Below are positions 1 to 64,000 of a stretch of DNA of 64,000 nucleotides, in pieces. A program made the translations under genes and the position numbers. Origin of the DNA: Liolophura sinensis (taxonomy: Eukaryota > Mollusca > Polyplacophora > Chitonida > Chitonidae). The notes beneath the pieces were generated by a model, which saw only the letters and a program-made list of their open reading frames with translations, was not told where the DNA came from and did no database searches. Position 1 is the stretch's first letter; the number at the start of each line of letters is the position of its first letter. The DNA lies in the NCBI RefSeq assembly GCF_032854445.1, contig NC_088297.1, forward strand, positions 22,765,127-22,829,126, read 5' to 3'.

Positions 1-112
1 CCAGTTATATTGTTGACCCACTTAATTAGTCGGACTCAGTTTCTGAGTTGAATTAGCTCAATTGTATAACTCAGATTTTTAATCAGTTAACCCAAACTTT
101 TCTGTCAGTGTA
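1..112. repeat. Possible terminal part of a MITE-like element
   Basis: AT-rich sequence with several short internal inverted segments (ACTCAG, TTGAATTA, GTTAAC) that ends in CTTTTCTGTCAGTGTA. The ending looks like the terminal inverted repeat of a small DNA transposon, but the other end lies outside the window, so the call is weak. Confidence 0.2.
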
Positions 113-242
113 TGCATTTGGATGGACTAAAGAACCAGCTTAATTCCTTTCCATTATAAATAACGACATTATTTTAAATTGGTAAGTTGTTAACAGTTCC
201 GATTTTTTTAAACATTCGGAAAATGTGTTGAATTATCGATGT

Positions 243-1390
243 GTTGAATTACATCAAAGACTCAGCAGAATTTTGTAACAAAATTAAAGACATTCCAGGC
301 ACAGCCCAACTGATCAGTTACGACGTCATCGACCTATTTACCAATATCCCTATAGAAGAATCCCTAGACATCATGAACAGCTTAACAGCGGACAACACCC
401 TCTCAACACAGCCATGAAACCTGACAGCATAATCAGCCTTCTGGACTCGTGTATGCATTCCACCTATTTCACGTGGGGGGGGGGGGGGGGGGACATATAT
501 GAACAACTCCACGGTTTACCGATTGGATCCCCCCTATCACCACTTATCTCCGAAATATACATGACAGAATTTGAGAACAAAGCCTTAGCTGCAAGCCCCA
601 TCAAACCGTTGTGTTGGTTCCGTAAGGTAGATGACACATTCGTAGCACTAAACAAGACTGACAACCCCCAGTCCCTACTTGACCACCTCAACACCCAGAA
701 CAACAGGATACAGTTCACCATGGAACAAGAATGCAACAAAACCATACCGTTTCTGGATGTACTCATTAGCAAGAGGAACGACAAACTCCTCACTTCAGCA
801 TACCGCAAACCCACACACTCAGACCAATACGTGAATTACCAATCTAACCAACCTAATCGGATCAAGAGAGGAATAATATCTACTCTAACAAAACGAGCCC
901 TACAGATATCCAGCATCAACCTCCAAGAAGAAATAAATCTCCTCAAAACAGCCTTCACCACCCAAAACCGATACCCCCCACAATTAGTGGAGAGAACGAT
1001 CAGCAAAACCCTCAATCTGGCTAACAAGACCAGAGCAAGGAGACCCGACCACCCCAATATATATATAACCATTCCGTACATAAGCACTCCAAGCTACCAT
1101 ATAAGAAGACTCCTGCATGACAAACTGAACATACAAACAACGTTTACCTCCGCCTCTAACCTTAAAACCCTACTCAAAGCCAATGGAAAGAAACAGCCTA
1201 CCCATAGGGAAGAACCCAAAGGATCTGTGTACTGCATTAATGTTACATTGTTGCCTGTTTTTGACACCACTCACTCTCTTACTGTATATATGTTGTCTTG
1301 TATCTCTGTATGTTCATAATGTTTGATAACGATGTAAGAACCTACATCGAAACGTCACCAACACAATAAATCCAGGAGTTGTTATCCATA
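243..1390 (+). pseudogene. Penelope-like element reverse transcriptase, 5'-truncated, endonuclease lost
   Basis: Fragment of a Penelope-like (PLE) retroelement. An upstream piece in a different frame (243-413) carries the RT motif DLFTNIP. The main frame (414-1319) carries LHGLPIGSPLSP, the catalytic region RKVDDTF, FLDVLISK and YRKPTHSDQY, in the order typical of PLE RTs, then the basic linker ending near GSVYCIN. In intact PLEs a GIY-YIG endonuclease follows that point; here the frame runs into unrelated sequence and stops at 1319. Bases 1335-1390 (ACATCGAAACGTCACC and onward) match the usual PLE 3' region. Defects: no 5' half, a frame break near 410, a run of 18 G inside the frame, and Lys where the Tyr of the YVDD box is expected. 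An inactive relic. Confidence 0.85.
475..492. repeat. G18 homopolymer inside the PLE frame
   Basis: Eighteen consecutive G inside the reverse transcriptase frame, read as a Trp codon followed by five Gly codons. It lengthens the short loop normally found before the GxPxGSP box without breaking the frame. True length is uncertain because such runs are hard to sequence. Confidence 0.8.
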
Positions 1391-1715
1391 AGTAATGCCT
1401 CTGTCAATCTATACCATCCCAATTCCTAAATGCCTCTGAAAAAAGTGTGAAATTGTTTTTAGAAACGCGTCGAAAAAACACGTTAATTTGAAATAGTTAA
1501 GGCGTTCAGAATTTTATCTTTTATTACATTTAATTTATTTTATCAGCAATTATATGGAGTGAGAATCTGTAAACTATGAATGCCGAGACTCAGCAAATGA
1601 TTCTGTGAAGCCTGCGGTATTATAGCAGATGACAGGCTCATTGTCGACACGCTGGCAACTTTGAATCCAGTTGCTACTGTTTGAGATCGGATTTTCATCG
1701 GGAGGTTTCATCACG

Positions 1716-1918
1716 TAGAATGTATACTGTTATTATAACACAATATCCTGTCATATTCAACATAATATCCTGTTAGACTTATAGAATCTTTATGTTGAAT
1801 TAATAGAATATGTGTGTTATATTTAACAAAATAGTCTGCTGCAACAACAGAATACATTCTAGCATCACTCAGTCAACAGACTTTTTGTTAAAATTAACAG
1901 ATGAATTTTTTGAGTGTA
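1716..1918 (-). mobile_element. MITE copy 1, one end missing
   Basis: Read on the minus strand from 1918, the first 70 or so bases closely match the left end of the copy at 7231-7518 (TACACTCAAAAAATT, then AATTTTAACA and GTCTGTTGACTGAGTGATG). The inner part (CATATTCAACATAATATC) matches too. The second terminal repeat is absent near 1716, so this copy is truncated. The TA at the intact end fits a Tc1/mariner-type target site. Confidence 0.65.
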
Positions 1919-2011
1919 GGTGATCAGTTTACACACCCATCACGTTCTGTGCCACAGAACAAGGTTCATTTTCAGGTACTCAAAAGTCAGTTGTTTAATC
2001 TCCTCATAATA

Positions 2012-2094
2012 CTCGCCGCCATCGTATAAGTGAAATATTACTGAGTAAGGCGTAAATCACCTGTTAAATAAATAAATAAACAAGTAAATAAAAA
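2012..2094 (+). mobile_element. SINE family A, 3' tail relic
   Basis: Contains the tail core GCCGCCATCGTATAAGTGAA followed by a degenerate GAGTAAGGCGTAAATCACC and an AAATA-rich end. The tRNA-like head is missing. Confidence 0.75.
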
Positions 2095-5000
2095 ATCACT
2101 TGTGTTTATCACAAGCAGCATAAGGCAATATGTTAGTAATTGCGTAAGAAAATGCTGTGACACCGAGTTGTTTGGCTGAAAAGGGTTTTTGTGATATCAG
2201 TTACAATGAATGTTTGGATCTATTAAGGAAAAAATGACATTGCTGTTTAGTAAAAAAAAAACAAAAAACAAAACATTGCCACTATATCACTATATTGTGA
2301 CGAAAATATTGTAAAATAAACTACGTGTAACAGAACATCGTGCTTCCAATACCATGGAATAAACGTCTCCTGAGGCTAGGGCCGTGCATTTACCATGTGT
2401 TCTATAAGGTGCTAATATAAACAGTTGCAATTGCAAAACGTGGGAGAGAAAAGTGGGAGAGAAATGTATTTTTTTCTGTATTAAGCATAATTAGCACCTG
2501 CATGAATTTCCAGTGCAGAACGTGTAAAACGGCCTCCTGATTTTAACACATCAGCCCAAAGCCATGTGGTCTTTGTACTTATATCTACACAAGGATCACC
2601 AATGTATGTCCCTACACCGCCTTTGTGACAAAAGGGATTTTCAATTATAATATTGTTAATCAGCCTTATTTGGATACTAATATGCCAACAGGTCCTTGTA
2701 TATAGCGTATACACAGTGACTGAGTCCATACCATGAATTCGGAAGCTGAGGTCAGACTCTACCTTTGCCTGTGGTTTGAGGTTAGATCGAGTCGGGTCAA
2801 GTCAGCTTGCCAGAGTCCGACCTCAGATCTGTAAATTTATGGAATTGAATCCGCTACAAGTTAATAAGTGCTTTACTGTGTACTGAAATTAATTTTAGGT
2901 TTGCTGTGTTAGCATGAGTCTCAAAGGTATGATCGGTTCATATTTTTGTTTCGAGTTTTTAAGTTGACACTTGAGCAGAACAGAGCACATCAAGCCATAA
3001 AACGTTGAGTAACAATAATTAAGTTAGATGTAAGTTATACACGAGCCCACTCAACTTGGGTGAGCCAACCTTAAATTCATCCGCCGTCTGACGACCTTAA
3101 AGCGCATTTGCTCACCTGAGTTGTCAGACTCGGTTCGGCTCAGCTCAGCTTATTATCAATAAATGGACATGTACATGTACTGGCTTACCAAACCGGCAAA
3201 CTAGTGAAAATAAACGTAAGCCGCTTCTGTTTCGTGAAATAAAACACGTAGAAACATTTAAGAGGCGAATATAACACCATAAAAATACCACGCATAGTTA
3301 AGACATAATAATATCACAATTTTATTCCCAACACAAACCAGCTAATACTTATTAGATATATAACCATATACTGCTATACTATAAAACATCGTAAATATAT
3401 AAGTTCACGATGACTACTCATCATACACAGAGAAACTGCAAGAGGGCTGCACTGGATCAAAAATATATTATGTGTTCTCGCGGTTTTTGTTTTTCCCGGA
3501 AACGACTTTTCTCTTTTTTATAATCAAAATATGTTTCTGGGTAGAGGCTAGAGCTAGCAAACATAATGGGCATGATTCTTCAGTGGCGGCAGCACTTAGC
3601 GGCATGGACACGCCCTGCCACAAGAAGACACAGTATATGTACACACATCTAATGACTAAAGGTAGATGAAACAGGTTAATAAACTGAGCACGTAGTGTAA
3701 TATAACCCTTCTTGATTTTCGCGCTTGAATGAAAAAGCAAAATGAAGCATTAACAGTGCCCCCATGCGCACATTCTCTCATAAAGACATTTTCTAGTGAT
3801 TATGGGATGTACGCTTGTCTACTAACAATATTTATTTGATTGATGTTTAACTTGGATGTCCTTCGATGGAAGACAAGTTGTCTACAACGAACGAAACAGA
3901 AGTGTTGACGGCTCTTATCGTCCCCACATCCCCCTCCCCCCCCCCAGGGCCTAGAAAATTTCCTGTTAAACACCGAGACTGAAACTTGCACATTTTCTGA
4001 ATGGGTTTGAAGTCACGTTCATTGACATTAATTCACATACCGTTTCCAAATTTTAGTGGCAATGGCAACGATTTATAAAGTTTATATCATGTAATAACAA
4101 GGGGGTACAGCTGCTGAAATATGCCGTTATCTATAGTCTGCAGTTTTAATGTATAATTGTGTACTTTGTTCTACATGTACTAGACGTCATGCTTTGATCG
4201 TTGGCTCGGTTTCGTTCATCCATAAATATAGCCAAAGGTGTATTTAACTATGGCCTACCGTGTCACAGTTTGATGACTCTTGAGAAGGGTTTCATGATAG
4301 CTGAACATATTGGCATTGTAGTTGTAGTGCGTGGTCTGTAATTTTAAGTGCCTTTACTTTGCATTGGGACAATTCCGCTGATTCCCATGTAGATCTAACC
4401 AATGTTTGGATGGCTTAGAATTACTAGACTTCTCCAAACGAGTTGCTTGTTGGCGTAAGAATCAATTTCCTCTTCACTTCCGCCTGGTAGAACTAGCTTT
4501 AATTGCGGAAGGATATCTGTCAAGGCGGTCTGAGGAAATCACGATTCTTAATAGTGCAATCTTTAACGTGTTCAGTTTATCATCCGTTTGTGTGTGTTGA
4601 CAATAGGTGCCTTTGGAAGTCGCCGAAACGATGGTCATTCCGCCTCCCGAACACGCCGGATAATTTCCGGCGAGTTCACCTTTGAACTTCGGAAATCCAG
4701 TTTACCATGACAGCATCACACGCTCGCATCCACTACCGATTTCCTTATTTTTCAAGTTTTATTTTAGCAGACTTCTTTGTTTCCATATCGTTTAGTGCAA
4801 ATGTGTCAGGCAATTGTGTTTTCCATATTTACCAGCATGCATACCACGGAGCAAGTTACAGCGGGTATTAAGTTTATTTAAATACTGATTAATTTGTTCG
4901 AAGAGAAAGAAAACATGTGAGAAAATTGTTCGAGCTATAGTGTGAAGACCAGTAATCCATTACTAGGCGGAAATGCATTAGAGCCTGTGTCAGAGTTATT

Positions 5001-5890
5001 TATGTCTTTTATTGGTATCGAATGCCTTACAGAAAGATTTTTCACTGATAAAAAGTTTCACTGGTAGAGGAAATCATGGTCCAAGTGTTAATGACGAAGT
5101 TTTCGCTATAGTGCTGGAAAACAAGTTGTGTTTTAATGGGATAAGATGGCGAAAACGGCCTGTTGAAAGTTGCTGACAGCTGATTATTGTCAGCATGGCC
5201 CTACGGGCAATAAGGCCAAGAAAATCGGCAAATTGTCCACTATCTAGACTCAAACTGCACCTCGTGTGTCTAATTGAGTCTAATTCTGCTATACAACCCA
5301 GGGCGATATTATTTATACGATATATTCATCGTGTCTAATTAGATCGCCACGTTGGATATGTGTACAATTGCGATCAAAGCGCAACCGAGCTACTAATTTT
5401 TATTATCGACAACTGATACACTAACATGGTATACACGATCTGAATATAATTCATTCGCCTAGAACACTCCTTGTGTCTTTCCAGCATCCTTGGAAAGTGA
5501 AGACTTCTCCTGTGCATGGTTTCTTTCTAGTTTCGTATTTTACACACCTCCTCATTTCTTTGGTGTTGAATGTTATTTTGGGAATTGGTCTTGCGATGAT
5601 TGACCCGGAACGTCCATTCTGGTAGGCCTCTACGAATGTTTGCTTCCCCACATAGGTTATAGTGAAGTAAGGAAACATCTAATCATGAAAAATTAACTAC
5701 ATATATTTCATTTGTAAAGAGTGTTTCGCCTCCACCTAGTCATAAGGACTTGACAAACGTATACCTGAAATCCGAGCTTGTCTGTTTTATCTTCAGCATT
5801 CAAAATATCGATTCATTATAATCGACCAGGTGATCGATATAGCCTATGCGGATTCAGACATAAATACATGGGCTATATATTACATGATAT
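2095..5890. other. No gene recognised
   Basis: AT-rich non-coding DNA with short open frames only, none with a recognisable protein. Small features only: a C-rich run near 3930-3950 and A-runs near 2260. It may belong to the upstream region or first intron of the transporter at 7675. Confidence 0.6.
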
Positions 5891-5903
5891 GGAATCGTCG
5901 ATT

Positions 5904-5910
5904 TATAAAA
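5904..5910 (+). promoter_or_regulatory. Candidate TATA box at a GC-richer patch
   Basis: TATAAAA followed within 20 bases by a GC- and CpG-richer patch (about 5910-6130) that stands out from AT-rich surroundings. It lies 1.8 kb upstream of the first visible transporter exon on the same strand and could be its promoter. No first coding exon is recognised between them, so the link is a guess. Confidence 0.25.
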
Positions 5911-6587
5911 CCACTCCCCGCCGACGGACTCAGCCGTACAGCACAGGTACGTGGGCGCTCAGGCAGTAAATCAGCCGCTCTCAGCTACGTACAGAGGAAA
6001 GTTTTTATTAAACTCGGCAGGCCAGAAAGCAATTTCGGCCGATCTGGCGGCCGCCTTCGCAGTCTTTGCCGAACACTTCGCCCCAGGTTACGGGAGAGTC
6101 GTATAATCGATTTTCATTTCCCGGCGACTTGATCCCTGGCTAACTGAGCTTGATGTCAATGGCCCTACATTCTCTGAAGTCTTCTGCGATGCAGACCGTC
6201 AACAGCCTCTGCCATATTGTCTTTCGATGCGCTTTTATAACTCACTAAATCAGTTGTGACGAACGGACGTAATTGCTTTGGACGTGTCAAGAGCCCTTGC
6301 ACATATGCAAGAGGTGTTTACATGTCCAAGTATATCTTTCAATTTCTTTCTAATTTAACTTTTAAACGCAACACAGCGCATTCAGTTAAATTGGCATGTT
6401 TAATTTGGATGACTTGTGAAATAACCATGCACCCGTTTTGCAATTTTGTTTTAGTCTAAACATTTTTTACTCCACACAGCACATTCACATAACACGGCAC
6501 GTTGCTATGAACAGACGTAATTTTTCTACCACGCAAGGGACCCTAATATAAAGCATACAACTTGCTCAGGATTTATTGTTGATTATA

Positions 6588-6684
6588 TTTTTATTTATTT
6601 GTTTGATTAGTGTTTTATACCGTACTCAAGAGTATTTCACTTATACGATGGCGGCCAGCATTGTGGTGGAAGGAAAACTTCGAC
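6588..6684 (-). mobile_element. SINE family A, 3' part
   Basis: Minus-strand copy: reversed tail TTTGATTAGTGTTTTATACC, then CACTTATACGATGGCGGCC and GCATTGTGGTGGAAGGAAA. The tRNA-like head is missing. Confidence 0.8.
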
Positions 6685-7230
6685 TTTTTACATAAAAAAA
6701 CACTGCCCATGTTAGCTGGCTCATTTGTTGCAAACAGACGCAATTGGTGAAACGGATAAACAACACTAGCACAGGGTTATTAATTTGTTTCAAGATGTAG
6801 GCCCATTTCTGAATTATATACATGAAGGTCACCGCTAAATTGTTGACTTTGCTCTGAGATAACAATCGTACCTTAAACTTAGCTTAATACTGACTTTAGT
6901 AATGAGTGGTGAGCTCAGGCTTGACCACTAATATTGGTGTTTGACATGCCAGATTACATCTAGTCTGTGGTGTGTCACAAAATTAGAAATGGCATGCTCT
7001 TGGGACGTTAACACTGCCCTTCCACGTAGAATGGGGACTTGAATGCGTGAAAGTCGTTTCTTATATGTAGGTCTTGATTCGGAATCTTGTACATGTAATT
7101 GGTTTCAAGTTGTCACGTTGAAATAGTTGGGCTCAGCCAATTTAGGTTGTTCGAATTTTATACAGGCTCATAGTCTCCTAATTTGTTAATAAGGTTGTCT
7201 TTGGAATGGCGCCCCAGTGAGGCAGCATTA

Positions 7231-7518
7231 TACACTCAAAAAATTAATCTGCTAATTTTAACAGAAAGTCTGTTGTCTGAGTAATGTTACAGTGTATTCT
7301 TTCATTATAACATGATAATGTTCTGTCATATTCAACATAATATCATGTTAGAATAATATAATCTTTCTTTATTTATTTATTTGATTGGTTTTTTACGACG
7401 TACTCAATGATATTTCACTTATAGGACAGCGACCAGCATTCTGGTGGAAGGAAAAAAAAGGAAAAATGGAGTGTTAATAGAATATGAATAGAATTAACAG
7501 ATAAAGTTTTTGAGTGTA
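7231..7518 (+). mobile_element. MITE copy 2 with both terminal inverted repeats, split by a SINE
   Basis: Left end TACACTCAAAAAATTAATCT and right end AAGTTTTTGAGTGTA are inverted copies of each other, with a TA at both outer edges. Inner sequence CATATTCAACATAATATC is shared with the copy at 1716-1918. A family A SINE fragment (7365-7455) interrupts it, so the MITE was there first. No coding capacity. Confidence 0.75.
7365..7455 (-). mobile_element. SINE family A fragment nested in the MITE
   Basis: Reversed tail TTTGATTGGTTTTTTACGAC, then a diverged CACTTATAGGACAGCGACC and CAGCATTCTGGTGGAAGG. It interrupts the MITE at 7231-7518. Confidence 0.75.
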
Positions 7519-7674
7519 ACTATGTCTGCCAGAATGAAATTAAGGTGTGTTGAAAAGAACGTTCTATTCAAATACACAAACAAGCATTCACACAACATTT
7601 TGCTCGAAAATTTTCATATTTTCCCAGTTTCCTTTAATCAATGACTCAAAAGTTAAAATTCTGTTTCATTTCAG

Positions 7675-7960
7675 GGTTTTACCAACGCCATTCTTGGTCC
7701 AACGGTCGTCAGTCTCCTGTCAGTCACCAACTCCCCAATATCATACATTAACTGGATCTTCGTCCTCCAGGGTCTAGGCTTTATTTTGGGTATCCTAGGA
7801 GCCGCCATGCTGACACGTGTTGTCATCGCTCCCGTGATTCTCTCGGCCTCCATTTTTTTTGCCAGTTTTGTCAACGCTGCTCTCCCCTGGATGAGATCCT
7901 TCCCGGCGCTAGGTGGTTTCGTTTTCACGCAGTTCTTATTGAAAGGAATTGTCGATTACG
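7675..7960 (+). CDS. MFS sugar transporter (MFSD4/NaGLT1-like), internal exon
   Basis: Exon of a major facilitator superfamily transporter of the MFSD4A / sodium-dependent glucose transporter 1 type, a plasma-membrane carrier family. It opens after a CATTTCAG acceptor and reads GFTNAILGPTVVSLL, the conserved first-helix motif of this group, then GLGFILGILGAAML, and two hydrophobic helices up to FLLKGIVDYG. The donor is G|GTGAGA at 7961. The exon is 95 codons plus one base and ends in phase 1, which matches the next exon exactly: the joined codon is Gly, giving DYGAMYLCG. The N-terminal 50-60 residues expected for the family must lie in an upstream exon that I cannot identify in the window. 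No frame damage is seen. Confidence 0.85.
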
Positions 7961-8027
7961 GTGAGATGTCAGTTCTGATCTCTACGAGATTTGTGAGGTG
8001 GAAATTTGTGAAATTTGTTTTTGATTT

Positions 8028-8155
8028 GTGTACGCCGTATTAAAGACTACTTCAATTATACGACGGCTGCCATTATTGTGGTGGGAGGAAACTGGTCAGA
8101 GCCGGGGGGAAACCCACGATCATCCCCAGGTTGCTGTCAGACCTTCTCACGTACT
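8028..8155 (-). mobile_element. SINE family A, 3' half
   Basis: Minus-strand copy in the transporter intron: ACGCCGTATTAAAGACTACT, CAATTATACGACGGCTGCC, GTGGTGGGAGGAAACTGG, then CAGGTTGCTGTCAGACCTTC. The AAATA end and the tRNA-like head are missing. Confidence 0.8.
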
Positions 8156-8254
8156 TATGTTTTTGTGTATACGGTACCCGAAAATTCAGGGAACCATATC
8201 TTTTTTCATTCAGCCTTGTTTTCTTAGCTTTGAATTGTTTACTTTATTTGAGAC

Positions 8255-8560
8255 GTGACTCAGTGAGTAAGGTATTCAACTCCTAACCACGAGGTGCACG
8301 AGATCCGAGTTCAATCCTGGCCATGGATTTGTGGCTTTGTGGACTCGTAAGGGCTTTTGCACAGCATCACGTTCGCCCAACAACGTCTATATTACACCAA
8401 TGTGGTGTGCATATATGTACGTCACAAGTGGAAAGTTTATCAGAAATTTGGTCGGTGGCTTGCCACGGACGCTCTCTTTCCACCGCTAATAAAACTGACT
8501 GCAATCGTTTAAGTCAAGTAATATTACGCATGGCGTTAAACGGTGATCAGACAGTCATTG
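8255..8560 (+). mobile_element. SINE family C, tRNA-like head with related tail
   Basis: The head GTGACTCAGTGAGTAAGGT resembles a tRNA A box and GAGTTCAATCC a B box. The body ends with a decayed tail ending in CGCATGGCGTTAAAC, similar to the tails of families A and B. The middle is unlike family A, so this is a separate family. It lies in the transporter intron. Confidence 0.55.
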
Positions 8561-8694
8561 AAGTCAATCATTATCATATAAATCGCCACAGATTCAAGTC
8601 TTTTTTATTCCCCTCACTGGGTTTCATCACACTCACCACTGATTTCTTTAATGCGACTGTTTAAATTTTGCTTTATTTCAAATTTGTGTTGTAG

Positions 8695-9776
8695 GTGCTA
8701 TGTATCTGTGTGGTTTGCTGTGGCCCCGTGACAATGACGTTCCGTTCCAGTTTATCTCAGTAGGTGTTGGACTTGCCGCTTTTATCGCCCCGTTCTTTGC
8801 CTATCCCGTTCTAAGCAAAGAAGCTTTCTCCGAGACAAACCACGGTATATCAGGAGGAGCCTCTACCCTTCAGTGTGAAACTCCAAGCGATTCACTCTTG
8901 GGCAACGCTTCCCTGACAGCAAACCTCTTTCCAGCCCAGTGCATGGCACAGCCCACAAACGTGGACAACATTTACATCCCTTTTCTAATCATCGCAGTAG
9001 TGATGCTGCCACCAGGTGTGGCTTTCGGCCATTACGCCGTTTCTGACAATAAACCGGAAGAGACGACATCGAACGCTAGTTACGATGCCTTACCGGAATT
9101 TGAATCGGAGGAAGGGTTGCTTAAAAAGCGGACTAACTTCTTGTACTGGTTAGTTCTGTGCTTGCTTATGGTGTTTTATGTGCCATACGGTGGAGTGCTG
9201 ATAACATTCAGCCACCTATTGGCGGCGTTTGGTATGAAAAGTCAACTGCATCTGTCGGCCTCCACCATGGCGTTAATGACTTCAGTCTACTGGGGTTGTT
9301 TTCTCTTGGGGAGACTTCTCAACACGCTCTTCTCCACGTACCTGAACCAATTCGTCATAAATCTGTGTAACTTTGTCGGACTCTTCGTGTCCATTTTCAT
9401 CTTAGTATTTCTCGCTGGCGAATCGGAGCCGGCGTTGTGGGTCGGCACCGCGCTTATGTCGCTCTTCAACTCGGGGTTTCTTCCGGGAGTCATGACTTGG
9501 ATCGGTTCTTACGTTTCACTGGAAGGAAACGCGATATGCTTGTCTCTGGTTGGTGTGGCAATTGGTGAGCTCTTTATTCCGTTTTTGGCAGGATACGCTT
9601 TTAATATATTCGGATCTATGTCCCTGATGTACATGGTTTTGGGCATGTCGATCTTTGAATTCGCCGTGTTTGTAATTCTCTGCATCATAGTCTGTGCCAA
9701 GTTGAAAGACAAAGACGGTGGAGGAAAGATTGCTCAGTCCCAGTACGACGCCATCTCACTAACAAATGAACACTGA
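8695..9776 (+). CDS. MFS sugar transporter (MFSD4/NaGLT1-like), last exon
   Basis: Terminal exon of the same gene as 7675-7960. It opens after a TTGTGTTGTAG acceptor, stays in frame for 360 codons and stops with TGA at 9774-9776. Order of parts: a pair of helices (VGLAAFIAPFFAYPVL), an extracellular loop with two Cys and NAS glycosylation sequons (about 8840-8970), a helix (IPFLIIAVVMLPPGV), a charged cytosolic loop (DALPEFESEEGLLKKR), then six C-terminal helices including YGGVLITFSHLLAAFGMKS and SVYWGCFLLGRLL, both typical of the NaGLT1/MFSD4 group. Together the exons give about 455 residues against roughly 510 for the family. Expected role: solute (probably hexose) transport across the plasma membrane; substrate not deducible. 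Intact. Confidence 0.9.
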
Positions 9777-9789
9777 TCATCTATAGCTA

Positions 9790-10048
9790 TCTTTATTTAT
9801 TTATTTGATTGGTGTTTTACGCCGTACTCAAGAATATTTCAGTTATACGACGTCGGCCAGCATTATGGTTGGAAGAAACCGGGCCGAGACCGGAGGAAAC
9901 CCAAGGCCATCCGCAGGTTGCTGGAAGGATAGCCGGGGAGGAAGCCAGCACTGAGTTAGACTTGAACTCACAGCGACAGCCTTGGTGAGAGGCTTCCGGG
10001 TCATTTCGCAGCGCTGGCACGCTAACCCTGACAGCCAGGGAGTCCCTA
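9790..10048 (-). mobile_element. SINE family A, nearly full length
   Basis: Begins 14 bases after the transporter stop. Reversed tail TTTGATTGGTGTTTTACGCC, core TATACGACGTCGGCCAGCA, GAAACCGGGCCGAGACCGG, then the head region CTTGAACTCACAGCGAC (B box complement) through GCACGCTAACCCTGACAGCC (A box region). It probably lies in the transporter 3' UTR. Confidence 0.9.
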
Positions 10049-10137
10049 CCTGTACATGTAGCTACATGTATATGTGACATTGGGCACGGATCACGTAATA
10101 TGCCATATGTTTTTTTGTTTTGTAAATTTTGGTGAGC

Positions 10138-10143
10138 AATAAA
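10138..10143 (+). terminator. Candidate polyadenylation signal of the transporter gene
   Basis: AATAAA about 360 bases after the transporter stop codon, beyond the SINE, followed by TGTTTTATTC. If used, the SINE would be part of the 3' UTR. Confidence 0.4.
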
Positions 10144-10310
10144 TGTTTTATTCATATGCACAATCACTGCATTTCGATGTCAGTGTGGTTTGACCGCAAG
10201 TGGATCACCCAGGTACTATCCATAATAAAGTCGGCAGCTTTGGCCCTTCCTCGATTAACAATCAGTGTAAGGGAGTGGGCTCCAGAGTTCATCGGGTCAT
10301 TGTCAGAAAC

Positions 10311-11475
10311 CCATTACATCTGGTATCGTCTACTCTGTAAGTGAGATGTTATATCTGGTATCGCCTACTCTTTCATTAGGGCGTTATATCTGCTTTATTT
10401 ATTTATTTGATTGGTGTTTTACGCCGTACTCAAGGATATTTCACTGCATTATGGTGGGAGGAAACTGGGCAGAGCCCGGAGTAAACAAACGACCGTCCGC
10501 AGGTTGCTGGAAGATCTTCCCACATACAGCCGGAGAGGAAGCCAACATAAGCTGAACTTGAACTCACAGCGACCGCATTGGTAAGAGGATGCTGAGTTAT
10601 AACGCTGCGCTGGCGCGATAACCAACTGAGGCCCACGTTATATCTGGTATCACCTCCTCTTTAAGAGGGGTGTTGTATCTGGTATGGCCTACTCTGTAAG
10701 TGGGTGTTATATCTAGTATCGCCTACCCTGTATGTGGGGTTCTGTATATAGTAGCGCCTACTCTGTAAGTGAGGTCTTATATTTAGTATCGCCTACTCTT
10801 GAAGTGGGGAGGGGGGTATATCTGGTAAAGGCCTACTCTTGAAGTGGGGTGTTGTATCCGGTATCGCCTGCTCTTTAAGTGGGGAATTGTATCTGGTATC
10901 GCCTACACTTTAAGTGGGGTCTTGTATCCGGGTATCGCCTACTCTTTAATTGAGGTGACGTATCTGGTATCGCCCTCTCTGTAAGTGGGTGTTATACAGG
11001 TATCGCCCACTCTGTTAGTGGGGTGTTATATCTGGTATCGCCTTCTTTGTAAGTGGGTGTTATACAGGTATCGCCCACTCTGTAAGTGGAGTGTTATATC
11101 TGGTGTCGCCCATTCTATACGTGGAGTGTTATATCTGGTAGCGCCTACTCTTTGAGTGGGGTGTTACATCTGGTATCGCCTACTCTGTAAGTGGGTGTTA
11201 TACAGGTATCGCCCACTCTGTAAGTGGGGTGTTATAACTGGTGTCGCCCGTTTTATACGTGGAGTGTTATGTCTTGTAGTGCCTGCTCTTTGAGTGGGGT
11301 GTTATATCTGGTATCGCCTACTCTGTAAGTGGGTGTTATACAGGTATCGCCCACTCTGTAAGTGGGGTGTTATATCTGGTGTCGCCCATTCTATACGTGG
11401 AATGTTATATCTGGTATCGCCTACTCTTTGAGTGGGTTGTTATATCTGGTATCGCCCACTCTGTAAGTCGCCTTA
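10311..11475 (+). repeat. 33-35 bp tandem array with a 138 bp higher-order repeat
   Basis: Unit close to GTTATATCTGGTATCGCCTA followed by CTCTGTAAGTGGG. About 27 units, split by the SINE at 10393-10636. Towards the right end a four-unit block recurs: the variant GTTATACAGGTATCGCCC starts at 11059, 11197 and 11335, exactly 138 bases apart. Confidence 0.9.
10393..10636 (-). mobile_element. SINE family A inserted in the tandem array
   Basis: Near full-length minus copy missing the TATACGACGGCGGCC core. Head complement includes CTTGAACTCACAGCGACCGC and GCGCGATAACCAACTGAGGC. CGTTATATCTG occurs on both sides and would be an 11 bp target-site duplication, though a tandem array could supply this match by chance. 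Confidence 0.85.
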
Positions 11476-12484
11476 ATCAACAATGAATAGAGTTTGTTAA
11501 CTACTCAGGGAGTGGAGATTAAACTGGTGAGCTATAAAAACAGAAACTTCTGTTTAGTAAATCATAATACGGCTTTGTTAACGAAGCAAAGGATGTGCTA
11601 CATGTAATTAAAGCATTCCCAGCATTATCACTGCCAAAAAACAAAGCATTTAAAGTATTTAAAGTGGGATACCCCATGCAAACAATTGGTGTATAATAAA
11701 CATGAAGAACGTTTGATAAATACAAGAAGTGTTCGTTCATTAAAAGAGAAACAACGTAGATGTTTTGGAAGAACTAAATCGGTGGTCCACAGAAAGAGAA
11801 ACCCCTCCGTCGACAACGCAGTCAAGGAACAGTTATTCGTAGCATTACCATTAACGCGAGAAATCTTAAGAAACTTTAGTCCAAAACGAAGCCGTTGTGT
11901 ATATGATTTTAAAAGCAGATACCTGGAATGAAAATAAAAATATAATAAAAGCATGTACATGTATATCTTTATCAATGGAATCAGTTTAACAACTTTTCCC
12001 GCCTAGAGTTCTACGTGTTAAAGTCTATTTCTTTTAGCGAGTCGTCTATAATCAGTTGTCTGTAAAATCAGATATCAAAATTGCCTTTATTCAGTGACAC
12101 GCAACAGTCCAAGCTCTACACATTGATACGCTGAACACCCATATTATTACAGAGAAAATGCGGTTAAAATACGTTTAAATATTTTAATAACGTTAAACTC
12201 CATCAGCTTAGTTTCGATACCAAAAAGTCATTGCCTCGGGTGACGTCATAATTATTAAAAAACATGTTGCATGTTAGGCAGTGGGCGTGAAGAGTAATTT
12301 GTTTTACCATGTCTTCACCAACAAGCGACAAGAACACGCAGTAGTACAACCTACACTACTGTATCTGCGAACAGACTACATGGCTTTAATTTCCTAACAT
12401 CCATCTCTAAATCCACACCGCAGTGAATACACATATTACAAGAGATAAAATAAAATTCATTTCTCAAATTTTTAATATACTAAA
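11476..12484. other. No gene recognised
   Basis: AT-rich non-coding DNA between the array and the Gypsy element. Open frames here (for example 11686-11931) resemble no family and have AT-driven composition. Confidence 0.5.
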
Positions 12485-12624
12485 TGTATGAAGAGATCTC
12501 ACACAACAGCTTTTTGTAATTGATGGAAACGTATATTCTAGTCCCCACATACAGACTGACTCCTTCCGGTATATTACGCATAATGCCGCTAGGGGAGCGG
12601 CTATTATTTACTATAGACACTACA
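12485..12624 (-). repeat. Gypsy 3' LTR
   Basis: On the minus strand it starts TGTAGTGTC and ends TACA. About 80% identical by eye to 16528-16683; shared blocks include GAAGAGATCTCACACAACAG and GGTATATTACGCATAATGCC. A purine-rich stretch (AAAGGTGGGAGGAA on the minus strand, 12625-12638) directly precedes it, as a polypurine tract should. Flank CTAAA (12480-12484) against CCAAA (16684-16688) is a plausible five-base target duplication with one change. Confidence 0.85.
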
Positions 12625-15600
12625 TTCCTCCCACCTTTCAGAGGAAGAAAATTTGTATGCTAGGTCATAATGGCACAGTATTTAACACGAAAACTGTACG
12701 TTTTCACGTCATTTAAAGTTCATTATTCATTTTCCGCATAACGTTAATATCAATTAGCAAATAAAATGTCAAATAAAGTCTCTCAAATAGTTCACTTTTG
12801 ATGAACTGAATTATTTAGTAAATAAAACTCCCAATTACTATAACTAATACAGGCTTCGAATGGTTCGACTTGTAAAATGGTCACTGTTAAGAAGAGTCAC
12901 ATTCATTTTCAGGGTCAGTTAGTCTACACATATGCCTGGAGGTAAGTCGGCCTCTTTCTGACTCCTGGGTACCACTTCAATGTCGGGTTTCCACAGTTGA
13001 TTGTCGTTGGGTTCATTGGAATGTCACTGATGTCGTCGATGTCGCCCGAGGTTGATACTGGAAACTGGGTGTCAAGGGGAACAGCTTTAAGCTGAGAACT
13101 GTTTCTAGCCAACCATTCACCATTTGGGCCTATAAGACTGATCATGGATCCTTTGACAGTCTTGACAGCGTATGTCTTTAGACTGCATCTCGTTGTCAGT
13201 TTGTTCTCTCTGTTGTTTTATTAATACTCAATCACCTGGTTTGAAGACAGAAATTTTGGCTCCAAATCTTTGATGGTAATACACCTTCATTTTTGTCTTG
13301 GCTGTGTGATCTAGAGATCATGCACTGTTGTGACAGTCAGGAGATTGATGGAGCTCACAGGTTTGGGGAGTTTTGTTTATTTGGTCGACTGAATAGAAGA
13401 GTAGCTGAGGCAGCTCCTGATGTTGAGTGAGGTGTGGCTCTATAATTAAAGAGAAATTTTAGGTATTTCTTCCAGCCCTTTCCTTGGGGAAACGAAATAC
13501 GAATATCTTTGTCTGTTGTCCGCATAAACCGTTCGGCTGCCCCATTTGATTTCGGCCAATAAGGTGTGATCCTGTTGTCCCGTTACTTTAGCAAAGTGGG
13601 CAAAAACACGTGCATTAAATGGAGGTCCATTATCTGATTTAAGTACATCCACTATTCCTACTTATTGAAGCACATGTTTCCTGAGCGAAGAACAACGAGC
13701 CTTGTTCTATGTAATACCGTGTCTGAAAGAGTAAGGGTCAGTTCATGTCTCAGTTTCTAGCATCACTTCAAGTGAAGGTCATGCTTATTTCATCAACCTG
13801 ATTGAGTTGCTTTCGTCAATTTTGTCTTTTCTGATTACGTTTTGTATGAACCCAGGATAGTCTGCAGCGAAGGTGATTTTGAAATGGTGTGTTCAGGTAC
13901 GAAGTTCACATATTGGTCAGCAATGTCTGATCATTTAATGGTTTAGATCGTTGAGGGTGTCTTGAGAAAAGAATGGGCAAGAATATCTTCTCCCATTTGG
14001 TACACAAGTGAGAATTCATAGGGTTGGAATCGTAATTGCCATTTGACAATGCGTGCTGGGGGTTGAGACTGTGGTTTGTTGAACATTGGATCAGGTGGTT
14101 TGTAATCTGTTACAACTGTAAACGGGGTTGCCGAGGATATAGATGTGAAATGTTTCACATGCCCAGACAACTGCAAAGGACTCTCGCTCAGTTAGGGAAT
14201 ATCGCCGTTCAGTGCCTGATAGAGATCTGTTGGCATAAAACAGGTTACGTTGTTTCCCATTTGAGTCTGAGTTAAAAAGCCACCAAGTCCAACAGGGCTT
14301 GCGTCTACGCAGCTTTGGGTCAAAGTATGACACAACAGGATCAGACGATAATGCATCCTTAAGTTGCTGGAAGGCTGTTTGTTGTCGATCTGACCATGGT
14401 CCTGCTGTGTTCTGTGGGGCCAGCTCTCGCAGAGGATCCGCCAGTGTTGCGTAGTTTGGAATAAACCATCATACGTAGTTCGTCAAGTCGAGGAAATTCT
14501 TGACAGCAGCTGGGGTCTGGGACACCGGCATGTTCTGGATGTCATGAGCTTTCTGAACATTTGGACAAACACCATCTTTGAAGAATGTGAATCCGAAGAA
14601 TGATATTGAAGATTTTTGAATTCACGCTTGTCCGTGCAAGTTTAGGTTAAGGCTCTGATGTTTAAGACGTTGCAGAGCCTTGTGTAGTAAAGATCGTTGT
14701 CTTGATCATTCTTGCCATATACAAGAGCATCATCATTGTTAGTTGTAAATGTAGCTCGTGAGCCGTGGATGTAATTCAGTCTGATGGTATCCTTGCTTAA
14801 GATCCCGTTTTGAGAACACTGTACCACCGTTAAGATCATCTATCACTTCATCAACTGTTGTCATAGGATATCCTTCACGTTGTACAGAGCGTAAGCACGT
14901 CGACGCACGATCGCACAGTGTAGTCTTTTTTTGGGTACAACGACGATGGGGGAAACCCAGGGTGTACGACCTTCTGCTGGTGCAATGATGTCTGCATTTC
15001 TAAGAAACTTTCGTTCAGCTTCTACCTGCTACCTTAAGTGAAAAGGAAAGCGACGAACAGATTGAGCCACTGGATTAACGGATGAGTCAGCGTGAATCTG
15101 GAACTGATGGCCAACTCCTTGGAAACTGTCAGAAAATTCACAAACAACTTCCTTGACATCTGTTGTAGTCAGGTTCTTAAGAAAGTCTGGTTTAGGTATG
15201 GCGTTCACTGAGCTGTCCGGAATCTGTATGTTCCAAGTATGTTGCTGTGTTAAACTCAAGAAGCGATATGCAGGGTTTGTCAGTGACGTAGAATTCAACA
15301 TTGCATAATTGGTGTTCATTTAATACAATGGCTTGAAAAGTCCCGAACATGGTTAAGGGTGTGTCTGCGCCAAGCACATATACCTTAGGTTTGGCTGGTT
15401 TTAGCAGTGTGGATGCGTGTTTTGATATTGTATCATAGCTGGACTTGTTGACTACATTTACTGATGCTTCACTGTCAATCTACACTTTCAATGTGGCACC
15501 GCCTATACAAACATTTGTTGTAGGTTGTTTGGCACCAGAGTCTAAATGTCCAATGTGGTTTCTGACTGTGAACGCGTAGTCATTATCTGATGTATCATTC

Positions 15601-16527
15601 TCAGATGTGGAATCATCAACTGTATATGTGGCGTCCAAGTAATTTACATATTTCTCTTTCATATCCATATGTTGTCCATTCATTTGTTTTTTGTTTTGTC
15701 CACCATGACATACTTTTGAAAAATGGTTTAATTTACTGCATATCTGACCTTTAGCTGGACAAGGGTTTCCTTTATGTGGACAGTTTCCATCGCAGTTCCT
15801 ACAGATATTGTTAGATCGGCTGTTTGCGTTCTGTTTCCGGTGGTTGTGTGAGCAAAATTTGTAACTTGGTTTAGCTTTGACTGGCGAATTTCAACACTGT
15901 TTCCGTGTTGTGCACGTCGGTTTGCTACAAGTTGACAGTGTTGCGGGCGTGTTCAGAACTGGTTTCGATGTGCTGGAACTACACATCTTATGTTTCAAAA
16001 GCTCTAACAACGTTGATAATATCATGAAGCTTTATGTTTACATCTCTGAAAAATCTCCGTCTAAGATGAGTAGGCTGACATTTTTCAACGACTTGAACAG
16101 CAATGGTGTCGGAGGCGTCAGTACATTCACATGTACCAGCCAAAGACCTTTGGCGAGTAACAAACTGCGAAATAGACTCACCGGCTTGCTATTGGGCTTG
16201 TTTGAATATGTATCTCTCAGGACGAATGTTTTTCTGTGGTAAGACGTAATTGTCTAGTTCTTCTGCAGCATCGGGAAAAGAGTCACCTGTATTGGATAGT
16301 CCACGAAAAACCTCCTGAGCCGATTCGCCTGCTAAATGAAGAAGTGCTCGCTTTGACGTATTATCAGTCACGCCAATTGCTGTGATGTAGAGTTCGAACT
16401 GGTCGCGTCATTTTTTCGAACGTGTTACCAGGGAAGTTTGATCGACGTCTGTCTGGAACGGGGGTATAGTGGGTAGGTTGAGTAGGCCTGCTATAGCGTA
16501 TGTTGTCCGTTTTAGCTCGTCATCAAA
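12625..16527 (-). mobile_element. Gypsy (K02A2.6-like) internal region, gag-pol, decayed
   Basis: Reading from 16527 downward. The primer-binding region begins TTTGATGACGAG. Gag: ALLHLAGESAQEVFRGL and NYVLPQKNIRPERYIFKQAQ (16190-16370). Nucleocapsid knuckles CRNCDGNCPHKGNPC and CSKLNHFSKVC (15710-15820). Protease around IDSEASVNVV (15450-15480; the expected DSGAS Gly is Glu). RT start RRFPFHLR (15030) and DDALVYGKNDQDN (14700-14745). RNase H region RRYSLTERESFAVVWACE (14150-14220). Integrase core VLKSDNGPPFNARVF (13610-13650). C-terminal tail NGEWLARNSSQLK to RPTYLQAYV (12924-13130). Stops and frame changes split it into many pieces and the 4.2 kb total is short for the group. Inactive. Confidence 0.9.
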
Positions 16528-16683
16528 TGTAATATTTGTGAAGAGATCTCACACAACAGCTGTTTGTATGTGGTGGAAAGGTATATTCTAGTCCTCACAT
16601 ACAAATAGGTCTGGCTCCTTGCTTCTGGTATATTACGCATAATGCCTCTAAGGGAACGGATATTATATACTTGAGACACTACA
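16528..16683 (-). repeat. Gypsy 5' LTR
   Basis: Direct repeat of 12485-12624, with inner TG/CA ends in the same places. Divergence of roughly one base in five between the two LTRs indicates an old insertion. Confidence 0.85.
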
Positions 16684-17685
16684 CCAAAACGTCTAAACAA
16701 TTTCAAATATCGCAGTCGACAGCAGTTTAGGTAAAACATGATGAACTCCGCCCAATATCCAGCATACCACAGGTTTTTGAAATAATTCTGGCATCACCCA
16801 AGGCAATGGGCACTTGCGGTCGAAAGCGAGTTAATGGACCTTAACATCATGAATTAGAAAAAAGTGTTCTAACTTCATTTTCGTTCCCAAAATATGAGCT
16901 TCCAACATATCCACGTGTGGTTATGGGTCACTGACTAAAGGCAGTTTGGTAGCAGGTATGATTGATTTTACAGATCGCTGAACATAGGTCACTCGCAAAA
17001 ACAAAAAAAAAACGAACAACAAAAAAAAAACAAGGAGCAGGGAATAAGAACTACTTCTCTTTTAGAGTGATCTCCCTTAACTCTCGTTCAAGCCTGGCAA
17101 TCGTTTATTTTCTACCAAGTTAAAGGATTCAATCTCTTAAATAAAGAATGAAATTTAAGTTTAATAATATTGGATGTAATGGAATTTAATTAACATGTAA
17201 AGAAATTTTGAGCCTGTCGTATGTAAAAGCCCTGTTTTGTCAGCATTGCCTATTCGCATATTGAGTGAGAGCGTTGAGTAGAGAGCTCCAGCACTTTGCG
17301 TTCTTCTTTAAACTTTGAAAAAATCTGTTTCCTGAAAGTGACACCCAAATGTGGAAAACAACCTTTCATTTTTATAAACGTCTGAATTCAGATTGAGTTA
17401 CGAACCAAGGCCTGATCCGATGGAGGCCTCGGTACAAGTGTAGAGTGACTGACACGGACAGGCTTTACCAAGCACCAGACCTTCTGGCTTTCCCGATGCA
17501 ATCGGATTGTCCGTCTTCAGGTAACAGTCTGTGCATAGAGAGAATCAACATAAGATATACTGTCGGCTTTAGAACACAATATACATGTAGCAATAACGTA
17601 CGTACGCACATAGGTATGTATGTAGTCTCTGGTTTTTTCTTCGTACTTAACCTATTTTCTGTCATTTGACGCTAGTAACACAGAA
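16684..17685. other. No gene recognised
   Basis: Non-coding, AT-rich; two poly-A tracts near 17000-17030. Nothing else supported. Confidence 0.5.
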
Positions 17686-17850
17686 CCAAGTGTGGGTTCT
17701 CTACCCTATACCGAGACCAGTCATATGGAAGTTAACGTAGGAAGCTGTTAGCACAGAGCCTACTCTCCCACCTATACTGAGCCGTTAGCGAAGAATCGAG
17801 TGTGAGTTCTCTCCCCTACACTGAGATTAGTCACATGGGAAGCACCATTT
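17686..17850. repeat. Detached copies of the 73 bp repeat
   Basis: Two to three degraded units resembling those at 19160-19925: AACACAGAACCAAGTGTGGG, CTACCCTATACCGAGACCAG and CTCCCCTACACTGAGATTAG. They are separated from the main array by about 1.3 kb. Confidence 0.7.
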
Positions 17851-18675
17851 GTGTAATACCATTGTTGGCTTCACAACATAGTATATTCCCAGCCATAACA
17901 CTGATAAGTTTTACGTCAAAGACAGACACTGGCTTTATAATCTTTTTACAATATATCTTTAATTGCACGTACAGCACTGACCGATCCTAACGATATAGGC
18001 CTACCCTACGCGTATTATTAGCGGCCCATGCGCGAATGTTGGCAGCATCCCGATCATCGCATCTTACGCGGATCTTGATCGGCCTGAGCATGTAGTCTCG
18101 TTTAGACCGCTTTATGGCAGTTTAGCCTTTGTCTACTCGCTAGCTATGAAAATGACACGAAGTATCTCCAGTTTGCTTACCTGTCAAGGCAGGCGTGGTG
18201 ACCATAACAGTATAAGTTAATGGTTTGCCTAACTCTCACTCATTCAAGCCACTTAAGAGATGAGCTAGTCCAAAACATGATCTTCGAGTTGCGCTTTCCC
18301 GTTTCTCGACAAGGTTTATCAGTGTCAGTCGAAATGTAAAATCGTAACCGCATCTAAAGCTGTACTAATATTACTAACTAGCCATTCATGGTGCCTAAAC
18401 TTTCATGTATATTGTTTGTTGTAACTACATACCGTATTTAGGACTTAATAGCGAATAATTTGCGGAAACAGTCAAAAATCTATGTCCGTATTATGATAAA
18501 TACGTGGAATTAGTAACAACGCTGGGAACTAGACCGTTTGTGAATGTTCTATAACAAGCTTGGTGTCGAACAACGCTGCATTTGTTGTAAGTTACATGAG
18601 TTTATGTATGAATAAACTCATCTTTATATGAGTTTATTCACATGTCAGTGTATGTCGTAAACCCCACGCGAATGA

Positions 18676-18750
18676 TAGTCGGATCCTACGCCCATCATAC
18701 GCGAATCCTACGCCCATCATACGCGAATCCTACGCCCATCCTAAGCGGAT
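18676..18750. repeat. Short 22 bp tandem repeat
   Basis: Three and a half copies of a unit close to CCTACGCCCATCATACGCGAAT. No coding potential inferred. Confidence 0.75.
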
Positions 18751-18924
18751 GGTTCGCCCATCTTGGTTGTATGATCGGCGTATGATGTGAACATCTTCCT
18801 GTGATTTTGTCCCTCCCTACCCACATATTCCTACCCATATCCATGTCAGATATATCGCTAGGATCGAGCAGTACTGTAAAAATCAAAAACTAAACTGAAA
18901 TAAAAACACAAGGCGTTCGTTAAT

Positions 18925-19195
18925 TTAGACTTCTTCCAGCGTCAGTGTGCTTAGCCGAACCCGGGGTATAACACCTGATACCCCCACCTCCACCTCGATC
19001 TCCTCCTCATCCCAATCTCCCATATCGTTAGTGCACTGAGTCTTACCCGAGTTGTAATGTCCAAGGTTGGTGCAGATCCCTCTGTACTCCTTCCCCACGA
19101 TGCTCCGTCCTATTACCACGGAGTCTGGCTCGTATTCCAAGCAGCACTCATTATCGGTGCAGTGAGTGCCGTTAGCACAGAACCTAGGGTGGGCT
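18925..19195 (-). CDS. Candidate terminal exon of a cysteine-rich secreted protein
   Basis: A minus-strand frame ending with a stop at 18925. From about residue FCANG it shows C-x5-C-x4-CC, then 20 residues later C-T-x-L-G and a final C (CTNLGHYNSGKTQC), followed by an acidic tail (DWDEEEIEVEVG). The spacing recalls the prokineticin/astakine/colipase cysteine pattern, in which a CTxLG-x-C segment follows the CC pair; that is a resemblance, not an identification. A possible acceptor is CACCCTAG just before GTTCTGTGC (near 19187). Beyond that point the frame is made of the neighbouring 73 bp repeat and is unlikely to be coding. No upstream exon is recognised. Confidence 0.35.
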
Positions 19196-19925
19196 CTCTC
19201 CCCTATACTGAGGCCATTCACCTGGAAATTAACACAGAAAGCCATTAGCACAGAACCTAGGTTCTCTCACCTCTGCCGAGAACAAGCAACTTGGAATTAA
19301 CACAGGAATCTATTAGCACAGAACAGTGCGGACATGCTTCCCTATACTGAGATCAGTCACCGTGGAATTTACACAGAAAACCGGTAGCACAGAAGCAAGT
19401 ATGATCTCTCTCCACTACAATGAGGCCAGTCACCTGGGGAGGAACTCAGGAAGCCATTAGCACTGAATCTAGTGTAGGCTCTCTCCCCTATACTGAGGCC
19501 AGTCACCTTTACAGGACGCCGTTGGCAAGGAACCTAGTGTAGGTTCTTTTTCGTATACTGAGATCAATTATCTGGGTATTAACACAAGGAGACGTTAGCA
19601 AAGAACCTAGTGTGGGTTCCCTGTCCTGTACTGAGGCCAGTCACCTAGGAATTAATACAGGAAGCCATTAGCACAGAACCTAGTGTAGCTTCTCTCCCCT
19701 ATACAGAGACCAGTCACCTCGGAATTAACACAAGGAGACGTTAGCCCACAACCTAGGGTGGGCTCTCTCTCATATACTGGGACCAGTCACCTGGGTATTA
19801 ACACAGGGCGATGTTAGTTCACAATCTAGTGTGGCTTCTCTCCCCTATACCGAGGCCAGTCAACTGGGAATTAACACAAGAAGGCGGTAGCACGGACCCT
19901 AGCGTGGGCTCTCTATTCAGCGGCA
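19160..19925. repeat. 73 bp tandem array next to the Cys-rich exon
   Basis: About ten units close to CCATTAGCACAGAACCTAGT, then GTGGGCTCTCTCCCCTATAC, TGAGGCCAGTCACCTGGGAA and TTAACACAGGAAG. Spacing of the GTTAGCACAGAACC motif is 72-74 bases. On the minus strand each unit contains CTAGGTTCTGTGCTAA, matching the start of the cysteine-rich frame at 18925-19195. Confidence 0.9.
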
Positions 19926-20374
19926 TTTATTCAATTTAATACCAAATTCTAATCCAAGTCAGAAATCCATGAGGTACGATATTTTGTGAGTCATTATAAT
20001 CGCCAATGTGATGGGTATCTTTCATTGATATGAATGTTCAAATCGATGGAAATTGAAGACTTCAGATCTGAGCCAGAAGAGGAGAAAACTCAATTTGTGG
20101 TTAGTACATTGTTCTGCAGTAAAGGGTCACTGTACAAATTTTAAACTTTGAACAAAGCATTTTATTTGTGGTTGTGTTTGAATTTTTAAATTAAGTCTTA
20201 AGACGTGTGATTAATACGGACCCTGGTTAACAGGCTGGAAACTTAAAATGAGACACCAGGTGAAACAGTGAGACACCATTGGTCTTTGGATGCTTTATCG
20301 GTTTGATCATTTTTAAAACAATAACTGAGGCTTTGTTTTATGATAAACAAAAACCAACACCCGCTGTAGGGGGA

Positions 20375-20516
20375 AGGTATTCTAGCAACCTAAGAATGGT
20401 TGTGCGTTTCCCGAGGGCTCTACCCTGTTTCCTCCCACCATAATGCTGTCCGCCGCGGTATAAGTGAAATATTGTTGAGTACGGCGTAAAACACCAATCA
20501 AATAAATAAATTAATA
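20375..20516 (+). mobile_element. SINE family A, 3' half
   Basis: GGTTGTGCGTTTCCCGAGGG, TTTCCTCCCACCATAATGCT, GGTATAAGTGAAATATTGTT, then GTACGGCGTAAAACACCAAT with an AAATA end. Confidence 0.85.
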
Positions 20517-22140
20517 AACAAGCAAAAACCAGCTTTGTATATAATAGACAGTTAATTTACCAAATATTTTATTTCCAGGAAAGTAGATTTGTCTGTGATC
20601 GATTTTAATTGATGACATCAGACTCCAGATTAGACAGACCTGGGTTCATTTCCCTTTTTGTAAAGATGGCTATGTAGAGTTCCTTGCTTTCATAAGTTCT
20701 GCTCTGAGCTTAAGAGGGGAAATTCCGCCGATTTGATCTCGTGTGATATTAGATGAATTTCATTGGACACTGTTTATCTTTCTTCATAATAACCTCGTTC
20801 ACACGGGGAAATGTTCACGTTTAACTCCCCTAGGGCCGGTGGATTACGCCTGTACTCCACATTAAAAAAGCTGATCATCACCGCACGTCATTAAACCTAT
20901 AGGAAGTCAATTAAATTCTGTTTTGCTGCTCTTTTCGTGTGGTGAAGGTGATACTAGTAAAACCATTCTTATGCACCTGGTTTGACTGGAAACGGTTTGT
21001 GTGATGTGAAAAACTTTCAGCATGGTTGATAATGCACACGTTTGAATTTACAGGAATATATTAATTAATACAAAGAAGAAAACAGGGTCCCCTAAACGGA
21101 TATAGTTTTTCAACTTTCTGTTGCAGGTGATTCCTTAGCTTTGAAAGGCGCTGGTATCAAACTGGTAGAAGACTTTGCTTTTTCGCTTTGCCACTAACGC
21201 CGTATACGTTTGGTGGATTCTTTTGATTCAGGGGTTTGGGTAAATCAAACAAACACATAACGGTGGACTAGATACGGCTCACCTTGCTAACAGCTAGAAC
21301 CCCAATAGCAACGATGGAAATCACTACCAACTTCATTCTGGATTCCAGGGATCAACTGTTTACGGACAATCACGTCTACTTTAAAACTCGCTGCTCAGTC
21401 ATCCAAGGTTATCTTTTAACATCGCTCTTTTAACCCCCAGATAATGCCTCACTTATCTTACCCACGTGTTTTGGTGGAAATGTTCACACGCCGGATTTCA
21501 CATTTTCAAATAGCTTATCTGAGCGAAAAATAGCTTCTGTATGCACTGAAGAATAAAAGGTTATCTATGACCGTTTTAATTTCCACTTTATCTACGATTT
21601 GAGAACATACATTTCACAAGATGTGACAAGAAGTAAATGAGTATGCTTTATGATGAACTGGTCATAGCTTGTCAAATTTCACAAATTTTTCGTTTCAAAG
21701 TGTAAGGTTTTGTTTTGACCGTCATATTATTCGTCTTTACATTTATGGTTTACTCTTCAATATTGTAAGTATACCACGACCGTCGAGAATGCGTGGTCAA
21801 AGTCTGATGGAAACCACAAGCTATCCACAGTTTAATATCAAACCACGGGAGGGAAAATCACGGCTGAATTGGGATCAGGCCCCGGTATCACTAAGTAATC
21901 TTAGACTTATGTCAAAACTTCAAATAAATTTAAAATGGTTATTTCTTAGGTAACATAGGTAAAATTGCATGAGTCTGTACAAGTACTCTCCAATGAGATT
22001 ATCCTCATTAAAATGCTGGAACTAATTTCGAAATTTTACTCCATTGATTACTTCACAATTGCTTTTCTACAATGTTTCTTTCATATGAAAAGTTGGATTA
22101 CTTTCAAATATGGTCGAACACCTCCGTTTCCGGAATTTTT
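20517..22140. other. No gene recognised
   Basis: Non-coding; short frames only (for example 21669-21953) without family resemblance. Confidence 0.5.
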
Positions 22141-22142
22141 AT

Positions 22143-22245
22143 TTCTAGCAGGCGTGCGAGTGTGTGCGGAGGTGTTTGGGTGTGTGTGTTGAGGTGGGGT
22201 GGGGTGGTTTGGGAGAGGGGTGGTTGGGGGTTGGGGTTAAGTTGC
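22143..22245 (+). repeat. G/T-rich low-complexity stretch, possible G-quadruplex
   Basis: GTGTGTG-type sequence leading into GGGGTGGGGTGGTTTGGGAG and GGGGGTTGGGG (22195-22237). Four or more runs of at least three G with short loops meet the usual quadruplex pattern on the plus strand. Confidence 0.6.
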
Positions 22246-22379
22246 TTTGTCAGATAAAACGCTGGTTCGGTGCAGCTATACGACCAGCTATACAAACGAG
22301 GGTACGTGATAGAATCACTGCTGCGTCGATTGTGGCTTTAAGTCAGGAAGTTTGAAAAGTAGCTGGCGCTGATCGGTGG

Positions 22380-22470
22380 TTAACACCTGGTACTCTGGTT
22401 TCATCGACCCGTAAACCTCCCCACCTTACGTGTGAAAAACTGAGTATTAAGTAAAACACCAACCAAATGT
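22380..22470 (+). mobile_element. SINE tail relic
   Basis: Diverged tail: GGTTTCATCGACCCGTAAAC and TGAGTATTAAGTAAAACACC followed by AACCAAATG. Confidence 0.45.
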
Positions 22471-22994
22471 ATATATACATTATTTGTAGCTAACACCGAA
22501 ATATAACATTAGAGAACCCCAGCGCTACACTCAGCCGAGTTAAAAGATTCTCAACAAAAATATAAACGCACCAAGCAGATTTTTATATTGTTTTCTCTCA
22601 GTATAAAATACCGTGTTAACTCAAGAATTAGGGTAAGTAGTTATCATCAAATGTGACTTCAATTTCCCACAGATTTTCACATTTTGCTTATGAACCTGAC
22701 AAGTCCCCTAAGGAAATAGCCAAGCCAGTGAGAGCTGGGTTTGAACACGCGCCGGATTTATGGGCAAATCAACTCATCAGAAACAAATACGTTTCGTGCC
22801 AGACAACCAGGGACATAAAGTTAAAACTGTTAACTATTTCAGATGACAAAAAACGGAAATGTTACCAAATGGAACACCGGGTATTCTCAATGAACAGCTT
22901 TATGTATGTAGCCAATCAAATAAACCAGTTTAATTTTCACACAGTTCAAAGACATTCTTTGGCTCCTTGGATTCAAAATAACAATCTTGGGGGT

Positions 22995-23000
22995 TTTATT
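22995..23000 (-). terminator. Candidate polyadenylation signal of the GPx gene
   Basis: AATAAA on the minus strand, about 400 bases past the GPx stop and 240 bases past the SECIS hairpin, a sensible position for the 3' end of that transcript. Confidence 0.4.
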
Positions 23001-23240
23001 TTAGATTTAGATATGTAAATGTATTTAAATTTGACTTCTTTAAATAGCAAGTAAAATATTCTTCAGGCGTTATACATCAAGACAAATAAACTGAATGTAT
23101 GCAAGCTTTACACGAGGTTTAGTGAATGAACACGAAGACGTTTCCTTTATATTTCACAAAGCACAACTTCTAGACGAAAAGCTGAAGGGAATGCACCGCT
23201 GCGACGCTGAATGCACAAAGCCCCCCGGCGGCAACATTCC

Positions 23241-23288
23241 ATCAGGGAAGGTAATCCAGTGTTTCACTGGGTTCTTGCCTTCTCGTCA
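23241..23288 (-). promoter_or_regulatory. SECIS element (form II) of the GPx selenoprotein gene
   Basis: On the minus strand, 110 bases past the GPx stop. A 5' TGAC (23288-23285) faces a 3' TGAT (23244-23241), giving the U.U, G.A, A.G, C.U quartet of a SECIS core. Eleven bases follow (GAGAAGGCAAG), mostly paired with ATTACCTTCCC on the other side. Then comes an unpaired AA, one C, and a perfect six-pair ministem CCAGTG/CACTGG closed by AAA. Eleven bases between quartet and AA is inside the usual 10-13. The AA before an extra ministem is the form II arrangement. Below the quartet AGCGTT can pair with AATGTT. The base before TGA is T instead of the common A. Confidence 0.7.
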
Positions 23289-23398
23289 AACGCTCAGCTC
23301 TTCGCCCAGAAATGATTCTTTAATTTGTAATTCAAAAAAGGAGTTAACAAAATATAGATTATTCATCAAAATTTAAGGTAAGTCCACCACCAGATTGT

Positions 23399-23671
23399 TT
23401 ACGAAACGGTTGGTTCCGTAGAATTTCCCATCACGCTTTCTTCAAGGCAAGATAGCCGATTAACTTCCGGTACAGGGTCTTGCAGCAAAGCTTCGATGTC
23501 CTCCATAATGTCCATAGGGTTAACCCGGAAGAAAATTCGATCGACTGGAAATCCAGCACGATTTATGAGGAATTTTTCAAAATTCCATCTGACGTCACCA
23601 TTCCTTAGGGGCCTATAGTATATCCCAGGTCCGTCTTGCTTGAAAATATCAGTAGTTGGAGGACAATATCC
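23399..23671 (-). CDS. GPx: Glutathione peroxidase exon 3 (C-terminal)
   Basis: Last exon of the selenium glutathione peroxidase on this strand. It opens after TCTTTTTAG in phase 0 and reads GYCPPTTDIF, then IYYRPLRNGDVRWNFEKFLI, the family signature with the catalytic Trp and Asn in the RWNF block. It goes on through FPVDRIFFRVNPMDIMEDIEAL and stops with TAA at 23399-23401 after 90 codons. The CPPT motif at the exon start matches animal GPX3-like enzymes. The 3' UTR holds the SECIS hairpin. No frame damage in this exon. Confidence 0.93.
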   Translation of the reverse strand, partial: GYCPPTTDIFKQDGPGIYYRPLRNGDVRWNFEKFLINRAGFPVDRIFFRVNPMDIMEDIEALLQDPVPEVNRLSCLEESVMGNSTEPTVS

Positions 23672-23907
23672 CTAAAAAGATAAGAAATATACAGATTTAT
23701 TATTCAAATTGTATTTAAAAATATATCATTGTATTTATTTACCATATAAGCAGTGAATAGAAGAAAAAAAATCATAAATACATAATGTAGGTACGTTGGA
23801 TAAGGTGCTGTAAAAAAGTGATATTTTAATTCATTATAACCTAAATTTACCTTAAAGCTCTAACCATCCAGTATTAAAAACGAGAAACAAAAGTTTCCAC
23901 ATGCAAC

Positions 23908-24051
23908 ATGCAACAAAGGGGCGAGGCTGCCATGCAACAAAGGGGCGAGGCTGCCATGCAACAAAGGGGCGAGGCTGCCATGCAACAAAGGGGCGAGGCT
24001 GCCATGCAACAAAGGGGCGAGGCTGCCATGCAACAAAGGGGCGAGGCTGCT
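23908..24051. repeat. 24 bp minisatellite, six perfect units
   Basis: Six copies of ATGCAACAAAGGGGCGAGGC followed by TGCC, identical except near the ends. It lies in GPx intron 2. Because 24 is a multiple of three it leaves frames open on both strands, which explains the 72-92 codon frames here; they are not genes. Confidence 0.95.
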
Positions 24052-24215
24052 ATGCGAAGTGGGCGAAACTGCATAGACTTCATCCTTTCGCATCGCAACT
24101 TCACAGCACTTGGTATTAATGGAGGCATACTGTAACCCTTATAAACCATCATACTAACTTGTTCAAGTTTAATTCACGAGAGGGGCAATGTCAATATGGC
24201 TTGAAATCGTTTTTT

Positions 24216-24368
24216 CTCTTCAGTCCGATAAAACGATACGATAAGTTCGCAAAAAACTAGTTTGAACAGATGATCATTCCTGTGTAGTGTTCTTGGAGAC
24301 ACAGGAATGATCATCTGTTCAAACTAGTTATTTGCGAACTTATCGTATCGTTTTATCGGACTGAAGAG
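24216..24368. repeat. Long near-perfect inverted repeat (70 bp arms)
   Basis: Left arm 24216-24285 and right arm 24299-24368 are reverse complements at 69 of 70 positions, separated by a 13-base spacer. The outer ends are CTCTTCAGTCCGATAAAACG and its complement; the inner ends are TCATTCCTGTGT and its complement. It abuts a family A SINE fragment that starts at 24371. In the GPx primary transcript (intron 2) this would fold into a 70 bp hairpin. Confidence 0.95.
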
Positions 24369-24370
24369 CA

Positions 24371-24504
24371 GCGGATTGCAGTGGGTTTTCTCCCGGGCTC
24401 TCCCCGTTTTTCCTCCGACCATTATGCTGGCCGCCGTCGTGTAAGTGAAATATTCTTCAGTACAGGTGTAAAACATCAGATAAATACAATAAATAAATAA
24501 ATGA
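24371..24504 (+). mobile_element. SINE family A, 3' half
   Basis: GGGTTTTCTCCCGGGCTCTC, CCATTATGCTGGCCGCCGTC, GTGTAAGTGAAATATTCTTC and AGTACAGGTGTAAAACATC, then an AAATA end. It starts right beside the inverted repeat. Confidence 0.85.
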
Positions 24505-24867
24505 AACGAGCTATTTTCAAGCAAAACAAAAATGACGCTGAAGTCACTGATACTGATACCCTCCTGTTTTACTACAGACCACCGTGGAACCTGATGTTGT
24601 AAAACCATTTTACTCGATTGAAGAATGTAAACAAAAAAAATGGAGCTATTTTCTTAGACATTTGTAATGTTCTTTCGTCCGTTATATACTCCATTTTAGT
24701 GTTTTATGTAAGGCCTGAGGGAAGGATTCCCAGTGTAATCGCAAGGCTTGTTGGCTCAGGGATGGGAACTGAACAAAGACTTTGTGTACCCCAGAAATTG
24801 ATTGATTAACAGCCTAAAAACTGCTATCGTGTTTCATGTCGGGAAACGAAAGTGAATTTCACATTAC

Positions 24868-25010
24868 CTTTAGGTAAGTATACAGAGGATGTTCGTTCTT
24901 TCCGTTCACCTCGATCTTTCAAAAAGCGGGAAGTCTGGTACAAAACCGGATCCTGACGTACGTATTTTAAGTTGTTCATGAATTTCTGTCCCGTTAGCGC
25001 CAGGCTCTTG
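24868..25010 (-). CDS. GPx: Glutathione peroxidase exon 2, with a one-base deletion
   Basis: Opens after TCCATTTCAG in phase 0 with QEPGANGTEIHEQLK, then SGSGFVPDFPLFE, the regular GPx order (CNxFGKQEP continues from exon 1). After GAA the frame runs to a TGA within three codons. One base further on, the correct frame continues as IEVNGKNEHPLYTYLK and ends in phase 0 at CTAAAG|GTAATG. The exon is 143 bases; 144 would keep both phases. So one base is missing at GAAAGATC (near 24916-24922), most simply one A. Either a sequencing or assembly slip in an A-run, or a real null allele. Confidence 0.88.
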
Positions 25011-25936
25011 CTGAAATGGAGAAATAAATAAAAATATGTACAACCTTTTTTCTGTTATGTCGCAAAAAAGCAGAAAAAAAAACTCACATCTAAACAATGT
25101 ATTTGGTGACGGAGTTTCGAGTCCAGCAGTCTGTATTGGTAATGAATGTTTATTTTTTATTTATTCGTTTGTAATGGTCAGGGAAGCGCACCATTTAAAA
25201 AATATTACCATTATATGTATACGACAAATCAATTAACAATATAGAGGATACCTATGTTATGCATTTATTAAACTTGAATGGTTTATCCTTGTAGAATCTA
25301 GTAAAATGAGTCATAGTAAAACCTTCAGACTCATGGGTCATTAGGTCATCTCGTGCTACCAGGGTAACACGCATTATGCAAGACGTGACCAACATGTGAT
25401 GTCCAGTAAACACAAAGACGTACATGTGTTGTCCCACATTTGACGTCCCTGTATTTTGATACGTGATGAATAACAACACGTTGACATCAGAGATACGGAA
25501 ACTCGAGACCCTGGGGACTGTCCTTAGAACTTCCAGTTTTGACACTCATGATTGTTAGTGATGATCTGCATTTGCGCAGAACGGCTGGAGAGGTCACTCT
25601 GGTGACATCGCCGTAAACAAACCTGTGGGAATGACCCTTGGCAGATGTAGGCACAGGTGTAGAATTACATTAGAATTAGTATCGCGTATCACAGGGATAA
25701 ACCGCAGATAGTCTTAAGTTCGGAATGGTACACGCCCCCCACCCTTCTTCCCCACCTCAAAACCCACTATTCTGTATGATCACGATACAACAGTATTCCA
25801 AAATAACATTGTACGCAAGTAGGTAAGCCAGCCAGTTTGCAGCCAAAAGGTCTGGGCAGTCCAATTCACTCCACTAACCACACTGATTTGCAATCGTTCA
25901 ATTAAAGTGAAATATTCATTAGTATGGCATTAATTA
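25011..25936. other. Intronic DNA (GPx intron 1), nothing else recognised
   Basis: Between GPx exons 1 and 2, AT-rich, no RNA gene or mobile element recognised before the SINE at 25937. Confidence 0.5.
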
Positions 25937-26158
25937 GGGGGGGGGGGGGGGGGGGCTCCGTGGCTAGCTCGCTAGCGCAGCGTAAGGACCCTGGCTTCCT
26001 CTCCAGTCGTACGTGGGAAGATCTGCCACAACCTGCGGATGGTCGTGGGTTTCCCCCAGGCTCTGTCCGGTTTCCACCCACCATAATGCTGACCGCCGTC
26101 GTACAAGTGTTCTTGAGTACAGCGTAAAACACCAATCAAATAAATAAATAAATAAATA
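25937..26158 (+). mobile_element. SINE family A with expanded G run, internally deleted
   Basis: Starts with 20 G, then CTCCGTGGCTAGCTCGCTAG (A-box head), lacks the B-box segment, resumes at GGCTTCCTCTCCAGTCGTAC, and ends with a full tail (ACAGCGTAAAACACCAATC plus AAATA repeats). GPx intron 1. Confidence 0.9.
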
Positions 26159-26769
26159 TGGTGAGAGGGAAGCATCGACCATTCGCAAGCTGCTGTAAGA
26201 CTTCTCGTAAGACCGGAGATAAAGTGGTAAACATAGAAATACATAGATAGGACACAACATCGCTACGGTTAAGGTTTCGGTTCCAATCTTGAAACAATCT
26301 GAAGCTTTCAAAAATGCCACGACAATTCCAATTACAATCCAAAACTCTTAACATTCATGAATGGGCAAACTAAACACTTGACGGCGTTTGCCACTGTCTA
26401 ACATAGGGTGCATTGGTATCGTGTTCATTAATGTAAATATTTACTTATGCGTTTGTTTTTCAAAATTTTTGTAAATTTTTGATAAAGTTTTAAAAAAAAA
26501 TTCGGTTAGAAATCCATAACTTAGATGAACATATACATATTTAGGAATTTATCATAATGATGAGCTCTTAGGAAACACTTATTGGCAGTTGTAAAGGTTA
26601 GGTCGATGTGTTTATTGTTCAATGAACAATTTCTCAGATGTTCGTTGCGGAAAGCAGGTTCTTCACTGAATAGACATCACTACCACGTTACCACAGTCTC
26701 ATCTTAAAAACTCTCAATTTCACAAAAAACGGCAAATTTCTAATATCTACGACTGCTATTTATTGCTAT

Positions 26770-26825
26770 GCAATAGTCCAATTGGTAATAAGTACGAACA
26801 ACCAATCAAGTAAATAAGTAAATAA
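26770..26825 (+). mobile_element. SINE tail relic
   Basis: AGTACGAACAACCAATCAAG followed by TAAATAAGTAAATAAAT resembles a worn family A tail. No other SINE sequence is attached. Confidence 0.35.
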
Positions 26826-27384
26826 ATCAGTACGAACAATGACCCGAGACGACTGGGAACAGGGCGTTTTGGCAGAACACTGCTGGATAGCACATCTCAA
26901 ATCCAAAAAAAAATTGCATAATTTTAATCTATTAAGCTGAAATTACGACTGTGTATGCAAGCTATTCAAACTATCAGAAAAAATATTTAGAAACTTTAAA
27001 TATATGGTAAAAAACTGATCGATTTATAGAAGAAAACTGGTCAGACATTTTTCAAATCATAGTGTAAAACATTCAATATTCACCACCTGGTATACAGTTA
27101 AACTTTTCTTATTTTCACTGTGCGATTGAATTGATGTATCATATTGTATCTAGTGAAACTCGCTTTAGGCGGTGGTCTACACAAACAAAAGAACAACCTC
27201 GAAACTGGGCAGAGTTGTACAGATAATAGTAGTCCACAGTTTGTCGTTGATCCAGTTATTGAGCTGCTGGGTGTTCTAAAATACCGAGTGCTTCCACATG
27301 GTAGAGGGATGTAAATTTCCACAAGAGTCAGCAAAGAATATCGAAGATGGTTAGTATATTTCTGGTAGTATATATATATCCTAC

Positions 27385-27693
27385 CTTGCCAAACAAGTTA
27401 CAAGGGAATCCTAAGATTTCGAACCCCAAATGGGCGTATTTTTCTTTGAGTGCATTCAGTCCGTGGTACTGGTGAGTGGAGCCTCAGAAGCTAGCCACGT
27501 TGATGATCAAAAGAACCTGGCCTCTAAACCTGTTAAGGGAGACCACTTCCTTGTTGTGTACATCGTACAAGGAAAAGTCGTACACGGTCGTGTTGGTCAA
27601 CTCTGTGTGCTCGCAAGCGTTGTGGTATCGGACCCACGCTTTGGCTGTCATCAACCACGCCAACATGGCGAGGCAGACTGCTTTTGGGTCCAT
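27385..27693 (-). CDS. GPx: Selenocysteine glutathione peroxidase exon 1 (secreted, GPX3-like)
   Basis: Reduces hydroperoxides with glutathione or thioredoxin as electron donor. Chosen start: ATG at 27693-27691 with G at -3 and +4, giving a hydrophobic signal-peptide-like start ([20 protein letters not shown]). The GPx fold follows: [30 protein letters not shown], then in-frame TGA (27486-27484) exactly at the selenocysteine site, then [30 protein letters not shown] and a GGCAAG|GTAGGA donor in phase 0. A SECIS hairpin lies in the 3' UTR. With exons 2 and 3 the protein is about 241 residues, near the 226 of GPX3. Odd: the catalytic Gln of CNQFG is Leu (TTG). The plain reading stops at the TGA, so automatic prediction would miss the gene. 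Confidence 0.92.
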
Positions 27694-27795
27694 GACTGGT
27701 GGGCGCTGCACCAAAGGCTGTGTCCAGTGCCGTACTTCTTGCAGTCCTACACCGTAGCCAGATACTGGGGTTCTGGTGTGTTTGCTAAGCACGAG

Positions 27796-27804
27796 CTTAT
27801 ATAA
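27796..27804 (-). promoter_or_regulatory. TATA box of the GPx gene
   Basis: TTATATAAG on the minus strand, about 100 bases upstream of the GPx start codon. Transcription would begin near 27770, leaving a short 5' UTR of roughly 75 bases and no need for an upstream exon. Confidence 0.5.
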
Positions 27805-27882
27805 CCTCCTGTGTCAGGCATCGACGTGTCGAATATCAGCAACCCAGGGGAGATCGGGAAAAGGAGACGGTCACGGTGATGC

Positions 27883-27890
27883 TGACGTCA
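27883..27890. promoter_or_regulatory. CRE/ATF-type site upstream of GPx
   Basis: Palindromic TGACGTCA 80 bases upstream of the TATA box. A single eight-base match, so only suggestive of CREB/ATF control. Confidence 0.35.
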
Positions 27891-28014
27891 CAGTATACGG
27901 TGGACTAGACAGGCCAACTAACCGGCTTCATAATAACGGAATGAAAAACTTTAACGTAACCTGTTTATCCATAAAACATCTCTCAAGCATTTATAATAAC
28001 TGTGAGACGCAATC

Positions 28015-28350
28015 TTAAGCAACGTTGCAAGCGATACGATTGAGCAATGTTACCATGGACCGATGCGATTCAGCAATATTGCAGTTGAGCGATGGTGCGA
28101 TGCGATAGAGCAATGCTACACTGGAGCTATTCGATTGAGCGATGCGATTGAGCAATGCTGCATTCGAATGGTGGAGCGATGGAGCAATGAGATTGAGAAT
28201 GTATCCAATGGGGCGATGGATTGACCCAATAGAGCAAAGTTAAAATGGAGCTATGGAAGTGAGTTATGTTGCGATGAAATGGTGGAACTATATAGAGCGA
28301 CAAAGCTATGTGATTGAGTAATGGTACGATGTAGCGATGGAATTATGCAA
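28015..28350. repeat. Degenerate tandem repeat (GCGATTGAGCAATG type)
   Basis: Loose repeats of GCGATGCGATTGAGCAATG and TGGAGCGATGG with irregular spacing. No single period holds throughout. Confidence 0.7.
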
Positions 28351-28975
28351 CGTTAAGGCTAAGGTATTTTTGTTGAAACACGAATGGCTCTTTTCGGTTG
28401 TCATAGTTGCGTAAAATTCTGGATTTTTGAAACATCATCGCGCCACGAATACATGAAACTACAATTTGTGATTGTTAGCCACTTGGTGTCATGGTATACG
28501 AAGATTCCATTCAGTCTGGGTTAAAATCAATTACGCTGATCGGACTGGTGTTCTTATTTGTCAAAAGATCTAAACATCAAGAGTTATTATATGAATATAG
28601 TCCGGTACTATCTGGAAAATATTCTTAAACACGTAATAATGATGTAATTCTGCTTCAGTGCCATATTGTTAAGGGTAACATGTAATCTGCCAGAGATGTT
28701 TAAACAATCTAGGCAAGGAACAATTTACAAATCATCAACAATTAATTCGATGTTACTAAGACTGTAAGTAAAACCGTCATTCATAAGGCTTTCACTAAGT
28801 ATTCATTTATGATCATGTGTAGAAGCTATTAGATATAGGAATAAAAAATCTCTGGCATGTTAGTTAGAAAGCTGGGGAAGTTAATAAACCAGTAATCAGT
28901 TCCCATTTGTATTTATTTTGGCCCATGCCCTTTCCCATCTGCTTAGTCTCTCTGTGAGTAGAATTTGTGAATCAT
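28351..28975. other. No gene recognised
   Basis: AT-rich non-coding DNA. Confidence 0.5.
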
Positions 28976-28979
28976 TTCT

Positions 28980-29115
28980 TATTTATTCATTTATTTGGTT
29001 GGTGTTTTTACGCCGTACTCTGAATACTTCACTCATACGACAGCGTCCAGCTTTATTGTGGAGGAAACCAGGCAGAGCCCTGGGGAAACCTACGACCATC
29101 CGCAGGTTGCAGGCG
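28980..29115 (-). mobile_element. SINE family A, 3' half
   Basis: TTTGGTTGGTGTTTTTACGC, CACTCATACGACAGCGTCCA, GGAAACCAGGCAGAGCCCTG and CCATCCGCAGGTTGCAGG. Confidence 0.85.
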
Positions 29116-29525
29116 AATCATTTTTTTGAGCAGCCTTACTAAATCAGGTACTCAACAAAAGTCTCTTACACACTCGTTAACAGCGTCCTATAAAGTTCAC
29201 TTTCACAAAGCGAAAGGCGTGTATTCACGAATTCTGTGATGTGGTATAGAAAGATTAGCTTCCACATTTCTTTGCCAGATGTTAAAGAAACGTGTATTAT
29301 ATCACTGTCATGTCTTAGTTTTTTATACTTTGTAATAATGGGTCTTTTTAACTTTTTTTACTTGATTTAAAAGTTTAAATTTCTTTTTGTGGACATTGCG
29401 TGTTATTGCGTAGTATTGGAGGATTTGTAACATCTATAAAATGTGTAGACAAAATCTGTTCCATATTTTCCTTCTGCAAAACCATTTAAATTGAATAAAT
29501 GGCATCTATATGTATATGTATGTAT

Positions 29526-29640
29526 CCTTGGGGTTTAACGTCGTACTTAACTCTTTCTCAGTCATATGACGACGAGGAGTCATTAGGTGTGTATACATAT
29601 TCTGAGTCTTCTTGTGCTCCAAATTGCTGGTGCCACTGAA
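29526..29640 (-). mobile_element. SINE family B, 3' part
   Basis: GGGGTTTAACGTCGTACTTA, TTTCTCAGTCATATGACGAC and GGAGTCATTAGGTGTGTATA are the reverse complement of the end of the full copy at 42615-42932. Confidence 0.75.
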
Positions 29641-29712
29641 GTATTAAGGCCGGGCTAGGGTCTTAAGTAAAAGGTCACCACCATTTATCTTCATTGTCTA
29701 ACGTAGATAGGA

Positions 29713-29752
29713 TTTATTTATTTATTTGATTGGTGTTTTACGCCGTACTTCG
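29713..29752 (-). mobile_element. SINE family A tail fragment
   Basis: TTTATTTATTTGATTGGTG followed by TTTTACGCCGTACTTCGAG; only the last 40 bases of the element. Confidence 0.75.
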
Positions 29753-30002
29753 AGCCACGGAAGTCCCAACGTAGGCAGGAAAACTCTCCAAGGCGTTCTC
29801 ACTGAACAACAGGCATTTATTATACAGCACAACATGGGAGTGACCAGACTCTGAGGTCCTCACAGGTCAACCCCCAATCTCTTTTTCCTCCCGCTCTTCT
29901 ACTTGAGAAACAACCATATTTATACTTACAATTGTTTGTTTACTTAACTATTAGTAACAGTTTCTGGTTTCAGGTATTAACTTGTTCTTTAATTACAAAC
30001 AC

Positions 30003-30067
30003 TTTATTTATTTATTTGATTGATGTTTTACGCCGTACTCAAGAATATTTCACTTATACGACGGCTG
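30003..30067 (-). mobile_element. SINE family A tail fragment
   Basis: TTTGATTGATGTTTTACGCC, GTACTCAAGAATATTTCACT and TATACGACGGCTG. Confidence 0.8.
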
Positions 30068-30273
30068 ACTGATTAGTCAAATGCACATATGGAAAGTTAA
30101 TCCCCACATTTAATATACTTAACTATACATGTTAACCAGCTGGACAGAGTTGACTGCCCTGTCTATAGCTTGATTTAACTATTCGTATGTCACATGTCTA
30201 TTATAACTATTTCACATGTACATTACACTTGACAAACTACACGTGTGTACCCAGCTTGTCTGTAACTGGTTTA

Positions 30274-30627
30274 CTAGTAGTGTGCATGAATTATTAGGAT
30301 GATCAGTATATAGCTGGTCATAGTATCATCCCGATACCAGACATGACCCATTATGCCAGCTATTGTCGTTAGGTATGGTAATTGTTTGGGCTTAGGGGTG
30401 TACAAATCTTTGTTAGCAGTTGGTAAAAGAATGTAATGTTTCTGTGTAGGAGCGTCAGATAATTTTAACACACGATTTTCTTGTGATAATCGACAGAAGA
30501 CAACATCAGCGACAACAATAAAATTCTCAGCTGTCCTGGGGTCAACGCCTTTGGTCAATGAAAGTTCAAATCCATCTAATCCTGATCCATCTACTGCCTT
30601 AGATGCATGAGGTTGTCCGTCGCTTTG
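30274..30627 (-). CDS. Unrecognised open frame with coding-like composition
   Basis: Open for 118 codons on the minus strand, from just after a TGA at 30630-30628 to a stop at 30274. The first 90 residues have balanced, soluble-protein-like composition (SGLDGFELSLTKGVDP, FIVVADVVFCRLSQ, YILLPTANKDLYTPKPKQLP), unlike the AT-driven frames around it. No ATG at a sensible start; it could be an exon, an old transposon gene or chance. I recognise no family. A second coding-like stretch (VRSLVAVVEQWLAAVLQPL, near 30730-30800) lies upstream on the same strand and ends at a donor-like CAG|GTAAAG. Confidence 0.3.
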   Translation of the reverse strand, partial: QSDGQPHASKAVDGSGLDGFELSLTKGVDPRTAENFIVVADVVFCRLSQENRVLKLSDAPTQKHYILLPTANKDLYTPKPKQLPYLTTIAGIMGHVWYRDDTMTSYILIILIIHAHY

Positions 30628-30819
30628 TCAGGCTAAGTGCAAGCCACGCCTAAAGGCAACGAGCACTTTGTTGGCGTGACTGGAGATGTTGCTTGTTTAA
30701 CGTCCTTTACCTGCTTTAAACGTTTTTGAGAGAGTTTGGAGAGGCTGTAGGACAGCCGCTAGCCATTGCTCGACAACGGCAACGAGGCTACGTACTGGGC
30801 ACCATTCCAGTTCAGTTCA

Positions 30820-31620
30820 CATCTCGCCTGCAGGCCCGGATGTGCACGTGAGACTCCACTGCACGTCGTACCTTTCAGCCGGTGACGTGAACTCAGACAA
30901 AAATTAAATCGGCATTTCTATGAGTTATCAATCGCAATTTCCATGTAGTATAACTCAAGTCTTATTTATTTTTACCGGTGATACTTCTTTGGAGCTTCTT
31001 TCACCGGCGTAGAGCGAGAGACTGCTCTCGTCACTGCTAATCACAATCCGCTGGTCCGAATGCATGGTGCCTCGTGTCACAGCCGGTATATCGCTCGATT
31101 TGCTTTAAAAATGTATATCTGTGGATTGCGAAAACCGTGCCAATTACTTCACGGGTGCTATCATCTTTCCACGGATGCCCAATTCGTGTCAGACAACCAG
31201 ACAGAAGCGACTTTGTGGCCGGTATGTGAGCGAAAATCATCCAGTCCTAATGCTCCACACGCTTTTCAAGTGTCTAATATAACACCGTTATCTTTCAACA
31301 TATTCGCTATAAAACTACTTTATTTATATGCTTTTCAGGTTTCTAATTAATAGGTGAACACGTAGGGGTAATTATGGAATACGTCATACAATGGCTTCTG
31401 GACGAGGGCAGAGAAGGGTAATGCATGGGTTTGTCAATGCTTTGGTGGGCTTTCAATACCTAATTCCGGCAGCTCTTCACATCACGTCACACAGCCTGGA
31501 TTCGGGCCGACAAGATAGTCAGACAGTCTGACTTTATTGTGTGCTTTTTTTTTCAAAATGGAACTAGTTAGCACCATATTTTGTCTAGGAAACATTTAGT
31601 GTGAAAATTAAGTCTTTGAT
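30820..31620. other. No gene recognised
   Basis: Mixed non-coding DNA; overlapping short frames on both strands near 31040-31350 resemble no family. Confidence 0.45.
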
Positions 31621-31715
31621 TCATTTATTTATTTATTTATTTGATTGGTGTTTTTACGCCGTACTTAAGAATATTTCGCTTATACGACGACAAACCAGCA
31701 TTATGGTGGGAGGAA
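31621..31715 (-). mobile_element. SINE family A, 3' part
   Basis: TTTGATTGGTGTTTTTACGC, AATATTTCGCTTATACGACG and CCAGCATTATGGTGGGAGGA. Confidence 0.85.
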
Positions 31716-33635
31716 AGCGAGGAAAGCATGTCTGCTGAAAGAAGACGCAAACCTGATACACACGACGAATTAATATAATCCAAAATGACGAGTGGAAATG
31801 ACCGCAACCTAGTAAGCATATTGTTGTTATAAAGTTAAGCGGGAGGGTAAGTACGGAACAAATTAAATTTTGCAAACTTCGTTGATGGAGATCCGGCCCT
31901 CTATTTACTGATCAATGACCCCAGGTATTGCTAAGGTAGCCTTTTTTTGTTAGAAATTGCGAGATACGGCAGTCGACGCACTGCCTCTGTGAAAATTATG
32001 TGAATATAAATGAAGACACACCTCCAATTCGACTGATGAAATGTTGTAACAATTTGCCAAGGTATTTTTTCGCGATGTTCGCCTAGCACGTATATTATGT
32101 CACTTTTCACGCTTATCAGTATAAACTAGTCCCTGGGATCACGATGTGATTTTAAAACTGAAGTCAAAATTCAATCATTAAATCTGGTATATGCCTTTTC
32201 ATCATTTTAGCTGAAATTTGTCCCACGGTAACTTATCGAAAAGTTATCTCGTCAGCCAATATTTTGACCTTGTTACGTAAGAAATAATTTTAAAGTGTAA
32301 TGAAATTCTGATTTAAGATTGCTTTGTGATCTCGAGGTCAGGTGTCATTCGACAGACCATAACATCTGATTGATTTGAATTGTCTGTCGTAGAGAGGATA
32401 GAGCCTGGACCGAGCTTGAATCTATCATTTGGCGCTGTAATTAAGTAGACACTAAAATACGTGTTATATGTGTATTTTACCTAATTATTGGCCATCGAAT
32501 ACAACAGCTATAATAGGCAGTGCTGTAATTTCCAGAGTATGAAACTTCAACTTAAGGCAACGGAACATCATCTTTCATCTGTGTTGATAAGAAGTAAATG
32601 ACAATTGTACTGATCTGCGAATTGGAGGAAATACGATTCGATCACCTCTGATGCATGACCACAACAGTTAACGTGCACAAACCTGTGTTGAATCTAATAC
32701 TTAAATTCACCGTTATCAGTATATGAATATACGAGTAAGGGATCAACGCATATGCTCGAACTCGCAATGCGAATGTTATAGCTTAATTGTGGCTCACTTA
32801 TAAATGCTTCACGGCACGGTCATGTTTTACCGAGCCGTTGCCCGGGGTAACCATTCCCACCAAAACACACGTTGTTATGCTTTGTTCTTCCCTGTGCGAC
32901 CTTCTCTCTCCCAGAAGGCTCCCATGTGGAGATAGACGCCATTAATCTCCAAACCTGTAAGCAGTATTGTAGTGGTTGGGTATTTGATTTCACCGATTTG
33001 AGTTGCGACTCTGCTTGTATTGTTAATGGAAACATGGCGTCTATTTACACCCGAGGTGTTAGGTATGCCGGGCGAAGATAAGGAAGGCTTCATTCAGACA
33101 CACAGCGTGGTGATATCGCGTGTGTTGTGGGGCGTCAGTGATCATAGTAGAATACCAGTACGCCACATCGTGGAGGTAATCTTGAAGGTAAGCTTATTAA
33201 TAATAACCATAACTTCCCCCAAAGCATATAGTAACGTTTTCCTATTTCACCGATGATGAGCCCCTCCCCCCCACCCCTTCCTTATTTCCATTCTGTGAAT
33301 TCTATATGGCGTGAAACTAACCAGCCACTGGGGATATCAGTGACAGCCCGTGATCATTATCCTGGGAACCATACTGCTAAGTCTCATTTTAGCGCATCTG
33401 AGAAATGCTTACTGGGTGGTTTTCGGGAATTCAAATTAGCATGTATATTGTAGGAATCTTAATGCGAAATTTGTCAGGTACTCACCATTTCAACTCCTGT
33501 TATCCACCAGTAAACCTTTAAATTATGCCTTACATTTTGACTTAAATTTAGACTTGTGAATTCAATAGTTGTCAATTAGATCAGTTAACCTCCATTGCAC
33601 AGTGAAAGTATTCATCTATTTGTTTCCTTGACTTG
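31716..33635. other. No gene recognised
   Basis: Non-coding; overlapping short frames on both strands near 32820-33250 show no family and no splice context that I trust. Confidence 0.5.
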
Positions 33636-33639
33636 TGTT

Positions 33640-33790
33640 TCGTGCTGTAAAATATTTCACTTATACGATGGCGGCCAGCATTATATGGTGGGATCGGGTG
33701 GGGTGGGGGAATCGTGCAGGTTGCTGAGAGACCTTCCCACGTACGGCCAAATAGGAAGCCCGCTGGAACTGGATTTGAACCAGTGATTGT
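33640..33790 (-). mobile_element. SINE family A, middle part
   Basis: AAAATATTTCACTTATACGA, TGGCGGCCAGCATTATATGG, GCAGGTTGCTGAGAGACCTT, CCCACGTACGGCCAAATAGG and a worn B-box region GGATTTGAACCAGTG. Confidence 0.8.
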
Positions 33791-33866
33791 AATGTAGACA
33801 ATTATGTACACTGAAGCATCTCTAACGCAGAAACACGTAACTGTCTATACTTGAGCAATGACATTA

Positions 33867-34138
33867 CGGGGGGGCCTCCGTGGCTCAGTTGGTTAGCGCG
33901 CTAGCGCAGCGTAATAACCCCGGAGCATCTCACCAATGCGGTCGCTGTGAGTTCAAGTTCAGTTCTTGCTGACTTCCTCTCCGTCCATACGTGGGAAGGT
34001 CTGCCACCAACCTACGGAAGGTCGTGGTCCCCCCCCCCCCCCACACTGGCTCTGCCCGGTTTTCTCTTACAATAATGTTGGCCGCCGTCGTATAAGTGAA
34101 ATATTCTTGAGTACGGCGTAAAACACCAATCAAAAAAA
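33867..34138 (+). mobile_element. SINE family A, full length
   Basis: Best complete copy. Head GGCCTCCGTGGCTCAGTTGG, TTAGCGCGCTAGCGCAGCG (A box), GCTGTGAGTTCAAGTTCAG (B box), then the body, a C14 run at 34029-34042, CCGCCGTCGTATAAGTGAAA and GTACGGCGTAAAACACCAAT. CAATGACA occurs just before the head and just after the tail and may be a target-site duplication. Confidence 0.92.
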
Positions 34139-34239
34139 TTAATCAATGACAGTTTTCTACACTAGAGTGATAACATTACGTGACCATGTACCTACAGTTT
34201 TTCTATACTAGTGGAATTGCAGCAAGCTTCAGAACAACA

Positions 34240-36000
34240 GTCAACACAGACAATGTCGACTCTAGACCACTAACACCACCCTAGACCAGTAGGCCTAACT
34301 TCACGTACATAAACAATGTCGACTCTAGATCAGTAACAGCACGTACACAGACAATGTCGACTAGACCACTAACACCACGTCCACAATATCGACTGTAGAG
34401 CCGTAACACCACGTACACAGACAATATCGATTCTAGACCAGCAACATCACGTACATAAACAATGTCGACTCTAGATCAGTAACATCAAGTACACAGGCAT
34501 TGTCGACTCTAGGTCAGTAACATCACGTATATAAACAATGTCGACTCTAGATAAGTAACATCACGCGCACATACATTGCCGAGACTAGGTCGTGTAACAT
34601 CTCGTTCATACACAATGTCGACTCAAGAGCAGTAACATCACGTACACAAACAATGTCGACTCTAGACCAGTAACATCACGTACACAGGCCATGTCGACTC
34701 TAGATCAGCTACACCACGTACATAGACAATGTAGACTCTAGGGTCAGTAACATCACGTACACAGACAATGTCGACTCTAGGGTCAATAACATCGCGTACA
34801 CAGATAATGTCAACTCTAGGTCAGTAACATCACCTACACCGACATTGTCAAATCTGGGTCAGTAACATCACGTACATAGACAATGTCGACTCTGGACCAG
34901 TAACATCACCTACACAAACAATGCCGACTCTAGACCAGTAAACCACGTACACAGACAATGTCGACTTTAGATCAGTTATGCCACGTGCACATACAATGTC
35001 GACTCTAAAGTAGTGAAACCATGTACTCAGGCAATGTTGATTCTAGATCAGTTGCACTACGTACATAGACAATGTCGACTCTAGATCAATAACACAACGA
35101 ATACAGATAATGTCGATTCTAGACCAGTGCCACGATATACCCAGACAATGTTGACTCAAGATAGGTAACACGATATACACAGACAATGTTAACTCAAGAT
35201 CAGTTACGCCACGTGCACAGACAATGTCGACTCTAGACCAATAACACCACATACACAGGCGACGTCGACTTTAGATGAGTAACACCACGTAAACAGACGA
35301 TGTCGACTCGATATCAGTAAGGTCACGTACACAGACAATGTCGACTCAAGCTGAGTAACATCACACAGACAGACAATGTCGACTCTAGACCAATAACACC
35401 ACGTACACAGGCGATGTCGACACGAGATCATTAACATCGCGTACACAGACAATGACGACTCTAGATCAGTAACATCACGTATACAATGTCGAATCAAGAT
35501 GAGGAACATCACATACACAGACAACGTCGACTCTAGACCAATAACACCACGTACACAGGCGATGTCGACTTTAGATGAGTAGCACCACGTACACAGACGA
35601 TGTCGACTCTAGATCGTTAACACTGCGTACACAGGCAATGTCGACTCTAGATCATTAACACCCCGTACACAGAGAATGGCGACTCTAGATTAGTAACATC
35701 ACGTACACAATTTCGACTCAAGGTGAGTAACATCACATACACAGACAATGTCGACTTTAGACCAATAACACCACGCACACAGGCCATGTCGACTTTAGAT
35801 GAGTAACACCACGTACACAGACGATTACTACTCGAGATCATTAACATTGCGTACACAGACAATGTCGACTCTAGATCATTAACACCCCGTAAACAGAGAA
35901 TGGCGACGCTAGATTAGTAACATCACGTACACAATGTCGACTCAAGATGATTAACATCACACAGACAGACAATGTCGACTCTAGATCATGGTATACACAA
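34240..36000. repeat. 37-38 bp tandem array, about 1.75 kb
   Basis: More than 40 units close to ACAATGTCGACTCTAGATCA followed by GTAACATCACGTACACAG, with many substitutions and small indels. Frames of 60-106 codons on the minus strand are by-products of the repeat. Many units keep GTCGAC and TCTAGA. Confidence 0.95.
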
Positions 36001-36074
36001 TGCCAACACTTGAACAATAATATGACGTGCAGACATCAGCAATAACATTACGCATACAAACTACGTCGATAGAG

Positions 36075-37246
36075 GATGTCGACTTTACAGCCATAACGTC
36101 ACGTATACAGGCAACATCACGTTACCTAATTCTAAAAAATATTAAAACTGTAATTTTTTTAGGTTATTTCGCAAATATTGTACTGATCAACTAGAAAGTG
36201 TGCTCTTTATGTTTGATTGGTACATCGATAATTGCCTGAATCACTTTGTAATCTGCGTTAAATTTAGATCAAGGTTTTCTGTGCCTTGTTAATCTGTCTT
36301 AATCGTGTTTATTTGAAGTCCCTCTTCATTAAGATTCATTCACATTTTGCGTTGATGATTTGACCTCTACATGGGGCTATAATTGTGAGCTTAACATATA
36401 TGAAGAATGCATTTTCGCTAATCTGGCATAAGTTTTACCAACGAAAGTTCACTCTTATAGAGGTGAATGTGCATTTTGTTTTCACTGTGAATAGCTCTAG
36501 CCTTGGGATATATGACTAAAGTATGCATTCAACTCAACGGGAGACCATGTGTTAGGTATTTTTGAAAAAATAGTTCCTCGTAATGCCTCTACCATGCCAG
36601 TCAAGCTATTTCGGTCAGGATCAAACTATCAGGCTGTTCTAATTTTTGTACAGTTTCCCAGTGACTGAAGAGCAGAACTGCGGTGGCCGTTTATAAAAAC
36701 GACTGTGGAATTCTAGAGTGATCACGTGACATGAGAGGCGAGTAACACTGTTGCGACATTGACGGGAACTTTGCTGTTCATAGGTAAATGTGCGTCAGTG
36801 CGCCACTGGCACCGTGACTGCCACATATGTTGTTTCAGCCGGCTCATGGAATCGGTTTTTGGCCAACGCGTTTATCACCTTTATAAACAACACGTGTGGT
36901 AATCCTCATAGCGCGTGGATATGCAGCCTGCGCACCTTGCTGGGATTAGCTAGCAACATATATATGCTTACACCTTCCGGTATACACTTAGTCAGGTATA
37001 TCCTGATTTATGGTGTGTAATTGAGTCGAAATGCTTCTGCGTATCTCACAGAAAGCAGTTCAAAATGATCAATCATGTAAAGAATACGGCTTGCCGTATT
37101 GATCAGTTAATCTCGTGAAAAAATGGTGCTGAGAACTTAACGTGGATTCAAAAGAACGTCAAGGGCCTTAAACGTAAAACTCTGAGGAAACTGTACACTT
37201 TGAAAAAAATAACTAAGAAACCTGAGTATAACAAGGAAAGCACTGC
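36075..37246. other. No gene recognised
   Basis: Non-coding sequence upstream of the DHHC copy; no clear promoter motif. Confidence 0.5.
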
Positions 37247-37249
37247 GTG

Positions 37250-38255
37250 ATGGCAAACGTTTCACAGTTTCTAACACATGACCACGGTGAGAGCAGAGAG
37301 TTGCATTCTCGTACCCGCGCGAAACCCAAGCCTAACCCCAACACACCGTACTACATGAACTTTCTCTTCCCACCTGGTACCATCTTCACCATTGTCAGCG
37401 TTTGGTACTATGGATTTTTCACAGTGTTTCCTTACGTCTACGATGACCCTAATGCAATTCTGGGACATCGGATTTTCTCCACGTTTATTCTACTTGAAAT
37501 GATGTCGAACTGGCTGTGCATTTGTTTCGTGGACTCGACGTTTGGTCGACCACCGGCATGAAAGGAGGCCGCCCTCGAGGCGGAAGAATCGGGGCGACAG
37601 AGGGCGCTGTGACACATCTGGAGGAACCCCTACAGCAAAATTATTGTCCACAGAAATGGCAGTGTCAATAAACCCATTGGAGGAAAATCCAGCGCACGGC
37701 GACTAAGTATTACCGCACATCGGACGGCTCAGTGATAGTTTCCATGCCGAACAGTTTATCCTGTACGGGAGAAAAATCTCCGTCTCGCACCACTTATCTC
37801 TACTTCTCCTGGAAACCTTGTCTGGTGTGCGAGCACGTCAGGCCGCCTCGTTGTCACCACTGCGCCTTATGCCAAAAATGCGGTCTGAAACGTGACCATC
37901 ACTGCTACTTCGCTGTGAGCTTGCGTCGGCTTGTATAATCAGCGCCATTTTATCGTGTTTACCTTCTGGGCTTCCGTGGCTACGGTGTACGCCTTTTGCC
38001 ACTCATTGCCGTATATTTACTTACGAGTTTTTGGAGCAGACGTCGTACGTCGACCTCTTCCTTCCACTGACATTGGCACGGTTTATACTAGGGTACACCG
38101 ACTTCAGGGCCGTCGTTCTCATGACGATGGAATGGTCGCTCATGTGCTTTGTTTTTTTCAGCGTTGTCTTTTTCGTCGAACAAATGATCCTGGTCTCGCG
38201 AAGTCTCACGACGTTCGAGAACGAAAACAAGATGGAAGCTGGAGGACAGTCGTGA
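37250..38255 (+). pseudogene. DHHC palmitoyltransferase, intronless and frame-broken
   Basis: Protein S-acyltransferase of the four-helix DHHC family, which palmitoylates membrane proteins. ATG at 37250. Helix 1 region LFPPGTIFTIVSVWYYGFF, helix 2 around FILLEMMSNWLCICF, then a stop at 37559-37561. The cysteine-rich domain (37795-37915) is complete: [31 protein letters not shown]. At about 37920 one extra base shifts the frame; the next frame reads [13 protein letters not shown], as the family should, and helix 3. A further shift near 38028 leads to helix 4 (WSLMCFVFFSVVFFVEQMIL) and a stop at 38253-38255. No introns separate these parts although such genes normally have them, so a processed retrocopy is likely. 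Alternatively a real gene with assembly indels. Confidence 0.75.
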
Positions 38256-38710
38256 CTTAAATGGTAGGTTAAGGGCAGTGTTCGGGGAACACTGGCCCCT
38301 ACATTTCCTTGTCCCTCTCCATACTGTATATGAACCAGAGGAAGACGGTATAAACTGGAAAACTATTACAAGGTGACGTAACCAAATCTAAGAGGTTCGA
38401 ATCCACTAGGTATCAATTTTGTTTCTTACTTTTGTTTAATCCACACATGTGTATGTATATGTGCTATGTTTGTATCGCTCATCGTGCAATTTACTGTTGA
38501 TCATTTGCTTAGCACTTTTATTTTGCGATACTGTTTTTGAACATGGGCTACAGATTAGAATTCTTTTGTTTGTATTTCTGTACAAATCTACCTTCGTATG
38601 CAGATATCTTAGATGTACAGCTCTACTGCGCATGTCAAGTTATGATAAACAAACACACATGCACTTAATAGTTATTCGCTACAGTGTTATAAAATCTTAA
38701 CCAGAATGCA
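38256..38710. other. No gene recognised
   Basis: Sequence downstream of the DHHC copy; no poly-A tail of a retrocopy is evident. Confidence 0.45.
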
Positions 38711-38724
38711 ATAGTAGCGTTTAC

Positions 38725-38990
38725 TCGGGGCCTACGTTACCGGAGTGGCTAGCGTGCCAGCGCAGTGCACCAACACAAGAGCCTCTCACCAATGCTGTCA
38801 CTGTGAGTTCAAGTTCATCCCCTGCTGGCTTTCTCTCCCGCAGTACGTGGGAAGTCTCCCAGCAACCTGTGGATGGTTGTGGGTTTCCCATGTGCTCTGC
38901 CTGGTTTCCTCCCTTCACAATGCTGGTCGCCGTCGTATAAGTGAAATACTCTTAAGTACAGGGTAAAAACAACAATAAAACAAATCAAAA
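38725..38990 (+). mobile_element. SINE family A, full length but diverged
   Basis: Head GGGGCCTACGTTACCGGAGT, B box CACTGTGAGTTCAAGTTCAT, GCAACCTGTGGATGGTTGTG, CGCCGTCGTATAAGTGAAAT and a worn tail GTACAGGGTAAAAACAAC. Confidence 0.88.
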
Positions 38991-39474
38991 ATATAATAAA
39001 TACGGTCGTAGTCCCGCGTATTTAGATGTCAGTAAAAATAGAAGCCAGATATATGGTTTTCAGCGTGAATAGATTTTGTTTTTATTTTGGCGTTTTCTTA
39101 GCTGTTTTTGTGGCCTTACCCCAAAACCTGTTTGCCCTCGGTAATTTCCGTCTCAGCACTAGTATAATTTTACTGAATTTTATGAAAACAATGTATATAA
39201 AATACAAATAGTATGGAGAAAAGAGAACTGAACTAAACTGAAATTGTTTTTGCTTGAAATTATCAGCTCTGTACAGTACAGTGCAAACAACGTGTATATA
39301 TTTAGCCCCGTTTTGTGTTGTATTAGATTTACTTCCCCTTGTATAAGAGTAACGTCCCTTTATATGTGCTCTCCAGATTTGAGAGGCTTCGCAAGTATGA
39401 TTTGTTGCTGCGAAAATACTTTGGAGCTGTCATTCAGTCTTTGTGGCATTCTTTAATTTTCCTAATGTCTCACC

Positions 39475-40218
39475 AGACTTAGCGGTATATCAACAACATT
39501 ACATGGTGTTAGAATTACGGGATCATGGATCTGACGGGTATACCAACTCCACAGATGGAGTGGAGCTCAGCAAATTTGCCTGAAGCTTGGCGCCGTCTCA
39601 AACAACATGTTGAGCTGAGTTTTCAAGGTTCTCTCAAGGACAAAGAAGAAGCTGTACGTATCTCTTTATACTTTGGATTGGTGAGAAAGGGCGTGGCCTT
39701 TATAATACATGGTAGGCGAGGCAGAGGAAAACGCAAAAATTACTGTGATGTCACATTACTGTGATACTCTGCCTACGTCCAGCCCAAGCTCAACCGCCAT
39801 TTTCGCCACATATAAATTTGACAGAGAGGCACAAGACGATGGCCCACTTGAGCAATTTGTCACAAGACTCAAACTACTGGCACAGGACTGTGCGTTCAGG
39901 GGTACAGATGAGAGAAACAGAGATCGAATTGTGTTCATCATCGATTCACAAGCTATAAGGGAAAAAGTCATCAATGAGGGAGAGACACTTGCCCTTGAGA
40001 AAAATATTCAAATTAGGCAAAATTTTGAGTATGCTCCAGAGCAGCTTACATCCATGAAGCAGCCTGCTACCAGTGAGGGAGCCTCAGCAGCCTCACTGGT
40101 AGGAAATTTCAAACAGAGACAGAACAGGTCGAATAAACAAACCAATTACAACTCTGAACAGAAGACGGTATGTTCTTTTAACTTTCAAAGTTTCTCTTGC
40201 TATGAAGTCATGAAGTAA
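39475..40218 (+). pseudogene. Gypsy (K02A2.6-like) gag fragment of a second element
   Basis: Leader ACATGGTGTTAGAATTACGG just before the ATG (39525) resembles the primer-binding region of these elements. Gag opens MDLTGIPTPQMEW, then WRRLKQHVELSFQGSLKDKE. A frame change near 39710-39780 follows, then IFATYKFDREAQDDGPLEQF, VTRLKLLAQDCAF and RDRIVFIIDSQAIREKVINEG, all standard for this gag type. It ends at a stop at 40218 before any nucleocapsid or pol. No LTR is recognised nearby. It is a different gag type from the element at 12-16 kb. Confidence 0.85.
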
Positions 40219-41740
40219 AACAAACGTCGGAGATCTTTTCTAAACTATATCCTCGTGAATACGCTTCTGTGAAAACAGCAAGAAATAAAACAACCAAGAT
40301 CAAATTAATAAATTCGACGATGTACCATGCGATATTAGCACAATTAAAGTTATGAACGTTGACTTTCAGTAAATAAAATATCATACCTTCATATAGTTAA
40401 GTGAATATTCAATTGCTAGCTCAAGTCTACAGAAAGGCCTCAAAATTTCAATGCAGTAGATATTCCACGGGAAAACGATTAGCAACATCAACAAACTTTT
40501 ATTACTTTGGCTCATACATATTCACGAGCGAAGAGTGACTTCACGACTTTCAACGGCCGTTTCACTAGGTTTACCTCTCCACTGGTTTCAAAGAAATATA
40601 ACACGTTTACCGGTGACTGACAAATCAAATGAATGAGAACTAAAAATACCTCTTTGGCGCACTTCAGTAATATTTTGTTTACATTTAGGCCTACATCAAA
40701 TAAATGCTTTACAAATACGAACAGTGAGTGGGCTTGTCTGGTTATATTGTTTACTCAGACATAATCAAAATACATTAAATTTTCGTGTATTAAAGTTTCC
40801 TAAATTTTACATGTGAATAAGCCAGAAAAAGGCCTGCGACTTTTCCTGAAGAGTGGACCTCCGAACTCTTATCGACAGAGTTTTATGCAGTGAAATTCTG
40901 CTGCGAAAATAAGCGCCACGGAAATTTCTGATAGTATTGTGGACGGAAGCGGTTTGTCAGTATTTGCAAAATATACTTGAAACCGTATGGAGCCTCACAC
41001 TGAACATTATACATATTTAAACAGAGCCACCACTCGTGAGCCTCTTTAATATTTCCACTGTGAACCTTTGCATAGCTTCGACGTAAGTTTCTACAAAATT
41101 ACTTAATTTCAGGAAAAATGCTTTTGGACACTTGTTAAATATATAAAATTATATTTGGAGCGAGTACGAAGCTGTAATTCGCTGTAGTTTAGCATATAGA
41201 AATTTGTAACGCTGAATATTTACATCGCAATCGATGTCTGCCAAGTTTTCGGTGAACTTCAGTTACCGCCAGCTGTAAAGTCAGAACCGCGAAATAAGTT
41301 AATGTCAGGAAATATAAATTAGTTTCTAGCAAATCTAGCATAGGTTTTACAAATCTAGCTGTGTTGACCACTTATCGCCAGCATGGTCCACATTAAAGGC
41401 TGGAACTGAACCCTCACCCTGTGTATTGAAAGACACGACCAATCAGCCTTGATCTGCTCCAGCTTGAAGGAGCCCCACCACCACTAAAGAAGTGCAAACG
41501 CAGAAACATTGTCGACAGACTTCGTAAACTCAAACGCCAGCGCGCTGATAATCAGAAGATATATATATGCTTACTAAAGACGTGTTCTAACTGGGCCAGT
41601 ATACATAAAATTGCTTCTTGTGTGAAACACCGCTGGGTCGTAATGGCCTTGACTCCTGCAGCTTAATCATAGCTGATTCTGACCGCTATTTGCATTGCAA
41701 CTACCTATCGAAATGCTAAGTAGTTGCAAAGTTGGTACCT
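40219..41740. other. No gene recognised
   Basis: AT-rich non-coding DNA. Confidence 0.5.
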
Positions 41741-41749
41741 GTATGATGC

Positions 41750-41870
41750 TCAAGTGATGCCGTACTATAAATATGTCGCCAAATATGCAAGGCGACACCG
41801 TCGCAATATGGCCAACGTACTGTTAAAATCGACGTTAAAGCCCAATCAAACAAACAAACGACAAACACTA
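41750..41870 (+). mobile_element. SINE-type tail, family B-like
   Basis: CAAGGCGACACCGTCGCAAT, ATGGCCAACGTACTGTTAAA and ATCGACGTTAAAGCCCAATC followed by AAACAAACAAAC; a variant of the GACGTTAAACCCC tail. The head is not identified. Confidence 0.5.
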
Positions 41871-41934
41871 ATTTACAAGAGGGTATTAAGATATTATATC
41901 TCCAAATGTTGTTCTTTATGTTGACATTAACAGA

Positions 41935-42040
41935 TGTATTTATTTATTTATTTGATTGGTGTTTTAAACCGTACTCAAGGATATTTCACTTATGCATTAC
42001 GGTGGAAGTAAACCGGACAGAGTCCGGGGGAAGCCCACTA
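41935..42040 (-). mobile_element. SINE family A, 3' part
   Basis: TTTGATTGGTGTTTTAAACC, AAGGATATTTCACTTATGCA and GTCCGGGGGAAGCCCAC. Confidence 0.8.
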
Positions 42041-42246
42041 TGTAAATATATATACTTCACTGTTACTGTGTATTTCAACGGCAGCGTATACATGGTTCAT
42101 GTACTCAAACAATGGGCGTCATTCTTTTATGCCACGTACAGGAACAAAACACAGGACATGCGTATAGCAGAGATTCCCTAATGAAAGAGAAAACTATTAA
42201 ATTCCAATACTAGGGTTCATTATTTTTAAGCATATACATGTATAGG

Positions 42247-42362
42247 CATAACCGGTGATATGGCCGAGGTGATTAGCACACCAGCGCGGTACGATAACTC
42301 GGCAACATCTGCGCCATGCTGTCGCTGTGAGTTCAAGTTCAGCTCATGCTGGCTTCCTCTCC
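42247..42362 (+). mobile_element. SINE family A, tRNA-like head only
   Basis: AACCGGTGATATGGCCGAGG, TGATTAGCACACCAGCGCGG (A box region) and TGTCGCTGTGAGTTCAAGTT (B box), ending at GGCTTCCTCTCC. The tail is missing. Confidence 0.75.
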
Positions 42363-42614
42363 AAAAACAGTGATATTCTGTATATTGGGCGTTCAGTGTG
42401 GTTTGAAGGAGGGCGACACCAATTATCTGAACTGCTATGGACTTAGCTGTAAACCCTGTCACTGACACTGCCATATTTGAAATGGTTTACGTTTTAGTAA
42501 TATATAACCTTAGTAAATAAATTTCGTTTTATCTCTTGTAGTATATGATCTCACGGCGGTGTAGATTTAGAGATGGATGTTGGGAAATTAAAGCCATGTG
42601 GCCTATTCGCAGAG

Positions 42615-42932
42615 TACCGGCCCGGATAGCACAGTTGGTAGAGCGTCCGCTTCTGGACCGGTACATCCAGGATCAATCCTTGAGTCACACCTAAGACTTT
42701 AAAAGAGGAAGTTGTAACTTCCTCGCTTGGCGTTCAGCATGAAGGGGATAGTGCAACGTATCAGTATAATGGCTCGGTAAGTCGTCTCAGTGAAGCAGCA
42801 CTGGATAAAAGAGCGGTGGAAATCCGTCCTGCTACAAGGAGGCACATTACACGTACATGCACCCTAAGGATTCCTTCGTCGTCATATGACTGAAAAATTG
42901 TTAAGTACGACGTTAAACCCCACTCACTCACT
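42615..42932 (+). mobile_element. SINE family B, full length with target-site duplication
   Basis: Head GGCCCGGATAGCACAGTTGG, TAGAGCGTCCGCTTCTGG closely follows tRNA-Lys; the B box is GGATCAATCC. The tail AAGTACGACGTTAAACCCC is followed by ACTCACTCACT. CTATTCGCAGAG occurs immediately before (42603-42614) and after (42933-42944): a clean 12 bp target-site duplication. Compared with the copy at 48145 it lacks a short inner segment. Confidence 0.95.
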
Positions 42933-43589
42933 CTATTCGCAGAGATAGTAGTATAGGCTTTGTTACAGCGTGGAGTTTGTTCTAACCCCTTATTGGCGCA
43001 GCCATTATAAAACAAATTACTCTCCACGCCCGTTGTCAAGTAGGCAACTTGCTTTTGAATAATTAGGACTTCATCCGAGGCAACGAGTCCTTCGTATGGA
43101 AACTAAGCTTGTGGAATTTAACAATATGAATTAGAAAAACTATTCTACCTTGTAATAATATGGACATTCAACATGTCAATTTGTAGCGCTTGGGTTGTTA
43201 CGCGCCACTGGCTAAAAGCAATTTTGGTGGCGAATATGACTGGTTTTACAGACTGCTGAATATCGGCGACTCTGAAATATGTAGACCATAGTATGCTGAG
43301 GAATATTTGGATACGCCACTATCATGGCTGTTCAGCCTCTAGTCAGACACATTGCCATTAAGATATGCGGTGTAAAACAGATTGCAGCGCGAATAGGCAC
43401 TCCTAAGTGTTAGAAAAACAATTAGGAACAGAAAAAACATAACTTTGAAAATTTCAAGTATGTTTTTTTTAGTAAGTCGTGTTCACGAGATAATTGACCC
43501 ATAGAAATGCGCAACTATGTCGTTCTCACGAGATCTGTGTTAAGTCATGCGCACGACATAATTATCTCGTGCTCTCGAAATTTTTATTA

Positions 43590-43723
43590 AGTCGTGCGCA
43601 AGAGATCTTTATTAAGTCGTGCGCTGGTGATCTTTATTACATCGTGCGCTGGTGATCTTTATTAAATCGTGCACTGGTGATCTTTATTACATCGTGCGCT
43701 GGTGATCTTTATTAAATCGTGCG
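43590..43723. repeat. 25 bp tandem repeat
   Basis: About five units close to GCGCTGGTGATCTTTATTAC followed by ATCGT, leading out of a looser AAGTCGTGCGC repeat. Confidence 0.85.
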
Positions 43724-43774
43724 ACAAAAAACCTCGACAAAAACCCTTCACATATACACGTGTGTTCTATGGGA

Positions 43775-44215
43775 CAAAAAACGTTACACATGAACACTTA
43801 TGTGTGTTGTAACAAGCAGGAATGGTTACACATGAACACCTGTGTGTGCTGTAACAGGCAGGAATGGTTACACATGAACACCTATGTGTGCTGTAACAGG
43901 CAGGAATGGTTACACATGAACACCTATGTGTGCTGTAGCAGGCAGGAATGGTTACACATGAACATCTATGTGTCTTACAACAGGCAGAAATCCTTACATA
44001 TGTACACTTATATGTGTTATAACAGGCAGCAATTGTTACGTATGTACGCATATATGTAGTAACAGGCAGAAATCGTTACACATAAACACTTATGTGTGTT
44101 ATAAGAGGCAGAAATTGCCACGTATGCACGCATATATGTAGTAACAGGCAGAGATCGTTGAACATGGACACTTAAGTGTGTTATAAGAGGCAGAAATCGT
44201 TACATATGTACTCAG
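43775..44215. repeat. 42 bp tandem array with an inner palindrome
   Basis: About ten units close to TTACACATGAACACCTATGT, GTGCTGTAACAGGCAGGAAT and GG. Each unit contains ACACAT and ATGTGT eight bases apart, so each can form a small hairpin. 42 is a multiple of three, hence 94-99 codon frames on both strands that are not genes. Confidence 0.9.
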
Positions 44216-44609
44216 TCCTTTGATAACATATTTACTTCTAATGCAATCGTATTAAGCGTATTAAGCCGTGCTGAATTACCCCCCCTCCCCGATCCCAACG
44301 TATCCCCCACATTCTCGTATTCACCGGCACTCCTTAACCCAGAGGTATCCCCCATCTCATCGTAGACACCATTCTACTCGTCCTCTGTTGGTTTTACCTG
44401 AGGAAATTAAAAGTATCAGTAAAACTAATGCTTACACGGAAAAGTTCTCTACATCGAGGATACTGATTACTTTAAAAAGAAAACAGATACACTTGTTAGG
44501 CTGATATGTTTTTGTGAGAAAAAGAAAAGCACATCTTATGAAAATAAACAATAAATTATAAAATAATAACCTTGTAGGCGACGTATCGAGCTTGTATCTC
44601 TTCCCTGAG
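44216..44609. other. No gene recognised; possible 3' flank of the transmembrane exon
   Basis: AT-rich; a clear AATAAA for the minus-strand gene is not seen. Confidence 0.4.
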
Positions 44610-44749
44610 TTAACAGTGAAGTCTCCATCGGTTTACAACTGACACAATGAAGCATATCAGTAGGCCTACAATCACAAACAGAATTGATAGGACAATGAGA
44701 GCGGCCAGAAGTCCTGTATGGCTACCGAGACTGACAAGTAACTCAGTGC
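44610..44749 (-). CDS. Transmembrane exon with stop, probable end of the Ig/EGF gene
   Basis: Opens after a CTGTCTTTTTCAG acceptor with GC, which completes a Gly codon after the phase 1 EGF exon. It reads TELLVSLGSHTG, a strongly hydrophobic membrane segment (LLAALIVLSILFVIVGLLIC and onward), then VNRWRLHC and a TAA at 44610-44612. That leaves a cytosolic tail of about seven residues. Alternatively a donor (TCAGTT|GTAAAC) just before the stop leads to a longer tail encoded further left, which I cannot identify. No signalling or ankyrin-binding motif is visible. Confidence 0.7.
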
Positions 44750-46070
44750 CTGAAAAAGACAGCATTTGGTAAAGATATTGAAATATGCAAAAGTGCTTAT
44801 TCGGAAAATGCAACTGCCAAAGAAGTAGTCAAACGGTTGAAAACATAGACGTACACAGATTCACTTAAAACACTCATGGATTGACATGGGAAAGATTCCT
44901 CTTCCCGTCACACATTGTGTGGTCTCGCGGAACACAGAATTCTGTGACGGAAAACTGGTCACGGCTGTATTAACGTCAAAGGCAACAAAGCCTGCTTCAG
45001 TTCCACTACATACAAGGGTTACCATTCATGGGGCTTTTCAAAGTTCATGGAGTTGCTTGAGTTTTTCGTTACATATATCGACAGTGTACATTCCGATGGG
45101 CACAGATTCTGCCTCCCCTTTTGGCTGACCTATGCCTGTTCTCGTATGAATACGACTATATGAAGAAACTATTAAAGAGTAATTTTGACATTGTAAATCA
45201 TTTTAACGTGGACAGCAAAACGTTCCGCATACAACAACAACATATACATGACATCTCTGAACTCTGATTAGTTACCCGTTCAAATGACTGTTGCTCAGGT
45301 GCATTACCTGCTCCCAGGTGTAAACAAGATCTCGTGTGGAAAAGACCTAACCAATCAGAATTCATTATGCCACTGATTTGAACAAATTGTCTTTGGAGTA
45401 TTCCACAGTTCCTTCTTCACCGACCTCTCCCCTAGACGTCAGCTAAAACTTTTGTTGTATCCTGAATTGATACGCAATAGGATGCTTTATTGTAAGATGA
45501 GAGTGATATTTATTTGCCGTATGGAGTTATGACCCCTGGCCTAGATAGCCGATGGAGGTACACGATAGCTGAAGTTACATCACGCTATAACTGCATTCTT
45601 TTGAACTCAATGTCATCTGGTTGTCAGTTGTCGATATCACATCTTCCGATATCACATCTTCCGATACCACAGCTTCCATCCTACTGTTTTTGTTGTGACG
45701 GCGACGCTCACGTGACTCTCTGTTCCATATTTCCAAGTAGCAAAACACCATAACCACGACACCGTAACCTTAAATTTGAGTCGTTTGGGTAATTGTTTAG
45801 TTATAACTCGACGTGAAGACCAGAATGGAGCAAAATGTGGCAACATATAAGTTGTTTATATGCACACTGATACACTGACAATTATACAACAAATTCTCAA
45901 AAATATAATTATTTGCCCTAAATCACGTACAAATATATTACAAGCGAATCTTCAACGTGCTAGATAGAGAGGAAGTATTTGTAATTAATGTCGGACAGGT
46001 TGTACGGCAGACTACGTTGTTGACCCCTATGTAAGACAAGACAATCAAACACTATCTTTCTGTTGATTTT
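44750..46070. other. Probable intron between EGF and transmembrane exons
   Basis: No element recognised except a short tandem duplication near 45640-45670 (ATATCACATCTTCCG twice). Confidence 0.5.
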
Positions 46071-46074
46071 TTTT

Positions 46075-46127
46075 AATTAGTGTTTTACGCCGTACTCAAG
46101 AATATTTCACTTATACGACGGCGGCCT
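46075..46127 (-). mobile_element. SINE family A tail fragment
   Basis: AATTAGTGTTTTACGCCGTA, CTCAAGAATATTTCACTTAT and ACGACGGCGGCC. Confidence 0.8.
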
Positions 46128-46384
46128 CTTTCTGTTGACAATGAGGTTATGTGGGAATGTGATACATAAACACATCAGCTTTGACTTGAGTCAACCGGAA
46201 GGTTTAAGATATTTGAAATTATCAACATAAATAACATACACATATACACCTGTAATTCAAGGAAATTCAAAATAAAGTTTCTCTCAACTAGTAAAATCCC
46301 GTGGGTCTCGCGAGATTTCTGTGGATTAGGCCTATCCTCCTTGTCATATACGATACCCGTCACAAATATGGTGCTGGTCACAAA

Positions 46385-46440
46385 TGTCATACTTTGGTTG
46401 AGTACTGCGTTAAACATTAATCAGAGAAATAAATAAATAC
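46385..46440 (+). mobile_element. SINE tail relic
   Basis: GGTTGAGTACTGCGTTAAAC followed by ATTAATCAGAGAAATAAATA. Confidence 0.55.
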
Positions 46441-46686
46441 TTAGCTATTTGTCAGTGTCTCAAATACCCCAGGCAAAACAGGACTTGAAGTGTTTCTCGT
46501 CTGTTTCAAGACGTTGTACCGTTCGTTGTTATATGATGTCATGTGGAATGTCACAGAACAAATCTATATTAGAAGATATTCTCCAGATTGACCTATGGGG
46601 CAGGGTAACGAAATTTTTCCTCTCTAAAGCATACACCAGATATCATAAAATGAGGCACCGGTAAATCAAAACTATTTCGTTTTTAC

Positions 46687-46836
46687 CTGTTGTTGGCTGA
46701 CAGTCCTGTCCAGTATAGCCGGAGTTATACATGCCTATACATGCCCCAGTCGTCTTGTCACAGATGGCTGACCCTCTGTTCGAACAGTTACATGTGTTCT
46801 GACACGTAGGTCCGTATTTATCGTCTGGACACGGTG
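46687..46836 (-). CDS. EGF-like domain exon
   Basis: A 150-base exon between a TTCTCTTAG acceptor and an ACAACAG|GTAAAA donor, phase 1 at both ends. It reads PCPDDKYGPTCQNTCNC, SNRGSAICDKTTGACI, GYTGQDCQPTTG: cysteine spacing of the laminin/MEGF type of EGF repeat, common in extracellular parts of invertebrate receptors. It joins in phase to the transmembrane exon at 44749. On the upstream side its phase matches the Ig exon ending at 57209. Intact frame. Confidence 0.8.
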
Positions 46837-48144
46837 CTAAGAGAACTAAAATTATAAGCTGCATGTCAAATTTCACAGCTGGGAAATATCCATAATTTAT
46901 TTTATTGCACTAAGCGTGAACTCACAATTTAATCTTTTGATGTCAAACAAGTTCTCTCTTTCCACCTATCATCACAACCAAACAGACCAAACTTTACTTG
47001 TCAAACAAGTTCTCTCTTTCCACCTATCATCACAACCAAACAGACCAAACTTTACTTGTCAAACAGGTTCTCTCTTTCCACCTATCATCACAACCAAATA
47101 GACCAAACTTAACTTGTCAAACAGGTTCTCTCTTTCCACCTATCATCACAACCAAACAGACTAAACTTTACTTGTCAAACAAGTTCTCTGTTTCCACCTA
47201 TCATCACAACCAAACAGACTAAACTTTACTTGTCAAACAAGTTCTCTTTTCCCACCTATCATCACAACCAAACAGACCAAACTTTACTTGTGAAACAGGT
47301 TCTCTTTTCCCAACCGTTATCACAATCAAGCAGACTAACCTTTAGGTTTCAAACAGGTTCTCTATTCACACACTTCATCACCGCTTCCCAACCTTACCTT
47401 TACGTGTCTGATATATTTTCTTCTTCCACACATCGTCACAGTTACTCAGATTGCCAATAAATCTTACCTCTAGGTATCTGACAGGTTATCCTGTCTCACT
47501 CGTCATCACTAATCCCCAATCTTACGTTTAGGTGTCTAACAGGTTCAGCCCTCCCACCCATCATCACAGCTTCCCAGTCTTACCTGTTGGTATCTGACAG
47601 GTTCTCTTGTCCCAACCGTCATCACAACTTCCCCATTTTACCTGTAGAGATTCTCAACTCCCATGCGTCCTAACAGATTCCAAACCTTACCTGTAAGTGT
47701 TGTACAGATTCTCTCCTCCCACCCGTCCTCACAGCTTCCCAATCTTACATGTAGTGTCGGACAGGTTCTCCCTCTCTCCTGTCACGACAGCCTCTTAATC
47801 CTGTCCGTAGGTGCCTGACAGGCTCTCCCTTCCCACGCGTCTTCACGGCTACTCGATCTTACCTGTAGGTGTCTGACAGGTTCTCCCCTCCCACTCATTA
47901 TCACAACTTCCCAGTCTTACCTGGAGTGTCGGACAGATTCTCTCAACCCACCCAACATCACAGCTTCCCAATCTTACCTGTAGGTGCCTGACAGGTTCTC
48001 CCTCTCACCTGTTACTACAGCTTCCCAATTCTGTCCGTAGGTGCTTGACAGGTTCTCTCTCTCACCTCACTACAACTTTCCAATCCCACCAGAGGGTGCC
48101 TGAGGTTCTGCCCCTCAACTGTCACTACAGCTTCCAAATTCTGG

Positions 48145-48507
48145 TACCGGCCCAGATAGCACAGTTGGTAGAGCGTCCGCTTCGGGACCGGTAGATCCAG
48201 GATCAATCCTTTATCGAGTCACACCTAAGACTTTAAAAGAGGAACTTGTAACTTCCTCGCTTGGCGTTCAGATTGAAGGGGATAGTGCAACGACTGGTTG
48301 ACCCGTATCAGTATAATGGCTCGGGCGCGGCAGCTTACTTGCCTTCGGTAAGTCGTCTCAGTGAAGCAGCACTTGATAAAAGAGCGGTGGAAATCCTTCC
48401 TGCTACAAGGAGACACATTACACGTACATGCACCCTAAGGATTCCTTCGTCGGCAAATGACTAAAAAATTGTTGAGTACGACGTTAAACCCCAAACACTC
48501 ACTCACT
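48145..48507 (+). mobile_element. SINE family B, full length, inside the 57 bp array
   Basis: Head GGCCCAGATAGCACAGTTGG, TAGAGCGTCCGCTTCGGG, B box GGATCAATCC, tail GAGTACGACGTTAAACCCC and CACTCACTCACTC. It keeps the segment GGGCGCGGCAGCTTACTTGC that the copy at 42615 lacks. Repeat sequence resumes directly on both sides. Confidence 0.95.
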
Positions 48508-51500
48508 CCCAATCCTGTCCGTAGGTGCCTGACAGGTTCGCTCTCCAACCTGTCACTACATCTTCCCAATCCTGTCCGTACGTGCCGCACAGGTTCTCTC
48601 TCTCACCTGTCAATACAGCTTTCCAATCGTGTTCGTGGGTGCCTGACAGGTTCTCCCTTTCACCTGTTACTACAGCTTCCCAATCTTGACCATAGGTGCC
48701 TGACAGGTTCTCTCCCTCACCTGTCACTACAGCTTTCCAATCCTACCTGTAGGTGCCTGACAGGTTCTATCTCTCACCTGTCACTACAGCTTTCCAATTC
48801 TGTCTGTAGGTGCCTGACAGGTTCCCTCTCTCTCACCTTTCACTGTAGCTTTCCAATCCTGTCCTTAAGTGCCTGAGAGGTTCTGCCTCTCACATGTCAC
48901 TACAACTTTCCCATCCTACCAGTGGGTGCTTGACAGGTTCTACCTCACACCTGTCACTACAGCTTCCCAATCCTGTCTGTAGATGCCTAAAAGCTTCTCT
49001 CCCTCACCTGTTACTACAGCTTCCCTATTCTGTCCGTAGGTGCCTGACAGGTTTTCTCTCTCACCTGTTACTACAGCTCCCCAATTCTGTCTGTAGGTGC
49101 CTGACAGGTTCCCTCTCTCACCTCACTACAACTTGTCAATCCTACCCGTAGGTGCCTGACACGCTGTCTCTCTCATCTCACTACAACTTTCCAATCCCAC
49201 CAGTGGGTGTCTGACAGGTTCGCCCTCTCACCTGTTACTACGGCTTCCAACTTTTGTCCGTAGGTGCCTGACAGGTCCTCTATCTCACCTGTTACTACAG
49301 CTTGGTAATCCTGTCCGTAGGTGCCTGACAAGTTCGCCCCCTGACCTGTTACTACAGCTTCCGAATGCTACCTGTAGGTGCTTGACAGCTTCTCCCTATC
49401 ACCTGTCCCTAGAGCTTGTCAATCCTACCCGTAGGTGCCCGAAAGGTTGTCTCTCTCACCTCACTACAACTTTCCAATCCCACCAGTGGGTGTCTGAAAG
49501 GTTCTGCCTTTCACTAGTCACTACAGCTTCCTAATTCTGTCCGTAGGTGCCTGACAGGTTCTGCCTCTCACCTGTTACTACAGCTTCCCTATCCTGTACG
49601 TAGGTGCCTGACAGGTTCTCTCTCTCACCTGTCAATACAGCTTCCCAATTCTGTCCCTAGGTGCCTGACAGGTTCTCTCACTCACCTTTCACTACAACTT
49701 TCCAATCCTACCAGTGGGTGCCTGACAGGTTCTTCCTCTCACCTGTTACTACAGCTTCCAACTTCTGTCCGTAGGTGCCTGACAGGTTTTCTCTCTCACC
49801 TGTCACTACAGCTTCCCAATCCTAGCCGTGGGTGCTTGACAGGTTCTCCTTCTCATCTGTCACTATACCTTCCCAATTCTGTCCATAGGTGCCTGACAGG
49901 TTCTTTCTTTCACCTGTCACTACACCTTCCCAATCCTGTCCCTATGTGCCCGACAGGTTCTGCCTCTCACCTGTCACTACAACTTTCCAATCCTACCAGT
50001 GGGTGCCTGACAGGTTCTACCTCTCACCTGTCCCAATCATGATTGTAGACGCCTAAAAGTTTCTCTCCCTCACCTGTTACTACAGTTTCCCTATTCTGTC
50101 CGTAGGTGCCTGACAGGTCCATTCTCTCACCTGTTACTACAGCTTCCCAATCCTGTCCCTAGGTGCCTGACAGGTTCTGCCTCTCACTTGTCACTACAAC
50201 TTCCCAATCCTGTCCGTAGGTGCCTGACACGTTCTCTCTCTCACCTGTCAATACAGCTTCCCAATTCTGTCCCTAGGTGCTTGACAGGTTCTAACTCACC
50301 TTTCTCTACAACTTTCCAATCCTACTAGTGGTGCCTGACAGGTTCTCCCTCTCACCAGTTACTACAGCTTCCAACTTCTGTCCGTAGGTGCCTGACAGGT
50401 TTTCTCTCTCACCTGTCACTACAGCTTCCCAATCCTGTCCGTAGGTGCCTGACAGGTTCTCTCTTTCACCTGTCACTACATCTTCCCATTTCTGTCCCTA
50501 TGTGCCTGACAGGTTCTGCCTTTCACCTGTCACTACAACTTCCCAATCCTGTCCGTAGGTGCCTGACAGGTTCTCTCTCTCACCTGTCAATACAGCTTCC
50601 CAATTCTGTCCCTAGGTGCTTGACAGGTTCTCACTCACCTTTCTCTACAACTTTCCAATCCTACCAGTGGGTGCCTGACAGGTTCTCCCTCTCACCTGTT
50701 ACTACAGCTTCCAACTTCTGTCCGTAGGTGCCTGACAGGTTTTCTCTCTCACCTGTCACTACAGCTTCCCAATCCTAGCCGTGTAGCTGTGGGTGCCTGA
50801 CAGGTTCTCCCTCTCACCTGTCACTATAGCTTCCCAATCCTGTCGGTAGGTGCCTGACAGGTTCTCTCTTTCACCTGTTACTATAGCTTCCCAATCCTGT
50901 CCCTAGGTACCTGACAGGTTCTGCCTCTCACCTGTCACTACAACTTTCCAATCCTGTCCATAGGTGCCTGACAGGTTCTGCCTCTCACCTGTCACTACAG
51001 CTTCCTAATCCTACCTGTGGGAGCCTAACAGGTTCTATCTCTCACCTGTTACTACAGCTTTCCAATTCTGTCTGTAGGTGCCTGACAGGTTCCCTCTCTC
51101 TCACATTTCACTGTAGCTTTCCAATCCTGTCTGTAGGTGTCTGACAGGTTCTACCTCTCACGTGTCCTCTCTCACCTGTTACTACAGCTTCCCCAACCTG
51201 TCCATAAGTGCCTGACAGGTCTTCTCTCTCACCTCACTACAACTTCCTAATCCCACCAGTGGGTGCCTGACAGGTTCTGCCTCTCACCTTTCACTACAGC
51301 TTCCCAATTCTGTCCGTAGGTTCCTGACAGGTTCTGCCTCTCACCTGTCACTACAGCTTCCCTATCCTGTCCGTAGGTGCCTGACAGGTTCTCTCTGTCA
51401 CCTTTTACTGTAGCTTTCCAATCCTGTCTGTAGGTCTCTCACCTGTCACTACGGCTTCCCAATCCTACCAGTGGGTGCCTGACAGGTTCTGCCTCTCACC

Positions 51501-52266
51501 TGTCACTACAGCTTCCCAATCCTACCAGTGGGTGCTGGACAGCTTCTACCTGTCACCTGTCAATACAGCTTCACAATCCTGTCTGTAGATGCCTAAAAAG
51601 TTCTCTCTCTTACCTGTTACTACAGCTTCTCTATCCTGTCCGTAGGTGCCTGACAGGTAATCTCTCTTACATGTCACTACAGCTTCCCAATCCTGTCCGT
51701 AAGTGCCTGACAGGTCCTCTCTCTCACCTGTTACTACACCTTCCGAATGTTACCTGTAGGTGCCTGACAGCTTCTCCCTCTCACCTGTCACTACAGCTTC
51801 TCAATCCTTCCCGTAGGTGCCTGACAGGTTCTGCCTCTCACCTGTCACTACAGCTTCCTAATCCTACCTGTAGGAGCCTAACAGGTTCTATCTCTCACCT
51901 GTTACTACAGCTTTCCAATTCTGTCTGTAGGTGCCTGACAGGTTCCCTCTCTCTCACATTTCACTGTAGCTTTCCAATCCTGTCTGTAGGTGTCTGACAG
52001 TTTCTACCTCTCACGTGTCCTCTCTCACCTGTTACTACAGCTTCCCCAACCTGTCCATAAGTGCCTGACAGGTCTTCTCTCTCACCTCACTACAACTTCC
52101 TAATCCCACCAGTGGGTGCCTGACAGGTTCTGCCTCTCACCTTTCATTACAGCTTCCCAATTCTGTCCGTAGGTTCCTGACAGGTTCTGCCTCTCACCTG
52201 TCACTACAGCTTCCCTATCCTGTCCGTAGGTGCCTGACAGGTTCTCTCTGTCACCTTTTACTGTAG

Positions 52267-54316
52267 CTTTCCAATCCTGTCTGTAGGTGCCTGACAGGTT
52301 CCGTCTCTCACCTGTCACTACGGCTTCCCAATCCTACCAGTGGGTGCCTGACAGGTTCTGCCTCTCACCTGTCACTACAGCTTCCCAATCCTACCAGTGG
52401 GTGCTGGACAGCTTCTACCTGTCACCTGTCAATACAGCTTCGCAATCCTGTCTGTAGATGCCTAAAAAGTTCTCTCTCTTACCTGTTACTACAGCTTCTC
52501 TATCCTGTCCGTAGGTGCCTGACAGGTAATCTCTCTTACATGTCACTACAGCTTCCCAATCCTGTCCGTAAGTGCCTGACAGGTCCTCTCTCTCACCTGT
52601 TACTACAGCTTCCGAATGTTACCTGTAGGTGCCTGACAGCTTCTCCCTCTCACCTGTCACTACAGCTTGTCAATCCTACCCGTAGGTGCCTGACAGGTTC
52701 TCTCTCTCACGTCACTACAAGTTCCCAATCCCACCAGTGGGTGCCTGACAGGTTCTGCCTCTCACCTGTCACTACAGCTTCTCAATCCTACCAGTGGGTG
52801 CTGGACAGCTTCTACCTCTCACCTGTCAATACAGCTTCCCAATCCTTTCTGTAGATGCCTAAAAGGTTCTCTCTCTCACCTGTTACTACAGTTTCCCTAT
52901 CCTGTCCGTAGGTGCCTGACAGGTCCTCTTTCTCACCTATTACTATAGCTTCCCAATCCTGTCCGTAAGTGCCTGACAGGTTCTGCCTCTCACCTGTTAC
53001 TACAGCTTCCGAATGTTATCTGTAGGTGCCTGACAGCTTTTCCCTCTAACATGTCACTACAGTTTCCCTATCCTGTCCGTAGGTGCCTGACAGGTCCTCT
53101 TTCTCACCTATTACTATAGCTTCCCAATCCTGTCCGTAAGTGCCTGACAGGTTCTGCCTCTCACCTGTCAATACAGCTTCGCAATCCTGTCTGTAGATGC
53201 CTAAAAAGTTCTCTCTCTTACCTGTTACTACACCTTCTCTATCCTGTCCGTAGGTGCCTGACAGGTAATCTCTCTTACATGTCACTACAGCTTCCCAATC
53301 CTGTCCGTAAGTGCCTGACAGGTCCTCTTTCTCACCTGTTACTACAGTTTCCGAATGTTACCTGTAGGTGCCTGACAGCTTCTCCCTCTCACCTGTCACT
53401 ACAGCTTGTCAATCCTACCCGTAGGTGCCTGACAGGTTCTCTGTCTTACCTCACTACAACTTCCCAATCCCACCAGTGGGTGCCTCACAGGTTCTGCCTT
53501 TCACCTGTCACTACAGCTTCCCTATCCTGTCCGTACGTGGCTGACAGGTTCTCTCTCTCACCTGTCACTACAGCTTCCCAATCCTGTCCCTAAGTGCCTG
53601 ACAGGTTTTCTCTCTCACCTGTCACTACAGCTTCCCAATCCTACCTGTAAGTGCCTGACAAGTTCTCCCGCTCACCTGTTACTACAGCTTCCCATTTCTG
53701 TCCGTATGTGCCTGACAGGTTCTGCCTCTCACCTGTCACTACAGCTTTCCAATCCTGTCCTTAGGTGCCTGACAGGTTCTGCCTCTCATGTGTCACTACA
53801 ATTTTCCAATCCTACCAGTGGGTGCGCCTGACAGGTTGTCCCTCGCACCTGTTACTACAGCTTCCAAATTCTGACCGTAGGTGCCTGACAGGTTTTCTCT
53901 CTCACCTGTCACTACAGCTTCCCAATCCTGTCTGTAGGTGCCTGACAGGTTCTCTCTCTCACCTGTCACTACAGCTTCCCAATTCTGTCCGTAGGTGCCT
54001 GAGAGGTTGTGTCTCTCACCTGTCACTACAGCTTCCCAATCTTGTCCGTATGTGCCTGACAGGTTCTCTCTCTCACCTGTCACTACAGCTTCCCAATTCT
54101 GTCCGTAGGTATCTGACAGGTTCTCTCTTTCACCTGTCAATACAACTTCCCAGTCCTGTCCGTAGGTGCCTGACAGGTTCTCTCTTTCACCTGTTACTAG
54201 AGCTTCCCAATCCTGACCGTAGGTGCTTGACAGGTTCTCTCTCTCACCTGTTACTACAGCTTCCCATTCCTACCTGTAGGTGCCTGACAGGTTCTATCTC
54301 TCACCTGACACTACAG
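52267..54316. repeat. Higher-order repeat copy 1 (2,050 bp)
   Basis: A block of about 36 units. Every segment I compared recurs 2,050-2,051 bases to the right, including unusual unit variants (for example TTCCGTCTCTCACCTGTCAC with CTACGGCTTCC at 52299 and 54349). Confidence 0.9.
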
Positions 54317-56367
54317 CTTTCCAATCCTGTCTGTAGGTGCCTGACAGGTTCCGTCTCTCACCTGTCACTACGGCTTCCCAATCCTACCAGTGGGTGCCTG
54401 ACAGGTTCTGCCTCTCACCTGTCACTACAGCTTCCCAATCCTACCAGTGGGTGCTGGACAGCTTCTACCTGTCACCTGTCAATACAGCTTCGCAATCCTG
54501 TCTGTAGATGCCTAAAAAGTTCTCTCTCTTACCTGTTACTACAGCTTCTCTATCCTGTCCGTAGGTGCCTGACAGGTAATCTCTCTTACATGTCACTACA
54601 GCTTCCCAATCCTGTCCGTAAGTGCCTGACAGGTCCTCTCTCTCACCTGTTACTACAGCTTCCGAATGTTACCTGTAGGTGCCTGACAGCTTCTCCCTCT
54701 CACCTGTCACTACAGCTTGTCAATCCTACCCGTAGGTGCCTGACAGGTTCTCTCTCTCACGTCACTACAAGTTCCCAATCCCACCAGTGGGTGCCTGACA
54801 GGTTCTGCCTCTCACCTGTCACTACAGCTTCTCAATCCTACCAGTGGGTGCTGGACAGCTTCTACCTCTCACCTGTCAATACAGCTTCCCAATCCTTTCT
54901 GTAGATGCCTAAAAGGTTCTCTCTCTCACCTGTTACTACAGTTTCCCTATCCTGTCCGTAGGTGCCTGACAGGTCCTCTTTCTCACCTATTACTATAGCT
55001 TCCCAATCCTGTCCGTAAGTGCCTGACAGGTTCTGCCTCTCACCTGTTACTACAGCTTCCGAATGTTATCTGTAGGTGCCTGACAGCTTTTCCCTCTAAC
55101 ATGTCACTACAGTTTCCCTATCCTGTCCGTAGGTGCCTGACAGGTCCTCTTTCTCACCTATTACTATAGCTTCCCAATCCTGTCCGTAAGTGCCTGACAG
55201 GTTCTGCCTCTCACCTGTCAATACAGCTTCGCAATCCTGTCTGTAGATGCCTAAAAAGTTCTCTCTCTTACCTGTTACTACACCTTCTCTATCCTGTCCG
55301 TAGGTGCCTGACAGGTAATCTCTCTTACATGTCACTACAGCTTCCCAATCCTGTCCGTAAGTGCCTGACAGGTCCTCTTTCTCACCTGTTACTACAGTTT
55401 CCGAATGTTACCTGTAGGTGCCTGACAGCTTCTCCCTCTCACCTGTCACTACAGCTTGTCAATCCTACCCGTAGGTGCCTGACAGGTTCTCTGTCTTACC
55501 TCACTACAACTTCCCAATCCCACCAGTGGGTGCCTCACAGGTTCTGCCTTTCACCTGTCACTACAGCTTCCCCTATCCTGTCCGTACGTGGCTGACAGGT
55601 TCTCTCTCTCACCTGTCACTACAGCTTCCCAATCCTGTCCCTAAGTGCCTGACAGGTTTTCTCTCTCACCTGTCACTACAGCTTCCCAATCCTACCTGTA
55701 AGTGCCTGACAAGTTCTCCCGCTCACCTGTTACTACAGCTTCCCATTTCTGTCCGTATGTGCCTGACAGGTTCTGCCTCTCACCTGTCACTACAGCTTTC
55801 CAATCCTGTCCTTAGGTGCCTGACAGGTTCTGCCTCTCATGTGTCACTACAATTTTCCAATCCTACCAGTGGGTGCGCCTGACAGGTTGTCCCTCGCACC
55901 TGTTACTACAGCTTCCAAATTCTGACCGTAGGTGCCTGACAGGTTTTCTCTCTCACCTGTCACTACAGCTTCCCAATCCTGTCTGTAGGTGCCTGACAGG
56001 TTCTCTCTCTCACCTGTCACTACAGCTTCCCAATTCTGTCCGTAGGTGCCTGAGAGGTTGTGTCTCTCACCTGTCACTACAGCTTCCCAATCTTGTCCGT
56101 ATGTGCCTGACAGGTTCTCTCTCTCACCTGTCACTACAGCTTCCCAATTCTGTCCGTAGGTATCTGACAGGTTCTCTCTTTCACCTGTCAATACAACTTC
56201 CCAGTCCTGTCCGTAGGTGCCTGACAGGTTCTCTCTTTCACCTGTTACTAGAGCTTCCCAATCCTGACCGTAGGTGCTTGACAGGTTCTCTCTCTCACCT
56301 GTTACTACAGCTTCCCATTCCTACCTGTAGGTGCCTGACAGGTTCTATCTCTCACCTGACACTACAG
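54317..56367. repeat. Higher-order repeat copy 2 (2,051 bp)
   Basis: Direct tandem duplicate of 52267-54316. The one clear difference found is an extra C near 55571 (TTCCCCTATCC against TTCCCTATCC at 53519), which changes the offset from 2,050 to 2,051. The match ends near 56367 where CCAATTCTG replaces CCAATCCTG. Confidence 0.9.
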
Positions 56368-56830
56368 CTTTCCAATTCTGTCTGTAGGTGCCTGACAGGT
56401 TCTCTCTCTCACCTCTCACTACAGCTTTCCAATCCTGTCCTTAGGTGCCTGACAGGTTCTGCCTCTCACCTGTCACTACAGCTTTTCAATCCTACCAGTG
56501 GGTGCCTGACAGGTTCTCCCTTTCACCTGTCACTACAGCTTCCTCATCCTGTCCGTAGATGCCTGAAAGGTTCTCTCCCACACCTGTTACTACAGCTTCC
56601 CTTTCCTGGCCGTAGGTGCCTGACAGGTCCTCTCTCTCACCTGTTACTACAGCTTGGTAATCCTGTCCGTAGGTGCCTGACAGGTTCGCCCTCTCACCTG
56701 TTACTACAGCTTCCGAATGCTACCTGTAGGTGCCTGACAGCTTCTTCCTCTCACCTGTCACTACAGCTTGTCAATCCTACCGGTAGGTGCCTGACAGGTT
56801 CTTCCCTTTCACTTGGTATTACACCTTTCC

Positions 56831-57208
56831 AATCTGACCTGTACGTGAGGGTTCTCCCCTATACTCATTTCTTTCCTTTTCCAAAAGGCTGGTTAAGAAA
56901 TGTAATATTCTACTTTCAACACTACTTATATCTGTTCCCAAAATTAGAAGAATTGCGGTAAGTTGGACATCTTGCCTGATTCTGAGAGATCAATTCATCA
57001 TAGGGAAACTGATTTGAGGTAGTATGATACCCTACCGGGGCAAATGTAAGCTTCTGCCCCAAAGGTAATATTTTATGGCATGATATTTTCGGTCATTTGC
57101 TGAAACTGTATTGGAAACACCTTAGGGGTTTCTGGGGAAATTTAAACTACCTTGATTACGCGGTTAAACTTCAAAAACAAACAAACAAACAAAAATTGTC
57201 CCACCCAC
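56831..57208. other. Intronic DNA, nothing recognised
   Basis: Between the array and the Ig exon; contains an (AAAC)n tract near 57177-57195. Confidence 0.5.
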
Positions 57209-57552
57209 TTGCTTCTTCCTCATTAGACGAGATCTCCGTATAGATGACCAAATCGCCTTCGCCTTTCTCCAGTCCAATCGACACCAGACAGCTGTATTTG
57301 CCCAGGATATCCAGGAATGCCGGCTCTCGATCAAACCGCGTTGCGTTGATGATCAGTGTGTTGACACATCTACGTAGACAGGATCAACAGGGTTTTCACT
57401 AACTGCCTGACCACCCTTCACCTTCGACCACCTGTATGTAAGAAGCCTTGTGATAGAGAGGGTCGGCGACAGCCCTAATGGGCAACGCCCACAAATCGCC
57501 AGTGGTCAATGAGATACTTTGCCTGGGGCCTCAAATCCAGTAATCGTTTGGT
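57209..57552 (-). CDS. Ig-domain exon (L1CAM/neuroglian-like), frame broken
   Basis: Opens after CCAATTTCAG with AC, matching phase 1 of the previous exon, and reads QTITGFEAPGKVS. The frame then shifts near 57518 to LTTGDLWALPIRAVADPLYH, returns near 57455 to LTYRWSKVKGGQAVSENPVD, and shifts again near 57370 to TLIINATRFDREP, FLDILGKYSCLVSIGLEKGE and EISSNEEEA. Together these form one Ig domain: a strand with the tryptophan (YRW) and a Y-x-C strand (KYSC). At least three single-base indels are needed. The exon is 344 bases where 342 or 345 would fit the phases. Likely donor GCAA|GTGGGT, phase 1. The clean neighbours argue for assembly errors over a dead gene. Confidence 0.65.
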
Positions 57553-57559
57553 CTGAAAT

Positions 57560-58230
57560 TGGAAAAACACAGAGGGTTTGCCTAGCGCCCAAACAAGAGA
57601 CACACAGAATGGAGATGGAGCAGCTGTCTGTCCAGGAGCTGACCTAATGTCATCACTCAGTGAGCTCTGGGGCCGATTCCATGACTTGAGTCAAACATTA
57701 AAACTTAAGCACAATGCTTAGTTTTCAATTGTGGAGGTTGAAATTTGGACACATTTGTTTCAAGATAATATTGATGAGGTGGACAAAATTTTAATTTCTG
57801 AAGCCGGTGACCTTTATGCTAGTTTTATGTGGTCTAATTAGTGATGGCTGCTTCCATTTAAAGAGGTCTTTTCCTTAAAAAAAATAAAGACAAAATGGTG
57901 TGTTTTAAATCTTATCGTCCTGGCATCCTCATCATTCTTGTGACATCCAGTTTTACAGTGTAAATATTATAAAAAGTTCTTACATTGTACCTCTGTTTTA
58001 AACAATTACATCTTTTAGTGAGCTCACTCAAATTTTGACGTCTTATTGTTTTCTTTCTCTTACTGTGAGAGAGTATATCATCACACATCAGTATCTTCAC
58101 ATTTTCCCCTATGTCTCTTACAAAACCTTCTTTTGTAACAAGAACATACATACAATTTCTCTTCTTCACCTATTTGTTATGTCTGCAGCCTTACAGCCTT
58201 TGACCTCGATTTGACCTCGTCCTGGAGTTT
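57560..58230. other. Intron between Ig exons, nothing recognised
   Basis: No conserved frame. A further Ig exon cannot be excluded but none is seen. Confidence 0.4.
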
Positions 58231-58231
58231 A

Positions 58232-58549
58232 AATGTCTTACCTATGACTTTAAGGAAAACCAATGCTGATAGACACGTTAATGTCTTAACTATGACGTTA
58301 AGGAAAGCATCTGCCAGCTGATAGCCAATGCTGATAGAAATGTTAATGTCTTACCTATGACGTTAAGGAAAGCATCTGCCAGCTGATAACCAATGCTGAT
58401 AGACACGTTAATGTCTTACCTATGACATTAAGGAAAGCATCTGCCAGCTGATAGCCAATGCTGATAGAGACGTTAATGTCTTACCTATGACGTTAAGGAA
58501 AGCATCTGCCAGCTGATAGCCAATGCTGTTGGACACGTTACACTGGACA
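58232..58549 (-). repeat. 65 bp tandem duplication of an exon end and its splice donor
   Basis: Five units. On the minus strand each contains the exon end GCTATCAGCTGGCAGATGCT, TTCCTTAACGTCATAG followed by the donor GTAAGACATTAACGT. The donor recurs at 58484, 58419 and 58354; at 58289 it is mutated to TTAAG; the last unit (donor at 58241) has lost 17 bases. The unit length (65) is not a multiple of three. Confidence 0.93.
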
Positions 58550-58616
58550 TTCATGCGATCGTATGGCTTACGGACGCCACTGACAGTAAGTTTTGTTCCA
58601 GACACTTCTAGTTTCC
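58485..58616 (-). CDS. Ig-domain exon, second half of an L1CAM-like Ig domain
   Basis: 132 bases, phase 1 at both ends. It opens after AATAACAG with GGAAACTAGAAG, joining the exon at 61172 as KPLNGGKLEVSG. It reads TKLTVSGVRKPYDRMNVQCN and VSNSIGYQLADAFLNVI: the C-terminal half of an Ig domain with its second cysteine and the SNxxGYxxADAFLNV ending typical of L1/neuroglian Ig4. The donor is ATAG|GTAAGA at 58484. The same exon end and donor are repeated downstream in the 65 bp array; splicing to a later donor would add 65 bases and run into a stop. Confidence 0.85.
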
Positions 58617-58734
58617 CTGTTATTCAGCTGAAAGGAAAAGGGAGACATTAGACAAAGTACTCCATGTTCCATTGCCAAGTTCTTTGAAGAAACTAAACGA
58701 CAAATATTTTTTCAGTATCAATGTGGAAATAGAG

Positions 58735-58947
58735 ATGCTGTAGGGAGGAAACCGGACAAAGACTGGGAGAAACCCACGGCCATCAGCAGGTTGCTGCCAC
58801 ACCCTCTCACACAGGGCCAGAGAGGAAGCCAGCATAAGCTGGAGATCAGTTGGGCTTGAACTCACAGCGATTTCATTGGTGAGGAGGCTCCTGTGTTATT
58901 GCGCTACATAGGCGTGCTAGCCTCCTCAGCCACAGAGGCCTCTCGAA
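58735..58947 (-). mobile_element. SINE family A, head and middle, tail missing
   Basis: GTAGGGAGGAAACCGGACAA, GCAGGTTGCTGCCACACCCT, GCTTGAACTCACAGCGATTT (B box complement) and CTCCTCAGCCACAGAGGCC (A box complement). Intronic. Confidence 0.85.
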
Positions 58948-59116
58948 CTGAATAAATTAAAAGTATAATAGAGTTCTCTTGTCAACATACAATGCACCTT
59001 TGGGGTGTCTACTAGGGTAAGTCGGTTAGAAGATGTTGGAAGGTCGTGCTGTGCATAAACAAAATCGGCATCTTTTCTTTACATAAAGAAACTCAAACCA
59101 TGCATATGACTGGCTG

Positions 59117-59200
59117 AATATGATTGGTGTTTCACCCCCATTTACTCAGGAACATTTTACTTGTACAACAGCTATATGCCCGGAGTAAACCACAGACCAT
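59117..59200 (-). mobile_element. SINE family A tail relic
   Basis: ATGATTGGTGTTTCACCCCC, TTTACTCAGGAACATTTTAC and TTGTACAACAGC, strongly diverged. Confidence 0.5.
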
Positions 59201-61171
59201 TGGCAATCAAATGACGATCTTTCTAAATGTGATGCTCAGGGTTTATTGTTACATGCATATTGGCATAAAGTAATGAGCTTCACACATTGAGTGCTGTAAT
59301 CCATATATTTCCATCAGGGTTTTCAGAACAGAGGACACAGGGTGGTCTCCCAAAAATTCCTCTATCACTGAGAGCGTATAAACAAGAAGTTGTGAAGGCA
59401 AGCTAGGCCTACAGTTTATCATAAAACAGGGGCAACCCACCGTTCGTTCAGATGGCAACCCTAACATTCTACCGTGTTAACATTTTGCATCGTCGTATAA
59501 GGAGTCCCCATGAATAGTCACTTCATACGTTCAATGCTTTCAAATTTAAATCATGTGAGCCTGCATTTTATGTGTCAAATACACACCCAAAACACAGCTC
59601 ACTTTGTTTCTGCTATTGTTGATTTTCCTCTCTATGATGCATCTTTACAACCATGTTTTCTTTTTATGAATTTGTGGCCTAAAAGACAACCACAACTGTG
59701 CTGAACATCAATAAGATGGCCAGTGAACATGGCAAGTCCAGATATACATGACAAGTCCAGATATACATGTACACGTCAATCTTCAACCTTTGCACCCACT
59801 AAAGCCCTTTTGTCATTGGAATCTATACACTGACTTATTATGAAAATGATGGTAAATTAAAGTGATATACAGCACCTGACTAATGTTTACGTCCACCAAA
59901 AGACTAGTACTCAACGTATCCTAAACCAGCATTAAAGTTTTTTATGATTTTTTTCAACCCAGTAAAAGTTTAGTAAACCTTCGTCTTGGAAGAGTATTTC
60001 TTCCACTATTTGCACTGCAGGCCAACCATATCATTTGCAAGGAACTTGAGTGACCCTATTTACATAGCCTAGCAGCAGATGGATGGCCTAAAATTAAAAT
60101 AGGATTGTTGTAACAACTGGATTCATGCTCAATTCCAAAACAAAATGAAATAAATCTAAGCCTCACTGAGGCTGGTCTATGCATCCGACTGTCGTTGGAT
60201 TTAATGCTTCAATTCTGTAGCCATGGCTTCTAAGATGAGAGCAGCGCTGACCTAGTTATAGTCGAGGTCAGCTGACCTAGTTATTGCGGACGCCACAGAA
60301 AGTACCTCAGCTTGAACATGACGTTTCAATTATATTACAGTATTTTATACCATGAAACAAAAAAAGCAGCCCTTGTATGCAAGAAAGACGAAGGAGGTAA
60401 ATTTAAATTTAAAACTAAGCCCTATATCATAAGATTTAATTAATTTTAAGCGTTGTCTGGTGAGCTGCCGTCTTCCCATTAATATAAACCTTCGGCATCC
60501 CTAATGAATTTTGCACTGACTCTGATATTTGTTATATAGAAACTGCTGATTACACACTAAAATGAACAACAAAAACTGTATTTGGGGGAGACGAATGTAG
60601 TTTGCACCGAGACGGTATGCTACTGTCTGACTAATATGTGATTACCATTGTTGAATATTACAAGGCTTGCAGGCCTAAATCAACTGATTTTGTAAACGAT
60701 GTCAAAATGATGTCTTATGCAGCAGTTCTGTGTTACCATATGTCACTTCATGGAGTGAATGGGTAAAGGCTACGTCACAGTTTAGGCCACGCAATCTGAT
60801 AGCAACTTGTTTGATTGGGTAAAATTCTCAAGATGGCTGCCTCGACTCACACCAGCCATTTGTACAGTATTGTCATTTTGTTCTACATGTTATTCGGTGA
60901 AATCTGATTAAAATAATAAAGTGTGATACTTTTTAGAAAACTTAGAGTATCGTGCTTTCCACTGAAATATATTTTAGTCAGGTGTTGTCTTGTCCTTTAA
61001 AATGAAAGCTTCATACAACTGCGTGAATTATATCTAGACACCCCGCAGTTCTCTCAGAATGTTTGAAAATATTGGATGCAAAGGCGGCTGAAAAGGTTGA
61101 AAAATTAGGGTAAATATATGGGAATGTGATTTGCTAGGTGCACGGTTGACAAGATGGACTGTAAGTCACAC
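59201..61171. other. Intron of the Ig gene, nothing recognised
   Basis: AT-rich, no exon or mobile element recognised; a short direct repeat (ACATGACAAGTCCAGATATA type) near 59735-59770. Confidence 0.5.
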
Positions 61172-61315
61172 CGTTTAGAGGTTTGCCGTTCTGGAACCAC
61201 TGTACCAGTGGATTGTCCTGCTCCCCTACAGCCGACCTTGCCACACATTTGAACTCAGCAGTCTTTCCGGCCGTCACTATCACAGATTTCAGCTTCTCCA
61301 CCCAAATAGGCCCCG
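61172..61315 (-). CDS. Ig-domain exon, first half of an L1CAM-like Ig domain
   Basis: 144 bases between a TTCTTGCAG acceptor and an AACG|GTGTGA donor, phase 1 at both ends. It joins the exon at 62895 with a Ser codon and reads GPIWVEKLKSVIVTAGKTAE, FKCVARSAVGEQDNPLVQWF and QNGKPLNG. The pattern aPxWxxKLxxxxVxxGxxAEFxC...QWFxNGKPL is that of Ig4 in L1CAM/NrCAM/neuroglian. Extracellular; homophilic or heterophilic cell adhesion is the usual role of this family. Confidence 0.88.
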
Positions 61316-61799
61316 CTGCAAGAACGTGAAAATAAAACAAATCATTTGTTAACCTCCACAGGGTAAACACAAAACAAAAACAAGGCAGTCACAGGATTGA
61401 GCAGTTCGTAAAACTGCATGAAGTTCAAGTCATGTGATACATTCAAATACTTACCTCTAAACCAAATAAAAGTAGAATGATTGACACTGACATACATAGA
61501 TATAATCCTCTAATTTATACAGTGCTAAGAACCTGCCATTAAATCAACGAGAAAGACCAGAATTATTACACTGTCACAACTATGACTGTTTATCATATGC
61601 ATAAGGATTGCAGAGCAGTAAGCTTGTGTGTTTATGTAGTTGTAAATCATTGTGGTGGTAAAGGACACTGTGGGGAGTTAGTGCCTAAGTTCATTACAGA
61701 GGTATTTGATATGCAAATCAGAAACTGCATTTGGCAATCTATGTATTATTGGAGGCAACAGCAACCCTGTGAATAGGTGAGCAAAATGTTGAGCTATGA

Positions 61800-62515
61800 A
61801 AGACTTCTTTGGTCTTTGATATGCAAATCGCCACTGATAATTGGCTATCTGTGTACTATGGGTGGCCGCTGTAATCCTATGATTGCCTATCTGTGTACTA
61901 TAGGTGACCACTGTAATCCTATAATTGGCAATCTGTGTACTACGGGTGGCCAATGCAACCCTATGATTGGCTATCTGTGTACTATTGGTGACCACTGTAA
62001 TCCTATTATGCCTATCTGTGTACTATGGGTGACCACTGTAATCCTATTATTGCCTATCTGTGTACTATGGATGACCACTGTAACCCTATGATTGGATGTT
62101 TGTGTACTATGGGTGACCACTGTAACCCTATGATTGGCCATCTGTGTACTATGGGTGGCCACTGTAACCCTATGATTGCCTATCTGTGTACTATGGGTGA
62201 CCACTGTAATCCTATGATTGCCTAGTTGTGTACTATGGGTGACCACTGTAACCCTATGATTGCCTATCTGTGTACTATGGGTGACCACTGTAACCCTATG
62301 ATTGCCTATCTGTGTACTATGGGTGGCCGCTGTAATCCTATAATTGCCTATCTATGTACTATAGGTGATCACTGTAACCCTATGATTGCCTATCTGTGTA
62401 CTATGGGTGACCACTGTAATCCTATGATTGCCTATCTGTGTACTATAGGTGACCACTGTAATCCTATGATTGGCTATCTGTGTACTATGGGTGACCACTA
62501 TAACCCTATGATTGG
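61800..62515. repeat. 42 bp tandem array, about 17 units
   Basis: Unit close to TGCCTATCTGTGTACTATGG, GTGACCACTGTAACCCTATG and AT. Very regular from 62000 to 62500. It leaves long frames on both strands (period of 14 residues); these are not genes. Intronic between Ig exons. Confidence 0.95.
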
Positions 62516-62894
62516 GCATAAACTTTATACTAAGAGCTGAAAATTATGGATAGAGGAAACCGGAGTACCCAAGATAAACCGACCACTCGGTAGTTGGTGA
62601 CGAACTATACCACGTGACGCACACCATATTTGTGGAGGGCAAGTGGCCTTAACAAACCCTACAATGTCAATACGGTGACATGAACACTGTTCACTGATTA
62701 TCATCACTAAGGCCCTCACAAGCAGTGGCAGCGCGGAATCTACAAATTCCCTATTTTAAGCACTTGCATTTCACATCCACTAAGATATTTTGATCACTTA
62801 CAGTTCACATCCAGAGAAATATTTTGATCACTTACAGTTTAGACATACAGATATGTTTTGACCATTCATATGTCAAAAAGCTTTGATCACTTAC

Positions 62895-63079
62895 ATTTCA
62901 CATCCACAAAGATGTTCTGAACAGACCTCTGGCTTCCATGTACAGCTGTACAGGTGTACGTTCCTTCATCTGCCTCTGTCACATTTGAGATCTGCAATGT
63001 GTACTTGTCGTTACTGATCGTGTGACGCCCCACAGGCAGTGAGCCGCCTGTTCTGGCCCACTCTATATTGGGTAATGGG
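62895..63079 (-). CDS. Ig-domain exon, second half of an L1CAM-like Ig3
   Basis: 185 bases between a TCTTGCTTTCAG-type acceptor (CATCTTGCTTTCAG) and a GAAAT|GTAAGT donor. With the previous exon the junction codon is TAC (Tyr), giving CIPDGYPLPNIEWARTGG. It continues GSLPVGRHTISNDKYTLQIS, NVTEADEGTYTCTAVHGSQR and SVQNIFVDVK: the tryptophan strand and the DEGTYTC strand of an I-set Ig domain, as in Ig3 of neuroglian/NrCAM. Contains an NVT glycosylation sequon. Intact. Confidence 0.9.
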
Positions 63080-63479
63080 CTGAAAGCAAGATGCAGTTCA
63101 GGTTTAGTACCTACAAATATCTCCATTTGCGAATAGAAGACGTCCAGGAGAGAAAAAAAAACATGCTAGATATTAAACAATGACACAGAAAACTGAATAA
63201 TTTTGATTCTATATTGACATCTAAAAATACAAGCAAAATAAAAAGAACGATCAGTGGAATATGTATAAAAGAAGAATCAATAATCATTTATTTACTGTTT
63301 AACTGTAATTTGTGAAAATCTGACCTGGATCTGAAAGGGCAAATTACAGACTGGCAGAAAGCTATTGGCATGAATTTAGGCATACCGGAGCCCTTAGCCA
63401 ATGTTGGTCAAGAAATGACCCCTGGGTGATTGTAAGCCTTAAACACAGGATAATGTGATACATTCAAAATTCAACTTAC

Positions 63480-63585
63480 TATCCATCAGGTATACATTGC
63501 AGGGTGAGTGTTTTCCCGAGTAAGGCAACAGAGCTCTCCCTGTCTGTAAACCATACCACAGTTGGAGCCCTCGAGGCGGGTGCGA
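63480..63585 (-). CDS. Ig-domain exon, start of L1CAM-like Ig3 (gene continues off the right edge)
   Basis: 106 bases between a GTATGTTGTAG acceptor and a GGATA|GTAAGT donor, phase 1 in and phase 2 out. Reads APASRAPTVVWFTDRESSVA and LLGKTLTLQCIPDGY. The VALLGKTLTLQC segment followed by I-x-D/E-G is the opening of Ig3 in L1CAM-family proteins. The exons for the signal peptide and the first Ig domains should lie beyond 64000. Confidence 0.85.
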
Positions 63586-64000
63586 CTACAACATACACAT
63601 AAAACCGTGAATTTGACATACTAATGTCTTCTGAGGGCCTGGGAATAAATTCTTGCTTGATTGTTACCACAAAGGCATTGTTTTGAAAATTAAATTTCAC
63701 TACAGTGTTCACTACATTGGCTTGTATGTAGTGTCCTTTGTGATAGCATGTATATACGCTAAATGACCTAAGGTTTCGCCCTGGGACTCGGAAAGTTTAT
63801 ACCAGGATTCACTGTTACTGACTGAGGGCCGTGCGAGAGCATGAGGGGTGGTCAGGGGATTATACTGAGAGTTTAAGATTGTTATAAAAATTTAGTCTAT
63901 GCTCCTATGACCAACAGTTCACGTTTTCCTCAGTTTTAATCTAAATAATTTTAGTACATGCACTTTGTAACAGGTTGAGTGTTTTATTATCGTTATTTTG
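63586..64000. other. Probable intron, no exon recognised
   Basis: Non-coding up to the window end. A frame continuing upstream of the exon (to 63712) is most simply intronic read-through. Confidence 0.5.

Follow-up and report, generated by a model that had tools for sequence, protein, structure and literature searches.

The minus strand of a 64-kb window of Liolophura sinensis DNA (the whole stretch analysed) carries a three-exon glutathione peroxidase (GPx) locus, running from 27693 down to 23399. It belongs to a known kind, the GPX3-type selenium glutathione peroxidases, and has an in-frame UGA at the catalytic position. The reading frame of its second exon is broken. The locus is most likely an ordinary animal GPX3-type selenocysteine (Sec) GPx whose exon 2 breaks are assembly indel errors, a reading to which we give about an even chance. 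That it is instead a paralogue that lost its function recently is only slightly less likely.

A GPX3-type locus with UGA at the selenocysteine position

The features of the locus are listed in Table 1. Exon 1 is open in frame 0 throughout, with the single exception of the TGA at 27486-27484, and its 3' border is a GT donor in phase 0. Exon 3 starts in phase 0 and continues uninterrupted in frame 0 to the TAA stop at 23401-23399. Both introns are bordered by GT/AG splice sites, in agreement with the junctions proposed in an earlier note (27385/25010 and 24868/23671). That note had also placed the UGA at the GPx selenocysteine site, and this assignment holds, as the homologues have Sec or Cys there. 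The residue opposite the UGA in five PDB alignments is Gly, Cys, Cys, Gly, and X.

Table 1. Features of the Liolophura sinensis GPX3-type locus (window coordinates)
Feature	Position	Strand	Description
Candidate TATA box TATATAAG	27796..27803	-	~100 nt upstream of ATG; direct reading
Exon 1	27385..27693	-	309 nt; carries the start and Sec codons, a hydrophobic N-terminus, and the N-terminal half of the GPx fold
In-frame TGA	27484..27486	-	Catalytic Sec/Cys position of GPx; directly after NVASF, before a segment of 12 residues
Exon 2	24868..25010	-	143 nt; broken reading frame between intact AG/GT borders
Exon 3	23399..23671	-	Active-site motif RWNFEKFL with Trp and Asn of the tetrad; TAA stop
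SECIS-like hairpin, form II layout	23241..23288	-	UGAC/UGAU, 8/11 helix II pairs, AA, 6-bp ministem
AATAAA, candidate poly(A) signal	22995..23000	-	~400 nt past stop; direct reading

When the pieces were joined by X at the TGA and at the frame break, the top PDB match was human GPX3 (2r37), with E = 2.7e-46 over residues 35-212. Human GPX3 came first among 41 distinct sequences matching at E <= 0.001, followed by GPX6 and GPX5. Exon 3 aligned to GPX3, GPX6, GPX5, and GPX1 in this search, and exon 1 searched alone matched 2i3y best (E 5.2e-15). The joined pieces scored 112.2 bits against PF00255 (curated cut-off 27; E 1.2e-32), and exon 1 alone scored 76.9 bits (E 1.1e-21). Searched by themselves, neither exon 3 (at E <= 1) nor the exon 2 piece matched a Pfam family.

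Read in a frame-aware manner, exon 2 is the best conserved exon, with 58-64% identity to human GPX1/3/5/6. Residues 35-103 of exon 1 are 41-47% identical to the same four proteins, and the first 59 exon 3 codons, compared with GPX3/5/6 only, show 34-42%. Exon 2 keeps 20/24 of the residues invariant in GPX1/3/5/6; exon 3 keeps 17/33 of those invariant in GPX3/5/6, and exon 1 keeps 20/26. When viral contigs were scanned once with each of these two exons, exon 1 picked up 9 pattern stretches and exon 3 picked up 7, and none was confirmed as a relative. In a set of genome contigs that holds no animal genomes, 1 of 48 stretches was a bacterial GPx, from Paenibacillus (46% over residues 34-103); this match is uninformative on exon 2.

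In a working form of the gene, the UGA would be decoded as selenocysteine via SBP2/eEFSec acting through a 3' UTR SECIS. The product would be a secreted enzyme that reduces peroxide with glutathione or a similar thiol.

Exon 2 has no continuous reading frame

According to the earlier note, all exon phases agree. We found that they do not: the length of exon 2 leaves a remainder (143 mod 3 = 2), and no frame reads end to end as GPx. Frame 0 stops at a TGA after ...LFERSR, and VNGKNEHPLYTYLK is readable in frame 2 only. Therefore, no full-length enzyme can come from the sequence as written. Because the frame flanking the UGA does not stay open as far as the true stop codon, we class this as a locus of the selenoprotein kind and not as a working gene. 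The family and the Sec position that had been proposed for a selenoprotein GPx gene stand, but an intact, translatable gene does not, given the broken exon 2 and a changed residue in the catalytic tetrad.

We aligned exon 2 in a frame-aware manner with segments of human GPX1, GPX3, GPX5, and GPX6. At least one frame change is necessary in this exon, and three are placed at ordinary penalties, for a net -1. Shift penalties of -8 and -12 gave three changes (+1, -1, -1), and the breaks lie near 24980-24964, 24955-24953, and 24914-24912. At penalties from -16 to -30, one change was still needed with GPX3, GPX5, and GPX6; with GPX1, three remained at -16 and one from -20. Residues 35-103 of exon 1 and the first 59 codons of exon 3 needed zero shifts against GPX3 at -8 and -12. 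When the joined pieces were searched against the entire window by tblastn, the three known exons came back, exon 2 being split over two frames into two pieces, and all other matches had E >= 1. This search found no second, intact exon 2 in the window.

The catalytic tetrad lacks Gln

The GPx tetrad of Sec/Cys, Gln, Trp, and Asn is not complete. UGA, Trp, and Asn are present, but Gln is replaced by Leu (CNLFGK), whereas 5/5 PDB alignments compared have Gln at this site. Family members with another residue at the Gln site have been published, according to the available part of PMC7409322. Therefore, the change to Leu bears on activity more than on descent. The accessible portion of PMC8614756 holds nothing on the tetrad. 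A literature search for the Leu-for-Gln motif (FPCNLF / PCNLFG) gave no match, which carries little weight since such strings are seldom printed. We think it improbable that the locus represents an expressed lophotrochozoan Sec-GPx3 branch with a U/L/W/N tetrad instead of U/Q/W/N and with U before the UGA core of its SECIS. In such a branch, the peroxidase cycle would be changed or the enzyme would serve a different redox function.

A candidate SECIS in the 3' UTR

The hairpin at 23288-23241 lies 110 nt past the stop, with UGAC...UGAU, AA, and a perfect CCAGTG/CACTGG ministem, as the earlier note had reported. However, its "11-base helix" has 8/11 standard pairs. By direct reading, the non-pairs are two A.C and one G.A, and the base preceding the UGA core is U instead of A/G. 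The hairpin shares the UGAN/KGAW core, the AA, the ministem, and the 3' UTR placement with form II eukaryotic SECIS elements; it differs from them in having just 8/11 helix II pairs and U before the core. In the available text of PMC3473315, that base is A in almost all invertebrate elements and G in 12/21 sponge elements. We consider the hairpin a plausible but sub-standard SECIS.

We searched for similar hairpins with home-made SECIS descriptors, which were tuned after the candidate was known and used without a positive-control set of known SECIS elements. The candidate does better than chance: among dinucleotide shuffles of the 500-nt 3' UTR, 53/4000 equalled or bettered the helix score, and 8/4000 did so when the 6-bp ministem was also required. 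Both strands of the real window held 4 such matches versus 1.4 in window shuffles, and 3 versus 0.1 with the ministem. Because the real window exceeds its shuffles, the shuffles understate the chance of such a hairpin. By simple proportion, the window background is ~0.016 per 500 nt of one strand, or ~0.012 with the ministem.

The 48-nt hairpin piece alone folds into the expected helix and ministem (z -3.1). Within 116 nt of surrounding sequence, the SECIS fold (-24.5) is less favorable than the free fold (-28.9), and this stretch shows no excess stability over shuffles (z -0.27). An energy-based scan of both window strands ranked the hairpin 4/15, and it drops out when at least 6 or 7 helix pairs are required. 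A stricter scan of the minus strand from 17000 to 23398 found no better SECIS downstream; its single candidate was weak (-4.9 at 21922). Rfam contains SECIS families, and none was among the matches at E <= 10 in a scan run without a SECIS positive control.

These results leave some room for the hairpin not being a SECIS, with the true element elsewhere or lost. We lean against this, although the Rfam matches, the rank and loss of the hairpin in the energy scan, the competing fold of the 116-nt context, and the abundance of such matches in the window point that way. The correct strand and place, the fold of the 48-nt piece, the few UTR shuffles that do as well, and the weakness of the downstream alternative argue for the hairpin.

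Origin of the frame break

The retention of 20/24 invariant residues in exon 2 despite three frame changes counts for assembly indels over neutral decay. Under neutral decay, three indels would be expected to come with 15-24 substitutions, a ratio taken from general knowledge. The probability that all 20 kept residues are spared is then 0.003-0.0001. If the middle block of exon 2 is instead read in frame 0, a single frame change suffices and the argument from too many indels weakens; with 5 substitutions, the probability is 0.13. In favor of an assembly error, exons 1 and 3 need no shift and are open but for the UGA. The low residue retention of exon 3, and the failure of exon 3 and the exon 2 piece to match Pfam alone, count against it.

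A second gene in the window, of the DHHC type, likewise changes frame inside its domain, which also favors assembly error. Its match to PF01529 passes to the next frame between consecutive residues 637/638, with positions 5-38 before the change and 39-74 after it. The second piece is below the cut-off (19.5 versus 28.7 bits), and this DHHC gene could itself be a pseudogene. It is unlikely that the assembly is rich in errors throughout, because exons 1 and 3 (582 nt) and a 374-codon ORF at 8652-9776 are unbroken. This ORF is weakly MFS-like (21 bits, cut-off 33.4), and its region gave no Pfam family when scanned with stops as X. Parts of the window were scanned with Pfam, each in the three frames of a single strand; no family reached E <= 0.1 in 17001-20000 minus, 28001-31000 minus, 5001-10000 plus, and 39001-43000 plus.

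There is a substantial, if less than even, chance that the locus is a young unprocessed pseudogene, a paralogue in an expanded GPx3 family, with its frame lost recently and its introns, its UGA, and a fading SECIS still in place. The lack of an end-to-end frame in exon 2, the two A.C mismatches in the SECIS helix and the U before its core, the Leu at the tetrad Gln site, and the many altered invariant residues of exon 3 all suit a pseudogene, although the weak SECIS and the Leu fit divergence as well as decay. Precedents are available. Frameshifts or other disabling mutations are present in most selenoprotein pseudogenes of mammals, and one derived from GPx1 retains its active site and SECIS, as described in the accessible part of PMC3316567. 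Two scallops have an expanded GPx3 sub-family, according to the available text of PMC7824116. However, the breaks sit in the most conserved exon (chance ~0.008 for three placed uniformly over 725 nt), and the TATA-like box, splice sites, start, stop, and poly(A) signal are all there.

Skipping of exon 2 would also confine the breaks to that exon, leaving it free to decay. Because the end of exon 1 and the start of exon 3 are both in phase 0, a UGA-containing exon 1+3 mRNA stays in frame. Such an mRNA would lose ~48 well-conserved residues, and the invariant residues and both splice sites retained by exon 2 are unexpected for a dispensable exon; we regard skipping as very unlikely. Programmed ribosomal frameshifting across real frame changes has the well-conserved flanking frames as its sole support. 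We rejected it as having next to no chance, since up to three shifts in both directions would be needed within 143 nt and no slippery heptamer was seen by eye at the last break. To our knowledge, no GPx uses programmed frameshifting.

Whether alive or dead, the gene leaves knowledge of selenoproteins unchanged. A real gene would add a Sec-GPx whose tetrad departs from the standard; a dead one would be a decaying Sec-GPx3 copy with a SECIS still recognizable. Loci of this kind are lost by annotation pipelines. The earlier note had attributed such a loss to predictors that treat TGA as a stop; the gene could be lost in that way, but here the exon 2 frame break is a second cause beside the recoded UGA.

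Comparison with known glutathione peroxidases and pseudogenes

The locus and human GPX3 are alike in the Sec position and in the RWNFEKFL motif, and over the aligned stretches they are 44% identical in exon 1, 64% in exon 2, and 34% in exon 3. They differ in that human GPX3 has the tetrad Gln and an unbroken frame. The scallop GPx3 sub-family, set beside the chiton locus by its description in the available part of PMC7824116, is likewise of the selenium GPx3 type. Signature motif 2, L(G/A)(F/V)PC(N/D)QF, is described there as highly conserved overall and missing in some scallop GPx3 members, and it is altered in the chiton locus. The human GPX1 pseudogene, as far as the accessible text of PMC3316567 describes it, is a disabled copy with active site and SECIS kept, as here. 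However, that copy is disabled by a premature stop, whereas the chiton locus has a frame break and keeps its introns, and therefore is no retrocopy.

The GPx locus and its putative selenocysteine codon

We searched known proteins with a 241-residue read of three minus-strand exons, with an X at the UGA and an X at a frame break. At E ≤ 0.001 it matched 41 distinct sequences in the PDB. The top match was human GPX3 (2r37; 2.7e-46), followed by GPX6 and GPX5; the order GPX3, GPX6, GPX5, GPX1 is a score ranking and not a tree. The read also reached PF00255 with 112.2 bits (cut-off 27), and exon 1 alone was above this cut-off as well (76.9 bits). Neither exon 3 alone nor the 33-residue exon 2 piece alone matched a Pfam family at E ≤ 1. 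In five PDB alignments of the read, the residues opposite the TGA were Gly, Cys, Cys, Gly, and X, and the Gly entries are presumably Sec mutants. Judged by these alignments, the TGA in exon 1 is the known Sec/Cys position of GPx. The earlier note was thus right to place an in-frame TGA at the Sec site of a GPx, and the comparison with the GPX3 family that it proposed agrees.

Features of the GPx locus and one further reading frame (window coordinates)
Feature	Position	Strand	Remarks
TATA-like box	27803-27796	minus	direct reading; upstream flank of GPx gene
Exon 1	27693-27385	minus	one in-frame TGA at codon 70; GT donor after
Exon 2	25010-24868	minus	143 nt; AG before, GT after
Exon 3	23671-23399	minus	AG before; TAA at end
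SECIS candidate hairpin	23288-23241	minus	3' UTR, 110 nt past stop
AATAAA	23000-22995	minus	direct reading; downstream flank of GPx gene
374-codon ORF	8652-9776	plus	weakly MFS-like; Pfam score of 21 bits (E 1.8e-4) lies below the 33.4-bit threshold

The tetrad Trp and Asn are present in RWNFEKFL, and the tetrad Gln is replaced by Leu in CNLFGK. Some mollusc GPx3-like proteins probably have Leu at this position too. A passage of PMC7409322 gives the tetrad as Sec/Cys, Gln, Trp, and Asn, lists Ser, Glu, and Gly as exceptions in characterised GPx, and records ciliate GPx with a partial tetrad or none. Signature motif 2, which contains the tetrad Gln, is described in part of PMC7824116 as highly conserved in scallops and missing from some scallop GPx3 members; here its Gln is changed to Leu. 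Because of these scallop members, the change may be a trait of a mollusc branch and not a lesion.

At 27880-27890 (minus strand), which puts it roughly 80 nt ahead of the TATA-like box, we noted post hoc TGACGTCAGCA, a single copy within the window (0.01 expected). We take it to be similar to a CRE-type Maf/Nrf2 site, which would fit an oxidative-stress gene. Intron 2 holds a near-perfect palindrome (24216-24368), which is likely a small foldback element: across 156 aligned columns it is 91% identical to its reverse complement. The same intron has a young minisatellite at 23907-24055, in which a 24-base unit is repeated about six times (99% match).

The frame break in exon 2

The earlier note held that all exon phases agree. 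This fails in exon 2, a 143-nt exon whose GPx peptides are spread over three frames. In frame 0, QEPGANGTEIHEQLKIRTSGSGFVPDFPLFERSR runs into a stop, frame 2 holds VNGKNEHPLYTYLK, and frame 1 holds LKYVR, which is common to all five aligned PDB sequences. When exon 2 was aligned, with frame shifts permitted, to the segments of all four human paralogues (GPX1, GPX3, GPX5, and GPX6), there were three frame changes (+1, -1, -1) at shift penalties of -8 and -12, and one at -16 and beyond (for GPX1, from -20). Therefore, a minimum of one break is certain; at ordinary penalties, three is the better reading. By the same method, residues 35 to 103 of exon 1 and codons 1 to 59 of exon 3 gave zero frame changes against GPX3 at -8 and -12. 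Other splice sites are no remedy, because the break sits mid-exon, beyond their reach. No alternative exon 2 was found anywhere in the window.

Assembly error or young pseudogene

Exon 2 is the best conserved of the three exons. Its frame-aware identity to GPX1/3/5/6 is 58 to 64%, flattered by taking the best frame, versus 41 to 47% for exon 1, and 34 to 42% to GPX3/5/6 for exon 3. Of the 24 residues that do not vary among the four paralogues, exon 2 retains 20; the corresponding figures are 20 of 26 for exon 1 and, with invariance judged over three paralogues only, 17 of 33 for exon 3. We give an indel error in the assembly about an even chance. Neutral decay giving three indels should bring many substitutions as well. 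Given 15 to 24 random substitutions (the substitution-to-indel ratio behind this estimate is a general one), all 20 kept residues would be spared with a probability of 0.003 to 0.0001, which counts against a young pseudogene. With 5 substitutions the probability is 0.13, so a very recent loss is possible, and a young pseudogene is a serious contender at somewhat under an even chance.

A DHHC palmitoyltransferase-like gene at 37232-38255 (plus strand) has its DHHC domain split over two frames at consecutive residues. PF01529 positions 5 to 38 match residues 604 to 637 in the first frame (35.7 bits, above the cut-off), and positions 39 to 74 match residues 638 to 673 in the next (19.5 bits, below it); an upstream open frame (37232-37561) is closed by a stop. 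This frame change resembles that of exon 2 and favors assembly indels, although the DHHC gene could be a pseudogene too. Assembly errors would also have to be patchy, because GPx exons 1 and 3 and the 374-codon ORF are clean. A separate scan of the ORF region found no Pfam family.

The SECIS candidate

The form II SECIS of the earlier note stands in its UGAC/UGAU core, the AA 11 nt beyond the core, and the perfect 6-bp ministem; however, its 11-base helix has only 8 of 11 pairs. The core matches the UGAN/KGAW pattern in a passage of PMC7409322. The base preceding it is U, whereas an excerpt of PMC3473315 gives A in almost all invertebrate elements and G in 12 of 21 sponge ones. From the exon coordinates, the hairpin lies 625 nt from the UGA in the spliced message, inside the mammalian range of 207-5207 given in part of PMC3316567.

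The descriptor gave 392 hits over both strands, and the hairpin tied for third among them. When the 500-nt 3' UTR was shuffled 4000 times with its dinucleotides kept, 53 shuffles scored at least as well; with the ministem also required, 8 did. The real window has 4 such hits versus 1.4 in its shuffles (with the ministem, 3 versus 0.1). Because the window is richer in SECIS-like hits than its shuffles, a fair chance figure for such a hit in the GPx 3' UTR is nearer 0.01-0.02, with or without the ministem. The isolated 48-nt piece adopts the SECIS helix and ministem (z = -3.1). In its 116-nt context, stability does not exceed that of shuffled sequence (z = -0.27), and a different fold is favored by 4.4 kcal/mol when the stabilising non-standard core pairs are left out of account. 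An energy-based scan ranked the hairpin 4th of 15 and dropped it once six helix pairs were demanded. Rfam has SECIS families, and none was among the matches up to E ≤ 10. The hairpin is probably a SECIS, but a sub-standard one.

Other features of the window

Tandem repeats of 57/58 and 171 bases abound in a region of about 10 kb (46941-56832), in arrays separated by gaps. The region has a GC skew near -0.3 across most of its length, a higher-order repeat of roughly 2 kb (87% identity), and long open frames on both strands. Retroelement remains at 13501-16200 (minus) and 288-1319 (plus) are marked by RNase H domain matches, which fall in two frames, and by a reverse transcriptase match below threshold. 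Within 61001-64000 (minus), two stretches match an immunoglobulin domain, each in its own frame; one scores above the cut-off and the other below it. A 42-base tandem array (61840-62514) adjoins them.

Comparison with known GPx genes

Poor public-database annotation of such genes is described for vertebrates in a passage of PMC12822975. We class our finding as a locus, not as a working selenoprotein gene. It adds to a known kind of gene, because GPx are already described in mollusks: 4 in the Lottia limpet genome in an excerpt of one selenoproteome survey (PMC3473315), and five GPx3 genes in each of two scallops in part of PMC7824116.
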